Shown here one piece after another: positions 1-64,000 of a DNA stretch of 64,000 bases (its first letter is position 1; every line of letters starts with the position of its first letter). Position numbers and translations under genes: made by a program. The stretch is from Staphylospora marina. Lineage in GTDB: Bacteria > Bacillota > Bacilli > Thermoactinomycetales > Thermoactinomycetaceae. Under the pieces are notes generated by a model. It had not been told where the DNA came from. It worked only from the letters and a program-made list of their open reading frames with translations, and searched no databases. The stretch spans positions 600,001-664,000 of the forward strand of contig NZ_CP034118.1 of NCBI RefSeq assembly GCF_003856495.1, in the 5' to 3' direction.

Positions 1-46
1 TGCCATAAGCCATCACCAACAAACCTGTTTTTTTTGCCACGGCCAT
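1..46 (-). CDS. hemH: Ferrochelatase / coproporphyrin ferrochelatase, N-terminal fragment (cut by window edge)
   Basis: The first 15 codons on the minus strand read [15 protein letters not shown], the typical N-terminus of ferrochelatases (LLVMAYG-type opening). The ATG (46-44) shares one base with the hemE stop codon, a TGATG overlap that indicates translational coupling in a hemE-hemH operon. The enzyme inserts iron into the porphyrin ring late in haem synthesis. Only the start is visible, so identity rests on this short stretch plus position. Confidence 0.75.
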   Translation of the reverse strand, partial: MAVAKKTGLLVMAYG

Positions 47-1077
47 CACCTCGATGTATATTCATGGACAAAGGAAGTCAGTTTTTGCAACGTTTCCACC
101 TTGACATCCGGAAAGATGCCATGCCCGAGGTTGAAAATATAACCGGGCTGTTCCATGCCTTGATCCAGAATTTCCTTGGCTCTTTGTTCGATCAGCTCCC
201 AAGAACCCAAAAGAAGGGAAGGATCCAGGTTTCCTTGCAAGGCCTTGTCCACTCCCCGGCTTCGTGCGGAGTGGATGGACGTGCGCCAATCCAGTCCGAT
301 CACATCCACGGGCAACCGGTTCCATTCTTCCAGAAGATGTCCTGCCCCGATGCCAAAATAGATGACGGGAACGCCCGTTGTTCGCAGCTCATTGAAGATA
401 TACCGCATGATCGGAGCCACATACGTCCGGTAGTCCTGTTCGTTCAAAGCGCCGACCCAAGAGTCAAATACTTGCACGGCGTGGGCTCCGGCGGCAATTT
501 GCGCTTTCAGATACACAACGGTCATGTCACCCAGCTTTTGCATGAGCGCATGCCAGGCAGACGGGGCCGCATACATCAATCCCTTTGTCTTATGGTAGTT
601 TTTTGAAGGACCGCCTTCAATCATGTAGCTGGCGAGTGTAAACGGAGCGCCGGCAAAGCCGATCAACGGCACCGACAATTGTTGGTTCAGGATTTTGACG
701 GCTTCCAAAATCGTCGGCACATGCGCTTCAGGATCGAGCTCTCCCAGGCGGCTGACATCCTGCTCCGTACGGATCGGGTTGGCGATGACGGGACCGATGC
801 CCGATTTGATTTCCACATCCACGCCAATGTGCTTGAGCGGGGTCATGATATCGGCAAACAGAATGGCGGCATCCACACCCAATTGTTCCACGGGAAGGCG
901 GGTCACTTCCGCGCATACCTCAGGAATTTCGCTCATTTCGAAAAAGGAATATTTCTGCCGAATGGCCCGGTATTCCGGCTGATATCTGCCGGCCTGGCGC
1001 ATATACCAAACGGGAACATACGGTGTTTTCTCTTTTCGACATGCTTTCAGGAATACGTCATTAAATGGTTTGCTCAT
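46..1077 (-). CDS. hemE: Uroporphyrinogen decarboxylase
   Basis: This 343-residue protein converts uroporphyrinogen III to coproporphyrinogen III in the cytoplasm by four decarboxylations of acetate side chains. The sequence shows the family hallmarks [16 protein letters not shown] near the N-terminus, LFADIMTPL with the catalytic Asp, [17 protein letters not shown], and GLDWR near the C-terminus. Length is normal for the family. The frame is open 28 codons further upstream, but the ATG at 1077 (MSKPFNDVF) is preceded by AGAGGT and matches family starts. It is the first visible gene of the hem operon and is coupled to hemH. A CRP/FNR-type box lies upstream at 1322-1337. Confidence 0.97.
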
Positions 1078-1294
1078 TGTGATCGACCTCTTTAATGGTT
1101 TTCGGCGGCTTTTTTGGGACAATCGTGTTGCGCATCGAGAGCAAATGGAAAAGTGCTCCAAGACAGTTTAACAGGAATGAAGGCCAAAGTCCGCTTGCTT
1201 ACAAAAACTTGTTTGGAACGTTGTTTTTCGTGGTGGAACCTTCTTGTATTCAGAGTTGTTCCCACCCGGCTTCAAGCACATACTTATAGTTTAT

Positions 1295-1337
1295 ATTATA
1301 GAACGTGTTTATCAGAGGCAATGTGAATATAATCACA
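1295..1337 (-). promoter_or_regulatory. hemE promoter: -10 hexamer with a CRP/FNR-type box at about -41.5
   Basis: On the minus strand a perfect -10 hexamer TATAAT occupies 1300-1295, with no recognisable -35 at the right distance. A perfect 16-bp box TGTGA-ATATAA-TCACA occupies 1322-1337. If +1 lies 7 bases downstream of the -10 (about 1288), the box is centred at -41.5, the class II activator position used by FNR and CRP family proteins. A missing -35 with an activator box in its place is the expected layout. Which family member binds, and which signal it senses, cannot be read from this window. Confidence 0.6.
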
Positions 1338-1674
1338 AATTCTTTGAATGATTTTCGGAAATGGGTCGGCACCCGCAATGCTGAAACCGTATGATCGATT
1401 GACAGAATTGGATATGTTTCCAATGATGGTGCAGATGCCCGTTTGCTTCGGGGTTCATGAAGTTCTATCTACGCAAACAGACACATATGGTAAACCATCG
1501 ACAGCCGATGCAATTGTGGGAGTTGTCGCAATTCCGAACATGTACGGTGTCATCATCATCCGTTCATTCTCATTCAACCCGGGGAAAGATTCGGCTCCTC
1601 TCCATCTCGTTTCGACTCTTCATTCTGCGCTGAACAATCGGCGGTCTCTTCAAATGAAAGCGAGGGGAATTTAT
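1338..1674. other. Intergenic leader, no gene recognised
   Basis: The DUF2935 reading frame stays open back to 1348, but codons 1348-1674 lack a plausible ribosome site, and the resulting N-terminal extension resembles nothing in the DUF2935 family. A TTGACA at 1399-1404 with a weak AATGAT 17 bases later could be a promoter for the downstream gene. I see no RNA gene or riboswitch here. Confidence 0.35.
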
Positions 1675-2478
1675 ATGTCAGATGGTTTTGTAGCCCGATC
1701 TTTGGATGAAATTCGATTTTGGTCCCGTATTATGAAGGAACACGCCTTCTTTCTCAGATTAGGATTCCGATGTGAAGATACTCAATTAATTCAAGAAGCC
1801 AATTATTTTTATGATCTGTTCCAACATATAGAAGACAGATCTCATTCCTTTTCAACAGATGCGGATCCGGAGACAATAGCAAGCTTCAATACAGAGGTTT
1901 ACAACGCTGCTTCAGGTATCTGGGCCTTTAAGAGAAAGGTTTTGGGGCTGGTATTACGTTGTCAGCTTCCAGGACAAAACAATTTTCCTTTGTTAATTGA
2001 CCATGTAAGCAGAGAAGCCAATTATTTCAGAAATCGTTTGAGAGAACTCAATACAGGCACTTTGGAGCCTTTACCTGACGCCATTATTGATGAAAATGTG
2101 TTTTTCTTGCGCATTATGGCTGACCATGCGAAGTTTATCGGTCATCTACTCGATCCGTCTGAACGGAAACTGGTCGATCAAGCACGGGAGTTTAGTCACG
2201 ACTTTGATCAGTTGCTGTTTCAAGCGAGAGATCTGAAATCCATGCGTCCTCAATCGCAGACATATCCACTCCTGGATCAATTTTTGGATCAGAACAGAGT
2301 ATCCGTTAAATCCCTGCGAGATTTCAAAAAGACTGCACGCGAATTGATTGAAGCGTGTCGAATTAAAAGCATTATTCATCCTTTGTTGGCGGATCACGTA
2401 TTCCGCGAAGCAGAAAGATTTCTTACGATTATTGACATGTTTGAACAACACTTGAATGCGCAAGCTGGAAGGAAGTAA
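1675..2478 (+). CDS. DUF2935 family protein
   Basis: This 267-residue protein has two similar helical halves. The first begins around residue 8 (EIRFWSRIMKEHAFFLRLGF). The second begins around residue 125 (ENVFFLRIMADHAKFIGHLL). Each carries an E/H-rich helix pattern like ferritin- or hemerythrin-type four-helix bundles, so metal binding is possible but not shown. DUF2935 proteins have no established function that I know of. The chosen ATG (MSDGFVARSL) has AGGGGA 6-8 bases upstream and matches family starts. The gene stands alone at the left margin of the accessory island. Confidence 0.8.
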   Translation: MSDGFVARSLDEIRFWSRIMKEHAFFLRLGFRCEDTQLIQEANYFYDLFQHIEDRSHSFSTDADPETIASFNTEVYNAASGIWAFKRKVLGLVLRCQLPGQNNFPLLIDHVSREANYFRNRLRELNTGTLEPLPDAIIDENVFFLRIMADHAKFIGHLLDPSERKLVDQAREFSHDFDQLLFQARDLKSMRPQSQTYPLLDQFLDQNRVSVKSLRDFKKTARELIEACRIKSIIHPLLADHVFREAERFLTIIDMFEQHLNAQAGRK

Positions 2479-2504
2479 CTGCTCAATTATCCAAGGCAAA
2501 ACCT

Positions 2505-2624
2505 ATGTACTGGTTCCTCGCTACGTTTCCCGGCTCACTCAGGCAAACGCCCATCAATGAAGAATTGACTGTCCCCCTGACTTTAATCACGGACGTGGGC
2601 AAACCTCCGGTTCGTTCGAGATGA
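2505..2624 (+). CDS. Possible 39-residue small protein
   Basis: An ATG-started frame of 39 codons sits 26 bases after the DUF2935 stop and ends just inside the downstream terminator hairpin. It has a proline-rich end (TDVGKPPVRSR). A weak AAGG lies 8 bases upstream. Position between a gene and its terminator favours a real cistron, but I recognise no family and it could be chance. Confidence 0.25.
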   Translation: MYWFLATFPGSLRQTPINEELTVPLTLITDVGKPPVRSR

Positions 2625-2661
2625 AAAGCGAGCTTCAAAATTGAGCTTCGCTTTTTTTCTT
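2621..2661 (+). terminator. Rho-independent terminator
   Basis: AAAAGCGA pairs with TCGCTTTT across an imperfect stem that includes GCTT/GAGC, and a run of seven T residues follows. It would end the DUF2935 transcript. Confidence 0.7.
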
Positions 2662-2764
2662 ATGGTAAGATAAACCAACTGAACCTGAAATTAGGGTGTG
2701 ATATAACGGCGGTTTGATATATCATAGGGGAGGTTACAACTTTTTGTAAAAGGAAGAATGATCT

Positions 2765-3856
2765 GTGGAAATAAAAGATATTACAAACAATTTGGACTTG
2801 ATCAGGAAATCGCGGGATCTTTGGAATGAGTTTGCCTATTTGAAAGACAGTGATTCAAAACAAGATCTGAACGTAAAGAAAAGATATGCTTTGGCCATTG
2901 AATTGCACTATCATTGGAAACCTGATGATGACTATGAACTGGTGAAATTCCTGATGAAAAATGAGGTGGTCAGCAGAAGGAATGATCCGTATTCAGGTTC
3001 TGCTGACTCCCTGATCTTGATTTCCTACTTGCTTGCGAGATACAGGAAACCGGAAAACGTTTGGCTGTTTGAAGAGGCGAAATTTGCTGATTTTGATACG
3101 TATTGCGGATATGATGTTCAATTTCTGTTTTCTGCAGGCGTGGAAGCCACATGCAGGTATCTTGAAAGGCATGGAATCACGGAGGATCGTCCGTATTTGT
3201 TTGAAAATAGAGATCACCTTCGGAGTATCTGTACAGAAGAGGATATTGAAAAATTTTTTTATGAATTAAGTCTCAGGTTTCCAACCAGAATTGAGGATGA
3301 ACGTGTGGAAACCTTGTTTGATCGGGCGATCATTTTTGGAGATGACCAGGAAGCGGAAAGATTGTTCCGGTTGATGGAAGAAGCGGGAGAAATCAGTGAC
3401 GCGAGCTTGTATTATTACGCCAAGAAAATAAAGAATTATGACAAGGCGATTCATTATAGAAGAAAATCTTTGAAAACATCAACCAAAGAATGGGATCAAG
3501 CCTCTTTGCTTCAAGATATAGCAGAATTATATTGTCTTAAAGGCGAATATGCAAATGCCTTCAACACTGCACTGACATGGGAACCGCTGCTGAAACATCT
3601 GAATTGGAAGGAAACGGGTTTGGGCAGATCCCTTATTGAGACCTTGCTGGATATCAGCCTGGGATTACATGAAGAAGATGATCGGAAACTTTCGGTAACG
3701 GCTTTTGAAAAAGCGGATTCCATGTTGAAGAAGAGCAAAAACATTACTATTCTCCTACTAGAGAAAGCCGTTTTATGTTCTGAGAAGCTCGGATTTTCTG
3801 ATTTGCAGAGATATTACCGACGCTTGTTAAATGCAGAGAGGAAAAGAATTGAATAG
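2765..3856 (+). CDS. Hypothetical alpha-helical (TPR-like) protein
   Basis: This 363-residue protein is not recognised. It is AT-rich compared with the housekeeping genes and predicted almost all helical, with no signal peptide or membrane segment. The C-terminal half has TPR/HEAT-like helix pairs, for example KNYDKAIHYRRKSLK, DIAELYCLKGEYANAFNTA and LLEKAVLCSEKLGFSDLQRYY. Such repeats usually mediate protein contacts. The start is GTG at 2765 with AAGGA about 10 bases upstream. A second small frame begins 32 bases after its stop with its own GAGGAG, so the two may have formed an operon before a CRISPR-like array cut into the second. A role in defence is suggested only by location. Confidence 0.65.
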   Translation: MEIKDITNNLDLIRKSRDLWNEFAYLKDSDSKQDLNVKKRYALAIELHYHWKPDDDYELVKFLMKNEVVSRRNDPYSGSADSLILISYLLARYRKPENVWLFEEAKFADFDTYCGYDVQFLFSAGVEATCRYLERHGITEDRPYLFENRDHLRSICTEEDIEKFFYELSLRFPTRIEDERVETLFDRAIIFGDDQEAERLFRLMEEAGEISDASLYYYAKKIKNYDKAIHYRRKSLKTSTKEWDQASLLQDIAELYCLKGEYANAFNTALTWEPLLKHLNWKETGLGRSLIETLLDISLGLHEEDDRKLSVTAFEKADSMLKKSKNITILLLEKAVLCSEKLGFSDLQRYYRRLLNAERKRIE

Positions 3857-3888
3857 GAGCGTTTATAACTTCTAAGAGGAGAAATGTG

Positions 3889-4047
3889 ATGAGAAGATTA
3901 TTGGAAATGAGACTGGATGAATTATACGAGGAAGAGTCTCGGCTTCTGGAAGAGTTAAAAACAAGGGTTACGGCGAACGCTGTCTCAATAAGAGGATTGA
4001 AACTGGCATCATCACACTGCTTTCGCTGCTCCTGGCGGTCTCAATGA
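3889..4047 (+). pseudogene. Small ORF running into a decayed CRISPR array
   Basis: A strong AAGAGGAG site precedes ATG at 3889. The first 24 codons encode a charged helix (MRRLLEMRLDELYEEESRLL, then EELK) that looks like a genuine protein start. The frame then runs through a sequence also found just upstream of the intact CRISPR array, through the first damaged repeat (3982-4003) and one spacer, and stops inside the second repeat. I read it as a gene whose 3' end was replaced by the array and its leader-proximal flank. It could instead be a leader-encoded peptide. Confidence 0.4.
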
Positions 4048-4240
4048 ATACACCTCTGATAAGAGGATTGAAGCATTGACGGCAAATACGTGGAATTCGC
4101 GTATTTGCGTGGCGGATTTCAGGAGCAATGTCTTAATGGATACACCTCTGTTAACAGGATTGGAATTAATCTTGTCATATCCCTTTTTGGTCTGCCCGTT
4201 CATGTTTTGATGAATAAACCTCAGGCAAGAAGATTAAAAG
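3982..4240 (+). CRISPR. Decayed CRISPR array, four degenerate repeats
   Basis: Four damaged copies of the repeat used in the intact array at 14992-15543 are present in the same orientation: 3982-4003, 4038-4074, 4130-4166 and 4204-4240. The first has lost exactly 15 internal bases (GTCTCAAT joined to AAGAGGATTGAAAC). The others carry 3 to about 9 substitutions. Intervals are 34, 55 and 37 bases; the 55-base one contains a 9-bp inverted repeat (GCAAATACG at 4082-4090, CGTATTTGC at 4100-4108). The 21 bases before the first repeat (3961-3981) match those before the intact array with two differences. Repeats this divergent would be poor Cas6 substrates, so the array is probably inactive. Confidence 0.85.
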
Positions 4241-4280
4241 CAACTCTAAACAAAACTCTTTACCTGCGAGGAAACCCATC

Positions 4281-5324
4281 ATGTCCAAAGTTCACCAGGT
4301 TCATGCCAAATACCGCGATCGGCTGATTGGGATCATCGCCGAGTTGCTACGGGATCCTGGTCCTCATGGGATCAAGGATGCGGCTAAACGTTATGGCATT
4401 TCTCAGGAGAAACTTCGTAAGGATCTCAATTACCTCATCAAAAAGCTGAACCATGTGAACAAGAAGGAATACATCATCCGAGGCCGGGGTTATTTTGAAG
4501 GTAATTTTGCTCGGGCTGTTGCCAACTTGTCTCCTGAGGTGCGGTTGTATTTATTTCTTGCTCTGCGGCAAGTACAGCCCATGTTAAAGGGAGAAGGGGA
4601 AAAAGCGTATCGAGAACTGTTGGAACATGCGTATTCCGTTCTGAGTGAGGAAGACGTCCGCAGATTGAAAGAATGGTCGGATTTCTATTTTGTGAGCGAG
4701 TACGGGTATCCTCAGAGTAGGAGCCATTTTTATCAATCACTGCAAGAAGTGTTTGAAGCCATTCGATTTAACAAAATGCTACGTTTCAAGCATAAGGGAA
4801 ACATTCGATATTTCGACCCGTTTGGGGTTTTTTACGCCAAACATACGTTTTACCTCATTGGACATTTAATGAAGACACCAGACGTTTCTTACAAAAAACT
4901 GATTCATATCCGTTTGGACAGGATCCAAGATATGGTGCGAACCATTCATTCGTCTCCGCTTGGAAGAAAGAAAGAAGAAGTTTGGCCTTATAAGCGAAAT
5001 CACGTCCAAAACTATATCCGACAGATGTTAGAAGCGGAACACGGTCGGAATAAGTGTGACTATGTCATTCGGATTTACGATCAGAATGTTTTTCAACGGA
5101 TTCAGGAAAAACAGTGGCATCCTGATCAAGTCATCCGTCCGATCGAAGCGGGCGAGGCCGTGGGAGAGATCATATTTCCGGGCATGACCAGCTGGATGGA
5201 AATCAAGAAATGGGTATTGGGATGGGGGAGTGCGGTCGAACTGATAAAACCGGCGGAGAAACGAAAGGAACTTTGGGAAGAGATAAAAACCATGTTTCTT
5301 AAGCGGTATGGTAGCGGGGGGTGA
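4281..5324 (+). CDS. WYL-domain transcriptional regulator next to the I-D operon
   Basis: This 347-residue protein has an N-terminal helix-turn-helix region (about residues 12-60, KDAAKRYGISQEKLRKDLNY). A WYL domain follows around residues 165-215 (FDPFGVFYAKHTFYLIGH ... HIRLDRIQDM). The C-terminal WCX-like part ends EIIFPGMTSWMEIKKWVLGW. WYL domains sense ligands, possibly nucleotides or single-stranded nucleic acid, and WYL regulators are common beside CRISPR-Cas and other defence loci. A WYL protein beside the Synechocystis I-D locus is reported to repress it. The gene sits between the decayed array and cas10d, codirectional, with its own terminator, so control of the cas operon is a reasonable inference. 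GAGG upstream supports this ATG. Confidence 0.88.
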   Translation: MSKVHQVHAKYRDRLIGIIAELLRDPGPHGIKDAAKRYGISQEKLRKDLNYLIKKLNHVNKKEYIIRGRGYFEGNFARAVANLSPEVRLYLFLALRQVQPMLKGEGEKAYRELLEHAYSVLSEEDVRRLKEWSDFYFVSEYGYPQSRSHFYQSLQEVFEAIRFNKMLRFKHKGNIRYFDPFGVFYAKHTFYLIGHLMKTPDVSYKKLIHIRLDRIQDMVRTIHSSPLGRKKEEVWPYKRNHVQNYIRQMLEAEHGRNKCDYVIRIYDQNVFQRIQEKQWHPDQVIRPIEAGEAVGEIIFPGMTSWMEIKKWVLGWGSAVELIKPAEKRKELWEEIKTMFLKRYGSGG

Positions 5325-5400
5325 TCGCCTTGCCGGATACCGCTTTATTATTTTATGGATCTACCCTGTAGGCATATGTTTCTTATCACATTCTACTTTT

Positions 5401-5432
5401 CGGAATCATTAAAGATTCCGTTTTTCATTTTT
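5401..5432 (+). terminator. Rho-independent terminator after the WYL gene
   Basis: CGGAATC (5401-5407) pairs with GATTCCG (5414-5420), followed by TTTTTCATTTTT. It separates the WYL transcript from the cas operon, so cas10d needs its own promoter. Confidence 0.8.
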
Positions 5433-5448
5433 AGACGAACTGAATCTA

Positions 5449-5478
5449 TTGCTTTGATCAGTCCCTAGGCAGCATAAT
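5449..5478 (+). promoter_or_regulatory. Candidate cas operon promoter
   Basis: TTGCTT (5449-5454) and CATAAT (5473-5478) are spaced by 18 bases. They lie between the upstream terminator and cas10d. The match to consensus is partial, so this is only the best candidate in the gap. Confidence 0.35.
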
Positions 5479-5499
5479 GGCAGTGGGAGGTGAGAAAAG

Positions 5500-8460
5500 T
5501 TGGAACTGCGGGAATTCAGCGATCGTTTGCTTCTGGCATTCCAAGAGATGGATTTGTCCGAGGCGATCGCAAAATCGTACAACTATCGTCCAGAACGCAA
5601 CCTGTTGGACCAATCGATGTGGGATCACATTCGCACCGGTGTGGAAGCCTGTCAGGCCCTGTTAAGCCATTTGGATTCTCTCGGTTTTCACATGGATGAA
5701 GAAGAGCTGAAAATCGCTTTGATTGCCTTTGTCGTGCACGATCTGCACAAAGATCCTTCCGTTGAGAAACAAGGGTCAGGTGAGTACTCAATTCCATTGG
5801 AGGAAATTGAGCGGGTCTGCAGCATCCTTTGCGAAGCGGTGGGGACGGATGTTCCGCCTGCCGCATTCCTCAGAGTGGCAGGCGTTTCCAGTTTTTCTCC
5901 CAAATTGGGGGATTTGGGCGTATTGTCAGGTGAATACCATTGGTCCTCGATCCGCGACTGGGTCAAGTTGATGGATCAAGCTGCCTCCATCACATGTATT
6001 GCCGAGTGCATGGAAAAGCGGACGCTTCACAACCTGACTGAACATCTCTGTCGGTTGCTCCCGCCCAAATTAACGGGAAACATGCGGATCGTCTATCACT
6101 ACGTCCAGGAAATGCGTGGCATGGTCACCACACAGATGCACAATGGCATGGCCCTGCTGATGAAAAGACACGGCTATTTTCCGTGGCTCCGGTTTGGAGA
6201 TGGGACGTTGTACATCACCTTTGGCGGAGAGGAATTGCCGGAAAAATCATTGTTGATCGACGATTTGGCAGAATTGTTCTTCCGTTCCATTGCAAATGCG
6301 GCCGATCAGGTGAACCGGGAAAAACTGTTCGACCGCACCACCTTGCAGTGTCAGCCTCTGGCATTTCTGCTGCATTCTTCGCCTCAGGACTTTGCGAGAT
6401 TGTTTCATGAGATCTTTCTAAAGGCATCAGGTGGAAGCAAAACGTTTCCGGAAAAGAACTTTGATGAAGGAAAACTGGCGTCCTACGGTGTGACCAATCT
6501 GAATGAACTGTATAAGCGCTTTGAGGTTGATTCCTCCTTTGATGAGGAGTTCCGGGAGAAGTGGTTCTATACGGCCCGATATTTCGCAGCCCTCCAACGC
6601 TTGATTCAGCGATTGGAAGGAAGCACCCCTTCAGAAGTGTTGCTCCATCTAGCAAACTATCTCAATTTGAATGCGGATGATATTGTCGAATTGGTTCCAG
6701 ATTCTCTCCACAGCAACAACAAACGGTTTGATGGAGCGATTTGGTTGGCTTACCGCTATATCAAATACGCTGAAGTGGATGGAAAGAATGTTGCCCATTT
6801 GCCGATCGAAGATTGGCGATTGGCAGTGAGAAAGATGGCGGAGGGCTTTCTCGAGGGGAAAGTCACGCCGGAGAAAGTGATGGAGATCATTGGGGACGAG
6901 CTGAAGATTCATGAGGATCTGATGACCTACTTCCGTGAGCAGCTGGTGGTTTCTTGGGAACGGAACCGGGAGTTGAATCGACTGGATTCGAAGGAGTTGC
7001 TGAAGAAGAAAACACGGTCCCAAAAACGGATTTGCAACTTGTGCAACCGGCAGATTTTGGCGGGGGTTAAGCCAAAGGTGAAAGGAAAGGTGATCCAAGA
7101 CAGCGTCAATGTCTTCAGCAACCGGATCTTGCCGAAGGGATGGGAGCCTGGAAAGCGAAGCGATGTGGCGGCACTGCACTGGTGTAGCGTGTGTTCGTTT
7201 GAATTCATACTCCGGCAAGTGTTTTCCGTTGACAGTTTTGCGGGAGGGGACAAATCGCGGCAGATTTACCTTTTTGCCTTTCCGTCCTTTCAAATCACAG
7301 AGGAAGGTTTGCTTGAGCTGCAGGAGGAGCTGAAACATTTCTTCGGTTCCATTTATGTACACCGCCGAGGCAAACTGAAACACACATGGCAGGTTCCTTT
7401 TGTGGAAGACGAAAAAGGTCATCTCCGGGATCACTTGCGAGTCCATTTTCAACTGTACAGTGAATATTTCCAGCAGGAGTTGGCCGAACGGGAACGTCCT
7501 CCGAGTACGGGAGATGTGTTGAAAGCAAGTCCCCCCGGGAACGTGTTGATGTTCACTTATGATTGTTACAGTAACACTCTTGAACGAACCCGGGAGGAAG
7601 CCTGGATGAAGGCGCTCACGGCCGCACTCTCTCTTCACAAGTTGTATGGTTTTCGTATTTTGTTGACGGAGAAACCGTTTCTGTTTCTGTCGGATGTGCG
7701 TGAAGTCCATTATGCGATCCATATGGATGCTCCCCCCTATAAAGTGGCCCGGTTGTTGGAAGGGGCCGAAAGCCGTGGGACGACGGACTTCGTAATCCCG
7801 ATTGAACAGGTGAACGTGATGTTGTATCGCATGGCTTACATCTGGGAGATCCATCAAACGGTGCATCCGATTGATTTCTCCAAACCGACCGACAAACATG
7901 TCTCTTCCGTATTGCATCTGATGGATGTACACCCCATGGCAGGGGCCTGCTTTTTCAAAAGATTCTTGATGGAGCAACCATATGCGACCGATGCTTTTGT
8001 ACGGTCGTGCCGGGAAATCAATCTTGGGCGAGGAGGGAAGGAAATGGGACTTGCGAGAGAGATTGCACTTGCCTCTCTTGAGCTGTACAAGCCGGATATC
8101 TCACACAAGGGGAGGGCACATCGTTATGAGAACCTGTTTCGTCTGGCAGTAAAGGGGATCAAGGAGAAACGGGACAAGAGCGAGTTGTGCGGGTTGATTA
8201 CGAAAAGGTTGGATCGGCTCATCAATCAACAAGGTTCGGGATATGTCCCACGAATTGATGAGGAGGCTGTAATTCGGTTCGTAGATCTTGTTTACGACCG
8301 GTTTTTCCTGGAAGTTTGCGGTGGTAACATTGCGAAACTCAACCAGAAACAAAACCAGCTGGCAGACGGAATTTTTTTTGAGACTCACCTCGAACGGTTG
8401 AAACAGATTCGTGAGAAACAAGCCGAAAAAGCCGAGAACATCGGGAGGGAACAAGCATGA
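5500..8460 (+). CDS. cas10d: Type I-D large subunit Cas10d (Csc3) with N-terminal HD nuclease
   Basis: This 986-residue protein is the signature of type I-D: a Cas10-like large subunit carrying the HD nuclease that in other type I systems sits on Cas3. The HD region is near residues 43-85, with VVHDLHKD giving H80, D81 and H83. Two CxxC pairs around residues 512-515 and 562-565 (CNLC, CSVC) form the Cas10 zinc finger. I see no GGDD palm motif, as expected for I-D rather than cyclase-active type III Cas10. The start is TTG at 5500 with GGAGGTGA 6-7 bases upstream. The C-terminal part (about 849-986) is also predicted to be translated separately as Cas11d. The csc2 ATG overlaps the stop by 4 bases. 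Confidence 0.93.
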   Translation: MELREFSDRLLLAFQEMDLSEAIAKSYNYRPERNLLDQSMWDHIRTGVEACQALLSHLDSLGFHMDEEELKIALIAFVVHDLHKDPSVEKQGSGEYSIPLEEIERVCSILCEAVGTDVPPAAFLRVAGVSSFSPKLGDLGVLSGEYHWSSIRDWVKLMDQAASITCIAECMEKRTLHNLTEHLCRLLPPKLTGNMRIVYHYVQEMRGMVTTQMHNGMALLMKRHGYFPWLRFGDGTLYITFGGEELPEKSLLIDDLAELFFRSIANAADQVNREKLFDRTTLQCQPLAFLLHSSPQDFARLFHEIFLKASGGSKTFPEKNFDEGKLASYGVTNLNELYKRFEVDSSFDEEFREKWFYTARYFAALQRLIQRLEGSTPSEVLLHLANYLNLNADDIVELVPDSLHSNNKRFDGAIWLAYRYIKYAEVDGKNVAHLPIEDWRLAVRKMAEGFLEGKVTPEKVMEIIGDELKIHEDLMTYFREQLVVSWERNRELNRLDSKELLKKKTRSQKRICNLCNRQILAGVKPKVKGKVIQDSVNVFSNRILPKGWEPGKRSDVAALHWCSVCSFEFILRQVFSVDSFAGGDKSRQIYLFAFPSFQITEEGLLELQEELKHFFGSIYVHRRGKLKHTWQVPFVEDEKGHLRDHLRVHFQLYSEYFQQELAERERPPSTGDVLKASPPGNVLMFTYDCYSNTLERTREEAWMKALTAALSLHKLYGFRILLTEKPFLFLSDVREVHYAIHMDAPPYKVARLLEGAESRGTTDFVIPIEQVNVMLYRMAYIWEIHQTVHPIDFSKPTDKHVSSVLHLMDVHPMAGACFFKRFLMEQPYATDAFVRSCREINLGRGGKEMGLAREIALASLELYKPDISHKGRAHRYENLFRLAVKGIKEKRDKSELCGLITKRLDRLINQQGSGYVPRIDEEAVIRFVDLVYDRFFLEVCGGNIAKLNQKQNQLADGIFFETHLERLKQIREKQAEKAENIGREQA
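8044..8460 (+). CDS. cas11d: Predicted internally translated small subunit Cas11d
   Basis: Inside cas10d, and in its frame, ATG at 8044 (codon 849) is preceded by AGGAGG at 8031-8036, with a further AAGG close by. This is one of the strongest ribosome sites in the operon. Translation from here gives a 138-residue, mostly helical, charged protein (MGLAREIALASLELYKPDIS onward) that shares the cas10d stop. In I-D systems the Cas11d small subunit is known to arise from an internal start in cas10d and to line the Cascade belly. The site seen here fits that arrangement. Expression itself is inference. Confidence 0.75.
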   Translation: MGLAREIALASLELYKPDISHKGRAHRYENLFRLAVKGIKEKRDKSELCGLITKRLDRLINQQGSGYVPRIDEEAVIRFVDLVYDRFFLEVCGGNIAKLNQKQNQLADGIFFETHLERLKQIREKQAEKAENIGREQA

Positions 8461-9437
8461 TCACGCAAACGAGCTGGAAGGATTCGTTTGTAAAAAAAAG
8501 ATTGGAGAAGCAACTTCCGAACGAGATTCCTCTCTTTCCGAAACGGCAATGTGTCTCTCTGGTGATCGTTCGGGAGTTCGACTCAACCGCAGTGTTGACG
8601 ACGGAAGGGCAAACCTTGGATGTGGAACTGGTGAGATGCGGACGGAAAAACAAGGACTTGATTTCCCGTGTACTTCTGCAAAAGCGCAAGCAAATTGCAC
8701 CCGAGCGCCGGACAGGCAGGGCGTTTAACCGGGATCTCGGCTGGGGAGAGAAGTGCGCATACATGGAACAGATGTGTGGGAAGTGCCCCGACTGCCTGAT
8801 TTACGGATTTGCGGCCACCAGCGGTGAAGGGGCACAGCGTTCGCGCGTGTGGACCGATTCCGGATTTGCGATCCGTTCCTACGAGGCAATGCAACGCTCG
8901 ATCACTCTCAATGCGATCAGCGATACCACCAGAGGCGGTATTTCGGGAAGTGCGTTTGCTGAACGGGAGCATATTCGGCCGCAAGTGTTTTTTCCTACCA
9001 TTGAAACGGCTGTTGATGTGACACCTTCTGAATTTATGTACATCTTGCGCAACATCTTGGCCACGACCCGTTACGGGGCGGAGAGTAATCGCCAGGGATT
9101 CGTCCAAAACCATGTGGTGGCCATGCTCTTCAGCAGGGGGGAAGTACTTTCCAATCTGGCCTTGACCCAAGGCGTCTACGATCGGTTGTTAGAGAGAAAG
9201 GGAGAAAATCTCAACGAGTTTCCGCTGGAGCGGTCCGAAGTGGTGGAAGCGGTGCTGGATGTGCTGCATGAGGAAGCACGTGAGTCGTATCTCCCCGTCG
9301 AAATTTGTGCAGGTGAGGAGCTTCAAGCGCTTCTTGCAAGTGTGCGTGACCTGTGGCGAAGTGAGGAGGCGAATGAAGAATGGCTCCGGGAACTGGAAAA
9401 CGATCATCGAGCGTATCTCGAGAAACTGTCCAAATAG
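8457..9437 (+). CDS. csc2: Type I-D backbone subunit Csc2 (Cas7d)
   Basis: This 326-residue protein is the Cas7-type subunit that polymerises along the crRNA in I-D Cascade. Family marks include the four-Cys cluster at C100, C107, C110 and C113 (EKCAYMEQMCGKCPDCLIYG), the segment SRVWTDSGFAI, and GGISGSAFAEREHIRPQVFF. The ATG overlaps the cas10d stop as ATGA with GGGAGGGAAC upstream, indicating coupling. Its 3' end overlaps csc1 by 58 bases if the csc1 start at 9380 is right. Confidence 0.93.
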   Translation: MITQTSWKDSFVKKRLEKQLPNEIPLFPKRQCVSLVIVREFDSTAVLTTEGQTLDVELVRCGRKNKDLISRVLLQKRKQIAPERRTGRAFNRDLGWGEKCAYMEQMCGKCPDCLIYGFAATSGEGAQRSRVWTDSGFAIRSYEAMQRSITLNAISDTTRGGISGSAFAEREHIRPQVFFPTIETAVDVTPSEFMYILRNILATTRYGAESNRQGFVQNHVVAMLFSRGEVLSNLALTQGVYDRLLERKGENLNEFPLERSEVVEAVLDVLHEEARESYLPVEICAGEELQALLASVRDLWRSEEANEEWLRELENDHRAYLEKLSK

Positions 9438-10087
9438 AGAAACGGTTTGCCTACCGAATCGTGATTGAGCTGGAGGATTTCCTGTTTTTCTCCAGCATGG
9501 AGAAGGGGAAGGTCGCCGAGACCGCTCCCCTCCTCCATAACTACGCGCTTGCCTATGCGATGTCCTGGGCGGTTTCTCCTTATTATCATGAGCACCAAGC
9601 CCCTGAGTACGAAAGGCATCTGCAGCCGCTGAATCATGAGGGGATATATATCTTTCCTGCGTCACCTGTGGAAGTGACGCACCGGCTCATGCAATACAAC
9701 ACGACTCCCGAACCTTTTTTGATGACACGGGCACAGAGTCTGGGATATCCCAACTGGGGATTCATCAAATGCATCCGACCGGGTTCCAGGTTTGAAACGT
9801 ATGCCCTAAGCTACAATCCGCTCTCTTTTCCAAGCCGAATCCGGCTTGGAAAATGGATGAGCCAGGCACGTCTGGAAGTCGAAGAGGTCGATCCAGAACG
9901 TGGGAAGGGGAAACACTGTCCTGCCATGATCAATGTACAGGATCTCCCGAAGATCCCGACTTACTTCACTTCCATGTACAATGTATTGCCCACACGGTTG
10001 GTAATGGGGGCAGAGTGGGAAAACGAAGTGGAAGGATACTGGGTTGGCGAGGTGTTTTTGCCGGAAGCCGTATTTTGGTGGAGGTAA
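9380..10087 (+). CDS. csc1: Type I-D subunit Csc1 (Cas5d)
   Basis: This 235-residue protein is the Cas5-type subunit that caps the 5' handle of the crRNA. The N-terminal part YRIVIELEDFLFFSSMEKGKV..., then LLHNYALAYAM and GYPNWGFIKCIRPGSRFETY, matches Csc1. The start is uncertain. The only ATG in frame before the conserved region is 9380, inside csc2, and it has an excellent GAGGAGG 10 bases upstream. The next option, GTG near 9461, would cut into the first beta strand. The stop lies 4 bases before the cas3' ATG. Confidence 0.9.
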   Translation: MAPGTGKRSSSVSRETVQIEKRFAYRIVIELEDFLFFSSMEKGKVAETAPLLHNYALAYAMSWAVSPYYHEHQAPEYERHLQPLNHEGIYIFPASPVEVTHRLMQYNTTPEPFLMTRAQSLGYPNWGFIKCIRPGSRFETYALSYNPLSFPSRIRLGKWMSQARLEVEEVDPERGKGKHCPAMINVQDLPKIPTYFTSMYNVLPTRLVMGAEWENEVEGYWVGEVFLPEAVFWWR

Positions 10088-10091
10088 GGAT

Positions 10092-12191
10092 ATGATCCGT
10101 GTTTTGGCAGAGACAGCGAAAACATATGACTTACCGTTTATTGGTAACATCCGTCCCTATGCGCACCAGGCTGTGCAACTTCGGTTGGCAGAAAGAGCTT
10201 TGGAAGGGAATAGAAAGACGATCATTTGGAACAGGGCACGGACCGGAGCAGGGAAGACTCTGGCCAACTACGGATATTTGACCAAAAACCCCCGAGCAAG
10301 GGCCTTGGGAGTCTATCCAGTAAACGAACTGGTGAAGGATCAGTTTCAATCCCTGAAACATGGGCTGCCTTTGGGAATCTGGGATGAGATCTCCCTTTGG
10401 ACCGCGGAAGAGATGAGAAAGGCTCGCATGTCAGGTGAAAGCAAGCTGGAACAGATCAAACGGATGTCTACTCGGTTTCACCGGGCCGTGATGACCAACC
10501 CGGATCACTTGATGCTGATCGCCCAAGAGCGCTTATATGCATTCAAGCAGGGGGAGCGCGTGGAAGCTTTTTACCGGCTCGGCGAATATGCGTTGCAGGT
10601 ATTTGATGAATTTCATCTGTACAATATCGCTCAAGTAAATTTCCTTGCTCAATGGATTGCACTTATGACTGCTTCCTTTCCGAATAAGGGATTTGCTTTT
10701 ATGCTGTCTTCCGCGACTCCTAGGCCAGACGTGTTCCGGCTTATTGAAGGGGCGCAGATAGAGATTTGGAATGTCCAGGAGGAAGTGGAACGTTGGCTGT
10801 CGGAGGAGAATCCGCCAGTGTATGAAGAGAGAGTCTTTTTGGAACCGCTCGATTTGCATGTGGTTTCAAGTTATCTCCAAGCTTGGAACACCGGTGAACG
10901 GATTCTGAAGAACTGGAGCGAGATCGAGGGCTATCTTTCTGAATGGCCGAATGCGAAGGGGTTGATCATTCTCGATTCCATCCACGAAGCGCAGGTCTTG
11001 GCTAACTCTTTGAGAGAAAAGGGGTATGACGTCGGAGAAGTTCATGGCTTGTCAGACCGCAGCCGTAGCCGGGAAGCTTTAACCAAGCAAATCACGGTGG
11101 CCACGGCAACAGTGGAAGTGGGAGTCGACTTCCAAGGTGAAATACGCAAAGATTTTTTGGTGTTTGAAGCACGCGATCCCGGGAGCTTCATGCAGCGACT
11201 GGGGCGTATCGGTCGGGGTAGCCGCCAGAACCCCGATCCACCGATTCACGTTTGGGCTTACGTGCCGGGCTATGTGGCCGAGCAAATTCGGGAAAAGACC
11301 CAATCCGAGATTTCAAGGTCTGAATTGGAAGAGATAGTCACAAGGGCGTATCAATATTTCCAGGATTTCTCCCGTTATATTGAAAAAGTGGGCGGTATGA
11401 ATTTGGTTCACAGTGTTCACTTGCAGAGAAAGCATCACATGAATCGTGAACAAAATCCGGTTTTAGAAGAAATCAAGAGCATTGCCGACCGCATGTATGG
11501 TGTGGGATTTGAGGAGTTGGAGCGGCAATACCGGCAATGGAAACGAGAGAAACTTTTGGAACCGGTTTTGAGCTTCCGTGGACAAAACACGTTGGAGTAC
11601 CAGATTTTCGGATGGGAAGCTGAAGAGTCGGAGACCTTTTATCCGGATATCTGGTTTTGGGATGAAACGGCTCCAGACACCCCCCTCAAGCGGTATGAAT
11701 ACAGCTTCGTGCTCCGGCGACGACGGGTGAGATTCGTGGACAGGGAAGAGCTGGTCAGGCGAGTGAAGGAGCATGTTGCCGAACCGGACCGGGAAGAGTT
11801 ATTGCAAGCGCTCAAGCGGGACAATGTTTTGGGATATGCAGTGGCTACGGGGATTCGGGAGAATCCGGCCAAACTGGTTTGGAGGCTTCCTGTCAAAGCG
11901 TCCCGTTGTACAGAACAACTGGTTCGACTGGATCGCCTGCGGCTTGAATCGGATAATGCAGAGCTGAATGATCAGCTGAACATGCTCTTTCAGTCCATGG
12001 CAAGAACTTCATGGATCGTGTATATCGTCAAACGGTCAGTTGGCGAGTTGAACGATCAACTTCGCCTGCCACCTCTGTTCCGGCTGTATCCGGCCAAAAC
12101 CTTGCAAGGAGCGGACTGGAGCATCGCGTTCAATTCAGAGGCTTTTCAGTTATGGAGCGCTTGGGAAAAGGTCAAAAGTGAGGTTCTCTGA
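10092..12191 (+). CDS. cas3: Type I-D Cas3' helicase (no HD domain)
   Basis: This 699-residue SF2 helicase unwinds target DNA recruited by Cascade. Walker A is GAGKT at residues 52-56, motif II is DEFH at 172-175, motif III is the SSATP segment, and motif VI is QRLGRIGRGS. No HD nuclease is present, consistent with I-D, where HD is on Cas10d. The chosen ATG has AAGGA directly upstream and lies 4 bases after the csc1 stop; the frame is open a little further back but that part overlaps csc1. The gene sits after csc1 and before cas4, whereas in most I-D loci cas3' precedes cas10d. Confidence 0.93.
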   Translation: MIRVLAETAKTYDLPFIGNIRPYAHQAVQLRLAERALEGNRKTIIWNRARTGAGKTLANYGYLTKNPRARALGVYPVNELVKDQFQSLKHGLPLGIWDEISLWTAEEMRKARMSGESKLEQIKRMSTRFHRAVMTNPDHLMLIAQERLYAFKQGERVEAFYRLGEYALQVFDEFHLYNIAQVNFLAQWIALMTASFPNKGFAFMLSSATPRPDVFRLIEGAQIEIWNVQEEVERWLSEENPPVYEERVFLEPLDLHVVSSYLQAWNTGERILKNWSEIEGYLSEWPNAKGLIILDSIHEAQVLANSLREKGYDVGEVHGLSDRSRSREALTKQITVATATVEVGVDFQGEIRKDFLVFEARDPGSFMQRLGRIGRGSRQNPDPPIHVWAYVPGYVAEQIREKTQSEISRSELEEIVTRAYQYFQDFSRYIEKVGGMNLVHSVHLQRKHHMNREQNPVLEEIKSIADRMYGVGFEELERQYRQWKREKLLEPVLSFRGQNTLEYQIFGWEAEESETFYPDIWFWDETAPDTPLKRYEYSFVLRRRRVRFVDREELVRRVKEHVAEPDREELLQALKRDNVLGYAVATGIRENPAKLVWRLPVKASRCTEQLVRLDRLRLESDNAELNDQLNMLFQSMARTSWIVYIVKRSVGELNDQLRLPPLFRLYPAKTLQGADWSIAFNSEAFQLWSAWEKVKSEVL

Positions 12192-12192
12192 A

Positions 12193-12792
12193 ATGGAAAT
12201 TTTTGTGGAGGCTCATGCCATCAATGCATACGCGTACTGTCCCCGTCGCTGCTACTACGAGTACGTCGAACGCGTATTTTATCACAACGTCTACACCATT
12301 CACGGAAAATTGCTGCACGAACACGTTGACCATGCCGGCAGGGAACATCGGGGGGAACGGCAACTTTACCGTTCCCTCTATCTTCGATCTGAACGTTTGG
12401 GGTTGTCGGTTCGATGTGATGTAATTGAAGAGGCAGAAGGGGTGTTGTATCCCGTCGAATACAAACGGGGAAAACAGGCGGGCTGGGAAAACAATCACTT
12501 GCAACTTTGCGCCCAAGGTCTGGCTTTGGAAGAGTGGATCGGCAGAAAGATTCCGTTTGGATATCTCTTTTATTACGGTTCATTCCGACGGGAAAAGGTG
12601 ATTTTTGATGATGCTTTGAGGGAGCGTACCATACAGACGATCAAAGCAATCCGTGCATTGCACCTTCAGGATCAGCCCCCTGAAGGCATTGATGAGTGGT
12701 TCAGATGCAAAAAGTGCAGCATGGTTGACTATTGCCTCCCGCAGGAAAGAGCCAGATTGAAGGGGAAAGTGCCATGGGAACGTTTTACTTGA
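12193..12792 (+). CDS. cas4: Cas4 exonuclease of spacer acquisition
   Basis: This 199-residue RecB-like nuclease trims prespacers and helps select PAM-proximal ends with Cas1-Cas2. Visible motifs are C16 and C20 (YCPRRC), the nuclease residues D76, E89 and K91 (CDVIEE ... VEYKRGK), and C172, C175, C181 (CKKCSMVDYC), giving the four-Cys iron-sulfur site. ATG 12193 has GAGG 9 bases upstream and lies one base after the cas3' stop; a GTG at 12178 is an alternative. It overlaps cas1 by 19 bases. Confidence 0.95.
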   Translation: MEIFVEAHAINAYAYCPRRCYYEYVERVFYHNVYTIHGKLLHEHVDHAGREHRGERQLYRSLYLRSERLGLSVRCDVIEEAEGVLYPVEYKRGKQAGWENNHLQLCAQGLALEEWIGRKIPFGYLFYYGSFRREKVIFDDALRERTIQTIKAIRALHLQDQPPEGIDEWFRCKKCSMVDYCLPQERARLKGKVPWERFT

Positions 12793-13766
12793 GCGAGCCT
12801 TATTGCTTTGTTCGAAAGGAATCAGAGCGGCTCAAAATCTACAAGGATCGTACTCTGATCCGGGAAGTAAGGGTACAGGAATATTCCCGCTTTTTCATTC
12901 ATGAATCCTCAACGTTGACAACAGATGCGTTAATGTTGCTTGCGGAAAAAGGCATTGATGTAGTGTATTTTTCTGGGAACCGCATGATTGGCCGGTTTGT
13001 CGGGCCCGAAAACAAAAACGTTCGGTTGCGGATCGCTCAAGTGAAAGCGCATCTGTCCGAGGAAAAGAGCCTTCACATCGCGCGGAACTTGGTATTGGCC
13101 AAATTGAAAAACACTCGGACCAGCCTTCAACGATTTGCACGTCGCCGTGAATTGGAATTGGACCCGGTCATCTTGTTCTTGAAGCAGTCAATGGACCATG
13201 CTTTAAGAGCGAAAGATCTGGATGAATTGCGCGGGATTGAAGGAATGGCGGCCAAGCGTTATTTTGAAGCATTTCCCATGCTGATTCAGCAAAGCGATTT
13301 CTCGTTTGAAGGAAGAAGCCGAAGGCCGGCCAAAGATCCGGTAAATGCCTTGTTGAACTATGGGTATGCCCTGCTGAAGGCGGAACTGACGGGAGCCCTG
13401 CAAGCTGCCGGTTTGGATCCTTATATCGGGTATCTCCACCGTGAGAGATATGGAAGGGAATCATTGGCGTTGGATTTGATGGAGGAGTTCCGTTGCATCA
13501 TGGTTGACAATCTGGTCGTCAAAATGGTCAACCAGGGAGTGGTCAAACGCAAAGACTTTCATGATGACGTGGGGGAGTCTCGTTTAAAGGAACATGCCCG
13601 GAAACGTTTTTTGCAGGAATTTGACCGCAGGAGAAAAGACGAAGTGTTTCATCAGCTGTTGCAAAGAAAAATGAGTTACCGTGAGATTTTCCACAAACAA
13701 GCCATCTTGCTTGCCAAATTTATTAAAGGGGAGGCGGACGATTACTACCCCTTCTTGGCCAAATAA
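12774..13766 (+). CDS. cas1: Cas1 integrase
   Basis: This 330-residue protein is the metal-dependent integrase that inserts new spacers at the leader end. Conserved acidic and histidine residues are visible at E156 (LRGIEGMAAKRYF), H222 (GYLHRERYGRESLALDLMEE) and D234. Length is normal. The start is ATG 12774 with AAGGGGA upstream, inside the end of cas4, implying coupled translation of the adaptation genes. Confidence 0.97.
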   Translation: MGTFYLSEPYCFVRKESERLKIYKDRTLIREVRVQEYSRFFIHESSTLTTDALMLLAEKGIDVVYFSGNRMIGRFVGPENKNVRLRIAQVKAHLSEEKSLHIARNLVLAKLKNTRTSLQRFARRRELELDPVILFLKQSMDHALRAKDLDELRGIEGMAAKRYFEAFPMLIQQSDFSFEGRSRRPAKDPVNALLNYGYALLKAELTGALQAAGLDPYIGYLHRERYGRESLALDLMEEFRCIMVDNLVVKMVNQGVVKRKDFHDDVGESRLKEHARKRFLQEFDRRRKDEVFHQLLQRKMSYREIFHKQAILLAKFIKGEADDYYPFLAK

Positions 13767-13783
13767 CACAAGGGGGCTATGCC

Positions 13784-14059
13784 ATGAAACGGGTGGTCTG
13801 TTATGATGTAATCGACGACCGCAGAAGAAACAAAGTCTTCAAACTCCTTAAAGATTACGGCCAGCGGGTGCAATATTCCGTATTTGAAGTGGAATGCGAT
13901 GAAGAAAACTGGTTGCAGCTGGAGTTTCGCCTTGTATCGCTGTTGGATGAGGATGACTCTCTTTCCGTGTACACGCTGTGTCAGTCATGTACTCGACGAG
14001 CTTTTTATAAAGGTAGTTTTACGAAGCGTCTGGAGGAAGACACAAATCCGATTTTATAG
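13784..14059 (+). CDS. cas2: Cas2 adaptation protein
   Basis: This 91-residue protein forms the dimer that bridges two Cas1 dimers in the adaptation complex. It has the ferredoxin-like core with the first-strand Asp (VVCYDVIDDRRRNKVFKLLKDYG) and the QYSVFEVE strand. AAGGGGG lies upstream of the ATG, 17 bases after cas1. Confidence 0.97.
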   Translation: MKRVVCYDVIDDRRRNKVFKLLKDYGQRVQYSVFEVECDEENWLQLEFRLVSLLDEDDSLSVYTLCQSCTRRAFYKGSFTKRLEEDTNPIL

Positions 14060-14068
14060 GAGGATACC

Positions 14069-14869
14069 ATGTACCGTTTACGTTTGAAAGTGGATTCACT
14101 GTATCGTGGAAATGCGGTCGGGGTGTTGTCCAGGCGATTTCATGCTTTTATCCTGAAATCCATCCAGCGTGAATCTACCACGTTGTCCCAGCTCCTGCAT
14201 GACAGGAAGGAGCGGCAAATTTTTTCGACACATATGTTGCTGGAGAAAGGGGAAGTGTGGATCAATACGCCGGATCGGGATGTCATTTCTTGTCTTCAAC
14301 GTTACTTTTTGCTTCAGTCCGACATCGACTTGATCGACTGGAAGGGAACCATCCAAGAGATTCATTGCCAAACGTTTTCCGAATCCCGGATTGATGAAAA
14401 GTTTTCATCGAACCTAACCTTGCATTTCTTGACCCCGACGACCTTCTATCAAAGGGGCAATTACTATCCCCTGCCGGAGCTGAAGCGCTTGTTTTCCAGC
14501 GCAATTAAAGCTTATGAGATCTGCAGAGGGAAGCGGGTCGAATGGGAGAACCTTGAACCGCTGATTCATCAGATTCGGATCGAACACTTGGTGGTGGCGA
14601 CTGAGAGAGTTTCATTTGGAGAATTCAATGTCATCGGATTCAAGGGAAAAATAACCATGAACATCAAGGCTCTGCCGAAAGAGGAGCAGCTTTTGGTTTG
14701 GCGGTTGGTTGCGCAAGGCTCGTTGATGGGGTTTGGATACAAAACAGCTTGGGGGTTGGGTCAAACTCTGCTTGATCCGCTCGAAGATGCTCAGGCCTTT
14801 TTCCGAACACCCGGAGCTTCGAAAAAATCCCCGGGGGTGTTCGGAAACGCTAAAACCCGCATGGGATAA
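14069..14869 (+). CDS. cas6: Cas6 crRNA-processing endonuclease
   Basis: This 266-residue protein cuts the array transcript inside each repeat. It has two ferredoxin-like halves and the C-terminal glycine-rich loop GSLMGFGYKTAWGLG typical of Cas6. A candidate catalytic His is H25 (SRRFHAFILKSI). Cleavage of this repeat would leave an AUUGAAAG 5' handle. A strong AGGAGGA precedes the ATG, 9 bases after cas2. The last 20 or so residues (from PGASKK) are encoded inside a 12-bp perfect inverted repeat and look like an added tail. It is the last gene before the array, whereas in many I-D loci cas6 precedes cas4. Confidence 0.93.
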   Translation: MYRLRLKVDSLYRGNAVGVLSRRFHAFILKSIQRESTTLSQLLHDRKERQIFSTHMLLEKGEVWINTPDRDVISCLQRYFLLQSDIDLIDWKGTIQEIHCQTFSESRIDEKFSSNLTLHFLTPTTFYQRGNYYPLPELKRLFSSAIKAYEICRGKRVEWENLEPLIHQIRIEHLVVATERVSFGEFNVIGFKGKITMNIKALPKEEQLLVWRLVAQGSLMGFGYKTAWGLGQTLLDPLEDAQAFFRTPGASKKSPGVFGNAKTRMG

Positions 14870-14948
14870 GAGGTTTCAGGTGTGGGAACGGCGTGATGTT
14901 TGACTGAGTCATTCTAAATTTCCGCCCGAATGAAAAAGTGTTCGGAAA
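14800..14948. repeat. Three copies of an 11-mer around the cas6 end and CRISPR leader
   Basis: TTTCCGAACAC occurs at 14800-14810 and, inverted, as GTGTTCGGAAA at 14837-14847 and 14938-14948. The first two form a perfect 12-bp stem (14801-14812 with 14835-14846) spanning the end of cas6. The third lies 43 bases before the first CRISPR repeat. Binding by a regulator or a role in leader recognition are both possible. No T-run follows, so it is not a standard terminator. Confidence 0.75.
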
Positions 14949-14991
14949 GTCCAAGAGAAAGGCAATCAAAACAAGGGTTTCGGCGAACGCC
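14870..14991 (+). promoter_or_regulatory. CRISPR leader
   Basis: These 122 bases lie between cas6 and the first repeat. They contain a perfect palindrome TGACTGAGTCA (14901-14911), one copy of the 11-mer GTGTTCGGAAA, and a repeat-proximal 21 bases (14971-14991) almost identical to those before the decayed array. The degenerate last repeat lies at the opposite end, so the leader side is here and the array reads on the plus strand. I see no convincing sigma-A promoter, so transcription may enter from the cas operon. Confidence 0.7.
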
Positions 14992-15543
14992 GTCTCAATG
15001 AATACACCTCAGTTAAGAGGATTGAAAGGATATACGGTTTGCCCGGACCTGGAATCCAGTAGAGTCTCAATGAATACACCTCAGTTAAGAGGATTGAAAG
15101 GATGAAGCCGCCGTCATAGTTCAGATGTGCGAACATCGTCTCAATGAATACACCTCAGTTAAGAGGATTGAAAGTGGAGGATTCATCCAACAGACGCCCT
15201 GCCAATTCTGCGGTCTCAATGAATACACCTCAGTTAAGAGGATTGAAAGCCGGTCCCTCGCGGACCAAATCCGGACGGAGCACATGAGTCTCAATGAATA
15301 CACCTCAGTTAAGAGGATTGAAAGGATGCTGCGGGAAGGGCTGAGCTACGACCGGGTGGTCTCAATGAATACACCTCAGTTAAGAGGATTGAAAGGTGCG
15401 GGCATTTAACTGCAAGGCAAAAGGTTGGGAGGTCTCAATGAATACACCTCAGTTAAGAGGATTGAAAGTACGGGAACCTCGCGAAGAAGGGGTGGGGGAT
15501 GTCGGTGCCTCAATGAATACACCTCAAATAAGAATTTTGAAAT
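14992..15543 (+). CRISPR. Type I-D CRISPR array: seven intact 37-bp repeats, one degenerate, seven spacers
   Basis: The 37-base repeat starts GTCTCAATGAATACACCTCA and ends AGAGGATTGAAAG. Identical copies start at 14992, 15064, 15138, 15213, 15288, 15359 and 15432. A terminal copy at 15507-15543 keeps the 5' half but is mutated in the 3' half, as is usual at the trailer end. Spacers are 35, 37, 38, 38, 34, 36 and 38 bases, all different. CCTC and GAGG could form a short stem, and the ending ATTGAAAG gives an 8-nt crRNA handle. The array lies directly behind the I-D operon with the same orientation. Confidence 0.98.
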
Positions 15544-15582
15544 CTCATTCAGAGTTCAGAGAACAAAACAGAGGGGAATATC

Positions 15583-16488
15583 ATGAATCTGTCTGACGTT
15601 TTCAAGAAGAAGTTTTTCAACCAACAGTTGCTCCAGGAAGATGACGGTTACATCACAGGTGGAAGTCATGTGTGGCTCGCCCAAACCGATGAGGGGGAAG
15701 TCATCGTTCGCACGTCGGCCATCACCGATCTGGAGAAAGTCCCTTACTGGTACGGAAACCACATCTTGTTCGGCATTGATCCCCGCCGGGTGTTTGTGCT
15801 TGAGAAGTTGAATCGTGAACTGGCTTCGATGACCACCCGCCTGTCGGTTCCGCAGGTTCTGGACAAGGCGTCGCTTCAGGGACATGAATACGTGATCGTG
15901 GAAAAATTGCCGGGAAAAGCATTGGACACATTCAGGGGAATGCCGGACCATCTGATGGAAGACTTCGGAGCATCCATCGCACACATTCATCTCCGGTCGT
16001 TTGACTATTTCGGCGACGTTTCCGGAAGTACGCGCAAACCGTTGACCGATTTCCATGAATGCCTGATTGCGTGCATGACGGAGCTGGTTGAGAAATTTTA
16101 TTCGGAACCGGATGACAAGAGCCGTGGGATTCGGGACATGTTGCCGGAAATTTGTCAGCAAGCCCGATTGCTGCCTGCCCCCTCCTCGTCTTCTTTCGTC
16201 ATGATGGATACGGATCCGTCTCAATTCCTGACCGACGGTGAGCGGGTGACGGCGGTTGTGGATACGGAGAGTTACGTCATCGCCCCGCGGGAACTGGAAT
16301 TGCTCACCCTTGAAATGATTTTTGACGAACAGGCGACGCGGAGCTTCAAAAAGGGATATGCAAGAGTTCTGGAATTCCCGGATCTGTCAACCGTGCGGAC
16401 CGTTTATCGTTACTTTTTGCGTCTGGTGGAAACACAAGGTTCGAGGCCGATGGATGAATGGATGAATCATCCGGCTTTGTTCGGGTGA
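15583..16488 (+). CDS. Aminoglycoside phosphotransferase/kinase-fold protein
   Basis: This 301-residue protein resembles the APH/choline-kinase fold. It shows an N-lobe nucleotide loop and Lys/Arg strand (GGSHVWLAQTDEGEVIVRT), a helix SIAHIHLRSFDYFG, and a C-lobe pair FVMMDTDPSQFL and VTAVVDTESY at the positions of the catalytic and metal-binding loops. The usual HxDxxxxN reads MDTDPSQF, so the Asp is kept but the His and Asn are not; activity is uncertain. Substrate is unknown. It starts 40 bases after the last CRISPR repeat with GAGGGGA upstream and ends at a strong terminator, so array and gene may share a transcript. A link to CRISPR is by position only. Confidence 0.7.
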   Translation: MNLSDVFKKKFFNQQLLQEDDGYITGGSHVWLAQTDEGEVIVRTSAITDLEKVPYWYGNHILFGIDPRRVFVLEKLNRELASMTTRLSVPQVLDKASLQGHEYVIVEKLPGKALDTFRGMPDHLMEDFGASIAHIHLRSFDYFGDVSGSTRKPLTDFHECLIACMTELVEKFYSEPDDKSRGIRDMLPEICQQARLLPAPSSSSFVMMDTDPSQFLTDGERVTAVVDTESYVIAPRELELLTLEMIFDEQATRSFKKGYARVLEFPDLSTVRTVYRYFLRLVETQGSRPMDEWMNHPALFG

Positions 16489-16556
16489 CTTTGTGGGAAT
16501 CGAAACATGGGTGAATCCTTCGGTCAGTGAAAACCGGTTGATTAAGACGGATCTTT

Positions 16557-16589
16557 TCACTCCCTTATCTTGGGATGAGGGAGTTTTTT
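16557..16589 (+). terminator. Rho-independent terminator
   Basis: ACTCCCT pairs with AGGGAGT across a short loop and is followed by TTTTTT. It closes the array/kinase-like gene unit. Confidence 0.85.
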
Positions 16590-16699
16590 CATGCTTTCGT
16601 TGATCATCATATTGGGCCGAAATGACCGTTTTTTCTTTTCTGTTTATGTCAGGAGGAATTCGTTGCTTCCGCGAGAAAAAATTTTCCGAGGTGAAGGGG

Positions 16700-17770
16700 A
16701 TGGACGATCATATTATTCACGAGTTGCTGACTCTTCAAATGGATGGAATCAGGAAATATATCGATCAGCAAGATCATCAGTCTGTAAGAAAAGCCATGAA
16801 TGCGTTGGCCGCTTATTTGATGTCAAGGGGTTTAAAGCCACCGTCAGCTCTCAACCAATGGTTTGAATGGCTTGCGCGACCCGTCGGCACTTGGGTGGAT
16901 TCCTCGCATGAGGATTTGTTCAATTTGGCCGAACCCGTTTTTGACCGGAGAATCAAAGATATCAGTTTCGCTGCCTTTTGCTTCTCGCAAAGGTTCGGTT
17001 CAACGGATGATTATCAGACACGTCCGGTATTGCAGGTGAGAGATCATTGCAAACAACATCATTCGGAAGAAGGGTATGTCCGTTTTCGCTCCATCTTGAC
17101 CCAATCAAAGTTTGCAGTCTTGGACCAGGAGGATTATGTGCGGCTCATTTCCGATGAAAAGGATTTGATCATCAGGGAACAACTGATGAAGTGTTACGAA
17201 CGAATCGACGACTGGAGAGAATACCGGAAGTGTCCACGTTGTGGCTGGACGCTGCATTTTGAACGGGGAGAATGGCGGTGTGGAACATACAATGCTTGCT
17301 GGAAGGTTTCAAAGCACGGGTTTATACATCCCAAAGCCTTTCGCTTCAAAAAGGGCAGCCGTGTGTATCGATTGAAGCCGGGGATTCACCGCTCGGTGCT
17401 TGTTCCCGGGTTACCGGAGCAGAGAATTTACGAAAAAGTAAGAAAAACATATCCCCAAGCCGAATTGTACCCCAATTTTGATCACGACGGAGACATCCGG
17501 GTTGATCTTGGAGGATGCAGGGTTCTGTTTGATGTGAAGAGTTACCTGAGTCCGCACGGTTTGGCGAAGCATCTTGAGTTATCGAAAAATGGAGAGAATG
17601 TACAGGTCATCGTGATCCCTTCAGAATATGAAGTAGAGGGCGGACCTCTTTATGTGAAGAGGCTGAAGAGCCGTTTGTCCGGACGGAAGGATCTGCAAAT
17701 CATTTCTGAGAGGAAAATCATCAGGTACTTGAAGGAGAAGGAACGTCGTGAACAGATTCAATGTGTTTGA
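16700..17770 (+). CDS. pPIWI-RE module restriction endonuclease-like protein (REase_pPIWI_RE)
   Basis: This 356-residue protein is gene 1 of the pPIWI-RE trio. A helical N-terminal region precedes a zinc ribbon at C178, C181, C194 and C200 (KCPRCGWTL ... WRCGTYNAC). A PD-(D/E)xK nuclease core follows: IRVDL with D269, then VLFDVKSY with D278 and K280. The combination of zinc ribbon, REase and a DinG-type helicase plus PIWI protein downstream defines the family described computationally as pPIWI-RE. ATG 16700 (MDDHIIHELL) has GAGGTGA 5 bases upstream; upstream ATGs in frame lack one. Its end overlaps the helicase start by 23 bases. Confidence 0.85.
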   Translation: MDDHIIHELLTLQMDGIRKYIDQQDHQSVRKAMNALAAYLMSRGLKPPSALNQWFEWLARPVGTWVDSSHEDLFNLAEPVFDRRIKDISFAAFCFSQRFGSTDDYQTRPVLQVRDHCKQHHSEEGYVRFRSILTQSKFAVLDQEDYVRLISDEKDLIIREQLMKCYERIDDWREYRKCPRCGWTLHFERGEWRCGTYNACWKVSKHGFIHPKAFRFKKGSRVYRLKPGIHRSVLVPGLPEQRIYEKVRKTYPQAELYPNFDHDGDIRVDLGGCRVLFDVKSYLSPHGLAKHLELSKNGENVQVIVIPSEYEVEGGPLYVKRLKSRLSGRKDLQIISERKIIRYLKEKERREQIQCV

Positions 17771-20700
17771 ATGGCTTTGTGAGCTGACTTCAAAAGAATA
17801 TGTGGAAAGGATGTTCCCGGATAAGAAAGCCGTGAGACGGATGTTGGCGGTGGAATTCGTGCTGTTTGCCATGCATGAACACAAATTGGACGCTTGGTTT
17901 CCGTTGGAGGATGGAGAAGTGTTCGCCAGCGGATGGCACAAGTTGTATGCGGAACATGATTCAATCAGACGGGTCGCGGAAAGAATCCGTGTGTTGACCA
18001 GGGGTTATCAACTCAAGAAATGGAAAGACTGGCTCGGCGAATATCAGCAAATCCCGAGAAACTATCGGCTGTTTGATGTACATATCGGATCCCGAACGAA
18101 GCTTGAGAAGATGGAATTTTCTCCCGTTTCCTGTTCCGATCGCGAATGGTATTACCGCATGATGCTCGAACAGGAGATTCCTTGTGTACCAGTCAGGATA
18201 AAGTTGGCTGAAAGAGGAAAAACGTATGATTATTTGCGAGGCCAAGCGGCAATTCCGGTGAAAATACCCGAGGGGTTGCAAACGACTGCGCTCAAGACCG
18301 GGGTTCTTCCGAGAACCAAAAAAACCGGAATAAAGATGAGGAATGATCTTGGTCCCATCGGAAGGGAAATGGATGGACGTCTTCAGGATAAAGGAAAGAA
18401 GCCTGTATACGAGGAGCGTTTGAAGAATATTGAGTTGGTTCCATTGTCTCCTGATCAATCGTTTGAGTATGCAAACATTCTGCACATCCTTGGGGGATTG
18501 GGAGCCGGAAAGTCGACGTTTGTAACGGCTCAGGCATATGCTCTTGCCGTTTATGAGGGTGCCAAAGTCGGGATTGTTGAAACCAGAGTGGATGATGTCC
18601 TTGACAAAGCGCGTGAGCTTCGGGATCTGGGACTCCGCGTGGTCACCTTCGTGGGCAAAAGTGAAAGAGCGGAATATGAGAAGCGAATCATGGCCAACCA
18701 ATCGATCGAACAACTCATTGATGATCAACGTCTGGAAGATGTATCCTCCTTCTGTGCCATTCACGCGTTGGCCGGTGACCATACACCGTCTGACCGGTAT
18801 CCCTGTACTTCTCTTAATCTCCGAGACCAGGAATCCAACAGGAAAAAGAACAGGCAGTTCATGTGTCCGCTATGGAATCAATGCGGTTTGTATCATCATT
18901 ATCATGAATTGGAACAAGCCGATGTCTACATCGCAACTCCGGCGGCATTGGTGCACATGATGGCTCCCCCTCAACGTTTTCCGCGCAAAACGGTATATGA
19001 GTTGTTTTATGAACTTACGGACGTTGTCTTTGTGGATGAAGCTGATCACGTGCAGTACAACCTGGATCAAGCATTTATGATGGAGATTCCCTTGGTCGGA
19101 GATCCCGACACGCTTGTTGAAAAAGTGCTTCAAAAAGTGATTCGTCAGACTTCCGGTATTCACAAGAAAGTTGTCGACGAGTACATAAATGCAACAATGA
19201 GTTTTGTTCGAGCTGCCAGGGCTGTCTATCGGGTTGTCGAGTCGAATGCAAGACTCAGGAATCGGTTGAAGAGACAGACCGTATTCAAAAACGCATGGTT
19301 GGATCAATTGCAACATAATTTGGAATCTTGGATGATACCGGAAAAGAACAAACAACATATCAAGAGTTTGTTGAAGAAGTGGAGCACTCATCCAGATCCG
19401 AACCATCAGGTATGGAATCACGACGAAAAATTGGCCAGAACAATAGGACAATTCATGGATGGAAAAGGAAAGTTGGAAGAAGTCTTGAATACGGATCTGA
19501 TCGTACTGACGGACGAAAAAGCGGAGAATTTGGAAGCCGAATGGCGTTTTGGATTTTGGCTTTGTTCTTTGGAATATTGGCTTTCTTATCTTGAGAGAAA
19601 CGAAGATGAGGTTCGGCAAGAACTGGAAGATTTCTCTGCGGATCTTCCGTTCCGGATGAAGAAGAACGTTCTGGTTTCATATCTCCCTCGTGCCATGACC
19701 GGAGTGCAGATCGGGTACCAGTGGGTGGACCGATCCGAACATGGGAAGACGACGCACGTGATCAAAATGTTTGCCTATGAAGCGGTGGGACGTGAATTGT
19801 TGTATCAATGGCCTTCTTTCTTTGAACACGCCGGATTGGGGCCGGGGCCGTCGGTTGTTTTGCTTTCCGGGACCACCTTGTCACCGGTGAACACTCCCTA
19901 CACTCTTTCGTGGAGTCCCCAATGGTTGTTGAGATCTCCCAACCAATCCGAACGACTGGACCAGATGCTTTGGAACAAAACGCAAATCAAGATCTCCGGT
20001 CAGCCCTTGAATCAACGGGTTCGCAACCTGAAGTCGCTGACCCGAAGCATCATGGAAGAGATTCCGAAAGAGATGGAGAGATGGAAGAAAGAAGGCAGGA
20101 AGCGAAGGATTCTGTGTGTTGTCAATTCATATGACGATTGCGAGGTTGTCCGGGAAACGCTTCAACCGCTGATGATCAGGGATGGATTGAACATTCATTC
20201 TTTGGCAAAGGAATCGGTTCATCCGGGGCAAATCACCCGAAGCGAGTTGATCCAACAGGCTTCATCCTCAGATGTGTTGATTGCGCCGATTGGCGCCTTG
20301 AACCGGGGGGTGAATTTGGTGGATCCGAACGGAAAGGCTCTGTTTGGAACCGCGTTTTTTCTGGCTCGCCCCTATCCCTCACCGGAAAATGTGGAATTCA
20401 TGCTCATCGCCTTGCACAGTTTGATGGACGGAGAATTGGAACGAATCCAGAGAAGCCGACATGCATCACCGCTCGCCAAGTTGAAAAAATTGAGGAGAAC
20501 CGCACATGTGATTTTTCAGGATATGATCGCAACTCCTGACTACTGGTCGGGATTACCGGAGCAGAAAAGGAACGTGTTGGCTTGGGTGCTGTTCGTGAAT
20601 GTCTGGCAGATGATCGGGCGTTTGGTTCGAGGTGGAGAGCCGGCACGCGTGTATTATTGCGATGCATCCTTTTACGAACCAAGCGAGCATGCACCCACCA

Positions 20701-20837
20701 TCTTGGAAGTGTGGCAACGGTTGTTGAGCGAATCAAATCGGGATGAGTACCGGGACCTCTACGGGCCTTTCACGGATTCTCTGAACAAATTGCTTTCGCA
20801 TCGATGGGCGGACGAGGAGGAAGAGGAATTTGGATGA
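17748..20837 (+). CDS. pPIWI-RE module DinG-type helicase (pPIWI_RE_Z fused to SF2 helicase)
   Basis: This 1029-residue protein is gene 2 of the trio. An N-terminal module of about 230 residues (pPIWI_RE_Z-like) precedes an XPD/DinG-like SF2 helicase. Walker A is GGLGAGKST near residues 249-257 and the DEAD-like box is VFVDEADH near 427-434. Motif VI is QMIGRLVRGG near 960. Four cysteines C336, C353, C373 and C379 between motifs I and II match the iron-sulfur cluster of DinG/XPD helicases. Such enzymes unwind DNA or R-loops 5' to 3'. The start is GTG 17748 with AAGGAG upstream; its end overlaps the PIWI gene by 8 bases, so the three proteins are made together. Confidence 0.87.
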   Translation: MNRFNVFEWLCELTSKEYVERMFPDKKAVRRMLAVEFVLFAMHEHKLDAWFPLEDGEVFASGWHKLYAEHDSIRRVAERIRVLTRGYQLKKWKDWLGEYQQIPRNYRLFDVHIGSRTKLEKMEFSPVSCSDREWYYRMMLEQEIPCVPVRIKLAERGKTYDYLRGQAAIPVKIPEGLQTTALKTGVLPRTKKTGIKMRNDLGPIGREMDGRLQDKGKKPVYEERLKNIELVPLSPDQSFEYANILHILGGLGAGKSTFVTAQAYALAVYEGAKVGIVETRVDDVLDKARELRDLGLRVVTFVGKSERAEYEKRIMANQSIEQLIDDQRLEDVSSFCAIHALAGDHTPSDRYPCTSLNLRDQESNRKKNRQFMCPLWNQCGLYHHYHELEQADVYIATPAALVHMMAPPQRFPRKTVYELFYELTDVVFVDEADHVQYNLDQAFMMEIPLVGDPDTLVEKVLQKVIRQTSGIHKKVVDEYINATMSFVRAARAVYRVVESNARLRNRLKRQTVFKNAWLDQLQHNLESWMIPEKNKQHIKSLLKKWSTHPDPNHQVWNHDEKLARTIGQFMDGKGKLEEVLNTDLIVLTDEKAENLEAEWRFGFWLCSLEYWLSYLERNEDEVRQELEDFSADLPFRMKKNVLVSYLPRAMTGVQIGYQWVDRSEHGKTTHVIKMFAYEAVGRELLYQWPSFFEHAGLGPGPSVVLLSGTTLSPVNTPYTLSWSPQWLLRSPNQSERLDQMLWNKTQIKISGQPLNQRVRNLKSLTRSIMEEIPKEMERWKKEGRKRRILCVVNSYDDCEVVRETLQPLMIRDGLNIHSLAKESVHPGQITRSELIQQASSSDVLIAPIGALNRGVNLVDPNGKALFGTAFFLARPYPSPENVEFMLIALHSLMDGELERIQRSRHASPLAKLKKLRRTAHVIFQDMIATPDYWSGLPEQKRNVLAWVLFVNVWQMIGRLVRGGEPARVYYCDASFYEPSEHAPTILEVWQRLLSESNRDEYRDLYGPFTDSLNKLLSHRWADEEEEEFG

Positions 20838-23208
20838 TCAAAAGCATTATCTCGAATTCATGGCGGTGGATGTGACGGAGTTTGTGCCTGAGGATGATAT
20901 ACATGTTTTTTATTGCCCCGAAAGTTGGATTGAGCAGCTGTCGGCGGGAGACGGGGGATATAAGCTGAAACTTCGATCAATCGGTGACGAGTTGAGCTTG
21001 TTTCGTCCGGAGCTACTGAGCTGTTCGTTCAAAAGAAGAGCGGTGATCGGGGAAGCGCCGATGTTTTATTCCTTGGATGTATTGCCGGTCGGGGAGATTC
21101 ATGAACACTTTGTCAGACACGGGAGGGCTTCTGAAAAAGGTTTCCGGCTGAGGGACACGGGAAGATGGGAAAAACTTGACGTCACGCATCGACCGCTTCT
21201 TTTTGAATGGCTTCCGGGGTATTTGGCCCGAAAATTCGTCGAACGGAGACCGGTCTATGAAGTACGTGACAAAAATGGTGTTGTGTTGGCGGAACTCGAT
21301 TTTTGTCTTGTAAAAAAATACGGAGAGGTTGGTTGTATCACCAGACCCTGTGAGCTGGACGGAAAGTACTATTCATATGCCGTATATTTTTCCATCCAAA
21401 CGTTTCCTCATCGACCCGGCAGGTTTTATCTGTTCGTAAAACCTGTTCTTCATCGATATGTTTCAAGGTCGTTGAATGATCGAAAAATGTTGAGGAGAAT
21501 CAAACGCACCAGTGTATTTTTGCGGTTGAACCGAAGTGTGCTTCACCCTTTTGTGTCGCTGGAAGCAAAAAAAGCCGACCAACGTGGCGAATCCGCAGCA
21601 TTGATGGAGTGGGAGAGACCCAAAGTTGTGGAGGATGTGAATCGGGTTTGCGAACATCCTCTCACTTGGGAATCATTGCTGAACAATCCGGTATCCTGGA
21701 TGAATCACCAGGGAGAAATGTCTGCGTTGATGTTGTATAACCCCAACACTTTTGTTCAGGGTCATGACATCATTGCTTCCGGATTGGGGTTGCCGGACAG
21801 GCGAAGGCTGTATGAGTTGGTTCGGAATGTGTTGGCATTGCCGCCGTCGCTGGTGACCACCAAAACCGTCATGCAAAAAACAAGCAACGTGAAATTCTTT
21901 CCGCTTGTCACATCCGAGCCGTTAAAAATCGATGTTCAGTGCCATGTCACGAAATCCCATTTTGACGCCCTGATCCAATCGTTGTCCAAGACGGATGAGG
22001 ACGCTCTGCCATTGTCGTCGGGATGCAGGCAAATGGAAGACTGTTCATTTATGCTTGACACCGACAAACATCCCTTGATTCTGAGACTCAGGCATATTCC
22101 GGAAAGTCATGTGGTTCGGGAGATCAACCGGCACGATCCCTCCAGAACCGTCACAGAAATCAGAAGGTATATCCGTACATGTATCGAACCGGGAGATCAT
22201 TTGAAAGCAGCCATCATTGAAATCAAAGACAAAGACAAGTGGTCATCAGATCAGTTGGATCCGAAAGAATTCGTACGGTATGCATTTTGGGAAGAAGGCG
22301 TTCTCACCCAGTTCATAACGGACGAAGAGCAAAGTCTTTCACATCGGGCACACAGTGCCGTTTCAGATCTTCTCAAGGACTTCGGAGTGTTTCGTCAGTG
22401 CCTGAAAATACCTGAAGATGGATCAAAATGGCTGTTTGTAAAAGGAAGCGGAAAATCAACACATCCAAAAGTTTGGATTGCCAGACTGATGGGGAATCGA
22501 GTGGATTTTTGTTTGCAGGATTCCCGTTTGGGATGGCAATCAGCACACGAGTTGGTTTTGAATGCCGAAGGCCTCAGACGGAGTTTGTATTGCCAAAGAA
22601 GCACCAAAAACAAACGGGATTTTGTGGATTTTATTGAGGAGGTATTGAGCATAGAGTTGGAGAGTGGTTGCGAAAACCTGTTTGTTGTCTTTGACCGGGG
22701 CACTTTGTCCAAACTGTACGACCCGGTGCAAAACAAATGCCTGCTGGAAGGCAAGTGGCGATTTGAACGCAAGGCTCTTCTGGATGATCCGCGGTTGAAG
22801 ATCATCCGCATGAGTGATTCAACATCGCCGGCAGTACCCGAGTATATCAGCAGAACAAAGTCGAAACCCATGGATCATTTTTCGTCTGGGCTTTACATTT
22901 CGGAAGACATCTATTACAGCTTGGGACCAAAAGGTGATACCATTCGGTTTTCGCCAAAAGTCGAAAGATCATTTACCGTGGATGAATTCCTCCGTCAACC
23001 GAACTTGCAGGAATTTTTCCCGGTTGGAACCCATTGGGACAAAAGAGCGAAAACCGATGCAGTCATTCATTTGCACCGATGGAGAAGAGCCTCCGTCACA
23101 TACAAGCATGCGACCATTTATCCTGCTCCGATGCATTCGCTGGAGACCATTGAGAAGTACATGTCAATGTTTCTGACCGTCGAAGCTCAAAAAATGTCCT
23201 TCCAATAA
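20830..23208 (+). CDS. pPIWI-RE family PIWI/RNase H-fold protein
   Basis: This 792-residue protein is gene 3 of the trio. The N-terminal half corresponds to the pPIWI_RE_X region. The C-terminal half is an RNase H-fold PIWI domain: strand GCENLFVVFDRGTLSKLYDP, the segment LKIIRMSDSTSPAVPEYI, SGLYISEDIYYSLGP, and the C-terminal HATIYPAPMHSLETIEKYMS. pPIWI-RE proteins lack the usual Argonaute PAZ and MID layout and carry conserved Arg and Glu residues that give the family its name. A guide-dependent or R-loop-directed role with the REase and helicase is predicted; I know of little direct experimental work. The start is TTG 20830 after a GAGGAGG/AGAGGA region, overlapping the helicase stop. A terminator follows. 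Confidence 0.87.
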   Translation: MDDQKHYLEFMAVDVTEFVPEDDIHVFYCPESWIEQLSAGDGGYKLKLRSIGDELSLFRPELLSCSFKRRAVIGEAPMFYSLDVLPVGEIHEHFVRHGRASEKGFRLRDTGRWEKLDVTHRPLLFEWLPGYLARKFVERRPVYEVRDKNGVVLAELDFCLVKKYGEVGCITRPCELDGKYYSYAVYFSIQTFPHRPGRFYLFVKPVLHRYVSRSLNDRKMLRRIKRTSVFLRLNRSVLHPFVSLEAKKADQRGESAALMEWERPKVVEDVNRVCEHPLTWESLLNNPVSWMNHQGEMSALMLYNPNTFVQGHDIIASGLGLPDRRRLYELVRNVLALPPSLVTTKTVMQKTSNVKFFPLVTSEPLKIDVQCHVTKSHFDALIQSLSKTDEDALPLSSGCRQMEDCSFMLDTDKHPLILRLRHIPESHVVREINRHDPSRTVTEIRRYIRTCIEPGDHLKAAIIEIKDKDKWSSDQLDPKEFVRYAFWEEGVLTQFITDEEQSLSHRAHSAVSDLLKDFGVFRQCLKIPEDGSKWLFVKGSGKSTHPKVWIARLMGNRVDFCLQDSRLGWQSAHELVLNAEGLRRSLYCQRSTKNKRDFVDFIEEVLSIELESGCENLFVVFDRGTLSKLYDPVQNKCLLEGKWRFERKALLDDPRLKIIRMSDSTSPAVPEYISRTKSKPMDHFSSGLYISEDIYYSLGPKGDTIRFSPKVERSFTVDEFLRQPNLQEFFPVGTHWDKRAKTDAVIHLHRWRRASVTYKHATIYPAPMHSLETIEKYMSMFLTVEAQKMSFQ

Positions 23209-23223
23209 ACACTTATTGTTGGA

Positions 23224-23251
23224 CCCCTTGGCAATCCAAGGGGGCTTTTTT
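23224..23251 (+). terminator. Rho-independent terminator after the pPIWI-RE operon
   Basis: CCCCTTGG (23224-23231) pairs with CCAAGGGG (23236-23243), followed by a run of T. It marks the right end of the AT-richer island. Confidence 0.9.
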
Positions 23252-23364
23252 TGAATGGGTTGCGTATCTATTTCCATGTTTCATTCGTTTACCTTCAAAA
23301 GGAGAAATGGGGTGTACCACTTCGCATCGGTCGGGAAAAAAACCGAATGGGAGGAGGAGACCGG

Positions 23365-24081
23365 ATGAACATCGGAGGATCCGCGGAAAACCCGGGGGTT
23401 GACGGGAAAAGTTTGGAACGGTTGCAGGCCGTTTTGAACCGCTACTGCCTGGCCGTGACGGGTTCCGATTGGGATGCCGAGGATTTGGCTCAGGACACTT
23501 GGTTGAAAGCGACCGGAACGTTAAGACGAGGGCATGCCAACCCTGAAGCATTTTTGCTCCGAATCGCGAAGAACACATGGATCGACCAAGTGCGGAGAAA
23601 AGCGGTTTTGGCCCGGATTTTGAACCGGGAGAGGCCGAAAGAAGCGCTGCCGGATCATGGGTCGTTTGAAATCGAGTGGATGTTCCAAGCCTTGATGAAG
23701 CATTTGTCGCCCTTGCAGCGAACGGTGTTTTTGCTGAGGGATGTTTTCGGATATTCCAGTGCGGAGACGGCCGAATGGCTCGATACGACGGAGGGAGCGG
23801 TGAAAGCGGCTCTTCGTCGGGCACGCCGGTCTCTGGCGGCCGTCAGGGATGAACTGGAAAAAGGCACGCTTCCGATCCCTGAGAAGGAACACGTGAAAGC
23901 TTTTTTGCGAGCGGTTGCGACTGCGTATCAGGAGGGAGAGGTTGCGAGGCTGGTGGAGCTGGTTCTCCGGGACGAAGCGGATCCTGCCATGGTGATCGGA
24001 GTTGTCCAAAGCCGGGCTCTTTGGAAGCCCGAACGGGCAGGGCGTGTCGAACCCGGCCGGTCGACCCGATTGGCGGCTTAG
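23365..24081 (+). CDS. ECF-type sigma-70 family RNA polymerase sigma factor
   Basis: This 238-residue protein has sigma region 2 around residues 20-90 (WDAEDLAQDTWLKA ... PEAFLLRIAKNTWIDQVRR) and region 4 around residues 110-160 (LSPLQRTVFLLRDVFGYSSAETAEWL, TTEGAVKAALRRARR). About 65 residues follow, starting AFLRAVATAYQEGEVARLVEL, which look like the beginning of a SnoaL-like extension but stop early. The neighbour is an NAD-dependent epimerase. ECF41 sigma factors typically pair a SnoaL-like tail with an epimerase or oxidoreductase target gene, so this may be a shortened relative; that is inference. ATG 23365 has GGAGGAGG at ideal spacing. Confidence 0.85.
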   Translation: MNIGGSAENPGVDGKSLERLQAVLNRYCLAVTGSDWDAEDLAQDTWLKATGTLRRGHANPEAFLLRIAKNTWIDQVRRKAVLARILNRERPKEALPDHGSFEIEWMFQALMKHLSPLQRTVFLLRDVFGYSSAETAEWLDTTEGAVKAALRRARRSLAAVRDELEKGTLPIPEKEHVKAFLRAVATAYQEGEVARLVELVLRDEADPAMVIGVVQSRALWKPERAGRVEPGRSTRLAA

Positions 24082-24120
24082 TCCGGTTGAAGGAATTCCA
24101 GACTGTCTTGGGGGGAAGAC

Positions 24121-25164
24121 ATGAAGATTCTCATCATCGGCGGTACCCGTTTCCTGGGCCGATTCATCACCCGCGAGGCCCAAAGACGCGGTCATGAAAT
24201 CACCTTGTTTCACAGAGGTCGGGCAAACCCCGGTCTTTTTCCCGACGTGGAGAACATCTTGGGGGATCGGGTCGAAGCGATCGGGCTTCTCGGGGACAGA
24301 CGCTGGGACAGTGTGATTGACACGTGCGGGTTTGTCCCATGGGCGGTCGCTCCGTCTGTCAGGTACCTGAAAAACCGGACCGAACATTATGTGTTTGTCT
24401 CCAGCATCTCCGTCTACGCCGATTTCAGCCGGATCGGGATCGATGAGAGTTCTCCCGTTGACACCTTGCCGGAGAAGAAAGTGGAGGAACTGGAAAGAGA
24501 GGGCTACGGTCCTTACGGGGAGCATTACGGGGCGATGAAGGCGCTCTGTGAACGCCTGATCGACCGGGAAATGCCGGGCAGAGCGTTGCACGTTCGTTCC
24601 GGTCTGATCGTCGGTCCGCATGATTATATGGATCGCTTCCCCTATTGGATCCACCGCGTGGCCCGGGGAGGAGAAATCTTGGCCCCGGGGCATCCCGGGC
24701 AACCCGTCCAGTGGATCGATGTCAGGGACCTGGCCAACTGGATCCTCGACATGGCGGAACGTCGTCAAACGGGAGTGATGAACGTCACCGGACCCGAAAC
24801 GCCCTTGACGATGGGGCACATACTGGAAGAATGCCGACGCATCGCCGGCAGTGAAGCCGAGTTCACTTGGGTGGACGAGGAGTTTTTGCTGGAGAGACAG
24901 GTGCAACCCTGGACGGAATTGCCGCTGTGGCTTCCGGTGAACAGGGGTTTGAGTGACGGCGAAAAGCCTCCGGTCGGTTTCTTTCGGGTGAACATCGATC
25001 GTGCATTGCAAACCGGCCTGTCCTTTCGCCCGCTGTCCGAAACGATTTCCGATACCCTGCAATGGCTGAACGCGGAGAACAAAGACGCGTTCATCGCGGG
25101 TTTGATCCCGGAGAAAGAACGCCGGTTGCTCAGCGAATGGAATGAGAAAAAAGCTCGGTCCTGA
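24121..25164 (+). CDS. NAD-dependent epimerase/dehydratase (extended SDR)
   Basis: This 347-residue protein has an N-terminal Rossmann fold with the dinucleotide loop GGTRFLG (residues 7-13), the strand YVFVSSISVYADFS, and a YGAMK motif corresponding to the SDR YxxxK catalytic pair. It resembles extended SDR proteins annotated as epimerases or isoflavone-reductase-like; the substrate cannot be told. It lies 39 bases after the sigma factor with GGGGGGAAG upstream of the ATG and is probably cotranscribed. A terminator overlaps its stop region. Confidence 0.85.
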   Translation: MKILIIGGTRFLGRFITREAQRRGHEITLFHRGRANPGLFPDVENILGDRVEAIGLLGDRRWDSVIDTCGFVPWAVAPSVRYLKNRTEHYVFVSSISVYADFSRIGIDESSPVDTLPEKKVEELEREGYGPYGEHYGAMKALCERLIDREMPGRALHVRSGLIVGPHDYMDRFPYWIHRVARGGEILAPGHPGQPVQWIDVRDLANWILDMAERRQTGVMNVTGPETPLTMGHILEECRRIAGSEAEFTWVDEEFLLERQVQPWTELPLWLPVNRGLSDGEKPPVGFFRVNIDRALQTGLSFRPLSETISDTLQWLNAENKDAFIAGLIPEKERRLLSEWNEKKARS

Positions 25165-25182
25165 AACGGGACGGAGCTTTTT
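25146..25182 (+). terminator. Rho-independent terminator
   Basis: AAAAAGCTC pairs with GAGCTTTTT, with inner GTCC/GGAC pairing, at the end of the epimerase gene; TTTTTCG follows. Confidence 0.8.
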
Positions 25183-25298
25183 CGTTTCCATCAAGTTCTT
25201 CGACCTTGTCCGTCTTTATGATCAGTTTTCATTCAGCGTACAGTTTCCGGAGAATCATCGGTCGTGAAAGAGGTATCTGTAAACACCTGTACTCTTGG

Positions 25299-25703
25299 TC
25301 ACAGATTGCATGTATGGTCGGGGTCTGTGGTTGCGTTTTGCCATGTTCCATGGTCCTGCAAAGTACGTTTGATTCCTGAAATGATGAAGTCTGTATGTTT
25401 GTTGAGATCAGAAAGATCGCTGCCTGGTTCTGCGTAAAGAAATGTTCCGTTTCCCTTTTTGACAATTCCGTAGGCTGCCAAGCTTTCATGTGTCTTTTTG
25501 GCATCATCATCCACAAACTCAGTGATGACACCATCTTGAATACCAAGAACATCATAAATGAACGGTTCTGTCGGCATATCGTTTTTATTTCCGTAGAACA
25601 AAATGTATTTGTTGTTATGAAAATCATCCTTGATTCGTTTTACCAGTGGATCCCGTTTTGAATTGGATTGATCCAACAGTTTTTTTTCAATTGCAGTCAC
25701 CAC
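25299..25703 (-). pseudogene. Orphan fragment of an unrecognised protein
   Basis: The minus-strand frame from a GTG pair at 25703/25700 gives about 134 residues with normal protein character (KLLDQSNSKRDPLVKRIKDD, PFIYDVLGIQDGVITEFVDD, THESLAAYGIVKKGNGTFLY). No ribosome site precedes the GTGs, upstream codons read as noise, and the last dozen residues are also of doubtful quality. It is more AT-rich than its neighbours. I read it as an internal piece of a gene brought in and truncated at both ends. I do not recognise the family. Confidence 0.4.
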
Positions 25704-25751
25704 TGAAGAGGCAGAGCAGGGAACAGTCCCGGCGAATCTGAAGGCGGTTTC

Positions 25752-25776
25752 ACCGGGACGGGTTCCCGGTTTTTTG
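25752..25776 (+). terminator. Plus-strand terminator-like hairpin with no obvious plus-strand gene
   Basis: ACCGGGA (25752-25758) pairs with TCCCGGT (25764-25770), followed by TTTTTG. No plus-strand gene is recognised between the epimerase terminator and this point, so what it terminates is unclear. Confidence 0.5.
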
Positions 25777-25818
25777 CGTCTGCACAACCTGAAAGGCGAT
25801 GACGGTGCGGCTTTTCGG

Positions 25819-26304
25819 TCATTCCAGGAGGTCCCAGCCCGTTCCGAGAGACATGGCGATCGGCAGCAGCACACTGCAGGTGATCACCCAGCGCTTGTGG
25901 GTTTCCAGCCAGCCGGTCCGGATGAGGGCTTCTTCCACGGCGAAGAAAATGGCTGCACACGACATGGGAGCGATGAGCGCATGCTCGGTCGGCGCAAAGT
26001 GTTCCGAGTCTTTCAACCAGGCATAAAAGGTCAGTCCGGCCAAGAGGTACAAAAAGAGTCTCAACAGCGAAGGGAACCGGGGCGCCAGCCGTTCCACCAA
26101 CATGTCGATCACGAGCGAGCAAAGGAGACCGTATGTGAACAGATATGCGTAGGAAACCAGCAAAAACAGTGATGTGACAAGATCCTCATCCCAAACGGTT
26201 CGCCCGGGGTCTTGTGCCGGAAACACCATCTGCGTGGCCAGCAGCCATGCCAGCACAAACAATGGGCCCGTATAGAGGGAGGTGATCAGTTTTCTCAGCA
26301 CCAT
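25819..26304 (-). CDS. Hypothetical integral membrane protein
   Basis: This 161-residue protein has about five hydrophobic segments (PLFVLAWLLATQMVF, SLFLLVSYAYLFTYGLLCSLV, LLRLFLYLLAGLTFYAWL, ALIAPMSCAAIFFAVEEALI, WVITCSVLLPIAMSL). I recognise no family. It is a single-gene unit on the minus strand with unusual inverted repeats in its upstream region (26324-26416). Confidence 0.7.
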   Translation of the reverse strand: MVLRKLITSLYTGPLFVLAWLLATQMVFPAQDPGRTVWDEDLVTSLFLLVSYAYLFTYGLLCSLVIDMLVERLAPRFPSLLRLFLYLLAGLTFYAWLKDSEHFAPTEHALIAPMSCAAIFFAVEEALIRTGWLETHKRWVITCSVLLPIAMSLGTGWDLLE

Positions 26305-26323
26305 GTTTCTTCCGACCCTTCCT

Positions 26324-26416
26324 GTCGAACAAAATGGTTTTGTCTATGATTACTTCCTTCCCGAGGGGCCATAATCCTTTTTGTTCGACATGGTTTACTT
26401 TGTCATGGGTGACAAA
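26324..26416. repeat. Two inverted repeats upstream of the membrane-protein gene
   Basis: GTCGAACAAAA (26324-26334) and TTTTGTTCGAC (26379-26389) form an 11-bp inverted repeat with 44 bases between. A second, compact palindrome TTTGTCA-TGGG-TGACAAA lies at 26399-26416 (actual last base 26416). They could be operators for the minus-strand gene or a long cruciform. No regulator for them is identified. Confidence 0.6.
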
Positions 26417-26440
26417 ACAGTCGGATTTTTTGCGGCTGAG

Positions 26441-26848
26441 TCACTGTTTTTTCCGTATGTTCACGGTGAAGCGGACTTCTTTTTGACCGGCGGTTGCCGA
26501 CACCGCATGCCGGGCGGTTTCGTACCCCGGTTTGGAAATCACGAAGTCCCATGAGCCGGGCGGAAGATGCCAGGTGAAGACGCCTTGTTCGTTGGTGTAC
26601 ACCGCGATTTCCGGGACCGGATACGGGCTGGTGTCCCGGGATTCGGGAACGGCCAGGGCCCCGCTGACCGGACGCTGCTCCTCATCCAGAACGGTCCCGA
26701 TGAACGCGACTCGCTCGTTGGAAGCCGGAGGATCGGGAGTTTCCGGCGTGGTGGGTTGTTCTCCCGCGGAGGATCCGCAACCTGACAGAAACAGGGCCAG
26801 CCCCGCCGCCAGGAGTGCGGGAATGCGGAGAAGGACGGGAAGACTCAT
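26441..26848 (-). CDS. Lipoprotein with carboxypeptidase-regulatory-like domain
   Basis: This is a secreted, membrane-anchored protein of 135 residues. The signal peptide MSLPVLLRIPALLAAGLALF ends in the lipobox LSGC. A Pro/Thr-rich linker follows, then a CarboxypepD_reg-like beta-sandwich (VAFIGTVLDEEQRPVSGALA ... YTNEQGVFTWHLPPGSWDFV). Such domains aid adhesion or extracellular structure. Of two nearby ATGs, the one at 26848 has GGAGG at the right distance; the upstream ATG is too close to it. Confidence 0.8.
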   Translation of the reverse strand: MSLPVLLRIPALLAAGLALFLSGCGSSAGEQPTTPETPDPPASNERVAFIGTVLDEEQRPVSGALAVPESRDTSPYPVPEIAVYTNEQGVFTWHLPPGSWDFVISKPGYETARHAVSATAGQKEVRFTVNIRKKQ

Positions 26849-26882
26849 GCTCATGACCTCCCACAAACAGATTCAAATGAAA

Positions 26883-26909
26883 ATCGGAGAGGTGTGCAAC
26901 CTCTCCGAT
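26883..26909 (-). terminator. Terminator of the protease gene
   Basis: An 11-bp perfect stem ATCGGAGAGGT/ACCTCTCCGAT with a 5-base loop. On the minus strand it is followed by TTTTCATTT. Confidence 0.85.
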
Positions 26910-26955
26910 GTTATGGACTTCCGGATTCCCTTCCCGGTTGCGGTCGGGAAACCGA

Positions 26956-27900
26956 TTATTGGGCTTTCCAGGTGTTGAAGTTGTTGTAGACGGTTTGGGT
27001 GATCCGGGTTCCGCGGTTGTACGGGTTGCCGCCGTAGACGCCGTTGGTGTGGACGGCGATGCTGCAGGGGCCGCCGCAGGAAGAATGATAGGATTCATAG
27101 ACCGGAGAACCGGATTGACCGCCGTAGGTGTCGTTGGCGTAATGCAGTTTCAGCGTGTAGGTTTCACGGATTTGATCGGCATGCTGCCATTGGGTGCCGT
27201 AAGCTTTGTCGCCGGGATAGCCGCTGATGTTTTCAGCGATTCCGTTCATGGAACCGGATTGCCAGCGATAGCCGATCCATCCGGTGGAGTTTCCGATGTC
27301 TTTGTCCAGTTTGATGGCTGCATAGTCATAGTTGGTGTCCCCGTTTTGGACCCAACCGCTCACGGAGAAGAAGTTGACGGCGTTGGCATAGCCGTACGGA
27401 GTGCTGCTGCCGTTACGTCCCGGATACACTTTTGCCCAGGATGCCCAGCGGCGGGTGCCGGGATCGTAGACGCAATGTCCGGCGGTGGCAACGGTGCGCG
27501 GACCGATCATCCAGCCGGTGCAGCCGCCGATGTCACTTTCAATGTGAGCGATGGCCCGGTACGGGAATGCGGTGGTATTGGTCACTTGGGTCCGTTGGTC
27601 GGTGCCGATCACGGATTGGGTGCCCACCGTTCCCGTTCCTGCGGGATTGACTCTGTTGAAAGTCGGTTGGGATGCGGAAACTTGTTGGCCGGTTCCTTCA
27701 TAGGCGAGAGAAGCGCCACCGTCGCTGAAGGTTTTGATTCCTGCAGGTTTGACGGAAGTATTGACGGTTCCGTATTTTGCCACGGGAGTATGCGGATCGA
27801 TCTTGGCCGCGGAAGCGGTGGAAACCGGAGACCATCCCGCCAGCGGCAGGGAAGCCAATGCCGCAAACAGGAAAGCGGTCGAGATTTTGCGGAACTTCAT
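26956..27900 (-). CDS. Secreted V8-like (glutamyl endopeptidase type) serine protease
   Basis: This 314-residue preproprotein is exported and probably processed. The signal peptide spans about residues 1-31 (LFAALASLPL ... TASA). A propeptide of about 75 residues precedes the mature chymotrypsin-fold domain. Catalytic triad: H142 (TVATAGHC), D192 (TNYDYAAI) and S263 (GGQSGSPVY). Cys127 and Cys143, and Cys275 and Cys279, are likely disulfide pairs. The family includes Staphylococcus V8 and Bacillus Glu-specific proteases; Glu specificity itself is inferred. It has its own promoter and terminator. AAGGGGG precedes the ATG. Confidence 0.93.
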   Translation of the reverse strand: MKFRKISTAFLFAALASLPLAGWSPVSTASAAKIDPHTPVAKYGTVNTSVKPAGIKTFSDGGASLAYEGTGQQVSASQPTFNRVNPAGTGTVGTQSVIGTDQRTQVTNTTAFPYRAIAHIESDIGGCTGWMIGPRTVATAGHCVYDPGTRRWASWAKVYPGRNGSSTPYGYANAVNFFSVSGWVQNGDTNYDYAAIKLDKDIGNSTGWIGYRWQSGSMNGIAENISGYPGDKAYGTQWQHADQIRETYTLKLHYANDTYGGQSGSPVYESYHSSCGGPCSIAVHTNGVYGGNPYNRGTRITQTVYNNFNTWKAQ

Positions 27901-27940
27901 TTGCTGTTACCCCCTTCGATGATGTGGTGTTCCTACGAGA

Positions 27941-27969
27941 ATTATAAATTGCAATAATACTCTAGACAA
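27941..27969 (-). promoter_or_regulatory. Promoter of the protease gene
   Basis: On the minus strand TTGTCT (27969-27964), a 17-base spacer and TATAAT (27946-27941) form a good sigma-A promoter about 40 bases before the protease ATG. Confidence 0.75.
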
Positions 27970-28174
27970 CAAAAATTTTAAGCCAATTTTGAATCGGATG
28001 ACCAGATTTGGGATTGTTTCGCAGGTATTTTCAAGAAACTGGAATGGATATCGTGATTTTTGAAAACGGTTTCCCAAAACGGCACGAAGAATCTTGGTGA
28101 GTTGGAAACGGGGGCAACGGGCATCCGGGGGATGCAAGCGGGAGACTTTTTTCAGATACGGGATGAATGAATGA
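27970..28174. other. Intergenic region, small hairpin only
   Basis: I see no gene here. GCATCC (28121-28126) and GGATGC (28130-28135) form a small hairpin, and a TTTTTT run follows 13 bases later, too far for a classical terminator. Confidence 0.4.
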
Positions 28175-28211
28175 TTTACTTTTAATGAGTATTAGATTAT
28201 AATGATTATAA
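28175..28211 (+). promoter_or_regulatory. PfeT promoter with a perfect PerR box
   Basis: TTTACT (28175-28180), a 17-base spacer and TATAAT (28198-28203) form the promoter. The 15-bp sequence TTATAATGATTATAA (28197-28211) is a perfect match to the PerR operator consensus TTATAATNATTATAA and covers the -10 region. PerR with Fe or Mn would block transcription; peroxide would release it. Confidence 0.85.
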
Positions 28212-28351
28212 AAATGTTGCCCTGACAAAACAATGTTGGTGTCAATCAAAAATGAGAATCATGTTCAATGGCGTGCGGCTCCGAAGGGAGTCGCATGTTC
28301 CGTTTTGAGGGGTTTGAAAATGATGATGATTCTCAGCCGGAGGTGGCAAGC

Positions 28352-30271
28352 ATGCAATCCGCGTTGATGTGGGAAGGAGAACATTCCGCGATGCGGGAAG
28401 AGAAAACGGCCGGATTTTTCCGGGAGGTGGCAACACGCCATGGGGAAATGGCGGCGTCGGTGATGTGCGGCCTGTTGCTGGGGGCGGCCTGGTGGCTGGA
28501 GGGGACGACCATGTCGCTGTGGTTGTACCTGCTGGCGATGGGAATCGGCGGATTTGCCAAGGCACGGGAAGGAATCGGGACGTTGGTGAAAGAACGGGAG
28601 CTGGATGTGAATCTGCTGATGTTTCTGGCTGCGGGTGGGGCGGCCCTGATCGGGTATTGGACGGAAGCCGCGATGCTGGTGCTGATTTTCTCCGTCAGCG
28701 GTGCGCTGGAAACGTACGCCAACGCCAGGAGCGAACGGGATCTGTCCTCGCTGTTGGCCATGCAGCCGGATACGGCGAGACTGGTGGTCGAATCCGGAGA
28801 GGAACGGATCGTGGACGTTTCCGACTTGGAGAAGGGAGACCGGGTTCTGGTGAAGCCGGGGGAGCGCATCCCTGCGGACGGCCGGGTGCTTGAAGGGGTT
28901 TCCGCCGTTCATCAGGCGGCCATCACGGGGGAACCGTTGCCGATGGACAAAAAAACGGGAGATGAAGTGTTTGCCGGCACGATCAACGGCGAAGGAGCGC
29001 TGCTCATTGAAGTGACCCGCAGGGCGGAGAACAGCCTGATGGCCCGGATCATGAAACGCATTGAAGAAGCGAGGACCCGGGTTCCGCGCAAACAGCGTCA
29101 GCTGCAAAAAGTGGAACGCCTCTATGTGAGAGTGATTCTGCTGGTCACGGTGCTGATCTCGACATTGCCGGTGCTGTTGATCGGTTGGAGCTGGGCGGAA
29201 TCTTTGTACCGGGCGATGGTGTTCCTGGTCGTTGCCTCACCCTGCGCGTTGGTGGCATCGGTGATGCCGGCCGTGTTGTCCGCCATGTCGAACGGGGCGC
29301 GCTCGGGGATCCTGCTGAAAAGCGGCGCTCATCTGGAAACCTTGGCCGAAGTGAAAGCGATCGCGTTTGACAAAACGGGAACGCTCACGGAGGGCAGACC
29401 CCGGGTGACCGACGTGGTGACGTTCGGGGACATGACCGAAGAGGAGTTGCTGCAGGCGGTGGCTTCGGTCGAGCGGATGTCGGAGCACATGATCGGGAAA
29501 GCATTGGTTGAGGAAGCCGTGCAACGGGGACTGACCCCGAGGCATGCGGAACGGGTGACGGCTCATCCGGGGCGGGGCGTCACGGCCCGTCACGAAGGGA
29601 TCCCATGGCGGATCGGCAAACCGAAATGGTTTCAACACTTGGACGAAGAAGTCGGGCAGACCGTCCGGCATCTGGAACGGCAAGGAAAAACGGTGATTTT
29701 GGCTGAAGCGGACGGTCGGATTGTCGGTTGCATCGCCCTGATGGACCGGTTGCGTCCGGAAGCCGCGCGCATGGTGTCAGCGCTCAAAAGGTTGGGCATC
29801 GAGGTGGTCATGCTGACCGGGGACCAGCGGGAAACGGCCTTGTCGGTGGCCCGTGAAGCGGGAATTGAACAAGTTTACGGCGAGCTGTTGCCGGAAGACA
29901 AGGTTCGGATGATCGAAGCGCTGAAACGTCGATACGGGACCGTGGCGATGGTCGGGGACGGGGTGAACGATTCCCCCGCTTTGGCCGCTGCTTCCGCCGG
30001 GATGGCGATGGGGAAGGCCGGGACGGATGTCGCTTTGGAGACGGCCGATCTCGTGCTGATGAACGATGATTTGTCCGGCGTGGTGCGGGCGGTGAAGATT
30101 TCCCGCAGATTGCGAAACGTGGTGCGGCAAAATCTGGTGTTCGCCCTGTCTGTGATCGTTTTCCTGGTGATCGCCAATTTCGCTCAGTCGATGAATTTGC
30201 CCATGGGCGTGATCGGGCATGAAGGAAGCACCATTCTGGTGATTTTGAACGGTCTTCGCCTGCTTCGCTGA
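28352..30271 (+). CDS. pfeT: P1B4-type heavy-metal ATPase, probable PerR-controlled Fe(II) exporter (PfeT/ZosA-like)
   Basis: This 639-residue membrane ATPase has the P-type order: actuator TGEP (ITGEPLPMD), SPC metal motif in a membrane helix (S296-P297-C298), phosphorylation site D340 in DKTGT, and MVGDGVNDSPAL. The last membrane helix carries HEGST near residue 623, the P1B4 signature. No N-terminal heavy-metal-binding domain is present. The PerR box in the promoter supports equivalence to Bacillus subtilis PfeT (formerly ZosA/YkvW), which exports ferrous iron under peroxide stress. The frame is open further upstream, but ATG 28352 has GGAGGTGG and gives a length near that of PfeT. Confidence 0.88.
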   Translation: MQSALMWEGEHSAMREEKTAGFFREVATRHGEMAASVMCGLLLGAAWWLEGTTMSLWLYLLAMGIGGFAKAREGIGTLVKERELDVNLLMFLAAGGAALIGYWTEAAMLVLIFSVSGALETYANARSERDLSSLLAMQPDTARLVVESGEERIVDVSDLEKGDRVLVKPGERIPADGRVLEGVSAVHQAAITGEPLPMDKKTGDEVFAGTINGEGALLIEVTRRAENSLMARIMKRIEEARTRVPRKQRQLQKVERLYVRVILLVTVLISTLPVLLIGWSWAESLYRAMVFLVVASPCALVASVMPAVLSAMSNGARSGILLKSGAHLETLAEVKAIAFDKTGTLTEGRPRVTDVVTFGDMTEEELLQAVASVERMSEHMIGKALVEEAVQRGLTPRHAERVTAHPGRGVTARHEGIPWRIGKPKWFQHLDEEVGQTVRHLERQGKTVILAEADGRIVGCIALMDRLRPEAARMVSALKRLGIEVVMLTGDQRETALSVAREAGIEQVYGELLPEDKVRMIEALKRRYGTVAMVGDGVNDSPALAAASAGMAMGKAGTDVALETADLVLMNDDLSGVVRAVKISRRLRNVVRQNLVFALSVIVFLVIANFAQSMNLPMGVIGHEGSTILVILNGLRLLR

Positions 30272-30374
30272 GGAAATGGCGCCCGATGTTTACCGGCGAA
30301 TCGGGGACGGATTTCATGAGTGATTTCGGAAAAAGGGATCAAGCGGATGCGGGGTGGAACGTCGGAAAAAGACG

Positions 30375-30418
30375 AGGCTCCCGGAAGGATTGGTGAGCAC
30401 TTCCGGGAGCCTGCTTTT
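30375..30418. terminator. Bidirectional terminator
   Basis: AGGCTCCCGGAAG (30375-30387) and CTTCCGGGAGCCT (30400-30412) form a 13-bp stem flanked by T-runs on both strands. It serves pfeT and the convergent methyltransferase gene. Confidence 0.9.
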
Positions 30419-31108
30419 TCAACGGAAATGTTTCCACCACACACCGGCCCATTCGGGGATGCGGACAAGCCCGTTGGTACGGACGGTGTCGGCGAGTTCG
30501 TTCCCGAAGAAGAAACGCATGAGCTCTTCGGCTTCGGCCGGATCGTCGAACCGGTAATCGGTGCGGATGACGGTGCGGGAAAATCCGTAATCCCGTTCCA
30601 GGGCTTCGTAGTATTCGGTCAAGAACGACGGAGGTTGGGGCTTGTCGGTTCCCGTGCCCATGGTTTCGAAGATGATCACGGTTCCGCCGGGCTTCAGCAC
30701 CCTCTCGATTTCCCGCAGGATTCGCGCCAGGTTTTCCTTGTGACCGGGCACATGGGAATGGACCGAATAACAGAGGGTCCAACCGGCCACGACCAGGTCG
30801 GCGCTGCTTGATTCCGCGGGAATGTTTTGGTGGTCGGCAACGAGGGTTTTCCAGTTGGTGAGCCCCGCTTGGCGGAGTTTGGCTGCCGCCACGTCCAGCA
30901 TCGCCCGGGATTGGTCAAGGACCAGAACGGAACGGGCGACCGGAGCGAGCAGGCAGGTGAGCCGGCCGGTTCCCGCTCCAAGATCAATGACGTCCAGTCC
31001 GGAGAAAGGACGGATGTTCTCCAGAACGGACGTCAGGTCCGGTTGTTTGGAAATCATCCGATCATACGTGATCGCCATTTCCGCGTAAATCTTTGCGTGA
31101 TCGGGCAA
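30419..31108 (-). CDS. Class I SAM-dependent methyltransferase
   Basis: This 229-residue cytoplasmic protein has the SAM-binding motif VIDLGAGTGRLTCLL (about residues 40-54), the acidic residue at the end of strand 2 (VLVLDQSRAML), and the motif VLKPGGTVIIFET. The substrate is not evident. The start is TTG 31108 with AGGAGGG upstream. Confidence 0.85.
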   Translation of the reverse strand: MPDHAKIYAEMAITYDRMISKQPDLTSVLENIRPFSGLDVIDLGAGTGRLTCLLAPVARSVLVLDQSRAMLDVAAAKLRQAGLTNWKTLVADHQNIPAESSSADLVVAGWTLCYSVHSHVPGHKENLARILREIERVLKPGGTVIIFETMGTGTDKPQPPSFLTEYYEALERDYGFSRTVIRTDYRFDDPAEAEELMRFFFGNELADTVRTNGLVRIPEWAGVWWKHFR

Positions 31109-31219
31109 GGCGCTTCCCTCCTGACAATGGGTTCGCCTTCAGTCTGCACCCTGACGCGACGGAAAGGTCAAGAGGGAAGTCGGCGGTGAATCGGTCGGAT
31201 GGAACCGAAGGGGTGCCGA

Positions 31220-31435
31220 TCACGGAGTGGCCTTGCCGGTTTTGAGATCCACCTGATGGGGCTTGAAGGAAACCAAACGACCGGAAACGTGGAAAATCCG
31301 GTGCGGTTTCGCATCATATCCTTTTTCCGCAATCAGGGCCAGGCCTTTGTCACGAGCTTCCTGGTCGGAGGAAGCTTCGATTGCTTCGTCGAGCAGAACT
31401 TGTCCGTCCGGTTCGTACACCGTGATATGGTACAT
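31220..31435 (-). CDS. YhzD-like small protein
   Basis: This 71-residue protein begins MYHITVYEPDGQVLLDEAIE and continues with EARDKGLALIAEKGYDAKPH and a short basic tail. The pattern fits the YhzD family of Bacillales, whose function is unknown. GAGGTGA precedes the ATG. A PerR-like half box lies in its promoter region. Confidence 0.65.
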   Translation of the reverse strand: MYHITVYEPDGQVLLDEAIEASSDQEARDKGLALIAEKGYDAKPHRIFHVSGRLVSFKPHQVDLKTGKATP

Positions 31436-31462
31436 GTGTTCACCTCGTGAATGAAAATATTC

Positions 31463-31477
31463 GTTTTATTATTATAA
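31463..31477 (-). promoter_or_regulatory. Imperfect PerR/Fur-like box and -10 upstream of the yhzD-like gene
   Basis: The 15-mer ending in a perfect ATTATAA half (31471-31477) matches 11 of 14 defined positions of the PerR consensus. The same bases contain a minus-strand TATAAT. AT-rich sequence makes a chance match quite possible. Confidence 0.3.
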
Positions 31478-31508
31478 ATCATTCTTATGAGATTTTCTTT
31501 GGACAAGC

Positions 31509-32306
31509 TCAGGAAAGGGAACCGAGTTTGACCAGCTCGGCCTTGTCCAAGGCTTTTTTCATTTCTTTCCGGAGTTCCCGTTCGACGCCTTCCTGCTCGC
31601 CGTTGACCGTGCGCGCCTGAATGCGGATGACGGCCTCGCTGGCGCTGAGCTGCACCACGCCGAGGACTTCGGGACCATCCTGGATGTGGGGGATCTTGCT
31701 TTTCAGGCCCAGGCATTCTTCCTCCAGGACCAGGAGCGTCCGTTCGAGATCGATGTCGGAGGGAACGGGCAAATCAACCCGGGCGAGCATGTCTCCGCGG
31801 GAATGATTGGTGAGCGTCTTCACTTCCCGGTTGAGGATGAAGTGGATGTCTCCTTCATCCGATCGGAGTTTCAATGCGCGGAGACCGACGTGTTCCACTT
31901 CCCCGGTCAGACCGGCGACGGTGATTCGTTCTCCCACGTGAACCTGGTCTTCCATCAGCATGAAGAACCCGGCCACCACATCGCTCACCAGATCTTTGGC
32001 CCCGAATCCGATGGCCAGCCCCAAAACCCCGGCACTGGCGAGAATCGCGGAGATGTCCAAGCCGAACTCGGCGAGAATGGAGACGGCGGCCACGAAGAAG
32101 ATGACATAGGACGCCAAGTTGATCAGCAAGCTCTGGATGGTTTGCAGGCGCTGCCGCGGTCCCTGGTTCAACTTGCGGCTGTGTTGCATGGCTTTAACAA
32201 TGATTCGTTTCACCGCCGAATGGGCGAGCCAGGCGCCGGCGCCGATCAGAATGCCGGTGAGGAGCGAATTCAGAAATCCGGACCAGTCCAGAAAAGGCAA
32301 ATTCAT
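31509..32306 (-). CDS. Small-conductance mechanosensitive channel (MscS family)
   Basis: This 265-residue membrane protein has three N-terminal hydrophobic segments. The pore helix region (ILASAGVLGLAIGFGAKDLVSDVVAGFFMLMEDQ) is the MscS signature of Gly/Ala packing, followed by the cytoplasmic beta domain (VHVGERITVAGLTGEVEHVG) and a C-terminal alpha/beta domain. It opens under membrane tension to release solutes. GGGAGGG precedes the ATG. It is divergent from the MFS gene. Confidence 0.93.
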   Translation of the reverse strand: MNLPFLDWSGFLNSLLTGILIGAGAWLAHSAVKRIIVKAMQHSRKLNQGPRQRLQTIQSLLINLASYVIFFVAAVSILAEFGLDISAILASAGVLGLAIGFGAKDLVSDVVAGFFMLMEDQVHVGERITVAGLTGEVEHVGLRALKLRSDEGDIHFILNREVKTLTNHSRGDMLARVDLPVPSDIDLERTLLVLEEECLGLKSKIPHIQDGPEVLGVVQLSASEAVIRIQARTVNGEQEGVERELRKEMKKALDKAELVKLGSLS

Positions 32307-32472
32307 GACGAACCCTCCCGTTGTGGATGTGTTGTCAACTTGAAGGATGCCCGGGCTTCATCGCCCGAACACCTGTGAGCGCGATTCCGGTGACGCCGCG
32401 GTTTCCGCTTCCGAACGGAGCGTCGGTGATCCTCCGGCAGGGGATTCCCAAAGAGAGGGAGTCAGAAAAAAT

Positions 32473-32501
32473 TTGGAGGTTTTCCCCGAGTCCCGTATAA
32501 T
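32473..32501 (+). promoter_or_regulatory. Candidate promoter of the MFS gene
   Basis: TATAAT (32496-32501) with TTGGAG (32473-32478) at 17 bases. Its position argues that translation starts downstream, at the GTG codons 32530 or 32539, and not at the upstream ATG of the open frame. Confidence 0.5.
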
Positions 32502-32538
32502 CAGGAGGGACGATATCGGAAAGTCGGGGGTGAAAAGG

Positions 32539-33735
32539 GTGCAGGGCCATTGGAGTCTCAACCGATTTCGCTTGTTGATCGCGGTGATGGGGATCTCCGG
32601 AGTGACGCAGGGACTCACCATTCCACTTCTGACCGCGCTGTTGGAAGCGCAGGGCGTCAGCCCCGGATGGAATGGTCTGAGTGCGGCTTTTCTCTATTTC
32701 GGCATCCTGGTCATGACTCCTTTCTGTGCGGGGATCATCAGGCGGATCGGGTACCGGGCGGCGATTTTGGCGGGATTGTTGGCCGCGCTGGTACCCAATG
32801 TTTTGTTTCCGCTGTTTTCCGGGTTGTGGCTGTGGAGTTTTCTCCGATTTGTGCTGGGATTGGGGGACTCGCTTCTTCATTATGCCTCATCGTTGTGGAT
32901 CACCACGAACGCCCCGGAGCACGAGCGCGGAAAACGGATTTCGCAGTACGGGTTGGCGTATGGCCTCGGATTCGGGATCGGCCCTTTGGGCATGAACCTG
33001 CTTCCTTTTGGACAGTGGATGCCGTTTGCGGTGGTGATCCTGATTTTGTTGGTGGCCTTGTGGGCCACATGGAAACTGGACGGTCTGTCGTCACCGGCGG
33101 AAGAAGAGGATGAGACGGAGTCGTCCGGCAAGGTGCGGATCGTCTCCGTCTACCGGTTGGGGCTGGTGGCGCTTTGCCCGGCGATGCTTTACGGGTTCCT
33201 CGAAACGGCGCTGACCGGCAACTTTCCGGTGGTCGGATTGCGCGAGGGAATGACGGAAAGCAGGATCTCGCTGCTGATCAGCGCGTTTGTCTGGGGAAGC
33301 CTGCTGTTCCAGGTTCCCTTGGGGCATCTGGGCGACCGATTCGGGCGCAAGAGAGTCCTGACCGTCATTTGCTCGCTCGGGGCGGCAGGGATGGCCCTGA
33401 TCCCTTTGTGGCTTGCGCAGCCGATTCCGCTGTTTCTGGCGTTCGTGCTGACGGGCGGATTGCTGGGGTCGATCTATTCGCTGGGGCTTGCCTACTTGGC
33501 GGACATTCTTCCGGGGCGTTTTTTGCCGCTCGCCAATGCCGTTGCCTCGATTCACTTCAGCGTGGGCAGTTTGCTCGGCCCCGTGATCGGCGGAATGCTG
33601 ATTGAGTGGATGGGCGGCGAATCGCTGTTTTACTTCCTTTCCGTCGTGCTGAGCGGTTTCGTGGTGCTGGCCGTTGCCTACCGGGTGCAACATCGGTCGG
33701 CGGAGAAGCCGAACACCCGGAAGGAAGCATGCTGA
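32539..33735 (+). CDS. Major facilitator superfamily transporter
   Basis: This is a 398-residue protein with 12 predicted membrane helices in two six-helix halves joined by a charged loop (LSSPAEEEDETESSGK). The MFS motif A is seen in the second half as GHLGDRFGRKRVL. The substrate is unknown; drug/H+ antiporters are the closest general type. The start is placed at GTG 32539 because GGGGGTGA lies 6 bases upstream and a promoter -10 lies between here and the only upstream ATG; GTG 32530 is an alternative. Confidence 0.88.
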   Translation: MQGHWSLNRFRLLIAVMGISGVTQGLTIPLLTALLEAQGVSPGWNGLSAAFLYFGILVMTPFCAGIIRRIGYRAAILAGLLAALVPNVLFPLFSGLWLWSFLRFVLGLGDSLLHYASSLWITTNAPEHERGKRISQYGLAYGLGFGIGPLGMNLLPFGQWMPFAVVILILLVALWATWKLDGLSSPAEEEDETESSGKVRIVSVYRLGLVALCPAMLYGFLETALTGNFPVVGLREGMTESRISLLISAFVWGSLLFQVPLGHLGDRFGRKRVLTVICSLGAAGMALIPLWLAQPIPLFLAFVLTGGLLGSIYSLGLAYLADILPGRFLPLANAVASIHFSVGSLLGPVIGGMLIEWMGGESLFYFLSVVLSGFVVLAVAYRVQHRSAEKPNTRKEAC

Positions 33736-33810
33736 GCGGGAAATCACGTCCGAATCGCCGCTTGCAAACGCAAAGCATGAACATCCCGCGGTGTCAAACC
33801 GTGCGGAAAA

Positions 33811-35517
33811 TCACCGGTCTCTTCGCTGCCAGCCGTCTCCGGACGGGTTCAGCGGGAGACTTTTTCCGTTTTTCAGGGTGATGACCGGGTCTTTCACATA
33901 CCATCCTCGTCCGTTGACGGAAAGATCGGTGACGTAGCGGAAACGGACGAAACGGGCGTTTTTCGGGAGAAGCAACACCTGTCGGTTCCAGTCGGAGGCT
34001 CCGGTGTATCCCGCATGAAGAGGCGTCCACACGCGGCCGTCCGCGGAAGCTTCCACCCACCCGTGGTCCATGTTCTCTTCGATCCGGTACCAGGTGTGGA
34101 ATGTCAGACTCCTTGCCCCGGGCGGGAGTTCGGCAACCAAATGACGGTCCAGCAAATCGCCGTAGCCGGAAAACCAGGCGGATCCCCGACCGGGGATGGA
34201 CACCAGGATGGCGTCGGCGGCCATGCGGGCCGTTTCCCGACGCACCGGATTGATGGACGGTGTATTCCGGGTGGGATGGACGCGGTTGGTCAGGGTGATG
34301 ACGATGGTTTGCAAGTCGCGGCTCACCACCAGTGAAGTGCCGGTGAACCCGGTATGTCCCATGGTACCTGAAGAGGAGAGGGCGTCCATATACCAACCCT
34401 GGTTCAATTCCCACCCCAAACCGTGGTCATCGCCGGGGAAGGCGGAGTTGAAATTTCGTTCCATCAGCTCCACCGTTTCCTCTTTCAGAATCCGGACGGA
34501 ACCGTATCGCCCCTTCATCAGCAGGGTGTGGGCGAACACGGCCAGATCGCGGGCGCTGGAAAAGAGTCCGGCGTGCCCGGCCACCCCGTCCAGCGCCCAG
34601 GCTTTCTCATCGTGCACCTGTCCCCACACCAGATCCCGTGAGGTCCACGGCTGGAACTCCGTGGCGGCGATGCGGGGCTTCCACTGCTCCGGAGGGTTGA
34701 ACCGCGTGTCGCGCATGCCTAGCGGCTTTGTGATGTGTTCGGCGATCCAGGCATCCAACCGCTTGCCGGAAACCCGTTCAACCAGTGCCCCCAGCACGAT
34801 CATGTTGAGATCGCTGTACACATACGTGGTTCCGGGCGGGTGGTCCAACGGGGCGGCAAAGACGATTTGGAGCCGGTCTTCTCTCCCGGTTCCCATCCGG
34901 TCCAGGGGGAGGCTCGGACGGAATCCGGAAGTGTGTGTGAGCAGTTGGCGGATCGTCACCCGTTCTTTCCCGTTTTGGGCGAATTCCGGGATATGTTTGG
35001 CCACCGGGTCTTCCAGCGCGACTTTTTTCTGTTCGACCAGTTGCATCACGGCGACGGCGGTGAAAATCTTGGTGACGGATGCCAGATCGAAGATGGTGTC
35101 CTTTCGCATCGGGACGGGAGTCGGGTGCGGGAGGAAGCGGTCGTCCGCATATCGAACCGCATGACCGTAAGCTTCGTGCTTCACGATGTTTCCCCTTCTG
35201 GCAATGAGCACCACCGCTCCCGGCGTCATGTTGGCTCGGACGGCTTCTCGAACGGACTCATCCAGCGAACGCAGCGGTTCGGGGTGCATGCCTGCGGCTT
35301 GCGGGGGAGCATTCCGGAGAACGGGGGAAGACGGTCGGGGTGGATCCCACGGATCAGCGGGAGGGGAGGTGAAATCTCTGGACAGGGCGGACACTTTCCT
35401 TTCCGGTTTTTCCATGGAATCTGAGTCTTGCGGGGACGGTTTGGCCCACATCACGGAGGGAAGCACCAACACCATGGACAGGGAGACCATGCATGCACGC
35501 ATCAGGAGTCGGGTCAA
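33811..35517 (-). CDS. Secreted serine beta-lactamase-fold hydrolase
   Basis: This 568-residue exported protein begins with a signal peptide (LMRACMVSLSMVLVLPSVMWA). The class C beta-lactamase/PBP fold shows SVTK (catalytic Ser and Lys, SxxK), YSDLN (YxN) and GHTG near the C-terminal end of the domain. About 130 extra residues follow (LTFHTWYRIEENMDHGWVEA ... RFVRFRYVTDLS), a beta-rich domain of immune-inhibitor-like or carbohydrate-binding type. Function could be esterase or D-aminopeptidase; resistance to beta-lactams is not implied. The start is TTG 35517 with AAAGGAG 8 bases upstream. Confidence 0.85.
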   Translation of the reverse strand: MTRLLMRACMVSLSMVLVLPSVMWAKPSPQDSDSMEKPERKVSALSRDFTSPPADPWDPPRPSSPVLRNAPPQAAGMHPEPLRSLDESVREAVRANMTPGAVVLIARRGNIVKHEAYGHAVRYADDRFLPHPTPVPMRKDTIFDLASVTKIFTAVAVMQLVEQKKVALEDPVAKHIPEFAQNGKERVTIRQLLTHTSGFRPSLPLDRMGTGREDRLQIVFAAPLDHPPGTTYVYSDLNMIVLGALVERVSGKRLDAWIAEHITKPLGMRDTRFNPPEQWKPRIAATEFQPWTSRDLVWGQVHDEKAWALDGVAGHAGLFSSARDLAVFAHTLLMKGRYGSVRILKEETVELMERNFNSAFPGDDHGLGWELNQGWYMDALSSSGTMGHTGFTGTSLVVSRDLQTIVITLTNRVHPTRNTPSINPVRRETARMAADAILVSIPGRGSAWFSGYGDLLDRHLVAELPPGARSLTFHTWYRIEENMDHGWVEASADGRVWTPLHAGYTGASDWNRQVLLLPKNARFVRFRYVTDLSVNGRGWYVKDPVITLKNGKSLPLNPSGDGWQRRDR

Positions 35518-35644
35518 CGGGCAGGCTCCTTTCCGGAAAGATCTTGTCAAGAATATTGTAACAAACCCGGGGACGAGGGTTGCGTGCCGATTGTGTTGGC
35601 AGATATATTTGAATAGGTAAAAATCAGGGATGGAAGGTGGATGG

Positions 35645-36202
35645 ATGAACCGGATTTGCGTGTATGCGGGTGCGAGAAGCGGCGTACTTCCGGCCTATGA
35701 ACAAACGGCCGCGGAATTGGGGCGTGAATTGGTGCGACGGGGATTGGAGCTTGTGTACGGCGCGGGAAGCACCGGTCTGATGGGCGCCGTGGCCGACGGC
35801 GTGTTGGAAAGCGGAGGCACAGCGATCGGCGTGGTGCCGAAGGGATTGTTTCCGCCGGAAGTGATCCACACCCGGCTCAAGCGGATCATCGAAGTGGAAA
35901 ACATGCACCAAAGAAAAGCCACCATGCACGAGCTGGCCGATGCGTTCATCGCCCTGCCGGGAGGATTCGGCACGTGGGAGGAACTGACGGAAGCCCTTTG
36001 CTGGAGCCAGCTTCGCATTCACCGGAAACCGGTGGGCCTGCTCAATGTGGAGGGCTACTGGAATCCGCTGTTGGCGATGACGGAACATGCGGTCAAGACG
36101 GGATTCGTTTCCGCGGATCATGCCGATCTGCTGATTTGTGAAGAAGATCCCGCCAAGCTGCTGGACCGGATCATGGAAGCGGCACGGCGGGAAGAGGAGT
36201 GA
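35645..36202 (+). CDS. LOG family (TIGR00730) nucleoside monophosphate phosphoribohydrolase
   Basis: This 185-residue Rossmann-like protein carries the LOG motif PGGFGTWEE plus YGAGSTGLMGAVADG and MHQRKATM. LOG enzymes release the base from cytokinin-type or other nucleoside 5'-monophosphates; in bacteria the physiological substrate is often unclear. ATG 35645 has GGAAGGTGG upstream; an in-frame ATG at 35630 lacks a site. Confidence 0.92.
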   Translation: MNRICVYAGARSGVLPAYEQTAAELGRELVRRGLELVYGAGSTGLMGAVADGVLESGGTAIGVVPKGLFPPEVIHTRLKRIIEVENMHQRKATMHELADAFIALPGGFGTWEELTEALCWSQLRIHRKPVGLLNVEGYWNPLLAMTEHAVKTGFVSADHADLLICEEDPAKLLDRIMEAARREEE

Positions 36203-36210
36203 TCGTCGAA

Positions 36211-36456
36211 ATGCAGGAGTTGTCTTCCACGTTCATCGCCACGCACGGAGTGATGACCAAAGAAGTCGGCGTGATCAGCGGGGAGCTTGAACTTCGTACC
36301 ACTTGCGATGACGAGGGTCTCCTCACGCTCAGGATCACGTATGTCGGCGCCGAAGAGTGGTACACGCTGCCGGGGGATGAGTACCGCATTCATGACCCGC
36401 GGGACCACGAAGTGATTCACCGAATGCTTGTCAACGTGCTGGAACGGAATCCTTGA
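36211..36456 (+). CDS. Small hypothetical protein
   Basis: This 81-residue acidic protein (LSSTFIATHGVMTKEVGVIS, AEEWYTLPGDEYRI) has no recognised family. It begins 8 bases after the LOG gene stop, or overlaps it if GTG 36199 is used, and shares its terminator, so the two form an operon. AGGAG lies 11 bases before the ATG. Confidence 0.6.
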   Translation: MQELSSTFIATHGVMTKEVGVISGELELRTTCDDEGLLTLRITYVGAEEWYTLPGDEYRIHDPRDHEVIHRMLVNVLERNP

Positions 36457-36475
36457 GGCAGAAGGTTCCCGGAAA

Positions 36476-36499
36476 AAAAGCCCCGTCATCGGGGCTTTT
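36476..36499. terminator. Bidirectional terminator
   Basis: AAAAGCCCCG (36476-36485) and CGGGGCTTTT (36490-36499) with a 4-base loop; it ends both the LOG operon and the convergent rnz gene. Confidence 0.9.
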
Positions 36500-37412
36500 A
36501 CAGATCCAGAATCCAGCCGTCGTGAGCCAGGAAGGTTCGCGGGAAGACTTCGCGGGCTTCTTGCAACAGTTGTTCGCCGTCTTCATCGGAAAATCTGGGA
36601 CTGATATGGGTCAGGACCAACGTATGGACATGGGACTCAAGGGCCACTTGAGCGGCCTGGGTCGTGGTGGAGTGAAACCAGGTTTTCGCCAGATGTTCCT
36701 GTCCCGCGCGGTACGTGGCCTCGTGAACCAGCAGCTTTGCATCTTTCGCAAGCTCAAAACAGGACTTCGTCAGACGGGTGTCTCCCAAGATGGTGAATAC
36801 CCGTCCTTTTTTGACGGGGCCGAGGAAATCCGATCCCCGGATGATTCTTCCGTCTTCCAATCGGACGGTTTCGCCCGCTTTCAGCCGACCGTAGACGGGG
36901 CCGGAAGGAATGCCCGCCTCTTTCAGTTTGGCGGTGTTCAGCTCTCCGGGGCGGTCCTTCTCTTCCAGTCGGAAGCCGAACGAGGGCATGCGGTGATCCA
37001 GAAGCCCCACCCGTACGTGGAAGTGTGGCGTTTCCACCGTCATGCCGGGTTCCAGCTCCACGATCTCAAACGGAAAGCGCACGGTGGTGCCGCTGATTTC
37101 CAATGCGGTTTCCACAAACCGGCGAAGTCCCTTCGGTCCGTACAGCGTCAGCGGATCTTTGTCGTTCTGGAACGAGCGGCTGCCCAAAAGTCCGGGCAGT
37201 CCGAAGAGATGGTCCCCGTGCAGATGGGTGATGAAGATGCGGGATACTTTGGGCAGACGGACGGGGGATTCCAGGATGCGGTGTTGCGTGCCTTCCCCCA
37301 CATCAAACAGCCAGGTGTCCCCGCCGTATTCGGACATCACGACGGCCATGGAGGAAACGTTTCTCAAGCGGGACGGAACGCCCGCGCCGGTTCCGAGAAA
37401 GATGAACCGCAT
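36498..37412 (-). CDS. rnz: Ribonuclease Z
   Basis: This 304-residue metallo-beta-lactamase-fold endonuclease trims the 3' ends of tRNA precursors, mainly those without encoded CCA. The zinc motif is THLHGDHLFGLPG (about residues 63-75). Further conserved pieces are FLGTGAGVPSRLRNVSS at the N-terminus, GDTRLTKSC, LLVHEATY and LTHISPRF. Length and order match Bacillus RNase Z. GAGGGAA precedes the ATG. Confidence 0.96.
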   Translation of the reverse strand: MRFIFLGTGAGVPSRLRNVSSMAVVMSEYGGDTWLFDVGEGTQHRILESPVRLPKVSRIFITHLHGDHLFGLPGLLGSRSFQNDKDPLTLYGPKGLRRFVETALEISGTTVRFPFEIVELEPGMTVETPHFHVRVGLLDHRMPSFGFRLEEKDRPGELNTAKLKEAGIPSGPVYGRLKAGETVRLEDGRIIRGSDFLGPVKKGRVFTILGDTRLTKSCFELAKDAKLLVHEATYRAGQEHLAKTWFHSTTTQAAQVALESHVHTLVLTHISPRFSDEDGEQLLQEAREVFPRTFLAHDGWILDL

Positions 37413-37424
37413 ATGTGATTTCCC

Positions 37425-38225
37425 TCATTTCGTCGGTTGGTTCATGTGTTCCAGCACCCATTCCACCGCTTCCGCCACCGATTCCGCCGTCCGCGCCGCC
37501 CGGCGCTTCACTTCCTCGTCGGCATGCGCCATGGCAAAGCTGTGGGGAACGGATTCCAGCATGGAAATGTCATTGTAGGAATCGCCGATGGTGACGGTCT
37601 CTTCGGGGCGAATGCCGAGATGTTCGCGGAGGATGCGCAGTGCGTTTCCTTTGGAGATGCCGGGCGGCATCAGGTCGAGGCAGTCCCTGTCGGAAATGAA
37701 CGTGTCCACCTGACCGGGAACCATGTCGTTCACCAGGCTTCTCAAAGAGAGCAGCCGCTCGATCGGTCCGATCAGGCAAATTTTGCTCGGCTTCAGCGAG
37801 CGTCCGATCTCGTCGAACACACGGGGGTTTTCCTCGACCGGAAACAACATTCGGTGCTCGATGGCCCGGATCTGCTCGGTCATGCGGGGGACGAGCATGC
37901 GGTCCTCCGTGCTGAGAAACACCGCCACGCCGGTCTTGAGGGATTCTTCGAACAGCCGGCGGGCCAGGTTTCCTTCAAAATGAACGGACAAGAGGGACTC
38001 TCCCGATTGGGTGTACACAAACGCCCCGTTCTGGCTGATCCGGTGGCAAGAGACGCCCAATTCTTCCGCGACGCAAAGCAGTTCCTTGTCCATGCGCCCC
38101 GATGCAAGGCAAATCCGGACGCCCGATTCGGCCAAGCGCCGGATGGCCCGCCGGTCTTCTTCGCGCACCGTTTTTCCTTCGGTGAACAGGGTGTTGTCCA
38201 AATCGCTCACAAACAACTTGATCAT
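37425..38225 (-). CDS. Cof-type HAD phosphatase
   Basis: This 266-residue HAD-superfamily phosphatase has the nucleophile motif FVSDLDNT (motif I), CLASGR (motif II), and KGNALRILREHLG followed by TIGDSYNDISML (motifs III and IV). The cap is of the Cof type. Likely substrates are sugar phosphates or FMN-like compounds. The start MIKLFVSDLD fits the family; an in-frame ATG nine codons upstream (38252) is possible and neither has a strong ribosome site. It lies 12 bases upstream of rnz in the same direction. Confidence 0.88.
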   Translation of the reverse strand: MIKLFVSDLDNTLFTEGKTVREEDRRAIRRLAESGVRICLASGRMDKELLCVAEELGVSCHRISQNGAFVYTQSGESLLSVHFEGNLARRLFEESLKTGVAVFLSTEDRMLVPRMTEQIRAIEHRMLFPVEENPRVFDEIGRSLKPSKICLIGPIERLLSLRSLVNDMVPGQVDTFISDRDCLDLMPPGISKGNALRILREHLGIRPEETVTIGDSYNDISMLESVPHSFAMAHADEEVKRRAARTAESVAEAVEWVLEHMNQPTK

Positions 38226-38583
38226 TCCGCAAACACTTCTTTCTGTAGACATCTTCGGCCAAGTCTCTCTTTCAGGGTATCACAGGAACAGATGGATGCC
38301 CACCATGGCGGCGTGAGAGGACATGTTGTTCTGAAAGCGGAACCATCCGCCCGGAGATGAGCATCCTTTAAGAGAGGCTTTGGAACAAACATCCCCCGGA
38401 CTTCAACAAATCTTCACAAATCGGTGGTTCCCGATTCCTGTGTGAGCGGTACAGTGAACGGGAAAAAATGTGGGGATATGCCTGCGGGAAAGCCGCCTGT
38501 GTTTCCGCGGGACGGAATGCGGCATCCGACAGGTGTTCGGGAACAAACCGGAAAACAACCGGTATCGGGAGTTTGAGATTTCG
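38226..38583. other. Intergenic region, nothing recognised
   Basis: About 358 bases separate the HAD gene from the MBL gene. The MBL frame stays open back to 38470, but that extension is Cys/Arg-rich and lacks a ribosome site. I see no RNA gene or terminator. Confidence 0.4.
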
Positions 38584-39537
38584 ATGGAAATTGCATGGAT
38601 CATCGGTGTTCTGCTGATTCTGATGCTCGTTCTTCCACTTGCAGGGATGTGGTTCCGTTTCCGGCGAGCACCGCGTCCGCAGAAAAAGGAACCGGATCTC
38701 ATGTTGGATCCTGCTTCCTGGAATGACGACGAAGTGACGATCGGATGGGTGGGCCATTCCACGGTCCTGATCAACATGTACGGCGTGAAGATCCTCACCG
38801 ATCCCGTCCTGGGGCCCAAGGTGGGTGTTCATCTCGGCATCGGCGACTGGCAAATCGGACCGGCCCGGCACACGGAACCCGCCGTTTCTTTGGACGCCCT
38901 GGGGCAGGTGGATCTGATCCTGCTGTCCCATGCGCACATGGACCATTTCGATCTGCCGACGCTGAAGAAATTGGCGAGACCGGAAACAACCGTCATCACC
39001 GCCCGGGGAACTTCCCGCCTGTTGCGGAAATTGCGGTTCGGAAAAGTGATGGAGCTGGGCGGGGAAGACCGCGTCGATCTTCCGGACGGACTGCGGGTGA
39101 CGGCGGTGCCGGTCAGGCATTGGGGGAACCGGTTCCCATGGAACCGCGATTACGAATATACGGGCTATTTGATTGAAAAAAAGGGAACCCGGTTGTTCTT
39201 CCCCGGTGACACCGCGTGGACTCCGGATTTCGTGAAACTGAGAAAACATGGCCCGATCGACTTGGCGTTCATGCCGATCGGCGCTTACAGTCCCGACTCG
39301 TTCCAAGCCAACCATTGCACGCCCGAACAGGCATGGTCCATGTTTCTGGACACCGGGGCCAAATGGTTGGTGCCCATTCACTGGGACACGTTCGTGCTTT
39401 CTTTCGAACCGGTGGACGAACCTTTGAAACGGTTGCTGCGGGCGGCCGGAGATGAAACACACCGCATCGTGATTCGCAAACACGGAGAGCAGGTGCGGTT
39501 GGTCGGGGAACACGCGACGGCCACGGGGCGCCGGTGA
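38584..39537 (+). CDS. Membrane-anchored metallo-beta-lactamase-fold hydrolase (NAPE-PLD/UlaG-like)
   Basis: This 317-residue protein has an N-terminal membrane helix (IAWIIGVLLILMLVLPLAGM) and an MBL domain. Metal ligands are in LLSHAHMDHFD (HxHxDH), the later VRHWG, FFPGDTAW and IHWDTF. The opening VGHSTVLINMYGVKILTDP is typical of the UlaG/NAPE-PLD branch, which act on phosphodiester or lactone substrates. The substrate here is unknown. ATG 38584 gives the natural membrane anchor. Confidence 0.87.
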   Translation: MEIAWIIGVLLILMLVLPLAGMWFRFRRAPRPQKKEPDLMLDPASWNDDEVTIGWVGHSTVLINMYGVKILTDPVLGPKVGVHLGIGDWQIGPARHTEPAVSLDALGQVDLILLSHAHMDHFDLPTLKKLARPETTVITARGTSRLLRKLRFGKVMELGGEDRVDLPDGLRVTAVPVRHWGNRFPWNRDYEYTGYLIEKKGTRLFFPGDTAWTPDFVKLRKHGPIDLAFMPIGAYSPDSFQANHCTPEQAWSMFLDTGAKWLVPIHWDTFVLSFEPVDEPLKRLLRAAGDETHRIVIRKHGEQVRLVGEHATATGRR

Positions 39538-39543
39538 CAAACC

Positions 39544-39577
39544 AAAAAAGCCCGGGAATATTGCCCGGGCTTTTTTT
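39544..39577. terminator. Bidirectional terminator
   Basis: AAAAAAGCCCGGG and CCCGGGCTTTTTT with a 7-base loop, between convergent genes. Confidence 0.92.
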
Positions 39578-39582
39578 CGATG

Positions 39583-40197
39583 TCAGTTGTTGATGAACAA
39601 CTCAAACACGTGGCCGAAGTCTTTGACCGAATAGCGGTTTCTGGCTTCCACCAGCCAGGAGAAAGCCGCTTCGTTGAGTTCCTTGAACTGACCGACCAAG
39701 CTTTCTTCCGAATTGCGGATCGTGCGAAGCGTTCCGGAAGCCACGTCCAGGCTCTGTTGCGCCAGCTCAAGCAGAACCTTGTTGTCCCGCTGGATTTCTT
39801 CGATTTTCAGCAAAGCCTTGTACAGGTCCTTCAGCTCGTTGATCTGGTCTTTGCGCACGTCGATCGAATAGGCGTTGGTGCCGATGTGAAATTTGATCTC
39901 CACATCCATGTCCAGGTTGCCGGCCGTTTCCAGAGACACTTTGGTAACGGGATGGATGTCATACGCCCAGCGGCGCAACGTCCGTTTCTTGTTGGTGGCG
40001 CTGGTTCCGTCCAAATGGATCAGGGCTTTGTTGGTGAAGCAGTACTCATCGGACTTGGACTTGATCAGGAAATAGATTTTTTCCCCGTCCTCGTGCATGA
40101 CGTAATCGTCCGCGTCTACCTTGTCATAATCTTCAGGCTTGATGATGGTTCCGATGTCACTCAGACCAAGCATATCCGACGCCATTTTTTTGAACAT
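39583..40197 (-). CDS. YvbH-like PH-domain protein
   Basis: This 204-residue protein opens MFKKMASDMLGLSDIGTIIK and continues EDYDKVDADDYVMHEDGEKI, closely matching the Bacillus YvbH family. A PH-like domain (about residues 15-115) is followed by a helical oligomerisation region. Function is unknown. GGGAGGGG lies about 10 bases before the ATG at 40197; an upstream ATG at 40230 would add 11 residues. Confidence 0.85.
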   Translation of the reverse strand: MFKKMASDMLGLSDIGTIIKPEDYDKVDADDYVMHEDGEKIYFLIKSKSDEYCFTNKALIHLDGTSATNKKRTLRRWAYDIHPVTKVSLETAGNLDMDVEIKFHIGTNAYSIDVRKDQINELKDLYKALLKIEEIQRDNKVLLELAQQSLDVASGTLRTIRNSEESLVGQFKELNEAAFSWLVEARNRYSVKDFGHVFELFINN

Positions 40198-40457
40198 GTT
40201 TTTCGGACCCCTCCCATTCGGGTATGACAAAAATCGACAGGTACGATTTCATTATATCAAAAGATTTTTGGGGATGAGGCGAGGGAACCGTCCGCCTTGA
40301 AGGATGGGTAAAACATCTTTCAAAATTCGTCGCAAGCATCGAAGATTTCATGGGCGATAGGATGATGCGAATTTCCTGTCATCTCATGAACACAAAGGAT
40401 TACATAGATGTCTTGACGAATATCGAATGGTCACTGAACATTGATTAGGTGAGTCGG

Positions 40458-41168
40458 TTGAAAAAATTTATATTCAGACTGTTGGTATTGTTGCCTGTTG
40501 TTTTGTATGCGTTGTATCATGCATACTCCGCTTACTACTCGTGGTATTCCCCGGAGTATGAACCATTGTATGGAGACAACAAGTTTTTATATCCTTTATT
40601 GAATTTGGTGCCTGTGGTTGCGTTTTTTGTCTTTGACCTGGTTCGTGAAAAGCGAATCCATCCGTTTTACGGATTCCTGAGAAGTGCATATTATGTTTAT
40701 CTCTTTTTTGTCTATATCAACATTGTGTCATATATCCCGTATGAACGGTATTTTAATCTTCCGATGCTCCCTGAAGAAATGCACAGATTCCCCAGATACA
40801 ATCTCATTCCCTTTGAGACCATCACAGGCAGTATCACTCCTTTGAATATCTACGGCAACTTGTTGGTCTTGCTTCCGTTGGGAATGTTTTTGCCGCTGTT
40901 GTATCCGCGCATTTCCAGTGCAAAACAAGTGTTTGTCGTTGCCTTTTTGACGGTCTTGGGGCTGGAAACCATTCAATTCATCGTGTCTTATTTCGATGGA
41001 ATGGTTTATGAATACGCTGAAGGGCGAGCTTTTGATATCGATGATTTCCTGCTGAACGTCACCGGGTCCATGGTTGGGTATGCACTGTGGAAAAAAGTGT
41101 TGGAACCCCTTTTGAAAAGATGGAAAATGATCCCGAAGATCCCGGAACAAACAGAGTTGCTCTCCTGA
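40458..41168 (+). CDS. VanZ family membrane protein
   Basis: This 236-residue protein has about six hydrophobic segments and the VanZ motifs YNLIPFETI, NIYGNLLVLLPLGMFLPLL and RAFDIDDFLLNVTGSMVGY. VanZ proteins can raise teicoplanin resistance, but most homologues have no proven role. TTG 40458 has AGGTGAG upstream; GTG 40449 is an alternative start without a site. The gene is more AT-rich than its neighbours, which hints at acquisition. Confidence 0.82.
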   Translation: MKKFIFRLLVLLPVVLYALYHAYSAYYSWYSPEYEPLYGDNKFLYPLLNLVPVVAFFVFDLVREKRIHPFYGFLRSAYYVYLFFVYINIVSYIPYERYFNLPMLPEEMHRFPRYNLIPFETITGSITPLNIYGNLLVLLPLGMFLPLLYPRISSAKQVFVVAFLTVLGLETIQFIVSYFDGMVYEYAEGRAFDIDDFLLNVTGSMVGYALWKKVLEPLLKRWKMIPKIPEQTELLS

Positions 41169-41310
41169 TGGCGTTGGAACCTCAGGCGGGATTCAGGGAG
41201 AACCAACATTGAAATGAAACAGAAACGGATTGGTGCCCGAATGGGAATCGGGAGGAATTGAAGAACTGTGGGTTCCCCTCTGTCGAGAGGAGGATTCTTC
41301 CGAAAAAACA

Positions 41311-41341
41311 AACACCGGGAAGATGTTCCCGGTGTTTTTGT
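41311..41341. terminator. Terminator, T-runs on both strands
   Basis: ACACCGGGAA (41312-41321) pairs with TTCCCGGTGT (41326-41335), followed by TTTTTG on the plus strand and by a T-rich stretch on the minus strand downstream of recQ. Confidence 0.85.
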
Positions 41342-41391
41342 ATTTTTGCTTTCTTGCGGCATGTTCCGGCACCGCGTTGCATGGTTCATCC

Positions 41392-43572
41392 TTACCGGCT
41401 CCCGGTCACGGGAGGTTTGCTCCTGAGCAGCATTTCCCTTTTGGCGACGGCGGCCTTGATGGCCATGTAGCTGACTTCTTCCGGCAAGGCCTCCTTGATC
41501 GGACGGAGTTTGTGGGCGCCGAGCCGTTCGATGGCCTGCATGATCCGTGCTTCGTGTTCGGCGGGGATGAAGGTGCTCCAGTCGAGGGGGAATCCTTCCA
41601 TGCCGCAGCGGAACAGGTGATCTTCGATGGTTCCCCGCTTCAGATTGCGCAGCCGGGCGATCTCTTCCACGCTTTTGCCGTCCCGCCACATGTTCCAGGT
41701 GATGACATGGGTAGGCACTTTGGCCTCCGGTCTGGAGGACGGACCCGGTTTGGGCCGACGGGGGGAGCCGGGAGCCGTTTCCCGGACGAAGGTGCGGATT
41801 TTGTCCAGAAACGGCTGGCCGTACCGTGCCAGTTTTGCTTCCCCGACCCCGGGAATCGCCCGAAACTGCTCCGGAGTGACGGGTAGGCGGCGACACATTT
41901 CCCTGAGGGTGCTGTCGTGGAAGATGACGTAGGGCGGGATTTGCTCCCGTTCGGCGATCTCTTTGCGCAGCTCGCGCAGGATGTCGTACAGACCGGATTC
42001 CGGCCGTTCGGAAGATTCGCGGCCGTGGGTCTCTTCCGCGGCCACCAGGGCACGCCGCTTTCCTTTCAGCACGTCCACCGCCTTGGCGGTGAGGCGGATC
42101 GTCGGGTAAAGCTCCTCTTCGTCCGTCTGGGCGAGGTAGCCTTCCGCCAGCAGACGGTGGCAAAGATGACGGATTTCCTTTTCCGTCCGGTCGTTCATGA
42201 TGCCGTATGTAGAAAGCCGATCCAGCCCGAACTGCTTCAGCCGGATGTTTTTGGAACCGCGCAGCGTTTTGGATAGCAACGTAAGGCCGAAGCGTTCTCC
42301 CATTCGTTTGACGCAGGAGAAGATTTTCAGGGCCTCGCCGGTCACATCCTCCTTCTCCCCGTGTACGGACCGGCAGGGACCGCACAAGCCGCAGGGTTCC
42401 GCCTCTTCTTCTCCGAAGTAGCGGGCGATGAACACTTGCAGGCAGTCGGTGTGGACGGCGTAACGGACCATGCAGCGAAGCTTGTCCCTCTCCAACTCTT
42501 TCCGCTCCGGGGAGAGCCCGGACTGGTCGATCAGGTGGCGCTGGATCACCATGTCGCCCGGGTTCCACAGCAGGATGCATTCTCCCGGCTCTCCGTCCCG
42601 TCCGGCCCGCCCCGCTTCCTGGTAGTAACTCTCCAGATTGCGCGGCAGGTTGTGGTGGATGACAAAGCGCACATTGGATTTGTCGATGCCCATCCCGAAA
42701 GCGTTGGTGGCGACGATCACTTGCACCTGATCGCGGGCGAACCGTTCTTGAGCGTGTTCCCGCTCCCGCTCGTCCATGCCGGCATGATACCGGGCGGCGG
42801 CCACTCCGGCAGATTGGAGCGCCGTATACAACTTATCCACTTCCTTGCGCGTGGAGCAGTAGATGATGCCGGTCTTGTCCGGAGAGCGGGCGAGACGGGA
42901 GCGAATGAAGGCGGTTCGGTCTTCTTCGCGGCGAACGAAGAATGAGAGATTGTTTCGCCGCACGGGCATGGTGTGAACGGCGTCCCGGGGGATTCCCAGG
43001 AGGGAGGTGATGTCTTCGCGCACATCGGGCGTGGCCGTGGCGGTCAATGCCATGATGAGAGGTTTTTTGGGAAGACCGAGGATTTTCTCGGCCATCGTCC
43101 GGTAACTGGGGCGAAAATCATGTCCCCACTGCGAGATGCAGTGCGCTTCGTCCACCGTGACCAGATCCACGGGGAGCCGTTGAAAGATGGTGTGAAACCG
43201 TTCCGATTCCAGTCGCTCCGGGGCGATGTACAACAATTTGTATTCACCGGCCATCAGCCGGCGGATTCGTTCATCCGCTTCCTCCGGAGACAGGGTGCTG
43301 TTGAGAAACGTGGCCGGGATGCCGTGCAGCAGGAGCCGGTCCACCTGGTCTTTCATCAGGGAGATCAGCGGCGAAATGACCACGGTGATTCCGGGAAACA
43401 GCAGGGCGGGAATCTGGTAGCAGACGGATTTTCCGCCGCCGGTCGGCATGATGCCCATGGTGTCCCGACCCGCCAACAGGCTTTCGATGATGCGCCGCTG
43501 TCCGGGGCGGAAGGAAGGATATCCGAAATGCTTTCTGAGCATCCGTTCCGCGTCCGCCAGCGTGGGGAGCAT
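41392..43572 (-). CDS. recQ: ATP-dependent DNA helicase RecQ
   Basis: This 726-residue SF2 helicase unwinds forks and recombination intermediates 3' to 5'. Motif 0/I reads FRPGQRRIIESLLAGRDTMG then MPTGGGKSVCYQIPA. Motif II is DEAHCISQWGHDFR, and motif VI is YYQEAGRAGRDG. A zinc-binding RQC follows (FIARYFGEEEAEPCGLCGPC), then an HRDC domain around residues 530-605 (LYDILRELRKEIAEREQIPP). A helicase C-terminal HTH (about 640-690, ITWNMWRDGKSVEEIARLRN) completes it. Length matches the long RecQ form of Bacillales. AAAGGAGGAA precedes the ATG. Confidence 0.96.
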   Translation of the reverse strand: MLPTLADAERMLRKHFGYPSFRPGQRRIIESLLAGRDTMGIMPTGGGKSVCYQIPALLFPGITVVISPLISLMKDQVDRLLLHGIPATFLNSTLSPEEADERIRRLMAGEYKLLYIAPERLESERFHTIFQRLPVDLVTVDEAHCISQWGHDFRPSYRTMAEKILGLPKKPLIMALTATATPDVREDITSLLGIPRDAVHTMPVRRNNLSFFVRREEDRTAFIRSRLARSPDKTGIIYCSTRKEVDKLYTALQSAGVAAARYHAGMDEREREHAQERFARDQVQVIVATNAFGMGIDKSNVRFVIHHNLPRNLESYYQEAGRAGRDGEPGECILLWNPGDMVIQRHLIDQSGLSPERKELERDKLRCMVRYAVHTDCLQVFIARYFGEEEAEPCGLCGPCRSVHGEKEDVTGEALKIFSCVKRMGERFGLTLLSKTLRGSKNIRLKQFGLDRLSTYGIMNDRTEKEIRHLCHRLLAEGYLAQTDEEELYPTIRLTAKAVDVLKGKRRALVAAEETHGRESSERPESGLYDILRELRKEIAEREQIPPYVIFHDSTLREMCRRLPVTPEQFRAIPGVGEAKLARYGQPFLDKIRTFVRETAPGSPRRPKPGPSSRPEAKVPTHVITWNMWRDGKSVEEIARLRNLKRGTIEDHLFRCGMEGFPLDWSTFIPAEHEARIMQAIERLGAHKLRPIKEALPEEVSYMAIKAAVAKREMLLRSKPPVTGSR

Positions 43573-43725
43573 GCCGGTTCCTCCTTTGTCGTGATGTTTC
43601 CTGTTTCATCTTACCTGATCAAGGGGCATCTGCGGGCACAAAAATCTCCGGATCCGGGTGACGTGGAAAAGCTTCCCGATTTTCCGTACAATGGATGGGC
43701 AACCATCTGCGAGGAGGAATCCGCC

Positions 43726-44721
43726 ATGCTGTTCATTGACAACGGAAACATCACCGATCCGCGGATCAACCTGGCCATCGAGGAATACATCCTCAAGCAT
43801 CTCGACGTGGAAAACGAATCTTATCTGCTTTTTTATATCAATGAACCGTCGGTGATCATCGGAAAGCATCAGAACACCGTGGAAGAGATTCACGTGGACG
43901 TGGTCCGGGAGCGGGGCATTCACGTGGTGCGTCGCCTTTCCGGAGGCGGGGCGGTGTATCATGATCTGGGCAACCTCAACTTCAGCTTCATCACCAAGGA
44001 TGACGGAAAAAGCTTTGCCAACTTCCGCAAATTCACCGGCCCCGTCATCGAAGCTCTTCGCAAGCTGGGCGTAAATGCCGAATTGAGCGGTCGCAACGAC
44101 ATTTTGGTCGACGGAAAAAAAGTGTCCGGAAACGCCCAATACGCCACCCGGGGCCGCATGTTCAGTCACGGCACGCTGATGTTCAACGTGAAGCTGGACG
44201 ATGTGGCCAAGGTGCTGCAGGTGAAACAGGACAAAATTCAGTCGAAAGGAATCAAGTCCGTTCGAAGCCGCGTGGCCAACATCGCCGATTATCTGTCCGA
44301 GCCGATGACCATCGAGGAGTTCCGCCGGGTGTTGCTGGACCACATCTTTGAAGGAAAAAAGCCGATTCCGGAATACAAGCTCACGGAATCGGACTTTGAG
44401 AAGATCCACGAAATCTCCCGGCAACGCTATCAGCAGTGGGATTGGAATTTCGGTGAATCCCCCGAATTCAACGTACAGCAATCGAAGCGCTTCCCGATCG
44501 GCTCGATCGATGTCCGGCTGGATGTCGGGGAAAAGGGGATCATCCGGGGCTGCAAGATCTACGGGGACTTTTTCGGCATCGGTGACGTGGCGGACATCGA
44601 ACGGCGACTGACCGGCTGCCGGTATGATCGGGAAGCGATCGAAGCGGCTCTATCCGACATTGACGTGAAGCATTATTTCGGTGACATCGGCAAAGATGAA
44701 TTCATCGACCTGGTGTACTGA
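43726..44721 (+). CDS. lplJ: Lipoate-protein ligase
   Basis: This 331-residue enzyme activates free lipoate with ATP and transfers it to E2 and GcvH lipoyl domains. The pattern VRRLSGGGAVYHDLGNLNFS carries the RRxSGGGxV lipoate/ATP loop; further conserved pieces are GRNDILVDGKKVSGNAQY and SHGTLMFN. The C-terminal accessory domain is present. Length equals that of Bacillus LplJ. ATG 43726 has GAGGAGG 8 bases upstream; the open frame extends much further back but only antisense to recQ. Confidence 0.95.
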   Translation: MLFIDNGNITDPRINLAIEEYILKHLDVENESYLLFYINEPSVIIGKHQNTVEEIHVDVVRERGIHVVRRLSGGGAVYHDLGNLNFSFITKDDGKSFANFRKFTGPVIEALRKLGVNAELSGRNDILVDGKKVSGNAQYATRGRMFSHGTLMFNVKLDDVAKVLQVKQDKIQSKGIKSVRSRVANIADYLSEPMTIEEFRRVLLDHIFEGKKPIPEYKLTESDFEKIHEISRQRYQQWDWNFGESPEFNVQQSKRFPIGSIDVRLDVGEKGIIRGCKIYGDFFGIGDVADIERRLTGCRYDREAIEAALSDIDVKHYFGDIGKDEFIDLVY

Positions 44722-44765
44722 GACGGATGCTGCGGCGTTGATTCTCCGGCCGGGACGGCCGGCCG

Positions 44766-44858
44766 TCAGTGGATCATGCCCCAGAGGTGCCGGATGAGCA
44801 GCAAGAACACAATTCCGGCGATGATCGCCATCACAAGGGTCTGAATCCATCTCCACAT
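44766..44858 (-). CDS. Small single-pass membrane protein, 30 residues
   Basis: ATG 44858 with AAAGGAG 8 bases upstream opens a 30-codon frame: MWRW, a hydrophobic span IQTLVMAIIAGIVFLLLI, and a short basic end. It has the make-up of bacterial small membrane proteins. No family is recognised. The longer open frame upstream lacks a ribosome site. Confidence 0.6.
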   Translation of the reverse strand: MWRWIQTLVMAIIAGIVFLLLIRHLWGMIH

Positions 44859-45223
44859 GCGATCATTCTCCTTTCCCGCGACGATGCCGTGAGTGAACGA
44901 AAGCGATGTCAATCCGAATCGACGGTGCAGGACTCGCGGAGGATTTACCCGCGGGTTGGCGAGATTCTTCTTGTGGATGTACATGATTTACCCGATTTCA
45001 GGAAAAAGATTCGGGATGAAACCCACATCAAAGCGGCCGACCCGAAACAGACCGGCACGGAGGCCTCCGTGATCTTCGGAGGCTGTTTTTTGTGCCGGCG
45101 TTGTCCCTCCCGCACAAGCCGGTATGAGCGGAGGCACGGGCATTCCGCGGGCTCTTTCTTCGGCGGGTTGCCGGGGAATGTGCAGGGTGGAAGATCTCCG
45201 GGAATCGGGGCCATGTCCGGCGT
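44859..45223. other. Intergenic region holding an orphan terminator
   Basis: I find no convincing gene. On the plus strand GCCTCCG (45063-45069) and CGGAGGC (45077-45083) form a stem followed by TGTTTTTT. This is a good terminator with no recognised gene in front. A short plus-strand frame (MSIRIDGAGLAEDLPAGW..., ATG near 44908) lies upstream but is unconvincing. Confidence 0.4.
45063..45091 (+). terminator. Orphan plus-strand terminator
   Basis: A 7-bp GC-rich stem with T6; it may end a small RNA or a very short gene, or read-through from lplJ. Confidence 0.65.
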
Positions 45224-45451
45224 TTAGGGTTTGCCCGGGGCGGACATCCGGGAAGCGGAGGCTTTTTCCTCCTGTTTTCGCCACTCCGAGATCATCTGTT
45301 TGACCGTCTGCTGCACGACGGCGGCCGGCTCTTTCTTCATCCGGCGGGCGATCTCTTCCAGATCGGCGATCTCCCGGTTGGTCATCCAGAAATGGAACGA
45401 AATGAACGCATCCTCGTCTTCATGATGGCGGGTTTTTCTGCGAAACCACAT
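45224..45451 (-). CDS. Small hypothetical protein
   Basis: This 75-residue, highly charged protein (MWFRRKTRHHEDEDAFISFH, WMTNREIADLEEIARRMKKE, PAAVVQQTVKQMISEWRKQE) has a helix-turn-helix-like middle similar in style to short DNA-binding or ribbon-helix-helix proteins, but no family is recognised. GGGAGAG precedes the ATG. Confidence 0.6.
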   Translation of the reverse strand: MWFRRKTRHHEDEDAFISFHFWMTNREIADLEEIARRMKKEPAAVVQQTVKQMISEWRKQEEKASASRMSAPGKP

Positions 45452-45589
45452 GTGATTCACTCTCCCGTGCTGATATTTGTCTGAAGGGGACACATTTTGT
45501 TCATCACCGATGATAGTCCAAACATTGGAAATTGTGCAAGTGTTTGGTGAGAAGACGTTGTCAAGGAGGCAGCGGAGTCTTTTTTGCAC

Positions 45590-45618
45590 TTGCATGACGA
45601 ACGTTCGTTCGATATCAT
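45590..45618 (+). promoter_or_regulatory. Promoter with LexA-like (SOS) box
   Basis: CGAAC-GTTC-GTTCG (45598-45611) is a symmetrical match to the Bacillus LexA operator core CGAAC-N4-GTTC/G. It lies between a candidate -35 TTGCAT (45590-45595) and -10 TATCAT (45613-45618), spaced 17 bases. LexA here would block RNA polymerase. Confidence 0.6.
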
Positions 45619-45664
45619 CGGATTCAGGAAGCAACCGTTCGCGCGTTTCGGGAGGGAATCCAAC

Positions 45665-45808
45665 ATGTTTGATTTCTGGCTCAGCGATGCCCAGCGTCTC
45701 GCCTTTGAACTGGAGTGGCAAAGGATGGAGGAAGAGTGGGAACGAAGGGACATGGAGAAGAGACGGAGGCAGGATGAGGCGGTCCGGGAGGAAGAAAAAT
45801 CGGCATGA
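45665..45808 (+). CDS. Small charged protein, possibly SOS-regulated
   Basis: This 47-residue protein (MFDFWLSDAQRLAFELEWQR, MEEEWERRDMEKRRRQDEAV) is one long amphipathic, highly charged helix. GGGAGGGAA lies 8 bases before ATG 45665. A LexA-like box sits in the promoter about 55 bases upstream and a good terminator lies 40 bases downstream, so it is a complete one-gene unit. No family is recognised. SOS-induced small proteins in Bacillota include cell-division inhibitors, but those carry membrane or LysM parts that this lacks. Confidence 0.65.
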   Translation: MFDFWLSDAQRLAFELEWQRMEEEWERRDMEKRRRQDEAVREEEKSA

Positions 45809-45848
45809 TGCCCCCGTTTGGAGACGGAAAGCCGTTTTTTGACGAATC

Positions 45849-45879
45849 AAAAGGCCAGCCAAAACAGGCTGGCCTTTTT
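45849..45879. terminator. Bidirectional terminator
   Basis: AAAAGGCCAGCC (45849-45860) and GGCTGGCCTTTT (45867-45878), T-rich on both sides. Confidence 0.92.
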
Positions 45880-45906
45880 GTTGTCCCCGGTGGGCATGCC
45901 GGCGCG

Positions 45907-46776
45907 TCAGGAAGGGTCCGTTTCTTCTTTGACGGCGATGAAACAGCCGGTCTGCTTTTGCATGCGGAATTCTCCTTCCCGTTCGATGATGCGGTCCACT
46001 TTCTTTCTGACGGCATGATACAATTCTTCGATCAGGGAGTCGGGGATTTGTGTGCGAAGTTCGGTCCCTTCTTCATAGCCGCGTTCCATCATGCCGGACG
46101 CATAATACTCCATCAACGCTTCGGAAGAACGGACCACGATTTGGTCGCAAAGGGTGCGCAATTCAAACCAGGAAAAGTGGGGGCGAATGAAGGAAGCGCC
46201 GTTTTCGACGGAGAAGCGGATATAATCGTTGCGGTTCTGGACGGCCTCCGGAGGAAAGCCCAGGATTTGCTTGCATTCGGTGTGGATTTGTTCCAGTTCG
46301 AACAGGTTTTTGTGGCTTCCGGTCGACAGCAACAGTGTGCCTCCGGGTTTGAGGACGCGTTTCAGCTCGCGGATGGCGTGGGGGATGTGTTCCAGGTGAT
46401 ACAGCACGAAATGGGCCATCACCAGATCGAAGGTTTCGTCGGGAAACGGAAGCTTCTCCTGAAGATCGCCCTGCACCAGCGAGACGTTGTCATAACCTTG
46501 GGCCCGCTCTTTCAATTCTTTCAGTATGCCGGAGGAAAGATCCAGCCCGGTGATTTTGCCGCTTTTGCCTTTGAGACGTTCGGCCAGAGGGAGCAGAAAG
46601 ACTCCCGTGCCGCAGCCGGCATCGAGGATGTGCTCATGGCCTTCCAGTGGGATCTGGTCGAGGATCCACTCCGGAAAGGGGTGGGGTGCCCGGCTGCAGT
46701 CCCGGTGGAAGCGGATTCTCGTTTCCAGCCGGTTGGGCCCTTTGTACTGAGCCAAAACCGATTCTCTTCGAATCAA
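45907..46776 (-). CDS. Class I SAM-dependent methyltransferase
   Basis: This 289-residue methyltransferase has ILDAGCGTGVFLLPLAERL (motif I), ITGLDLSSGILKEL (motif II), FDLVMAHFVLYHLEHIPHAI and VLKPGGTLLLST. The fold is clear, the substrate is not. The start is placed at TTG 46776 because AAAGGGGG lies 8 bases upstream; ATG 46821 would add 15 residues but has no site. It is divergent from the paa regulator gene. Confidence 0.85.
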   Translation of the reverse strand: MIRRESVLAQYKGPNRLETRIRFHRDCSRAPHPFPEWILDQIPLEGHEHILDAGCGTGVFLLPLAERLKGKSGKITGLDLSSGILKELKERAQGYDNVSLVQGDLQEKLPFPDETFDLVMAHFVLYHLEHIPHAIRELKRVLKPGGTLLLSTGSHKNLFELEQIHTECKQILGFPPEAVQNRNDYIRFSVENGASFIRPHFSWFELRTLCDQIVVRSSEALMEYYASGMMERGYEEGTELRTQIPDSLIEELYHAVRKKVDRIIEREGEFRMQKQTGCFIAVKEETDPS

Positions 46777-46854
46777 GGATGAAACCCCCTTTGGGTTCTT
46801 TGTTTTTTCAAATGTTTCCATTTCATATTCTATAAAAAATCCCCCGATGCATCC

Positions 46855-46906
46855 TTGACAACTATCCGAAAATTCTATTACGATAAAAACAAGCAAACGC
46901 TTGCTT
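46855..46906 (+). promoter_or_regulatory. paa operon promoter and TetR-type operator
   Basis: TTGACA (46855-46860) with TTACGA (46878-46883, 17 bases) or TACGAT (18 bases) forms the promoter. Just downstream the inverted repeat AAGCAA-ACGC-TTGCTT (46891-46906) lies where it would overlap the transcription start, 18 bases before the tetR ATG. It is the obvious operator for the TetR protein, making the operon autoregulated. Confidence 0.75.
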
Positions 46907-46923
46907 TGGGAAAGGAATGAACC

Positions 46924-47514
46924 ATGCCTAGACCAGGACGCAAAGAAGAAATCCTGAATATCGCCTGCCGGCTCTTCAGTCGAAAAGGCTATCACGGCAC
47001 CACGATTCGGGATATTTCGGATGCCTGCGGCATTCTGTCCGGAAGCTTGTATGCCCACATCAATTCGAAGGAGGATCTCCTGTACGAGATCACCGACCGC
47101 GGCGCGAACGCGTTTCTGGAATCGCTGCGGCCCATCGTCGAAAGCAAGGACGAACCGCTGATGAAATTGCGGAATGCCATGCGCGCCCACATTCGGGTCA
47201 TCGAGCGAAACCTGGAGGCGGCCACCGTTTTCTATCATGAGTGGAAAGCGCTTTCAGGAGACAGGTTGCAGGTCATCCGGGAGAAACGGGATCAGTACGA
47301 AGCGCTGTGGAACCGGATCATCCGGGAAGGCATCGAAAGCGGAGCTTTCCGGATGATGGATGAGAAGTTCGCGCGACTCCTGATTCTTTCCGCCGGCAAC
47401 TGGGTGTACCAGTGGTACCGTCCCGGCGGGGAAGTGTCTGCAGAGGAGATTGCCGACCGGTTCACAGACATGCTCCTGGAGGGGTTTGACGGCAAAAGGG
47501 GGGACTCCGCATGA
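46924..47514 (+). CDS. TetR/AcrR family repressor of the phenylacetate operon
   Basis: This 196-residue protein has the N-terminal TetR helix-turn-helix (about residues 7-55: EEILNIACRLFSRKGYHGTT, IRDISDACGILSGSLYAHIN) and an all-helical ligand domain. As first gene of the paa operon, overlapping paaA by 4 bases, it fits PaaR-type regulators that bind phenylacetyl-CoA. The ligand is inferred from context. Confidence 0.88.
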   Translation: MPRPGRKEEILNIACRLFSRKGYHGTTIRDISDACGILSGSLYAHINSKEDLLYEITDRGANAFLESLRPIVESKDEPLMKLRNAMRAHIRVIERNLEAATVFYHEWKALSGDRLQVIREKRDQYEALWNRIIREGIESGAFRMMDEKFARLLILSAGNWVYQWYRPGGEVSAEEIADRFTDMLLEGFDGKRGDSA

Positions 47515-48449
47515 AAGAGGACATTCGTCATCAGGAATTCATGGAACGCATCAATCGCGGGGAAAAGATCGAGGCAACCGACTGGATGCCTGACGAGTAC
47601 CGCATGTTGCTGATCAAATTCATCCACATGCATGCCGTGAGCGAGATCATGGGTGCTTATCCGGAGAAAGAATGGGTGCCCAAGGCACCGAACCTCCGTC
47701 GCAAACTGGCGATCATGGCCAAGGTGCAGGACGAGATGGGACACGGACAGCTCCTTCTGCGGGTGGTGGAAGACCTGTGCAAACCGCTGGGCAAAACCCG
47801 GGAAGAGCTGATTGAAGACGTCTACAACAGCAAAGTGAAATTCCACAACGTGTTCCACATGGAAGCCCGCACTTGGGCGGATGCCGGTCTGATCGGCTGG
47901 CTCGTGGACGGCGCGGCCATCATCAACCAGGCTGCCCTGTTGGAAACTTCTTATGCTCCTTATGCCCGCATGCTCAAGAGGATCTGCGCGGAAGAAAGCT
48001 TCCACATGCAGCACGGGGAGAACATCATTCTCGCACTGGCGATGGGAACCGAGCAGCAGCGGGAGATGTTGCAGGAATCGCTCAACTACTGGTGGGAATC
48101 GCTCCTGTTCTTCTTCGGCCCGAAGGAGATTTCTCCGGCGGTGGAACGGATGCTGTACTACAAGATCCGCGTGAAGACGAACGAAGAACAGCGCCAGAAG
48201 TTCCTGGACAAATACGTTCCGCGGATTCTGTCGATCGGTCTGACCATTCCGGATCCGAAACTCCGCTACGACGAAGAGAAGAAGGAATGGATCTACACCG
48301 AACCCGACTGGGAAAAATTCGGTCGGATCGTTCGCTTCAACGAGGGACCGAAGTCGCGTGAACGCATGGAGTTGCGCCGCATGGCCCATGAAGGTCAACG
48401 CTGGGTGCGCGAGGCGATGCTCCGGGCCCGGGAAGTTTCGGCAGTGTGA
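47511..48449 (+). CDS. paaA: 1,2-phenylacetyl-CoA epoxidase catalytic subunit PaaA
   Basis: This 312-residue ferritin-fold di-iron subunit inserts oxygen into the aromatic ring of phenylacetyl-CoA. Iron-ligand helices are visible as DEMGHGQLLLRVVED and EESFHMQHGENI (ExxH pattern). WMPDEYRMLLIKFIHMHAVS at the N-terminus is typical of PaaA. ATGA overlap with tetR shows coupling; paaB follows after 11 bases. Confidence 0.96.
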   Translation: MKEDIRHQEFMERINRGEKIEATDWMPDEYRMLLIKFIHMHAVSEIMGAYPEKEWVPKAPNLRRKLAIMAKVQDEMGHGQLLLRVVEDLCKPLGKTREELIEDVYNSKVKFHNVFHMEARTWADAGLIGWLVDGAAIINQAALLETSYAPYARMLKRICAEESFHMQHGENIILALAMGTEQQREMLQESLNYWWESLLFFFGPKEISPAVERMLYYKIRVKTNEEQRQKFLDKYVPRILSIGLTIPDPKLRYDEEKKEWIYTEPDWEKFGRIVRFNEGPKSRERMELRRMAHEGQRWVREAMLRAREVSAV

Positions 48450-48460
48450 GGTGACAACGG

Positions 48461-48856
48461 ATGGCAGCGGAAAAACCGGTATTTGAAGCTTATGAAGTCT
48501 TTGTCCAAAAATCGCACATGGATCATCACGTCCATGTGGGCAGTCTGATTGCTCCGTCTCCGGAGGTGGCCCTTCAGACGGCCCGGGAGAATTATCTTCG
48601 TCGGGACAAGGCGGTCAACATCTGGGTGGTTCCCCAGAGCCAGATCTTTGCCGCCCCGTACGATGACGACTTCCTCAGCCGGGAGCTGGATCGCCGGTAC
48701 CGTGAAGTCGCCGGGTACACGGAAAACGGACGTCTCTGGCGGATGTTCAAAGAGAAAGAGATCACCATCGAAGAGATCGTGCGGTACGTGCATGATCGTG
48801 ACAAAGCAAAGAAGCAGGCAGCAAGCGAGGTCCGGCGCGGAGGTGAGTCCAAATGA
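48461..48856 (+). CDS. paaB: Phenylacetyl-CoA epoxidase subunit PaaB
   Basis: This 131-residue small subunit of the epoxidase complex shows FEAYEVFVQKSHMDHHVHVG, SLIAPSPEVALQTARENYLR and VWVVP-like IWVVPQSQI, all typical. The C-terminus extends with a charged helix. It has GAGGTGA upstream and overlaps paaC by 4 bases. Confidence 0.95.
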   Translation: MAAEKPVFEAYEVFVQKSHMDHHVHVGSLIAPSPEVALQTARENYLRRDKAVNIWVVPQSQIFAAPYDDDFLSRELDRRYREVAGYTENGRLWRMFKEKEITIEEIVRYVHDRDKAKKQAASEVRRGGESK

Positions 48857-49647
48857 AGTTTGAAAACGCGGAACAAGTCATGCAAAACCGGGAGGTTCAT
48901 CAAGCACTCGTGCGCTGGCTGTATCAATTGGCCGACGATGAACTCGTTCTCGGACACCGCGATTCCGAATGGCTGGGACTCTGCCCGGACATCGAGGGAG
49001 ACGTGGCGTTCAGCTCCGTCGCACAGGATGAAGTGGGACACGCCGTTCTATATTTCGACCTGCTGCATGAGTTGGGCGAACCGGATCCCGACAACATGGC
49101 CTACGAACGTTCCGTCGGTGATCGGTTCAACGCCACGCTGGTGGCGCGTGACAACGGAGACTGGGCATACTCCGTGGCACGTCACTTCCTCTATGACCTG
49201 TTTGATGATCTGCGCCTCGAAGCGATGAGCGATTCCTCCTACCTGCCGCTTAAGCAAGGCGTGGCCAAGATCCGGCGTGAGGAATTCTATCACCTGTTGC
49301 ACATGCGCACTTGGTTTGTCCGCCTCGGACAGGCCGGCGGAGAGGCCGGGGAAAGGCTGGCCGCCGGAGTGCGGAAGGTGTGGAACGACCTGGCGGATCT
49401 GTTTGATTTCGGTCCTTATGAAGAAGTCTTGCTGAAATCCGGCATCATTTCTTTCGGCTCGGAGGAGTTGAAGCGTCGCTGGACGGAAAGGGTCCGGGAA
49501 CTGTTTGCCGAAGCCCGGCTCGAATGGCCCGGCGAGTTTCCGGAAGCCGAGCTCAAAGGGCGCCGCGGCGAGCACGGGGAAGAGATGAAAAACTTGCTGT
49601 CGACGATGACGGAGGTTTACGACCTCGACCCGGCCGCCAGATGGTGA
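48853..49647 (+). CDS. paaC: Phenylacetyl-CoA epoxidase structural subunit PaaC
   Basis: This 264-residue ferritin-like partner of PaaA supports the complex but usually lacks a working di-iron site. Matching parts are WLYQLADDELVLGHRDSEWL, QDEVGHAVLYFDLLHELGEP and KIRREEFYHLLHMRTW. GGAGGTGAG precedes the ATG. Confidence 0.95.
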   Translation: MKFENAEQVMQNREVHQALVRWLYQLADDELVLGHRDSEWLGLCPDIEGDVAFSSVAQDEVGHAVLYFDLLHELGEPDPDNMAYERSVGDRFNATLVARDNGDWAYSVARHFLYDLFDDLRLEAMSDSSYLPLKQGVAKIRREEFYHLLHMRTWFVRLGQAGGEAGERLAAGVRKVWNDLADLFDFGPYEEVLLKSGIISFGSEELKRRWTERVRELFAEARLEWPGEFPEAELKGRRGEHGEEMKNLLSTMTEVYDLDPAARW

Positions 49648-49677
49648 CATCCGTCGCAACCACGGGAGGGGTGAACC

Positions 49678-50148
49678 ATGACGCAGAATCTCAATGAACA
49701 AATGATCTGGGATGCGCTGCAGGATGTGAAAGACCCCGAAATCCCCACCGTCAGCGTGGTGGAGATGGGCATGGTGAACCGCGTGACCGTTCACGGCGAA
49801 GACGTCGAGGTGGAAATGACTCCCACGTTCACGGGGTGCCCCGCGCTTGACATCATCCGCGAAAATGTCCGGGAGCGCATTGCCCGGGAAAAAGGGGTCC
49901 GGAACGTTCAGGTCCGGTTCGTGATGGATCCCCCGTGGACCAGCGACCGGATCACACCGGACGGCCGTTTGAAGCTGCGTGAGTTCGGCATTGCCGCACC
50001 GCCGGCTTCTCCGCTGGATGTCCCGCCCTGTCCCTTCTGCGGTGCGGAAGGCGGGGATGTGGACAACCTGTTCGGCCCCACGGCCTGTCGCGCGATCTAT
50101 TATTGCAGGAAATGCAAGCAGCCGTATGAAGGCATGAAAAAGGTTTGA
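49678..50148 (+). CDS. paaD: Phenylacetyl-CoA epoxidase maturation protein PaaD
   Basis: This 156-residue protein joins a DUF59/MIP18 domain (DVKDPEIPTVSVVEMGMVNR ... FTGCPALDI) to a C-terminal zinc-type tail with CPFCGAEGG and YYCRKCKQPYE. PaaD assists iron-sulfur or di-iron assembly of the epoxidase. GGGAGGGGTG lies upstream. Confidence 0.95.
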   Translation: MTQNLNEQMIWDALQDVKDPEIPTVSVVEMGMVNRVTVHGEDVEVEMTPTFTGCPALDIIRENVRERIAREKGVRNVQVRFVMDPPWTSDRITPDGRLKLREFGIAAPPASPLDVPPCPFCGAEGGDVDNLFGPTACRAIYYCRKCKQPYEGMKKV

Positions 50149-50182
50149 AGTCGTCCGAGTCGGATCCGCGACAGCGGCGAGT

Positions 50183-50206
50183 GCCTTTTCCCCTCCGGGA
50201 AAAGGC
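50183..50206 (+). repeat. Intercistronic hairpin between paaD and paaK
   Basis: A 10-bp perfect stem GCCTTTTCCC/GGGAAAAGGC with a CTCC loop in the only sizeable gap of the operon. No T-run follows, so it is likely an RNA processing or stabilising element, not a terminator. Confidence 0.65.
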
Positions 50207-50260
50207 GCGGACGAAAACTTCCGGCAACTTTGAACAATGCAACGACGGAGGTGAGGCCTC

Positions 50261-51586
50261 GTGTTTCAGCCTGAACTGGAATCGATGAGCCGTGAACAGC
50301 TTGCCGAATTGCAGAACCGGCGGCTGAAGGAAACACTGAAGCGAGTGTATGAACGTGTTCCGTTTTACAGAACCCAGCTGGATCGGGCGGGGATCCATCC
50401 GGATTCGTTCAAGGGTTTGGAAGACCTGACCCGGCTCCCGTTCACCCGCAAGACGGATTTGCGCGAACATTATCCGTTCGGGCTCTTTGCCGTCGACATG
50501 AAGGATGTGGCCAGACTTCACGCTTCCTCCGGCACCAAGGGCAAGCCCACCGTGGTCGGATACACGCGGCGGGATCTGGAGAGCTGGGCGGAAGTGTGTG
50601 CCCGAACCATCGTCGCCGCCGGCGGAAAACCCGGAGACGTGTTTCACAACGCTTACGGATATGGTTTGTTCACCGGTGGATTGGGTATGCATTATGGGGC
50701 GGAAAAACTCGGACTGACGGTCGTTCCGGTCTCCGGCGGCACGCGCTCCCGTCAGATGACGCTGATCGAGGATTTCCGTCCGCGGGGCATCGCGGGAACA
50801 CCTTCTTTCATCCTCAGCCTGGGCGAGGCAATGATTCAGGCAGGCAAGGATCCGAGGGCCTCATCCGTCGAATATGGTATCTTTGGAGCGGAACCCTGGA
50901 CGGAAGAAATGCGGCGCGAGCTGGAGGAAATGTGGGGCATTCACGCGATCGACATTTACGGACTGTCCGAGGTGATCGGTCCGGGCGTGGCGATCGAATG
51001 CTGGCAGGCCAAAGACGGTTTGCACATTGCCGAGGACCATTTCCTGGTGGAGGTCATCGATCCGAACACGGGAGAACCGGTGGAGGACGGAGTGACGGGT
51101 GAACTGGTGTTCACCACGCTCACCAAGGAAGCGATTCCGGTCATCCGTTACCGCACGGGAGATCTGGCTTCCGTGACGCGGGAACCTTGCGTGTGCGGTC
51201 GCACTCATGCGCGCATGTCCCGCATCAAGGGGCGGATCGACGACATGCTCATCATTCGCGGGGTGAATGTGTTCCCGTCGGAAATCGAGGCGGTCATTCT
51301 GTCGATGTCCGTGATTGCTCCGCACTATCGACTGGTGGTGGACAAGGAGGGACAGCTGGACCGGTTGACCGTGGAGACGGAAGTGACCGAGGAGTTCTTT
51401 GCCGCGGTCGGAAGCTCCGCATGGGAAGACGCGGAAGCGGTGAAACAACTCATCCGCACGCTGGAGCACCGGCTGAAGGAAGAGCTGGGGCTCACCGCCC
51501 GGGCAAGCGTTCAACCCCCGGGATCCGTTCCCCGCAGCGAAGGCAAAGCCGTCCGCATCATCGACAAGCGTCAGGCTTCCCAATGA
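50261..51586 (+). CDS. paaK: Phenylacetate-CoA ligase
   Basis: This 441-residue AMP-forming ligase activates phenylacetate to phenylacetyl-CoA, the entry step of the pathway. The adenylation motifs are HASSGTKGKPTVVGYTRRDL (about residues 87-106), IYGLSEVIGPGVAIEC and YRTGDLASV; the C-terminal PaaK domain opens GRIDDMLIIRGVNVFPSEIE. GTG 50261 has GGAGGTGAGG upstream. Confidence 0.96.
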   Translation: MFQPELESMSREQLAELQNRRLKETLKRVYERVPFYRTQLDRAGIHPDSFKGLEDLTRLPFTRKTDLREHYPFGLFAVDMKDVARLHASSGTKGKPTVVGYTRRDLESWAEVCARTIVAAGGKPGDVFHNAYGYGLFTGGLGMHYGAEKLGLTVVPVSGGTRSRQMTLIEDFRPRGIAGTPSFILSLGEAMIQAGKDPRASSVEYGIFGAEPWTEEMRRELEEMWGIHAIDIYGLSEVIGPGVAIECWQAKDGLHIAEDHFLVEVIDPNTGEPVEDGVTGELVFTTLTKEAIPVIRYRTGDLASVTREPCVCGRTHARMSRIKGRIDDMLIIRGVNVFPSEIEAVILSMSVIAPHYRLVVDKEGQLDRLTVETEVTEEFFAAVGSSAWEDAEAVKQLIRTLEHRLKEELGLTARASVQPPGSVPRSEGKAVRIIDKRQASQ

Positions 51587-51619
51587 TTCTCAGAACCAAA
51601 CGAAAGGGTTGAAAACCGC

Positions 51620-51922
51620 ATGGTGAAACTGGTGGCTCTGTACAAACAACCGGAAGACAAAAAGGCATTCGATGAACACTACTTCAATGTTCACCTGCCG
51701 CTGGCCCAAAAAATGCCCGGTCTGATCAAAGCGACGGTCACCCGGTACGCCGGCACCCCGATGGGAACGGAGTCTCCGTACTACCTGCAGGCGGAAATGT
51801 ATTTCGAAAACATGGAAGCGCTTCAAGCATCCATGAACTCCCCGGAAGGCCGTGCGGCAGCCAAGGATCTGATGTCTTTCGCGGGCAAACTGGTCACCAT
51901 GATGATCGGAGAAGAGGCCTGA
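51620..51922 (+). CDS. EthD-domain protein
   Basis: This 100-residue dimeric alpha/beta-barrel (EthD) protein has the pattern MVKLVALYKQPEDKKAFDEH ... HLPLAQKMPGL. EthD-like proteins occur with degradation pathways but their chemical role is often unclear. Position inside the paa operon suggests an accessory part. It overlaps nothing and lies 2 bases before the next gene. Confidence 0.85.
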   Translation: MVKLVALYKQPEDKKAFDEHYFNVHLPLAQKMPGLIKATVTRYAGTPMGTESPYYLQAEMYFENMEALQASMNSPEGRAAAKDLMSFAGKLVTMMIGEEA

Positions 51923-51924
51923 TC

Positions 51925-52788
51925 GTGAGCGGCAGTGCATTCACCCGCCCCGCGGTGATCGGGGCGGGCACCATGGGCATCGGGATCGCCGAAGTACTGG
52001 CTGCCGCAGGTCATGACGTGCAAGTTCTCGAGCTGTCCCGGGAAGTGTTCGACCGGGCGATGGACGGGCTTCGCAAACGGCTGTCCAGACAAGTGGAAAA
52101 AGGCCGTTTGACGGCCGAACAGGCCGATGCCGTCTCCGGTCGGATCCGCTATGCGGAAAGCGTGGAAGAGCTGGCGGACAGGGACATTGTCATCGAAGCG
52201 ATCGTCGAACGGCTCGATGTGAAAAAAGATTTGTTCGCACGGTTGGAGCAATCGGTTTCCGAATCCACGGTTCTCGCATCCAACACCTCTTCGCTTCCGA
52301 TCACGGCCATCGCCGCCGCGGTTCGTCATCCCGGCCGGGTCATGGGGCTCCATTTCTTCAACCCGGCGCCCCTGATGCCGCTGGTGGAAGTGATCTCCGC
52401 CGCCGAAACGGATCCGGAGCTGGCGGAACGGGCTTACGCCTGGCTCAAGGAAATCGGCAAGGAACCGGTCAAAGTTTCCGATTCTCCCGGATTCCTGGTC
52501 AACCGGGTGGCCCGCCCGTTTCACTTGGAACCGTATCGGATCGTGGGAGAGGGGATCGCTTCCAAGGAACAGGTGGACCGGATCATGCGGGCGGCCGGAT
52601 TCAAAATGGGGCCGTTCCAATTGCAGGACCTGATCGGGATCGACATCAACTACGCCGCGTCGGTCTCCGTTTACGAGGCATACTTCCACGAACCGCGCCT
52701 GCGTCCCCACTTTGCGCAGCGCATGATGGTGGAACGCGGAGCGCTCGGCCGGAAGACCGGAAAGGGGCATTACCGCTATGAGTCGTAA
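51925..52788 (+). CDS. paaH: 3-hydroxyacyl-CoA dehydrogenase (PaaH-like, N-terminal part)
   Basis: This 287-residue enzyme oxidises 3-hydroxyadipyl-CoA or related thioesters with NAD. The Rossmann loop is GAGTMGIGIAEVLAAAGHDV; conserved pieces are SNTSSLPITAIAA, GLHFFNPAPLMPLVEVI and SPGFLVNRV. Its C-terminal domain ends GKGHYRYES. Together with the next gene it corresponds to a PaaH made of two 3HCDH C-domains; here the two parts are separate, overlapping genes. The start is GTG 51925. Confidence 0.93.
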   Translation: MSGSAFTRPAVIGAGTMGIGIAEVLAAAGHDVQVLELSREVFDRAMDGLRKRLSRQVEKGRLTAEQADAVSGRIRYAESVEELADRDIVIEAIVERLDVKKDLFARLEQSVSESTVLASNTSSLPITAIAAAVRHPGRVMGLHFFNPAPLMPLVEVISAAETDPELAERAYAWLKEIGKEPVKVSDSPGFLVNRVARPFHLEPYRIVGEGIASKEQVDRIMRAAGFKMGPFQLQDLIGIDINYAASVSVYEAYFHEPRLRPHFAQRMMVERGALGRKTGKGHYRYES

Positions 52789-53500
52789 AGTCGCGGTGAT
52801 TGGACAAGGAGAACTGTACGAAAAAGTGACTCGCTTCCTGACCGATCGCGGCATCGAGGTGCCGGACACGGTGGCGCTGGATTTGAGCGGCGTCGCCGCC
52901 CTGATCGATCTGGAGGCCGGAACCGATGAAAGGCACCGGGACTGGTTGACGGTCCTGGAAGAAAATCTTCCCGAGCATGTGCCCGTTTTCACTTCCGTGT
53001 TGCACAGAACGGCGACGGAAATCGCTTCCTGGCTGAAGCGGCCGGAGCGGGTCGTCGGATTTTCCCCGCTTTTTTTGAGTGAGATGACGCTCCTCGAAGT
53101 GTCACGCCCTCTGCAGGCGGAAGAATCGGCATCTTGGGAAAGACACCTGGAGTTCTGGAACGAACTCGGCAAAGAAGTGGAGATGGTCGGGGACGAACCG
53201 GGACTGGTTTTCCCGCGCACGCTGGCCCTTCTGGTGAATGAGGCGTCGTTCGCTCTCATGGAGAACGTGGCGTCCCGGGAAGACATCGATCTGGCGATGC
53301 GCAAAGGAACCAACTGGCCGCACGGGCCGCTCGCCTGGGCGGACTTGGCCGGCATCGACCGGATCGTGGACATTCTGAGCGGTCTTCACCGGGAAACGGG
53401 GGATGACCGTTATCGTCCCGCTCCGCTGCTGAGGAAAATGGTGTATGCCGGTTGGACCGGCAAGGCGGCCGGGCGTGGATTTTACCGTTACGAAGCATGA
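52778..53500 (+). CDS. 3-hydroxyacyl-CoA dehydrogenase-like protein (PaaH second part)
   Basis: This 240-residue protein has a degenerate Rossmann start (VAVIGQGELYEKVTRFLTDR) lacking a full GxGxxG, and a second 3HCDH C-terminal domain (FPRTLALLVNEASFALMENV ... GRGFYRYEA). Its start lies 11 bases inside the previous gene in another frame. It probably pairs with the upstream dehydrogenase, matching the C-terminal extension of E. coli-type PaaH, and is unlikely to bind NAD well alone. Confidence 0.82.
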   Translation: MSRKVAVIGQGELYEKVTRFLTDRGIEVPDTVALDLSGVAALIDLEAGTDERHRDWLTVLEENLPEHVPVFTSVLHRTATEIASWLKRPERVVGFSPLFLSEMTLLEVSRPLQAEESASWERHLEFWNELGKEVEMVGDEPGLVFPRTLALLVNEASFALMENVASREDIDLAMRKGTNWPHGPLAWADLAGIDRIVDILSGLHRETGDDRYRPAPLLRKMVYAGWTGKAAGRGFYRYEA

Positions 53501-53524
53501 ATCCCGGCCGGGAGGTGGCAGAAG

Positions 53525-54736
53525 ATGAAGCTCAGAGAAGTGGTGATCGTGGACGCGGTGCGCACCCCGATCGGCCGCTTTCAGGGTTCGCTCGCGACGG
53601 TGCGGGCCGACGACCTGGGAGCGGTGGTGATCCGGGCGCTGTTGGAGCGCAACCCGTCTCTCGATCCGGAAAGCATAGAAGACGTGATTTTCGGCTGTGC
53701 CAATCAAGCGGGAGAAGACAATCGCAACGTGGCCCGGATGTCTCTTTTGCTCGCGGGGTTGCCCGAAAAAGTGGGCGGCAGCACGGTGAACCGGCTGTGC
53801 GGCTCCGGTCTCGAGGCGATCAATCAGGCATCGGCCGCCATCGCCGTGGGAGCCGGTGACATCATGATCGCCGGCGGCGTGGAGAACATGACCCGCGCCC
53901 CGTTGGTGATGCTGAAACCCGAAACGGGTCTTGCCCGCGGCAACCATGAACTGGTCGACACCACGCTCGGCTGGCGCTTTGTCAATCCGAAACTGGCGGC
54001 CATGTACGATCCCATCAGCATGGGAGAGACGGCCGAAAACGTGGCGGAGAAATACGGAGTATCCCGGGAAGACCAGGACCGTTTCGCCTACGACAGCCAA
54101 ATGCGCTGCAAGGCGGCCTGGGAAGAAGGGAAATTTGACGACGAAATCGTGCCCGTGACCGTCACCCGCGGCAAAGAAACGTTTGTCTTTGACCGTGACG
54201 AGCACCCGCGTCCGGGAACCACCCTGGAGAAGCTCTCCACGCTCAAGACGGTGTTCCGGGCCGGCGGAACCGTGACGGCCGGAAACGCGGCCGGCATCAA
54301 CGACGGAGCTTCCGCCGTGCTTCTGATGGAACGGGAAACGGCACGTCGTCTCGGCTTCAAACCGCTGGCACGCATCGTCACGTTTGCGGTGGAAGGCGTC
54401 AACCCCCTGTACATGGGGATCGGACCGGTCGGTGCCACGAAAAAGGTGCTCCGGCGGGCCGGTTTGACCGTTGACGATCTGGACCTGGTGGAGCTGAACG
54501 AAGCTTTTGCGGCTCAAGCCTTGGCTTGCATGCGCGAACTGGGACTGGACCATGAAAAAGTGAACGTGAACGGCGGATCGATCGCGCTCGGACACCCGCT
54601 CGGAGCGAGCGGTTCCCGCATCATGACCACGCTGGTTCATGAAATGAAGCGCCGGGGAAGCCGCTTTGGCCTCGCCACCATGTGCATCGGCGTGGGGCAG
54701 GGCATCGCCACGCTGGTTGAACGGGTGGATGACTGA
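53525..54736 (+). CDS. paaJ: Acetyl-CoA acyltransferase (PaaJ/PcaF-like thiolase)
   Basis: This 403-residue thiolase cleaves 3-oxoadipyl-CoA-type substrates. The acylated Cys lies in [11 protein letters not shown] (about residue 91), the catalytic His in [10 protein letters not shown], and the second Cys in [23 protein letters not shown] at the N-terminus is typical. Context supports a phenylacetate role; the exact substrate is inferred. GGGAGGTGG precedes the ATG. Confidence 0.93.
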
Positions 54737-54853
54737 GCGTTTGGTCGGAACAGACGCGGAAGGAAGCCGTTTCGGGCCGGGCGCATCGCGGCCCGGGACG
54801 CATGTTCATGGACTGATTTTCGTTTTTTATCCCATACAAGGAGAGGATTGCCC

Positions 54854-56353
54854 ATGGCGGAAAAAACGTTCACCCTGCTCAAGGAAAAATATGATCTCCT
54901 GATCGGCGGGGAACATACCCCTTCCAGCTCCGGCAAATACTTTGACGTATACAATCCGGCCACCGGCGAGAAAATCGCCGAAGTGGCCAAAGCCACCCGA
55001 GAAGACGTGGACCGCGCCGTCGCCGCCGCCCGTGATGCTCTGGAAAACAGCAAGTGGGCGAAATGGCCGGCCAGCCGTCGCGGACAAATCCTGAACAAAG
55101 CGGCCGCCATCATGCGCCAACGGTTCAATGACCTGGTGGAACTCGAGATCCTCAACAGCGGAAAATCTCTCTCCGCCGCCAAAGGACAGGTCATGCAAGC
55201 CATCGAGGACTTCGAGCTGTACGCCGCTTCCGTGCACACCATCGAAGGAAAAACCAAACCGGTGCCGGGCGGATTCTTCCACTACACCACGAAAGAGCCC
55301 GTCGGTGTCTGTGCGCAAATCGTTCCGTGGAACTATCCGCTGATGATGGCCGCCTGGAAAATCGCTCCGGCCCTGGCCGCAGGCTGCACCATCGTGCTGA
55401 AACCGGCCAGCCTGACTCCGCTGACCGCCATGGTTCTTGCCGACATCTGTCATGAAGCGGGAGTGCCCGCCGGCGTGATCAACGTCATCACCGGAAGCGG
55501 TGCGGACGTGGGTGCTTACCTCGTCGAACACCCGGGCGTGGACAAAGTGGCCTTCACCGGTGAAACCACCACGGGGAAAGACATCATGGCCAAAGCTTCC
55601 GAGACCCTGAAGCGGGTCACGCTCGAGCTTGGCGGCAAATCCCCGAACATCGTCTTCCCGGACGCCGATCTGGAAGCCGCCATCAACGGTTCGCTGTTCG
55701 GCATCTACTACAACACCGGTCAATCCTGCGAAGCCCGTTCCCGTCTGTTCGTCCATGAGGACATCTATGACGAGTTCGTGGAAAAATTCGTGGAGAAAGC
55801 GTCCAAACTCAAAGTGGGCGATCCGTTCAGCGAGGAGACCCACGTGGGTGCCGTCATTTCCAAATCGCAGGTGGACGTGATCGATTCCTACGTCCGGCTC
55901 GGCGAACAGGAAGGAGCCCGTGTGGCGTTCGGCGGCAAAGTGCCGGAAGGTCCGGAATTTGAAAAAGGACACTGGTACATGCCGACCGTACTGGTGGACG
56001 TGACCAACGACATGCGCGTGGCCCAGGAAGAAATCTTCGGTCCGGTCGTCGTCATCATCAAGTTCAAGGACGAAAAAGAAGTCATCAAAATGGCCAACGA
56101 CACGATCTACGGTCTGGCCGCGGCCGTGTGGACCAAAGACTTCGGCCGTGCACACCGGGTGGCCGGTCAGCTGAAAGCGGGCATCATCATGGTCAACAAC
56201 CCGTTCTCGGCTTTCCCGGGACTGCCGTTCGGCGGTTACAAACAATCCGGTTTCGGCCGCGAACTGGCGCTGGAGTCGCTCGACCTGTACATGGAGACCA
56301 AGTCCGTCCTCTCCTACATCGGTCCGAAACCGCTGAATCCGTTCGGCGTCTGA
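54854..56353 (+). CDS. Aldehyde dehydrogenase family protein in the paa operon
   Basis: This 499-residue NAD(P)-dependent dehydrogenase has QIVPWNYPLMMAAWKIAPAL, the catalytic Glu in LELGGKSPN, the catalytic Cys in NTGQSCEARSR, and EEIFGPVVVI. It resembles betaine-aldehyde-type enzymes. In this operon it could oxidise an aldehyde precursor of phenylacetate or the ring-opened semialdehyde, the job done by the dehydrogenase half of PaaZ; no hydratase domain is attached. AAGGAG precedes ATG 54854. Confidence 0.92.
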   Translation: MAEKTFTLLKEKYDLLIGGEHTPSSSGKYFDVYNPATGEKIAEVAKATREDVDRAVAAARDALENSKWAKWPASRRGQILNKAAAIMRQRFNDLVELEILNSGKSLSAAKGQVMQAIEDFELYAASVHTIEGKTKPVPGGFFHYTTKEPVGVCAQIVPWNYPLMMAAWKIAPALAAGCTIVLKPASLTPLTAMVLADICHEAGVPAGVINVITGSGADVGAYLVEHPGVDKVAFTGETTTGKDIMAKASETLKRVTLELGGKSPNIVFPDADLEAAINGSLFGIYYNTGQSCEARSRLFVHEDIYDEFVEKFVEKASKLKVGDPFSEETHVGAVISKSQVDVIDSYVRLGEQEGARVAFGGKVPEGPEFEKGHWYMPTVLVDVTNDMRVAQEEIFGPVVVIIKFKDEKEVIKMANDTIYGLAAAVWTKDFGRAHRVAGQLKAGIIMVNNPFSAFPGLPFGGYKQSGFGRELALESLDLYMETKSVLSYIGPKPLNPFGV

Positions 56354-56366
56354 GCGGAGCGGCAGC

Positions 56367-56759
56367 ATGAAGCAGGGACTCAAACCGGGGCTCCGGGAAA
56401 CGATGACCGTCACGGTCACCGATGACATGACCGCCGGATTCGGCGGCGTCAAGATTCACCCGGTGCTCTCCACCGTGCACATGGTTTATTACATGGAGTG
56501 GGTCGGACGAAAGATCCTGGAACCGTTTCTGGAAGAACATGAAGAAGGAGTCGGTGCTTCCATCAACGTGAAGCACCGCGCTCCCGCTCCCGTCGGGAAA
56601 ACGGTCACGTTTGTGGCCACCGTTCGGGAAGTCACGGAAAACAAGCTGGTTTGCGACGTGATCGCCGAACATGATCGCGCCATCGTCGGCGAAAGCGAAT
56701 TCGTGCAAGTGATCCTGCCGAAGGAACGGCTCAGGGAAAACATCGAGCGCATGAAATGA
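56367..56759 (+). CDS. Hotdog-fold thioesterase family protein
   Basis: This 130-residue protein resembles the FlK-like thioesterases (VHMVYYMEWVGRKILEPFLE, GASINVKHRAPAPVGKTVTF, CDVIAEHDRAIVGESEFVQV). It may release CoA from stalled or toxic paa intermediates, as PaaI does in other bacteria, but is not a clear PaaI. It is the last gene of the operon, before a terminator. Confidence 0.82.
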   Translation: MKQGLKPGLRETMTVTVTDDMTAGFGGVKIHPVLSTVHMVYYMEWVGRKILEPFLEEHEEGVGASINVKHRAPAPVGKTVTFVATVREVTENKLVCDVIAEHDRAIVGESEFVQVILPKERLRENIERMK

Positions 56760-56763
56760 CCCG

Positions 56764-56804
56764 TCCGGGTTTCCGGCGTTGCCACCGGGAACCCGGAAGT
56801 TTTC
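56764..56804 (+). terminator. Terminator of the paa operon
   Basis: TCCGGGTTTCCGG (56764-56776) pairs with CCGGGAACCCGGA (56785-56797), one mismatch, followed by AGTTTTCTT. Confidence 0.8.
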
Positions 56805-56843
56805 TTCATTTCCGGTCATCGGATCGAAACGAAAAATTTTTTG

Positions 56844-56872
56844 TTGACAAGTTGCTCGATCCGTGCTAAATT
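56844..56872 (+). promoter_or_regulatory. tRNA-Leu promoter
   Basis: TTGACA (56844-56849), 17 bases, TAAATT (56867-56872), 30 bases before the tRNA. Confidence 0.85.
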
Positions 56873-56901
56873 TTATCTTGTCGCCGAAATTGAATTGTCA
56901 T

Positions 56902-56987
56902 GCCGAAGTGGCGGAATTGGCAGACGCGCACGACTCAAAATCGTGTTCCCGCAAGGAGTGTGGGTTCGAGTCCCACCTTCGGCACCA
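56902..56987 (+). tRNA. tRNA-Leu (anticodon CAA)
   Basis: The acceptor stem GCCGAAG pairs with CTTCGGC, followed by A and an encoded CCA. The anticodon stem CACGA/TCGTG encloses CTCAAAA with anticodon CAA at 56936-56938. A long variable arm (class II) and the T-loop GTTCGAGTC are present. It reads UUG codons. Confidence 0.97.
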
Positions 56988-56995
56988 AACGGAAA

Positions 56996-57022
56996 AACAC
57001 CGTCGATCCGGACGGTGTTTTT
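56996..57022 (+). terminator. tRNA-Leu terminator
   Basis: AACACCGTC (56996-57004) pairs with GACGGTGTT (57011-57019), followed by TTT. Confidence 0.9.
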
Positions 57023-57197
57023 TGTTTGCCCATGGAACGAGCGGTCGACGGACATTCGGCTCAATTTGTTTTTCACTGTGTGTTCCGCCGAATCCGGACG
57101 AATCCTGCCGGCATACGATGATTGTGGAGCACGGCACACCAGGTCATGACCGATACAGTCCCGTGCGAACTTCCAACCACACGGGAGGAGGAAGATC

Positions 57198-57398
57198 ATG
57201 GACTGGAAGAGTCGTTTTCGCAATGCCGGTTTCTGGGTTTCGCTGGTGGCATTTTTGCTGATGTTTTTGAAAACGATCGGGGTGGATGTCGGTCTGCCGG
57301 AGTATGAATTCGTGGATTGGGTGCTCGGGATTCTGGTACTGCTCGGGATCGTCAGTGACCCGACGACCGAGAACTGCGGTTGGTTGGATGACCGTTGA
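57198..57398 (+). CDS. Phage-type holin (phi LC3 family-like)
   Basis: This 66-residue protein has two hydrophobic segments (FWVSLVAFLLMFLKTIG and WVLGILVLLGIV) and the ending SDPTTENCGWLDD typical of the phi LC3 holin family. Such holins form lesions that let endolysin reach the wall. No endolysin or other phage gene is nearby, and it lies alone between two tRNA genes. GGGAGGAGGA precedes the ATG. Confidence 0.85.
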   Translation: MDWKSRFRNAGFWVSLVAFLLMFLKTIGVDVGLPEYEFVDWVLGILVLLGIVSDPTTENCGWLDDR

Positions 57399-57458
57399 CC
57401 GAAACGGTCATCCGTTTTTCGGTGTTCCCGGTTCCGGTCGGAACCTGAGTCGGGTTCA

Positions 57459-57487
57459 TTGACAGAACGAACCGGGGATGATACAAT
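57459..57487 (+). promoter_or_regulatory. tRNA-Pro promoter
   Basis: TTGACA (57459-57464), 17 bases, TACAAT (57482-57487). Confidence 0.9.
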
Positions 57488-57498
57488 ACAATTTGCAT

Positions 57499-57520
57499 CA
57501 TGTGACGAAAATTTCACATG
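57499..57520 (+). repeat. Inverted repeat in the pre-tRNA-Pro leader
   Basis: CATGTGA-CGAAAATT-TCACATG has 7-bp arms and lies between the promoter and the tRNA 5' end. In the transcript it would form a hairpin 8 bases from the RNase P site. Confidence 0.6.
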
Positions 57521-57528
57521 CATCACGT

Positions 57529-57605
57529 CGGGATGTGGCTCAGCTTGGTAGAGCACCTGGTTTGGGACCAGGGGGTCGCAGGTTCGAATCCTGTCATCCC
57601 GACCA
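57529..57605 (+). tRNA. tRNA-Pro (anticodon TGG)
   Basis: The acceptor stem CGGGATG pairs with CATCCCG, followed by A and CCA. The anticodon stem CCTGG/CCAGG encloses TTTGGGA with anticodon TGG at 57563-57565. T-loop GTTCGAATC is present. Confidence 0.97.
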
Positions 57606-57619
57606 TTTTTATGCTCACA

Positions 57620-57648
57620 AAAAGCCGCCCCCGACCGGGCGGCTTTTG
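57620..57648 (+). terminator. tRNA-Pro terminator
   Basis: AAAAGCCGCCC (57620-57630) pairs with GGGCGGCTTTT (57637-57647). Confidence 0.9.
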
Positions 57649-57767
57649 CTCATTTTTCCGGTTTGGCGGAAGCGGTTCCCGACCGGGCGGGTTTCCTCCG
57701 ACGGCCTTCCGGGGGTAAGATAAGGGGGAATGCACAACTCCCGAAAACCGGAAAAGGGAGGATCCGG

Positions 57768-59480
57768 ATGAAGAAGCTGGAAGACATCCTGAGACGGATT
57801 GACGGAAAAGGATACAAAGCATACAAGGACATTGAAGGCGTTTGGAGATTCCCTTCGTTCACGCTGTACATCGATCACGTGCAGGGGGATCCGTTCGCAT
57901 CGCCCACGAGAATCCGTGTGCGCATGCCGATGGGTCTTGCCGCTTATCCCGGGGAATGGCGGGAGACTCCCCGGCGAAAAATCGCCTTGGAAGACTGGCT
58001 CACCCGTAAATGGGCTCGCTTGTTGGATGCCGAAGCGAGAAGAGTCGGAACCGGCAAGAGCGGGATGATCAGCATCGATCGCCCGGGGCAGGAAATCATT
58101 CAGAGAAGTTCCGTGAACGTCTGCTCCGACAGTGTGGAAGCCCGGTTGGAAATCGGACTTCCCGCCCGCGGACGGACGGTGCTCGGCCGGGAAGCCGCAC
58201 GCATGCTGTTGGAAGTGCTGCCCGCCTGTGCGGAGCGGGCCTTTTTCCTGTCGGAGAAAGACAAAGAGTCCGTTCGCCGGAGGATGGAGCTCACCGACAA
58301 TCAGGAAGCGATTCGCGAAGAAATGCGCAGACGGGGATGGGTGGCGTTCATCGCGGACGGGGCCGTTCTGCCCAGGGAGAGCGGGGCCAGTGACCGTCCG
58401 ATGAAAGGCGGCGACGTCATCCGGTTTGCGTCGCCGGAGTCCATGCGGGTGAGCGTGTCCGTTCCGCACGGCACACCCGTGAGCGGAATGGCCGTTCCCA
58501 AAGGCATCACGTTGATTGTCGGCGGGGGATACCACGGAAAAAGCACGCTGCTGAAAGCGATCGAGCGCGGGGTGTACGACCACGTCGAAGGGGACGGACG
58601 GGAATATGTACTGACGGACCGGGATGCGGTGAAGATCCGCGCCGAAGACGGCCGGTCCGTGAAAAACGTGAACATTTCCCCGTTTATCAACAACCTCCCC
58701 TTCAAGCGGGATACCCGATCCTTTTCCACGGATGATGCCAGCGGAAGCACATCGCAGGCGGCGGCCATCATGGAAGCGTTGGAAGCGGGAGCTTCCTGTC
58801 TCCTGATCGACGAAGATACCAGTGCCACCAACTTCATGATCCGCGACGCCCGCATGCAGGCGCTGGTGGCGAAAGAAAAAGAGCCGATCACTCCGTTCGT
58901 GGACAAGGTGCGGCAACTGTATGACGAACACGGGGTTTCCTGCATTCTCGTGCTGGGAGGATCGGGAGATTATTTCGGGGTGGCCGACAAGGTCATTTTG
59001 ATGGATCATTATCGTCCCGTGGACGTGACGACGCGTGCGCATGAGATTGCCCGCGAATTCGGAGATCGCCGCCATGCCGAAGGAGGAGACCGATTCGGGG
59101 AAGTGACCGACCGACGCGTTCGGCCGGACGGTTTTGACGCCAGACGGGGTTCCCGTGAAAAAGTGGATGCCAAAGGGCTTCACACCATTTTGTACGGCAC
59201 GGAGCCGATCGATTTGTCGGGATTGGAACAGCTGGTCCATCCCTCGCAGACCCGTGCGCTCGCCTGGATGATCAAACGAATCGCCGAGCGCGCCGACGGA
59301 AAAGTCACATTGCGGGAGTGGATCGACAGATTGACGGCGGAAACGGCCGAACAGGGTCTGGAAACGATCTCTCCGTTCAGGGGACACCCGGGCAATTTGG
59401 CGATGCCCCGCAAGCATGAACTGGCCGGTGCCATCAACCGGTTGCGAACACTGTCCGTTCAGAGAGGGGATTCGCGGTGA
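57768..59480 (+). CDS. ABC_ATPase (PF09818-type) family protein
   Basis: This 570-residue cytoplasmic protein has an N-terminal region of about 230 residues, then an ABC-type ATPase core: Walker A GGGYHGKSTLLKAIERGVYD (about 247-254), the signature-like SGSTSQAAAIMEALEAGA, and Walker B CLLIDEDTSATNFM. This family (MRB1590-like) has no membrane segments and its role is unclear; a trypanosome relative is tied to RNA editing. ATG 57768 has GGGAGGA upstream. Its stop overlaps the rnhA start as GTGA. Confidence 0.88.
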   Translation: MKKLEDILRRIDGKGYKAYKDIEGVWRFPSFTLYIDHVQGDPFASPTRIRVRMPMGLAAYPGEWRETPRRKIALEDWLTRKWARLLDAEARRVGTGKSGMISIDRPGQEIIQRSSVNVCSDSVEARLEIGLPARGRTVLGREAARMLLEVLPACAERAFFLSEKDKESVRRRMELTDNQEAIREEMRRRGWVAFIADGAVLPRESGASDRPMKGGDVIRFASPESMRVSVSVPHGTPVSGMAVPKGITLIVGGGYHGKSTLLKAIERGVYDHVEGDGREYVLTDRDAVKIRAEDGRSVKNVNISPFINNLPFKRDTRSFSTDDASGSTSQAAAIMEALEAGASCLLIDEDTSATNFMIRDARMQALVAKEKEPITPFVDKVRQLYDEHGVSCILVLGGSGDYFGVADKVILMDHYRPVDVTTRAHEIAREFGDRRHAEGGDRFGEVTDRRVRPDGFDARRGSREKVDAKGLHTILYGTEPIDLSGLEQLVHPSQTRALAWMIKRIAERADGKVTLREWIDRLTAETAEQGLETISPFRGHPGNLAMPRKHELAGAINRLRTLSVQRGDSR

Positions 59481-59911
59481 AAGAAGTGATCATCTATACG
59501 GACGGCGCCTGCTCTCACAATCCCGGCCCCGGCGGATGGGCGGCCGTTCTTCTGTACAAAGGCCACAAACGGGAAATTTCCGGCGGAGAGCCCGAGACCA
59601 CCAACAACCGGATGGAATTGACCGCGGTCATCAAGGCCCTGGAGCTGCTCAAAGAACCGTGCCGGGTCAAACTTCATTCCGACAGCGCCTACATCGTCAA
59701 CTGTTTTCAGCAGAAGTGGCATGAGAAATGGGAACGGAACGGGTGGATGACATCGGGCAAAAAGCCGGTGGAAAACAAAGACCTGTGGCAGCGTCTGCTG
59801 GCGTTGACGCGCAAACATCAAGTCGAATTCATCAAAGTGAAAGGGCACAGTGACGTGGAACTGAACAACCGGTGCGATGAACTGGCCCGGGCGGCCGTTC
59901 CCGGGCAGTGA
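59477..59911 (+). CDS. rnhA: Ribonuclease HI
   Basis: This 144-residue enzyme cleaves RNA in RNA-DNA hybrids. Catalytic residues are D9 (IYTDGACSHNPGPGGW), E47 (RMELTAV), D69 (LHSDSAYIV) and D133 (NNRCDELAR). The handle region VNCFQQKWHEKW is present, so it is the E. coli-like form. GTG 59477 overlaps the upstream stop, indicating coupling. Confidence 0.96.
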   Translation: MKEVIIYTDGACSHNPGPGGWAAVLLYKGHKREISGGEPETTNNRMELTAVIKALELLKEPCRVKLHSDSAYIVNCFQQKWHEKWERNGWMTSGKKPVENKDLWQRLLALTRKHQVEFIKVKGHSDVELNNRCDELARAAVPGQ

Positions 59912-59953
59912 CGCCGGTTGCGAACCCGGGGAGAACAGAGGGAGGTGATGCAA

Positions 59954-61096
59954 GTGACACCGGAACGGTTGAAAGAGCGTTTGATCGACGAGGCCAAACG
60001 AATCGGCATTGACAAGATCGGCTTTGCTTCCGCGGATCCGTTCATCGAGCTGAAAGAGCGCCTGAAGGAAAGCCGGGAGAAGGGGTATGCATCCGGATTC
60101 GAGGAACCCGATCTTGACAAGCGGACACGACCGGAGCTGTCGCTGCCCGGAGTGAAAACCATCATCTCCGTTGCTCTGGCGTATCCGTCCAAGTTGAAAG
60201 ATCCGCCCAAATCGGAGCGGGGTGCTTACCGTGGCATCTTCTGCCGGGCTTCTTGGGGGCGGGATTACCATCATGTGCTGAGGGACAAGCTGAACCGTCT
60301 GGACGGCGTGCTGAAAGAGTGGGTTCCCCATGCCGGGACGGCGATCATGGTGGACACCGGTGCCTTGTCGGATCGCGCGGTGGCCGTCCGCGCGGGAATC
60401 GGCTGGAGCGGGAAGAATACGTCCGTGATCACCGAGGAATTCGGATCATGGGTCTATCTCGGCGAAATGCTGACCGATGTATACATCCCGCCGGACGAGC
60501 CGGTTGAGGATGGATGCGGGGATTGTGACCTCTGCATCCGGGCTTGTCCCACCGGAGCACTCGTGGCTCCCGGTCAACTCAACAGCCAGGCTTGCATCGC
60601 CTTCCTGACGCAGACCAAGGGGTTCGTTCCCGATGAATACCGGGAGAAAATCGGCAACCGCCTGTACGGATGCGACACCTGTCAGATCGTCTGCCCGAAA
60701 AACCGGAAAAAACATGTGGATCTCCATTCGGAATTCCGTCCGGACCCCGAGCTGGTCAAACCCCTTCTGAAACCGCTGTTGGACATGTCCAACAGGGAAT
60801 TCAAAGAGCGGTTCGGGGAGATGGCCGGTTCATGGCGGGGGAAGAAGCCCATCCAGCGCAACGCCATTCTCGCGTTGGCCCATTTCCGGGACAAATCGTC
60901 GGTGTCGACCCTGATCCGGCTGATGCGGGAAGACCCCCGTCCGGTGATCAGAGGCACCGCCGCATGGGCGCTCGGCAAGATCGGCGGGGAAGGAGTCCGG
61001 TCCGCGCTCGTGGAGGCCCTCCGGAGCGAAACCGATGAAGAAGTACGGAAGGAAATCGAAAAGGGAATCCGACTGGCGGGGGAAGCTGCGGGATGA
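59954..61096 (+). CDS. queG: Epoxyqueuosine reductase
   Basis: This 380-residue enzyme performs the last step of queuosine tRNA modification using cobalamin and two [4Fe-4S] clusters. Cluster ligands are CGDCDLCIRACPTGA and CDTCQIVCPKN. A catalytic Asp lies in the segment IMVDTGALSDRAVAVRAGIG. A C-terminal HEAT-like repeat (VSTLIRLMREDPRPVIRGTA) is typical of the long form. GTG 59954 has GGAGGTGA 5 bases upstream; ATG 59948 overlaps the site itself. Confidence 0.95.
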   Translation: MTPERLKERLIDEAKRIGIDKIGFASADPFIELKERLKESREKGYASGFEEPDLDKRTRPELSLPGVKTIISVALAYPSKLKDPPKSERGAYRGIFCRASWGRDYHHVLRDKLNRLDGVLKEWVPHAGTAIMVDTGALSDRAVAVRAGIGWSGKNTSVITEEFGSWVYLGEMLTDVYIPPDEPVEDGCGDCDLCIRACPTGALVAPGQLNSQACIAFLTQTKGFVPDEYREKIGNRLYGCDTCQIVCPKNRKKHVDLHSEFRPDPELVKPLLKPLLDMSNREFKERFGEMAGSWRGKKPIQRNAILALAHFRDKSSVSTLIRLMREDPRPVIRGTAAWALGKIGGEGVRSALVEALRSETDEEVRKEIEKGIRLAGEAAG

Positions 61097-61285
61097 CCCG
61101 GCTTTCCCCCATGATTTGGAAATTGACCGATCCGTGAACTTGGCGAGATTTTGTGACACTTTTTCGGGCATGAATACGTCCAAGAAAACAGACAGGATTC
61201 TTACATGCAGATTATTGGAAACACTCGTCAAGTCAACGCTTTCCATGTAAAATATAAAGAACCGCTGTCAGGGAGGGTTCACCGG

Positions 61286-61822
61286 ATGTCCACAGGGTCA
61301 CAGACCATCGCTTGGAGCCAGATGGAAAGTCCGATTGGAACACTGACGCTTGCCCTCAGCCGAAAGGGGCTTTGCCATTTGACTTTCAATCGGCCGAATG
61401 CGCCGCTGGCGGGGCTGACAGTGTGGTTTAACCAGTGGTACCGCAACCCGCGTCTGGAACGGAATGACCGGGAACTGGAACCGGTCGTGAAACAATTGGA
61501 TGAATATTTCAACAAAGAGCGTTTTCACTTCGAACTTCCTCTGGACTTTTGCGGCACCCCTTTTCAAAAACTCGTTTGGAAGGAATTGACGAACATTCCG
61601 TACGGGGAAGTTCGCTCCTACAAGGACGTGGCACAGGCCATCGGGGCGCCCAAAGCCGTCAGGGCGATCGGCGGGGCCAACAACAAAAATCCCATCTCGA
61701 TCATCGTTCCCTGTCATCGGGTGATCGGTGCCAACGGATCTTTGGTCGGCTATGGAGGCGGGCTTCACATCAAGGAGTACTTGCTGACACTGGAAGGATG
61801 GCTGAAACAGGAATCTCTCTGA
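61286..61822 (+). CDS. ogt: Methylated-DNA-protein cysteine methyltransferase
   Basis: This 178-residue protein removes O6-alkyl groups from guanine by suicidal transfer to Cys. The active site is IIVPCHRVIGANG; the helix-turn-helix part is PFQKLVWKELTNIPYGEVRSYKDVA. ATG 61286 has GGGAGGG 8 bases upstream; the open frame upstream (from 61205) lacks one. A terminator follows. Confidence 0.95.
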   Translation: MSTGSQTIAWSQMESPIGTLTLALSRKGLCHLTFNRPNAPLAGLTVWFNQWYRNPRLERNDRELEPVVKQLDEYFNKERFHFELPLDFCGTPFQKLVWKELTNIPYGEVRSYKDVAQAIGAPKAVRAIGGANNKNPISIIVPCHRVIGANGSLVGYGGGLHIKEYLLTLEGWLKQESL

Positions 61823-61829
61823 GGGAATG

Positions 61830-61866
61830 AACGGGCAAAGGAACGGAGAATTTCTTGCCCGTTTTT
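61830..61866 (+). terminator. Terminator of ogt
   Basis: AACGGGCAA (61830-61838) pairs with TTGCCCGTT (61855-61863), followed by TTT. Confidence 0.85.
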
Positions 61867-61889
61867 TGCTGCCTCGGACAGAAAGAAAA

Positions 61890-61914
61890 CCCCCGGCCGA
61901 CTGCAGGCCGGGGG
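61890..61914 (-). terminator. Terminator of the small membrane protein gene
   Basis: CCCCCGGCC and GGCCGGGGG form a 9-bp stem; on the minus strand TTTTCTTTC follows. Confidence 0.85.
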
Positions 61915-61945
61915 TGAACGTCTTTCGACGGCTTTTGCGGAGGGC

Positions 61946-62110
61946 TCAACCTTTCTCCGCATGAACGGAGGGAACATCGGGAACGGTACCGACCAAACCT
62001 TCGAATGTCGTTTTGTACATGACCCAGACGGTTGCCAAAAACATGAAGAATACCAAGATGATGACCGACAGGAGAACGAGAATCGTTTTGCGCACGGACT
62101 GCACATCCAT
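61946..62110 (-). CDS. Small single-pass membrane protein
   Basis: This 54-residue protein has one membrane helix (ILVLLSVIILVFFMFLATVW) and a short outer tail (VPDVPSVHAEKG). GGGAGGGG lies 5-6 bases before ATG 62110 and a terminator lies downstream, so it is a complete gene. No family is recognised. Confidence 0.72.
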   Translation of the reverse strand: MDVQSVRKTILVLLSVIILVFFMFLATVWVMYKTTFEGLVGTVPDVPSVHAEKG

Positions 62111-62257
62111 GGCGGCCCCTCCCTCACCCGGAAAAAATGGGGAAAATGAATTTGTTGTATTCTTCTGAAAAAAACGTCGAAGTTCCTGCCGCGTATTCAC
62201 TGTTTTTCCGATTATTTCATAAAGTTGGGGAAAGTGACGAAACGGGGGGAATCGACA

Positions 62258-62731
62258 ATGGCCTATGACCCGGAAAAAGCCGTCCGGTATGCCGATCGCT
62301 GGTGGAACAAGCGAAACCCGGCCTATCCGGCTTTCACGGACGATTGCACCAATTTCATCTCCCAGTGTCTCCATGAAGGCGGTCTTCCCATGACGAGAGG
62401 TTGGTGGTGCCGGAGGAGAGGCAAGCGATTCACGTGGAGCTTCAGTTGGGCGGTGGCACACAGTTTTTATCTCCTGCTGAACGGAGGCGGACCGACGGGA
62501 AACGTGCGAAAAGCGGCCTCTGCCTTTGATTTGCGGCCCGGTGACGTGATTTGCTATGACTTTGAAGGGGACGGCAGGTGGAACCACAATGTCATCGTCA
62601 CCGCCATCGATGCGGACGGCGCGCCGCTGGTGAATGCCCATACCAACGACAGTTTTCGCAGACGCTGGGAATACCGGGATTCGGCGGCATGGACACCGAA
62701 CACCCGCTATGCGTTTTTCCGGATCGCATGA
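62258..62731 (+). CDS. Amidase_6-domain protein
   Basis: This 157-residue protein has the Amidase_6 pattern: YDPEKAVRYADRWWNKRNPA, DCTNFISQCLHEGG with the candidate catalytic Cys, SWAVAHSFYLLL, and LRPGDVICYDFEGDGRWNHN with the His. The family are NlpC/P60-fold amidases. No signal peptide is seen, so it probably acts inside the cell or in the spore or mother cell. GGGGGAA precedes ATG 62258. Confidence 0.85.
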   Translation: MAYDPEKAVRYADRWWNKRNPAYPAFTDDCTNFISQCLHEGGLPMTRGWWCRRRGKRFTWSFSWAVAHSFYLLLNGGGPTGNVRKAASAFDLRPGDVICYDFEGDGRWNHNVIVTAIDADGAPLVNAHTNDSFRRRWEYRDSAAWTPNTRYAFFRIA

Positions 62732-62737
62732 AGACCG

Positions 62738-62766
62738 TTGAGTGTGATTGGTTCATCAAGTAAAAT
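62738..62766 (+). promoter_or_regulatory. Promoter of trmL
   Basis: TTGAGT (62738-62743), 17 bases, TAAAAT (62761-62766). Confidence 0.75.
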
Positions 62767-62809
62767 AATACAGGTACAGAAGATTTTTCGGAAACGGAAG
62801 GGATGAACC

Positions 62810-63274
62810 GTGCCATTTCACATCGTGCTGGTTGAACCGGAGATTCCGCCGAACACAGGCAACGTGGCACGCACCTGTTCCGTGACCGGGTGCACGCTTC
62901 ATCTGGTTCATCCGCTCGGTTTCAAAATCGATGACACCAAACTGAAGCGGGCCGGGCTGGATTATTGGCATGAGCTGAACATCGAACACCATCAATCGTT
63001 TGAAGAATTGATGGCCAAATATCCGGACGGCCGCTTTTTTTGTTCCACCACCAAGGCGAGCAGACATTACACGGAGTTTGAGTATCGCGAAGGGGATTTT
63101 TTCGTGTTCGGAAAGGAGACGTCCGGCTTGCCGGACCGCATCCTGGAGGCTCACAAAAACACCTTGATCCGCATTCCGATGCGCCCGAACACCCGCTCCC
63201 TCAATCTGTCCAACTCGGTGGCCGTTGTCGTCTTTGAAGCGTTCCGGCAGAACGGCTTCTTCGGACTGGTCTGA
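62810..63274 (+). CDS. trmL: tRNA (cytidine/uridine-34-2'-O)-methyltransferase
   Basis: This 154-residue SPOUT methyltransferase modifies the wobble ribose of tRNA-Leu isoacceptors. Knot motifs are IVLVEPEIPPNTGNVARTCS, FGKETSGLP and IRIPMRPNTRSLNLSNSVAV. Length matches Bacillus CspR/TrmL. The start is GTG 62810 with AAGGGATG upstream. A tRNA-Leu gene, its kind of substrate, lies 6 kb upstream. Confidence 0.95.
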   Translation: MPFHIVLVEPEIPPNTGNVARTCSVTGCTLHLVHPLGFKIDDTKLKRAGLDYWHELNIEHHQSFEELMAKYPDGRFFCSTTKASRHYTEFEYREGDFFVFGKETSGLPDRILEAHKNTLIRIPMRPNTRSLNLSNSVAVVVFEAFRQNGFFGLV

Positions 63275-63305
63275 CAGAACTTCCACAAGGAAAGGTCGCT
63301 GAGCC

Positions 63306-64000
63306 ATGATCAAAGCCTGTTTGTTTGACCTGGACGGTACGTTGCTTCCGGTCGACACCGAAGGGTTTGTCCATGTCTATCTGAACGCGCTGGCTCCTTA
63401 CGTCTCCCGGGTCATTCCGCCGGACAAGCTGGTCCCGGCGGTTTGGCAGGCCACGATGACCATGATCCGGGACACCCGGGCCGATCTCAGAAACGAAGAG
63501 GTGTTTGAACGGGAATTCCTGCGCATCACCGGACTTGAAAAAGATCGGATCTGGCCGCTGTTTGACCGGTTTTACGCCGAAGAATTTCCGAAGCTCCGCG
63601 AACATTGCGGACAGGATCCGTTCGCGCGCCGGGTGGTGGAGGCCGCGCTGGAGAAGGGGCTCAAAGTGGCCGTTGCCACCAATCCCGTTTTTCCCGAATC
63701 GGCCATCCGGGAGCGTCTCCGCTGGGCGGGGGTGGGCGATTTGCCCGTTGATTTCGTCACCACGTTTGAAAATTCCCGGTTCTGCAAACCGCTTCCGGAG
63801 TATTATCTGGATGTGGCGGAGAAGCTCGGGGTCCGTCCGGAAGAATGTGTGATGGTGGGCAACGACATGCAGGAAGACATGGTGGCGTCCACGTTGGGGA
63901 TGCGCACGTTTTATGTGGACCGATACCGGATCGACCGGGGGGCTCCGACGTATGAGGTGAACCAGGAGGGAAGCCTTGCGGACCTCCTGCGCTCGATTCG
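63306..64000 (+). CDS. HAD-family hydrolase (cut by window end)
   Basis: ATG 63306 opens a HAD phosphatase: FDLDGTLLP (motif I), VAVATNPVFPESA (motif II), SRFCKPLPEYYLDVAEKLG (motif III Lys), and MVGNDMQEDM (motif IV). The cap is helical, of the phosphoglycolate-phosphatase type. The frame is open to the last base, so the C-terminus is missing, probably only a little. It lies 31 bases after trmL. Confidence 0.88.
   Translation, partial: MIKACLFDLDGTLLPVDTEGFVHVYLNALAPYVSRVIPPDKLVPAVWQATMTMIRDTRADLRNEEVFEREFLRITGLEKDRIWPLFDRFYAEEFPKLREHCGQDPFARRVVEAALEKGLKVAVATNPVFPESAIRERLRWAGVGDLPVDFVTTFENSRFCKPLPEYYLDVAEKLGVRPEECVMVGNDMQEDMVASTLGMRTFYVDRYRIDRGAPTYEVNQEGSLADLLRSI

What the first reader, a model, noticed from the sequence alone, without database searches (positions are those of the whole stretch)
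16700..23208. Complete pPIWI-RE three-gene module
Three overlapping genes encode a zinc-ribbon PD-(D/E)xK nuclease (D269, D278, K280), a DinG-like iron-sulfur helicase (C336, C353, C373, C379; Walker A; DEAD-like box) and an RNase H-fold PIWI protein. The set and order match the computationally defined pPIWI-RE class, for which I know of little experimental work. It is intact, has overlapping starts implying stoichiometric expression, and has its own terminator. It could be a PIWI-based anti-phage or anti-plasmid system that senses R-loops or guides.
Basis: partly seen in the sequence, partly recalled or inferred. Interest (0 to 1): 0.9.

Follow-up and report, generated by a model that had tools for sequence, protein, structure and literature searches.

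The report
A complete pPIWI-RE defence operon
Three adjacent bacterial genes encode an Argonaute-like protein that seems to have lost its own cutting site, plus a helicase and a DNA-cutting enzyme; they form an intact copy of a known but barely tested system that probably destroys invading DNA.

Summary
Three overlapping genes (16700-23208, +) encode a zinc-ribbon PD-(D/E)xK nuclease, an iron-sulfur DinG-type helicase and a PIWI/Argonaute-fold protein. All three pass Pfam gathering scores for pPIWI-RE families; the PIWI model aligns with Argonautes over nearly its whole length. It is a new member of a known class (Burroughs 2013), not a new system.

(2) In 44 PIWI proteins the putative guide 5'-end pocket is kept (42 of 44 at three positions), but the first RNase H aspartate is present in 1 of 44 and none keeps both. 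PIWI is therefore best read as a non-cutting, guide-loaded targeting subunit, with nuclease and helicase as effectors: the logic of the plasmid-destroying systems DdmDE and ApsAB, here split over three proteins. (3) The operon lies beside a complete type I-D CRISPR-Cas locus, but an array recurs in only 1 of 34 other distinct loci scanned, of another repeat type. Anti-invader function, guide type and target are inferred, not shown.

The parts
16559..16584 (+). terminator-like stem-loop with T run, after the upstream APH-like gene; left border of the operon
   Evidence: 11 pairs, 5 G-C, tail TTTTTC; read
16689..16694 (+). ribosome-binding-like AGGTGA, 5 nt before the ATG at 16700
   Evidence: read from sequence
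16700..17770 (+). gene 1: Y domain, zinc ribbon and PD-(D/E)xK nuclease (pPIWI_RE_REase), 356 aa
   Evidence: model pLDDT 89.7
17231..17299 (+). zinc ribbon C178-C181-C194-C200
   Evidence: C in 45, 45, 45 and 44 of 45
17417..17539 (+). nuclease active-site stretch E240, P258, D265, D278-V-K280
   Evidence: E240, P258, D265, D278 and K280 in 45 of 45; D269 in 4 of 45
17748..20837 (+). gene 2: Z domain plus DinG-type superfamily 2 helicase with iron-sulfur cysteines, 1029 aa, GTG start overlapping gene 1 by 23 nt
18492..18518 (+). Walker A GGLGAGKST (249-257)
   Evidence: G254 and K255 in 45 of 45
18753..18884 (+). four putative iron-sulfur cysteines C336, C353, C373, C379
   Evidence: 45 of 45 each
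19035..19046 (+). Walker B DEAD (430-433)
   Evidence: D430, E431 and D433 in 45 of 45; A432 in 38
20830..23208 (+). gene 3: pPIWI-RE protein (X, MID, RNase H-fold PIWI), 792 aa, TTG start overlapping gene 2 by 8 nt
   Evidence: model pLDDT 79.4, pTM 0.82
22264..22347 (+). putative MID guide 5'-end pocket K479-x3-R483-x10-Q494-x11-R506
   Evidence: K, R and Q in 42 of 44 each; R506 in 39 with K in the other 5
22441..22443 (+). K538: place of the first RNase H catalytic Asp (strand 533-539), not an acid here
   Evidence: D in 1 of 44
22693..22695 (+). D622: place of the second RNase H catalytic Asp (end of strand 617-622), kept here
   Evidence: D in 19 of 44
22807..22809 (+). R660, the 'R' of pPIWI-RE
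   Evidence: 41 of 44
23011..23013 (+). E728, the 'E' of pPIWI-RE
   Evidence: 40 of 44, D in 2 more
23224..23252 (+). intrinsic-terminator-like stem (23224-23243) and T run closing the operon
   Evidence: 8 pairs, 6 G-C; one search shows the T run

Best explanation
This is an intact pPIWI-RE three-gene island. Most likely mechanism: the PIWI protein binds a short nucleic-acid guide by its 5' end in the MID pocket and pairs it with invading DNA, but does not cut, because its RNase H site is broken. It then recruits or licenses the DinG-type helicase, which loads on the displaced strand and unwinds, and the zinc-ribbon PD-(D/E)xK protein, which nicks or degrades the opened DNA. The net effect would be loss of plasmids, conjugative elements or phage DNA. 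It works like DdmDE and ApsAB, with their single helicase-nuclease protein split into two genes. Shown here: gene content, order, domain families, Argonaute-type fold model, residue conservation, missing slicer Asp. Inferred: guide binding, recruitment, DNA as target, defence role. Open: guide type (RNA or DNA), guide source, target.
For: Domain models pass Pfam cut-offs. PIWI model: Foldseek E down to 3.5e-13; 47 of the 50 listed rows name an Argonaute or Piwi-type protein and the other three (4kpy_A, 4kpy_B, 8xih_B) have titles that name only a protein-DNA complex; second look RsAgo Z 14.4, 541 residues, rmsd 5.7. Order nuclease-helicase-PIWI in 33 of 33 distinct complete triads outside the plasmid set, this one included. 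Conservation split: nuclease E240, D265, D278, K280 in 45 of 45; helicase Fe-S cysteines, G254-K255 and D430-E431-D433 in 45 of 45; MID pocket K479, R483, Q494 in 42 of 44; first PIWI Asp in 1 of 44, both Asp in 0 of 44. Context: complete type I-D CRISPR-Cas beside it; in 26 genomes with a relative, 13 of 28 McrC or PDDEXK_7 hits fall in the 0.33% of sequence fetched around the triad. Triads also sit on plasmids. Functional precedents, read as passages: DdmDE (PMC12409362) and ApsAB (PMC11096173), where a non-slicing Argonaute-like protein works with a superfamily 2 helicase plus PD-(D/E)xK nuclease; in ApsB a MID-type motif is essential. In the nuclease's structural second look, DdmD gives 8 of the 50 rows shown, 179-215 residues, Z 6.6-7.7.
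Against: No experiment on this locus or a close relative. The one tested PIWI-RE protein (P. stutzeri, from an operon with DinG and an 'RNase' by that paper's account) cuts with D525 and D610, and its knockout was more sensitive to ciprofloxacin, which fits replication rather than defence (PMC10991935). Slicer loss is thus not universal in the class. DdmD similarity is below Z 8; Upx (Z 8.2) and Bax1 (Z 8.1) rank higher over the nuclease domain alone and the CARF nucleases Cdn1 and Can2 (CARF recalled) reach up to 159 residues; Foldseek gives no match at E <= 0.001. Shared ancestry with DdmD is therefore not shown, and no comparison of the helicase with DdmD could be made. Neighbourhood enrichment is inflated by shared ancestry among the mostly Paenibacillus loci.
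Confidence: 0.55

Rival explanations
1. R-loop sensor without a stored guide (the Burroughs 2013 model): PIWI directly recognises DNA-RNA hybrids that are frequent on active plasmids or phages, DinG unwinds them and the nuclease cuts the exposed DNA.
For: DinG-type helicases act on R-loops (PMC3702460, section 6 read; PMC11981726 passages). The tested PIWI-RE cuts only with mixed RNA/DNA pairs (PMC10991935). I recognised no guide-making gene in the triad itself.
Against: The putative guide 5'-end pocket is kept in 42 of 44 proteins at three positions, which a pure hybrid sensor would not need. The nuclease or host enzymes could supply guides.
Confidence: 0.2
2. Abortive infection: guide recognition of an invader switches the nuclease and helicase into general DNA damage that stops the cell.
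For: A group of inactive long Argonautes with separate effectors acts by abortive infection (cited in PMC11096173, passage). Nuclease and PIWI are separate polypeptides here.
Against: In the closest functional analogues the helicase-nuclease acts on the plasmid, and the ApsAB authors report no evidence of killing. No data here.
Confidence: 0.12
3. Housekeeping role in chromosome replication or repair rather than defence.
For: Knockout of the P. stutzeri PIWI-RE lowered survival and caused filaments under ciprofloxacin (PMC10991935).
Against: Patchy occurrence: 11 of 101 genomes of relatives, own included, and 2 of 398 across the phylum over the cut-off, one of them this genome; plasmid-borne copies; defence-gene neighbours. 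Not a core function.
Confidence: 0.1
4. Coupled to the adjacent type I-D CRISPR-Cas: PIWI uses crRNA fragments as guides.
For: Array ends about 1.2 kb before the operon; in locus L014 a 94-repeat array starts 361 nt after the PIWI gene.
Against: Only 1 of 34 other distinct loci has an array in the fetched stretch (some stretches end at contig ends, and the plasmid loci were not scanned). The two arrays have different repeats, the one here beside type I-D genes, the other with a type I-B Cas8b about 16 kb beyond it. A terminator-like stem and an APH-like gene separate array and operon here. Defence-island co-location explains it.
Confidence: 0.03

Closest known systems
pPIWI-RE three-gene island (Burroughs, Iyer and Aravind 2013, PMC3702460; PADLOC 'Ppr' models)
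   Same: All three proteins, domains X-MID-PIWI / Y-ZnR-REase / Z-DinG, gene order, overlaps, conserved R and E, patchy spread
   Different: Nothing categorical. No HTH fused to the nuclease was matched; PIWI lacks the first slicer Asp, and that paper says catalytic residues are kept only in a subset
PsPIWI-RE of Pseudomonas stutzeri (PMC10991935)
   Same: Same PIWI family; the spacing of the two catalytic places is 84 here (K538-D622) against 85 there (D525-D610)
   Different: That protein slices with RNA or DNA guides; here K stands for the first Asp.
DdmDE plasmid defence (PMC12409362 passages)
   Same: Non-slicing long Argonaute-like protein plus superfamily 2 helicase plus PD-(D/E)xK nuclease; weak structural resemblance of the zinc-ribbon and nuclease region to DdmD
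   Different: Helicase and nuclease are one protein in DdmD; the helicase here is DinG-like with four conserved cysteines; whether DdmE belongs to the pPIWI-RE family was not tested here
ApsAB anti-plasmid system (PMC11096173 passages)
   Same: MID motif of the same layout (Y-x3-K...Q...K there, K-x3-R...Q...R here), shown essential there; nuclease D then DVK 13 residues on in both
   Different: Helicase and nuclease fused in ApsA; the paper reports that ApsB lacks typical PIWI and PAZ domains. These motif matches are short and common, so not evidence of ancestry

Membership tests
pPIWI-RE three-gene island | PIWI protein with X, MID and RNase H-fold PIWI domains of this family | tested here: met
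   PF13111, PF18157, PF13032 over gathering scores; Argonaute-type model
pPIWI-RE three-gene island | Conserved R and E in the PIWI beta-sheet extension | tested here: met
   R660 and E728 present here; 41 and 40 of 44
pPIWI-RE three-gene island | Gene 1: helical Y domain, zinc ribbon, REase-fold nuclease | tested here: met
   PF18156 and PF18154; C178, C181, C194, C200, D265, D278, K280; fold model
pPIWI-RE three-gene island | Gene 2: Z domain and DinG-clade helicase with Fe-S cysteines | tested here: met
   PF18155, PprDinG 347 bits and typeIV_DinG 26 bits, four cysteines 45 of 45
pPIWI-RE three-gene island | Gene 2: large helical insert before the C-terminal P-loop repeat of the helicase | not tested
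   no helicase model was made
pPIWI-RE three-gene island | Strict order nuclease, helicase, PIWI with overlapping or close ends | tested here: met
pPIWI-RE three-gene island | Extra helix after the three-stranded meander of the RNase H fold | tested here: met
   In the predicted model only: strands 533-539, 548-554, 557-562, then helices 572-577 and 579-587 before helix 595-611
pPIWI-RE three-gene island | Restriction of invading DNA | not testable with these tools
   needs an experiment
Slicing Argonaute (catalytic PIWI) | Both RNase H aspartates present | tested here: not met
   K538 in place of the first; D622 at the second
DdmDE / ApsAB | Helicase and nuclease fused in one protein | tested here: not met
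   two separate genes
DdmDE / ApsAB | Homology of nuclease region to DdmD | tested here: inconclusive
   Z 6.6-7.7 over 179-215 residues, below the trust level; no Foldseek match at E <= 0.001
Component of the adjacent type I-D CRISPR-Cas | Recurrent linkage to the same CRISPR type | tested here: not met
   1 of 34 other distinct loci has an array, with another repeat and a type I-B Cas8b in the neighbourhood

The most novel reading that the evidence does not exclude
pPIWI-RE islands like this one are a three-protein counterpart of DdmDE and ApsAB: a guide-loaded, non-slicing PIWI that loads a separate 5'-3' iron-sulfur helicase and a separate zinc-ribbon nuclease to destroy plasmids. The nuclease-zinc-ribbon part would even be a distant relative of the DdmD C-terminus. 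This would assign a mechanism to a class that, as far as the held papers show, has had only a predicted one since 2013.
Probability: 0.35. Interest if true: 0.7.

Novelty: new member of a known kind. Interest (0 to 1): 0.42.

Why it matters
pPIWI-RE is a poorly understood branch of prokaryotic Argonaute-like proteins: in the held library one paper was found that tests a member, and that member is a slicer. A compact, intact operon whose PIWI has lost the slicer site separates targeting from cutting and makes the class testable by single active-site mutants in a Gram-positive laboratory host. If it proves to clear plasmids, it would link pPIWI-RE to DdmDE and ApsAB as one design of guided helicase-nuclease defence.

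Tried and rejected
First slicer-site assignment, withdrawn by me. In some searches I took the column of M554 as the first catalytic Asp and counted D in 21 of 44, with both Asp in 8 of 44. The model's strands (533-539, 548-554, 557-562) put M554 on the second strand of the meander. The strand with the Argonaute-like hhGhD pattern (pattern recalled) is 533-539, and its D column is K538, D in 1 of 44 (L014, whose second position is N). The window lacks an acid under either reading, but the family-wide count depends on the choice. The plasmid set is 11 fetched loci out of 7 and 25 partly overlapping records; the Hymenobacter PIWI is partial, and three giant proteins were cut to 1150 residues for alignment.

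Sequence search against solved structures: no match for PIWI alone and one irrelevant weak match for its alignment; for the helicase none at 0.001 and four irrelevant weak ones at 10; for the nuclease only weak matches, the best to zinc-ribbon ribosomal proteins. DdmE is not among the 50 rows shown for the PIWI model; this excludes nothing. 'DdmD' is not an accession of the library, so no profile test against DdmD could be made. Papers on DdmD structure were not held.

CRISPR coupling: rejected on linkage and type. Island borders: hemE found in 12 of 21 genomes, own included, and the right-hand neighbour in 14 of 21, mostly weak matches; neither gave an empty-site comparison, so the insertion point is unresolved. 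Promoter: no sigma-70-like site on the + strand in 16400-23500 (4 sites, all on the - strand, fewer than the 7.9 expected). Genome-contig scan with the single PIWI sequence gave nothing; with the helicase alignment 26 loci. One viral-contig scan with the helicase alignment gave nothing; the phage collection gave nothing with the window PIWI or the L024 PIWI; plasmids gave nothing with the window or L048 PIWI but 7, 3 and 25 records with L024 PIWI, L053 PIWI and the window helicase (the 25 are helicase matches, not all checked for a triad).

Not found in print: searches of the held library for pPIWI-RE, PIWI-RE, pPIWI (anywhere), PIWI + DinG helicase + anti-phage, DUF3962, PADLOC-type terms, DdmDE terms, DdmDE + PIWI-RE and Argonaute + DdmD + DinG. 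The one paper holding both DdmDE and PIWI-RE names them in unrelated places (passages). The library lacks preprints and most subscription papers, so a DdmDE link may have been drawn elsewhere. Papers seen: PMC3702460 abstract and section 6; PMC10991935 abstract, sections 3 and 16 and part 1 of section 11; PMC11981726, PMC12342005, PMC10573157, PMC12409362, PMC12904381, PMC12564509 and PMC11096173 passages only; the rest as search listings.
Full report
1. The observation. Three genes on the + strand overlap head to tail: a nuclease gene (16700-17770; the open frame reaches back to 16622, but the start at 16700 has the ribosome site and matches relatives), a helicase gene (17748-20837, GTG) and a PIWI gene (20830-23208, TTG). 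Terminator-like stems with T runs lie before them (16559-16584) and after them (23224-23243). All three proteins pass the curated Pfam scores of the pPIWI-RE families: REase and Y for the first, Z for the second, X, MID and RNaseH for the third. PADLOC's Ppr models agree. PF13032 matches once in the held 2.75 Mb genome.

2. Fold. A model of the PIWI protein (26 sequences, pLDDT 79.4, pTM 0.82) has best Foldseek E 3.5e-13; 47 of the 50 listed rows name an Argonaute or Piwi-type protein, the other three titles name only a protein-DNA complex. The second look gives Z 14.4 for RsAgo (541 residues, model 7-786) and for CpAgo (607 residues, model 4-781). So the X region occupies the place of the N-terminal part of long Argonautes. 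The nuclease model (27 sequences, pLDDT 89.7) has no Foldseek match at E <= 0.001. In the second look its C-terminal part aligns with Upx (Z 8.2, 98 residues), Bax1 (Z 8.1, 99 residues, rmsd 3.2) and Holliday junction resolvases; Cdn1 and Can2 reach up to 159 residues; and the longer stretch from about residue 105 aligns with DdmD in 8 of the 50 rows shown (Z 6.6-7.7, 179-215 residues, rmsd 4.5-7.5, one of them starting at residue 1). These Z values are in the range where a common arrangement can suffice.

3. Relatives. PF13032 is found in 11 of 101 genomes of relatives, own included, and, over its cut-off, in 2 of 398 genomes drawn across the phylum, one of them this genome. A scan of named species genomes with the helicase alignment gave 26 loci: mostly Paenibacillus, with Brevibacillus, Gorillibacterium, Paenactinomyces, Shimazuella, Kroppenstedtia, Rossellomorea, a Peptococcaceae MAG, Nocardia and Actinomadura. 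In all 33 distinct complete triads outside the plasmid set, this one included, the order is nuclease, helicase, PIWI; one (L033) has an extra ORF between the first two. Eleven triads from the plasmid collection were added: cyanobacteria, Streptomyces, Pseudomonadota and Hymenobacter.

4. What selection keeps. Nuclease: E240, P258, D265, D278 and K280 in 45 of 45, zinc-ribbon cysteines in 45, 45, 45 and 44 of 45. Helicase: four cysteines, G254-K255, D430-E431-D433 and Q954, G957, R958, R961 in 45 of 45. PIWI: K479, R483 and Q494 in 42 of 44 each, R506 in 39 with K in the remaining 5, R660 in 41, E728 in 40. In layout K-x3-R...Q...R this resembles the Y-x3-K...Q...K motif that contacts guide 5' ends in long-B Argonautes (motif as printed in PMC11096173, passage); the equation is mine. 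In contrast, the first RNase H aspartate (strand 533-539, column of K538) is D in 1 of 44, the second (column of D622) is D in 19 of 44, and both together in 0 of 44. An earlier column choice of mine gave other numbers (D in 21 of 44, both in 8 of 44) and is withdrawn on the strand order of the model. The P. stutzeri protein shows that a triad PIWI can be a slicer, so the loss describes my sample, not the class.

5. Mechanism. The pattern, a kept guide pocket, a lost slicer and invariant nuclease and helicase sites, is what a division of labour predicts: PIWI aims, the helicase opens, the nuclease cuts. Burroughs et al. (PMC3702460, section 6) proposed an R-loop-directed restriction system and noted that only a subset keeps RNase residues. 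Since then DdmDE and ApsAB have been described (PMC12409362 and PMC11096173, passages): in DdmDE a catalytically inactive Argonaute recruits a superfamily 2 helicase with a PD-(D/E)xK nuclease that moves 5' to 3' and removes plasmids; ApsAB pairs an Argonaute-like protein with a helicase-nuclease and destabilises plasmids. DinG is also a 5'-3' helicase (PMC11981726 passages). ApsA's nuclease residues (D, then DVK 13 residues on) have the spacing seen here (D265, D278-V-K280), though such motifs are common. I therefore think this operon works like DdmDE and ApsAB with helicase and nuclease on separate chains. That it is related to them by descent is not shown.

6. Context. The 2-kb windows between about 2 and 23 kb have G+C 0.41-0.52; beyond 24 kb most have 0.52-0.61, with a dip to 0.49 near 39-42 kb. 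Upstream lies a complete type I-D CRISPR-Cas locus: WYL regulator, Cas10d, Cas7d, Cas5d, Cas3d, Cas4d, Cas1d, Cas2d, Cas6 (4281-14869) and an array of 7 identical repeats plus one degenerate (14992-15543). An APH-like gene lies between array and operon (15583-16488). Among 37 other loci (34 distinct; some end at contig ends) an array was found only in L014: 94 repeats beginning 361 nt after the PIWI gene, with a type I-B Cas8b about 16 kb beyond the array. This is defence-island company, not a shared part. The same holds for the named relatives: in the 26 genomes, 8 of 14 PDDEXK_7 hits and 5 of 14 McrC hits lie in the fetched stretches, which make up 0.33% of the sequence. The McrC positions were matched to contig ranges by eye, one runs past the edge of its locus, and related loci are not independent.

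7. Verdict. This is a new member of a known kind, in a group where the system is patchy. What is added: the corrected active-site residue, the loss of the slicer dyad in the sampled proteins, the conserved putative guide pocket, the absence of a special link to CRISPR, and a concrete testable model by analogy with DdmDE and ApsAB.

Noticed in passing
window 4281-15543: Complete type I-D CRISPR-Cas locus with WYL regulator and a short array (7 identical repeats plus a degenerate last one).
   Followed up: partly
window 15583-16488: APH-like phosphotransferase gene (PF01636, 36 bits) between the CRISPR array and the pPIWI-RE operon; far below the cut-offs of the three NCBIfam aminoglycoside models it weakly matches.
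   Followed up: no
L064:5289-14591 (Bradyrhizobium plasmid), L059 from 8091, L060 from 8268: Giant pPIWI-RE proteins of about 3100-3400 aa on three alphaproteobacterial plasmids: the PIWI module is followed by some 2000 further residues (AAA_22 domain at 2417-2543 in the Bradyrhizobium one), with a divergent WYL regulator upstream of the triad in all three.
   Followed up: partly
L014:11050-18878: CRISPR array of 94 identical 30-nt repeats starting 361 nt after a pPIWI-RE gene, beside Hma-like genes (L014:598-3894, L055) and, about 16 kb beyond the array, a type I-B Cas8b (L054:17019-18917).
   Followed up: partly
L030:15530-16489 and similar genes in L029, L042, L043, L044: A gene whose L030 copy has an HD domain overlaps the end of the PIWI gene in three loci (L030, L042, L044) and lies about 4 kb after it in two (L029, L043); a possible fourth component of that branch.
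   Followed up: no
L053:8127-9880: Streptomyces plasmid triad continues with two more overlapping genes, the second an Mrr-like nuclease.
   Followed up: no
L047:6405-8099, L049:6878-8578, L050:5461-7098: Actinobacterial triads preceded by an extra gene; the L047 copy matches PADLOC PprPDDEXK at 318.8 bits and the other two are similar to it by BLAST; a possible four-gene version.
   Followed up: no
L058:8940-11860: Hymenobacter plasmid: three ORFs stand where one PIWI gene is expected, only the last with an RNaseH annotation; perhaps a decayed copy.
   Followed up: no
L033:8182-9964: Extra 431-aa ORF between nuclease and helicase genes in Brevibacillus panacihumi.
   Followed up: no
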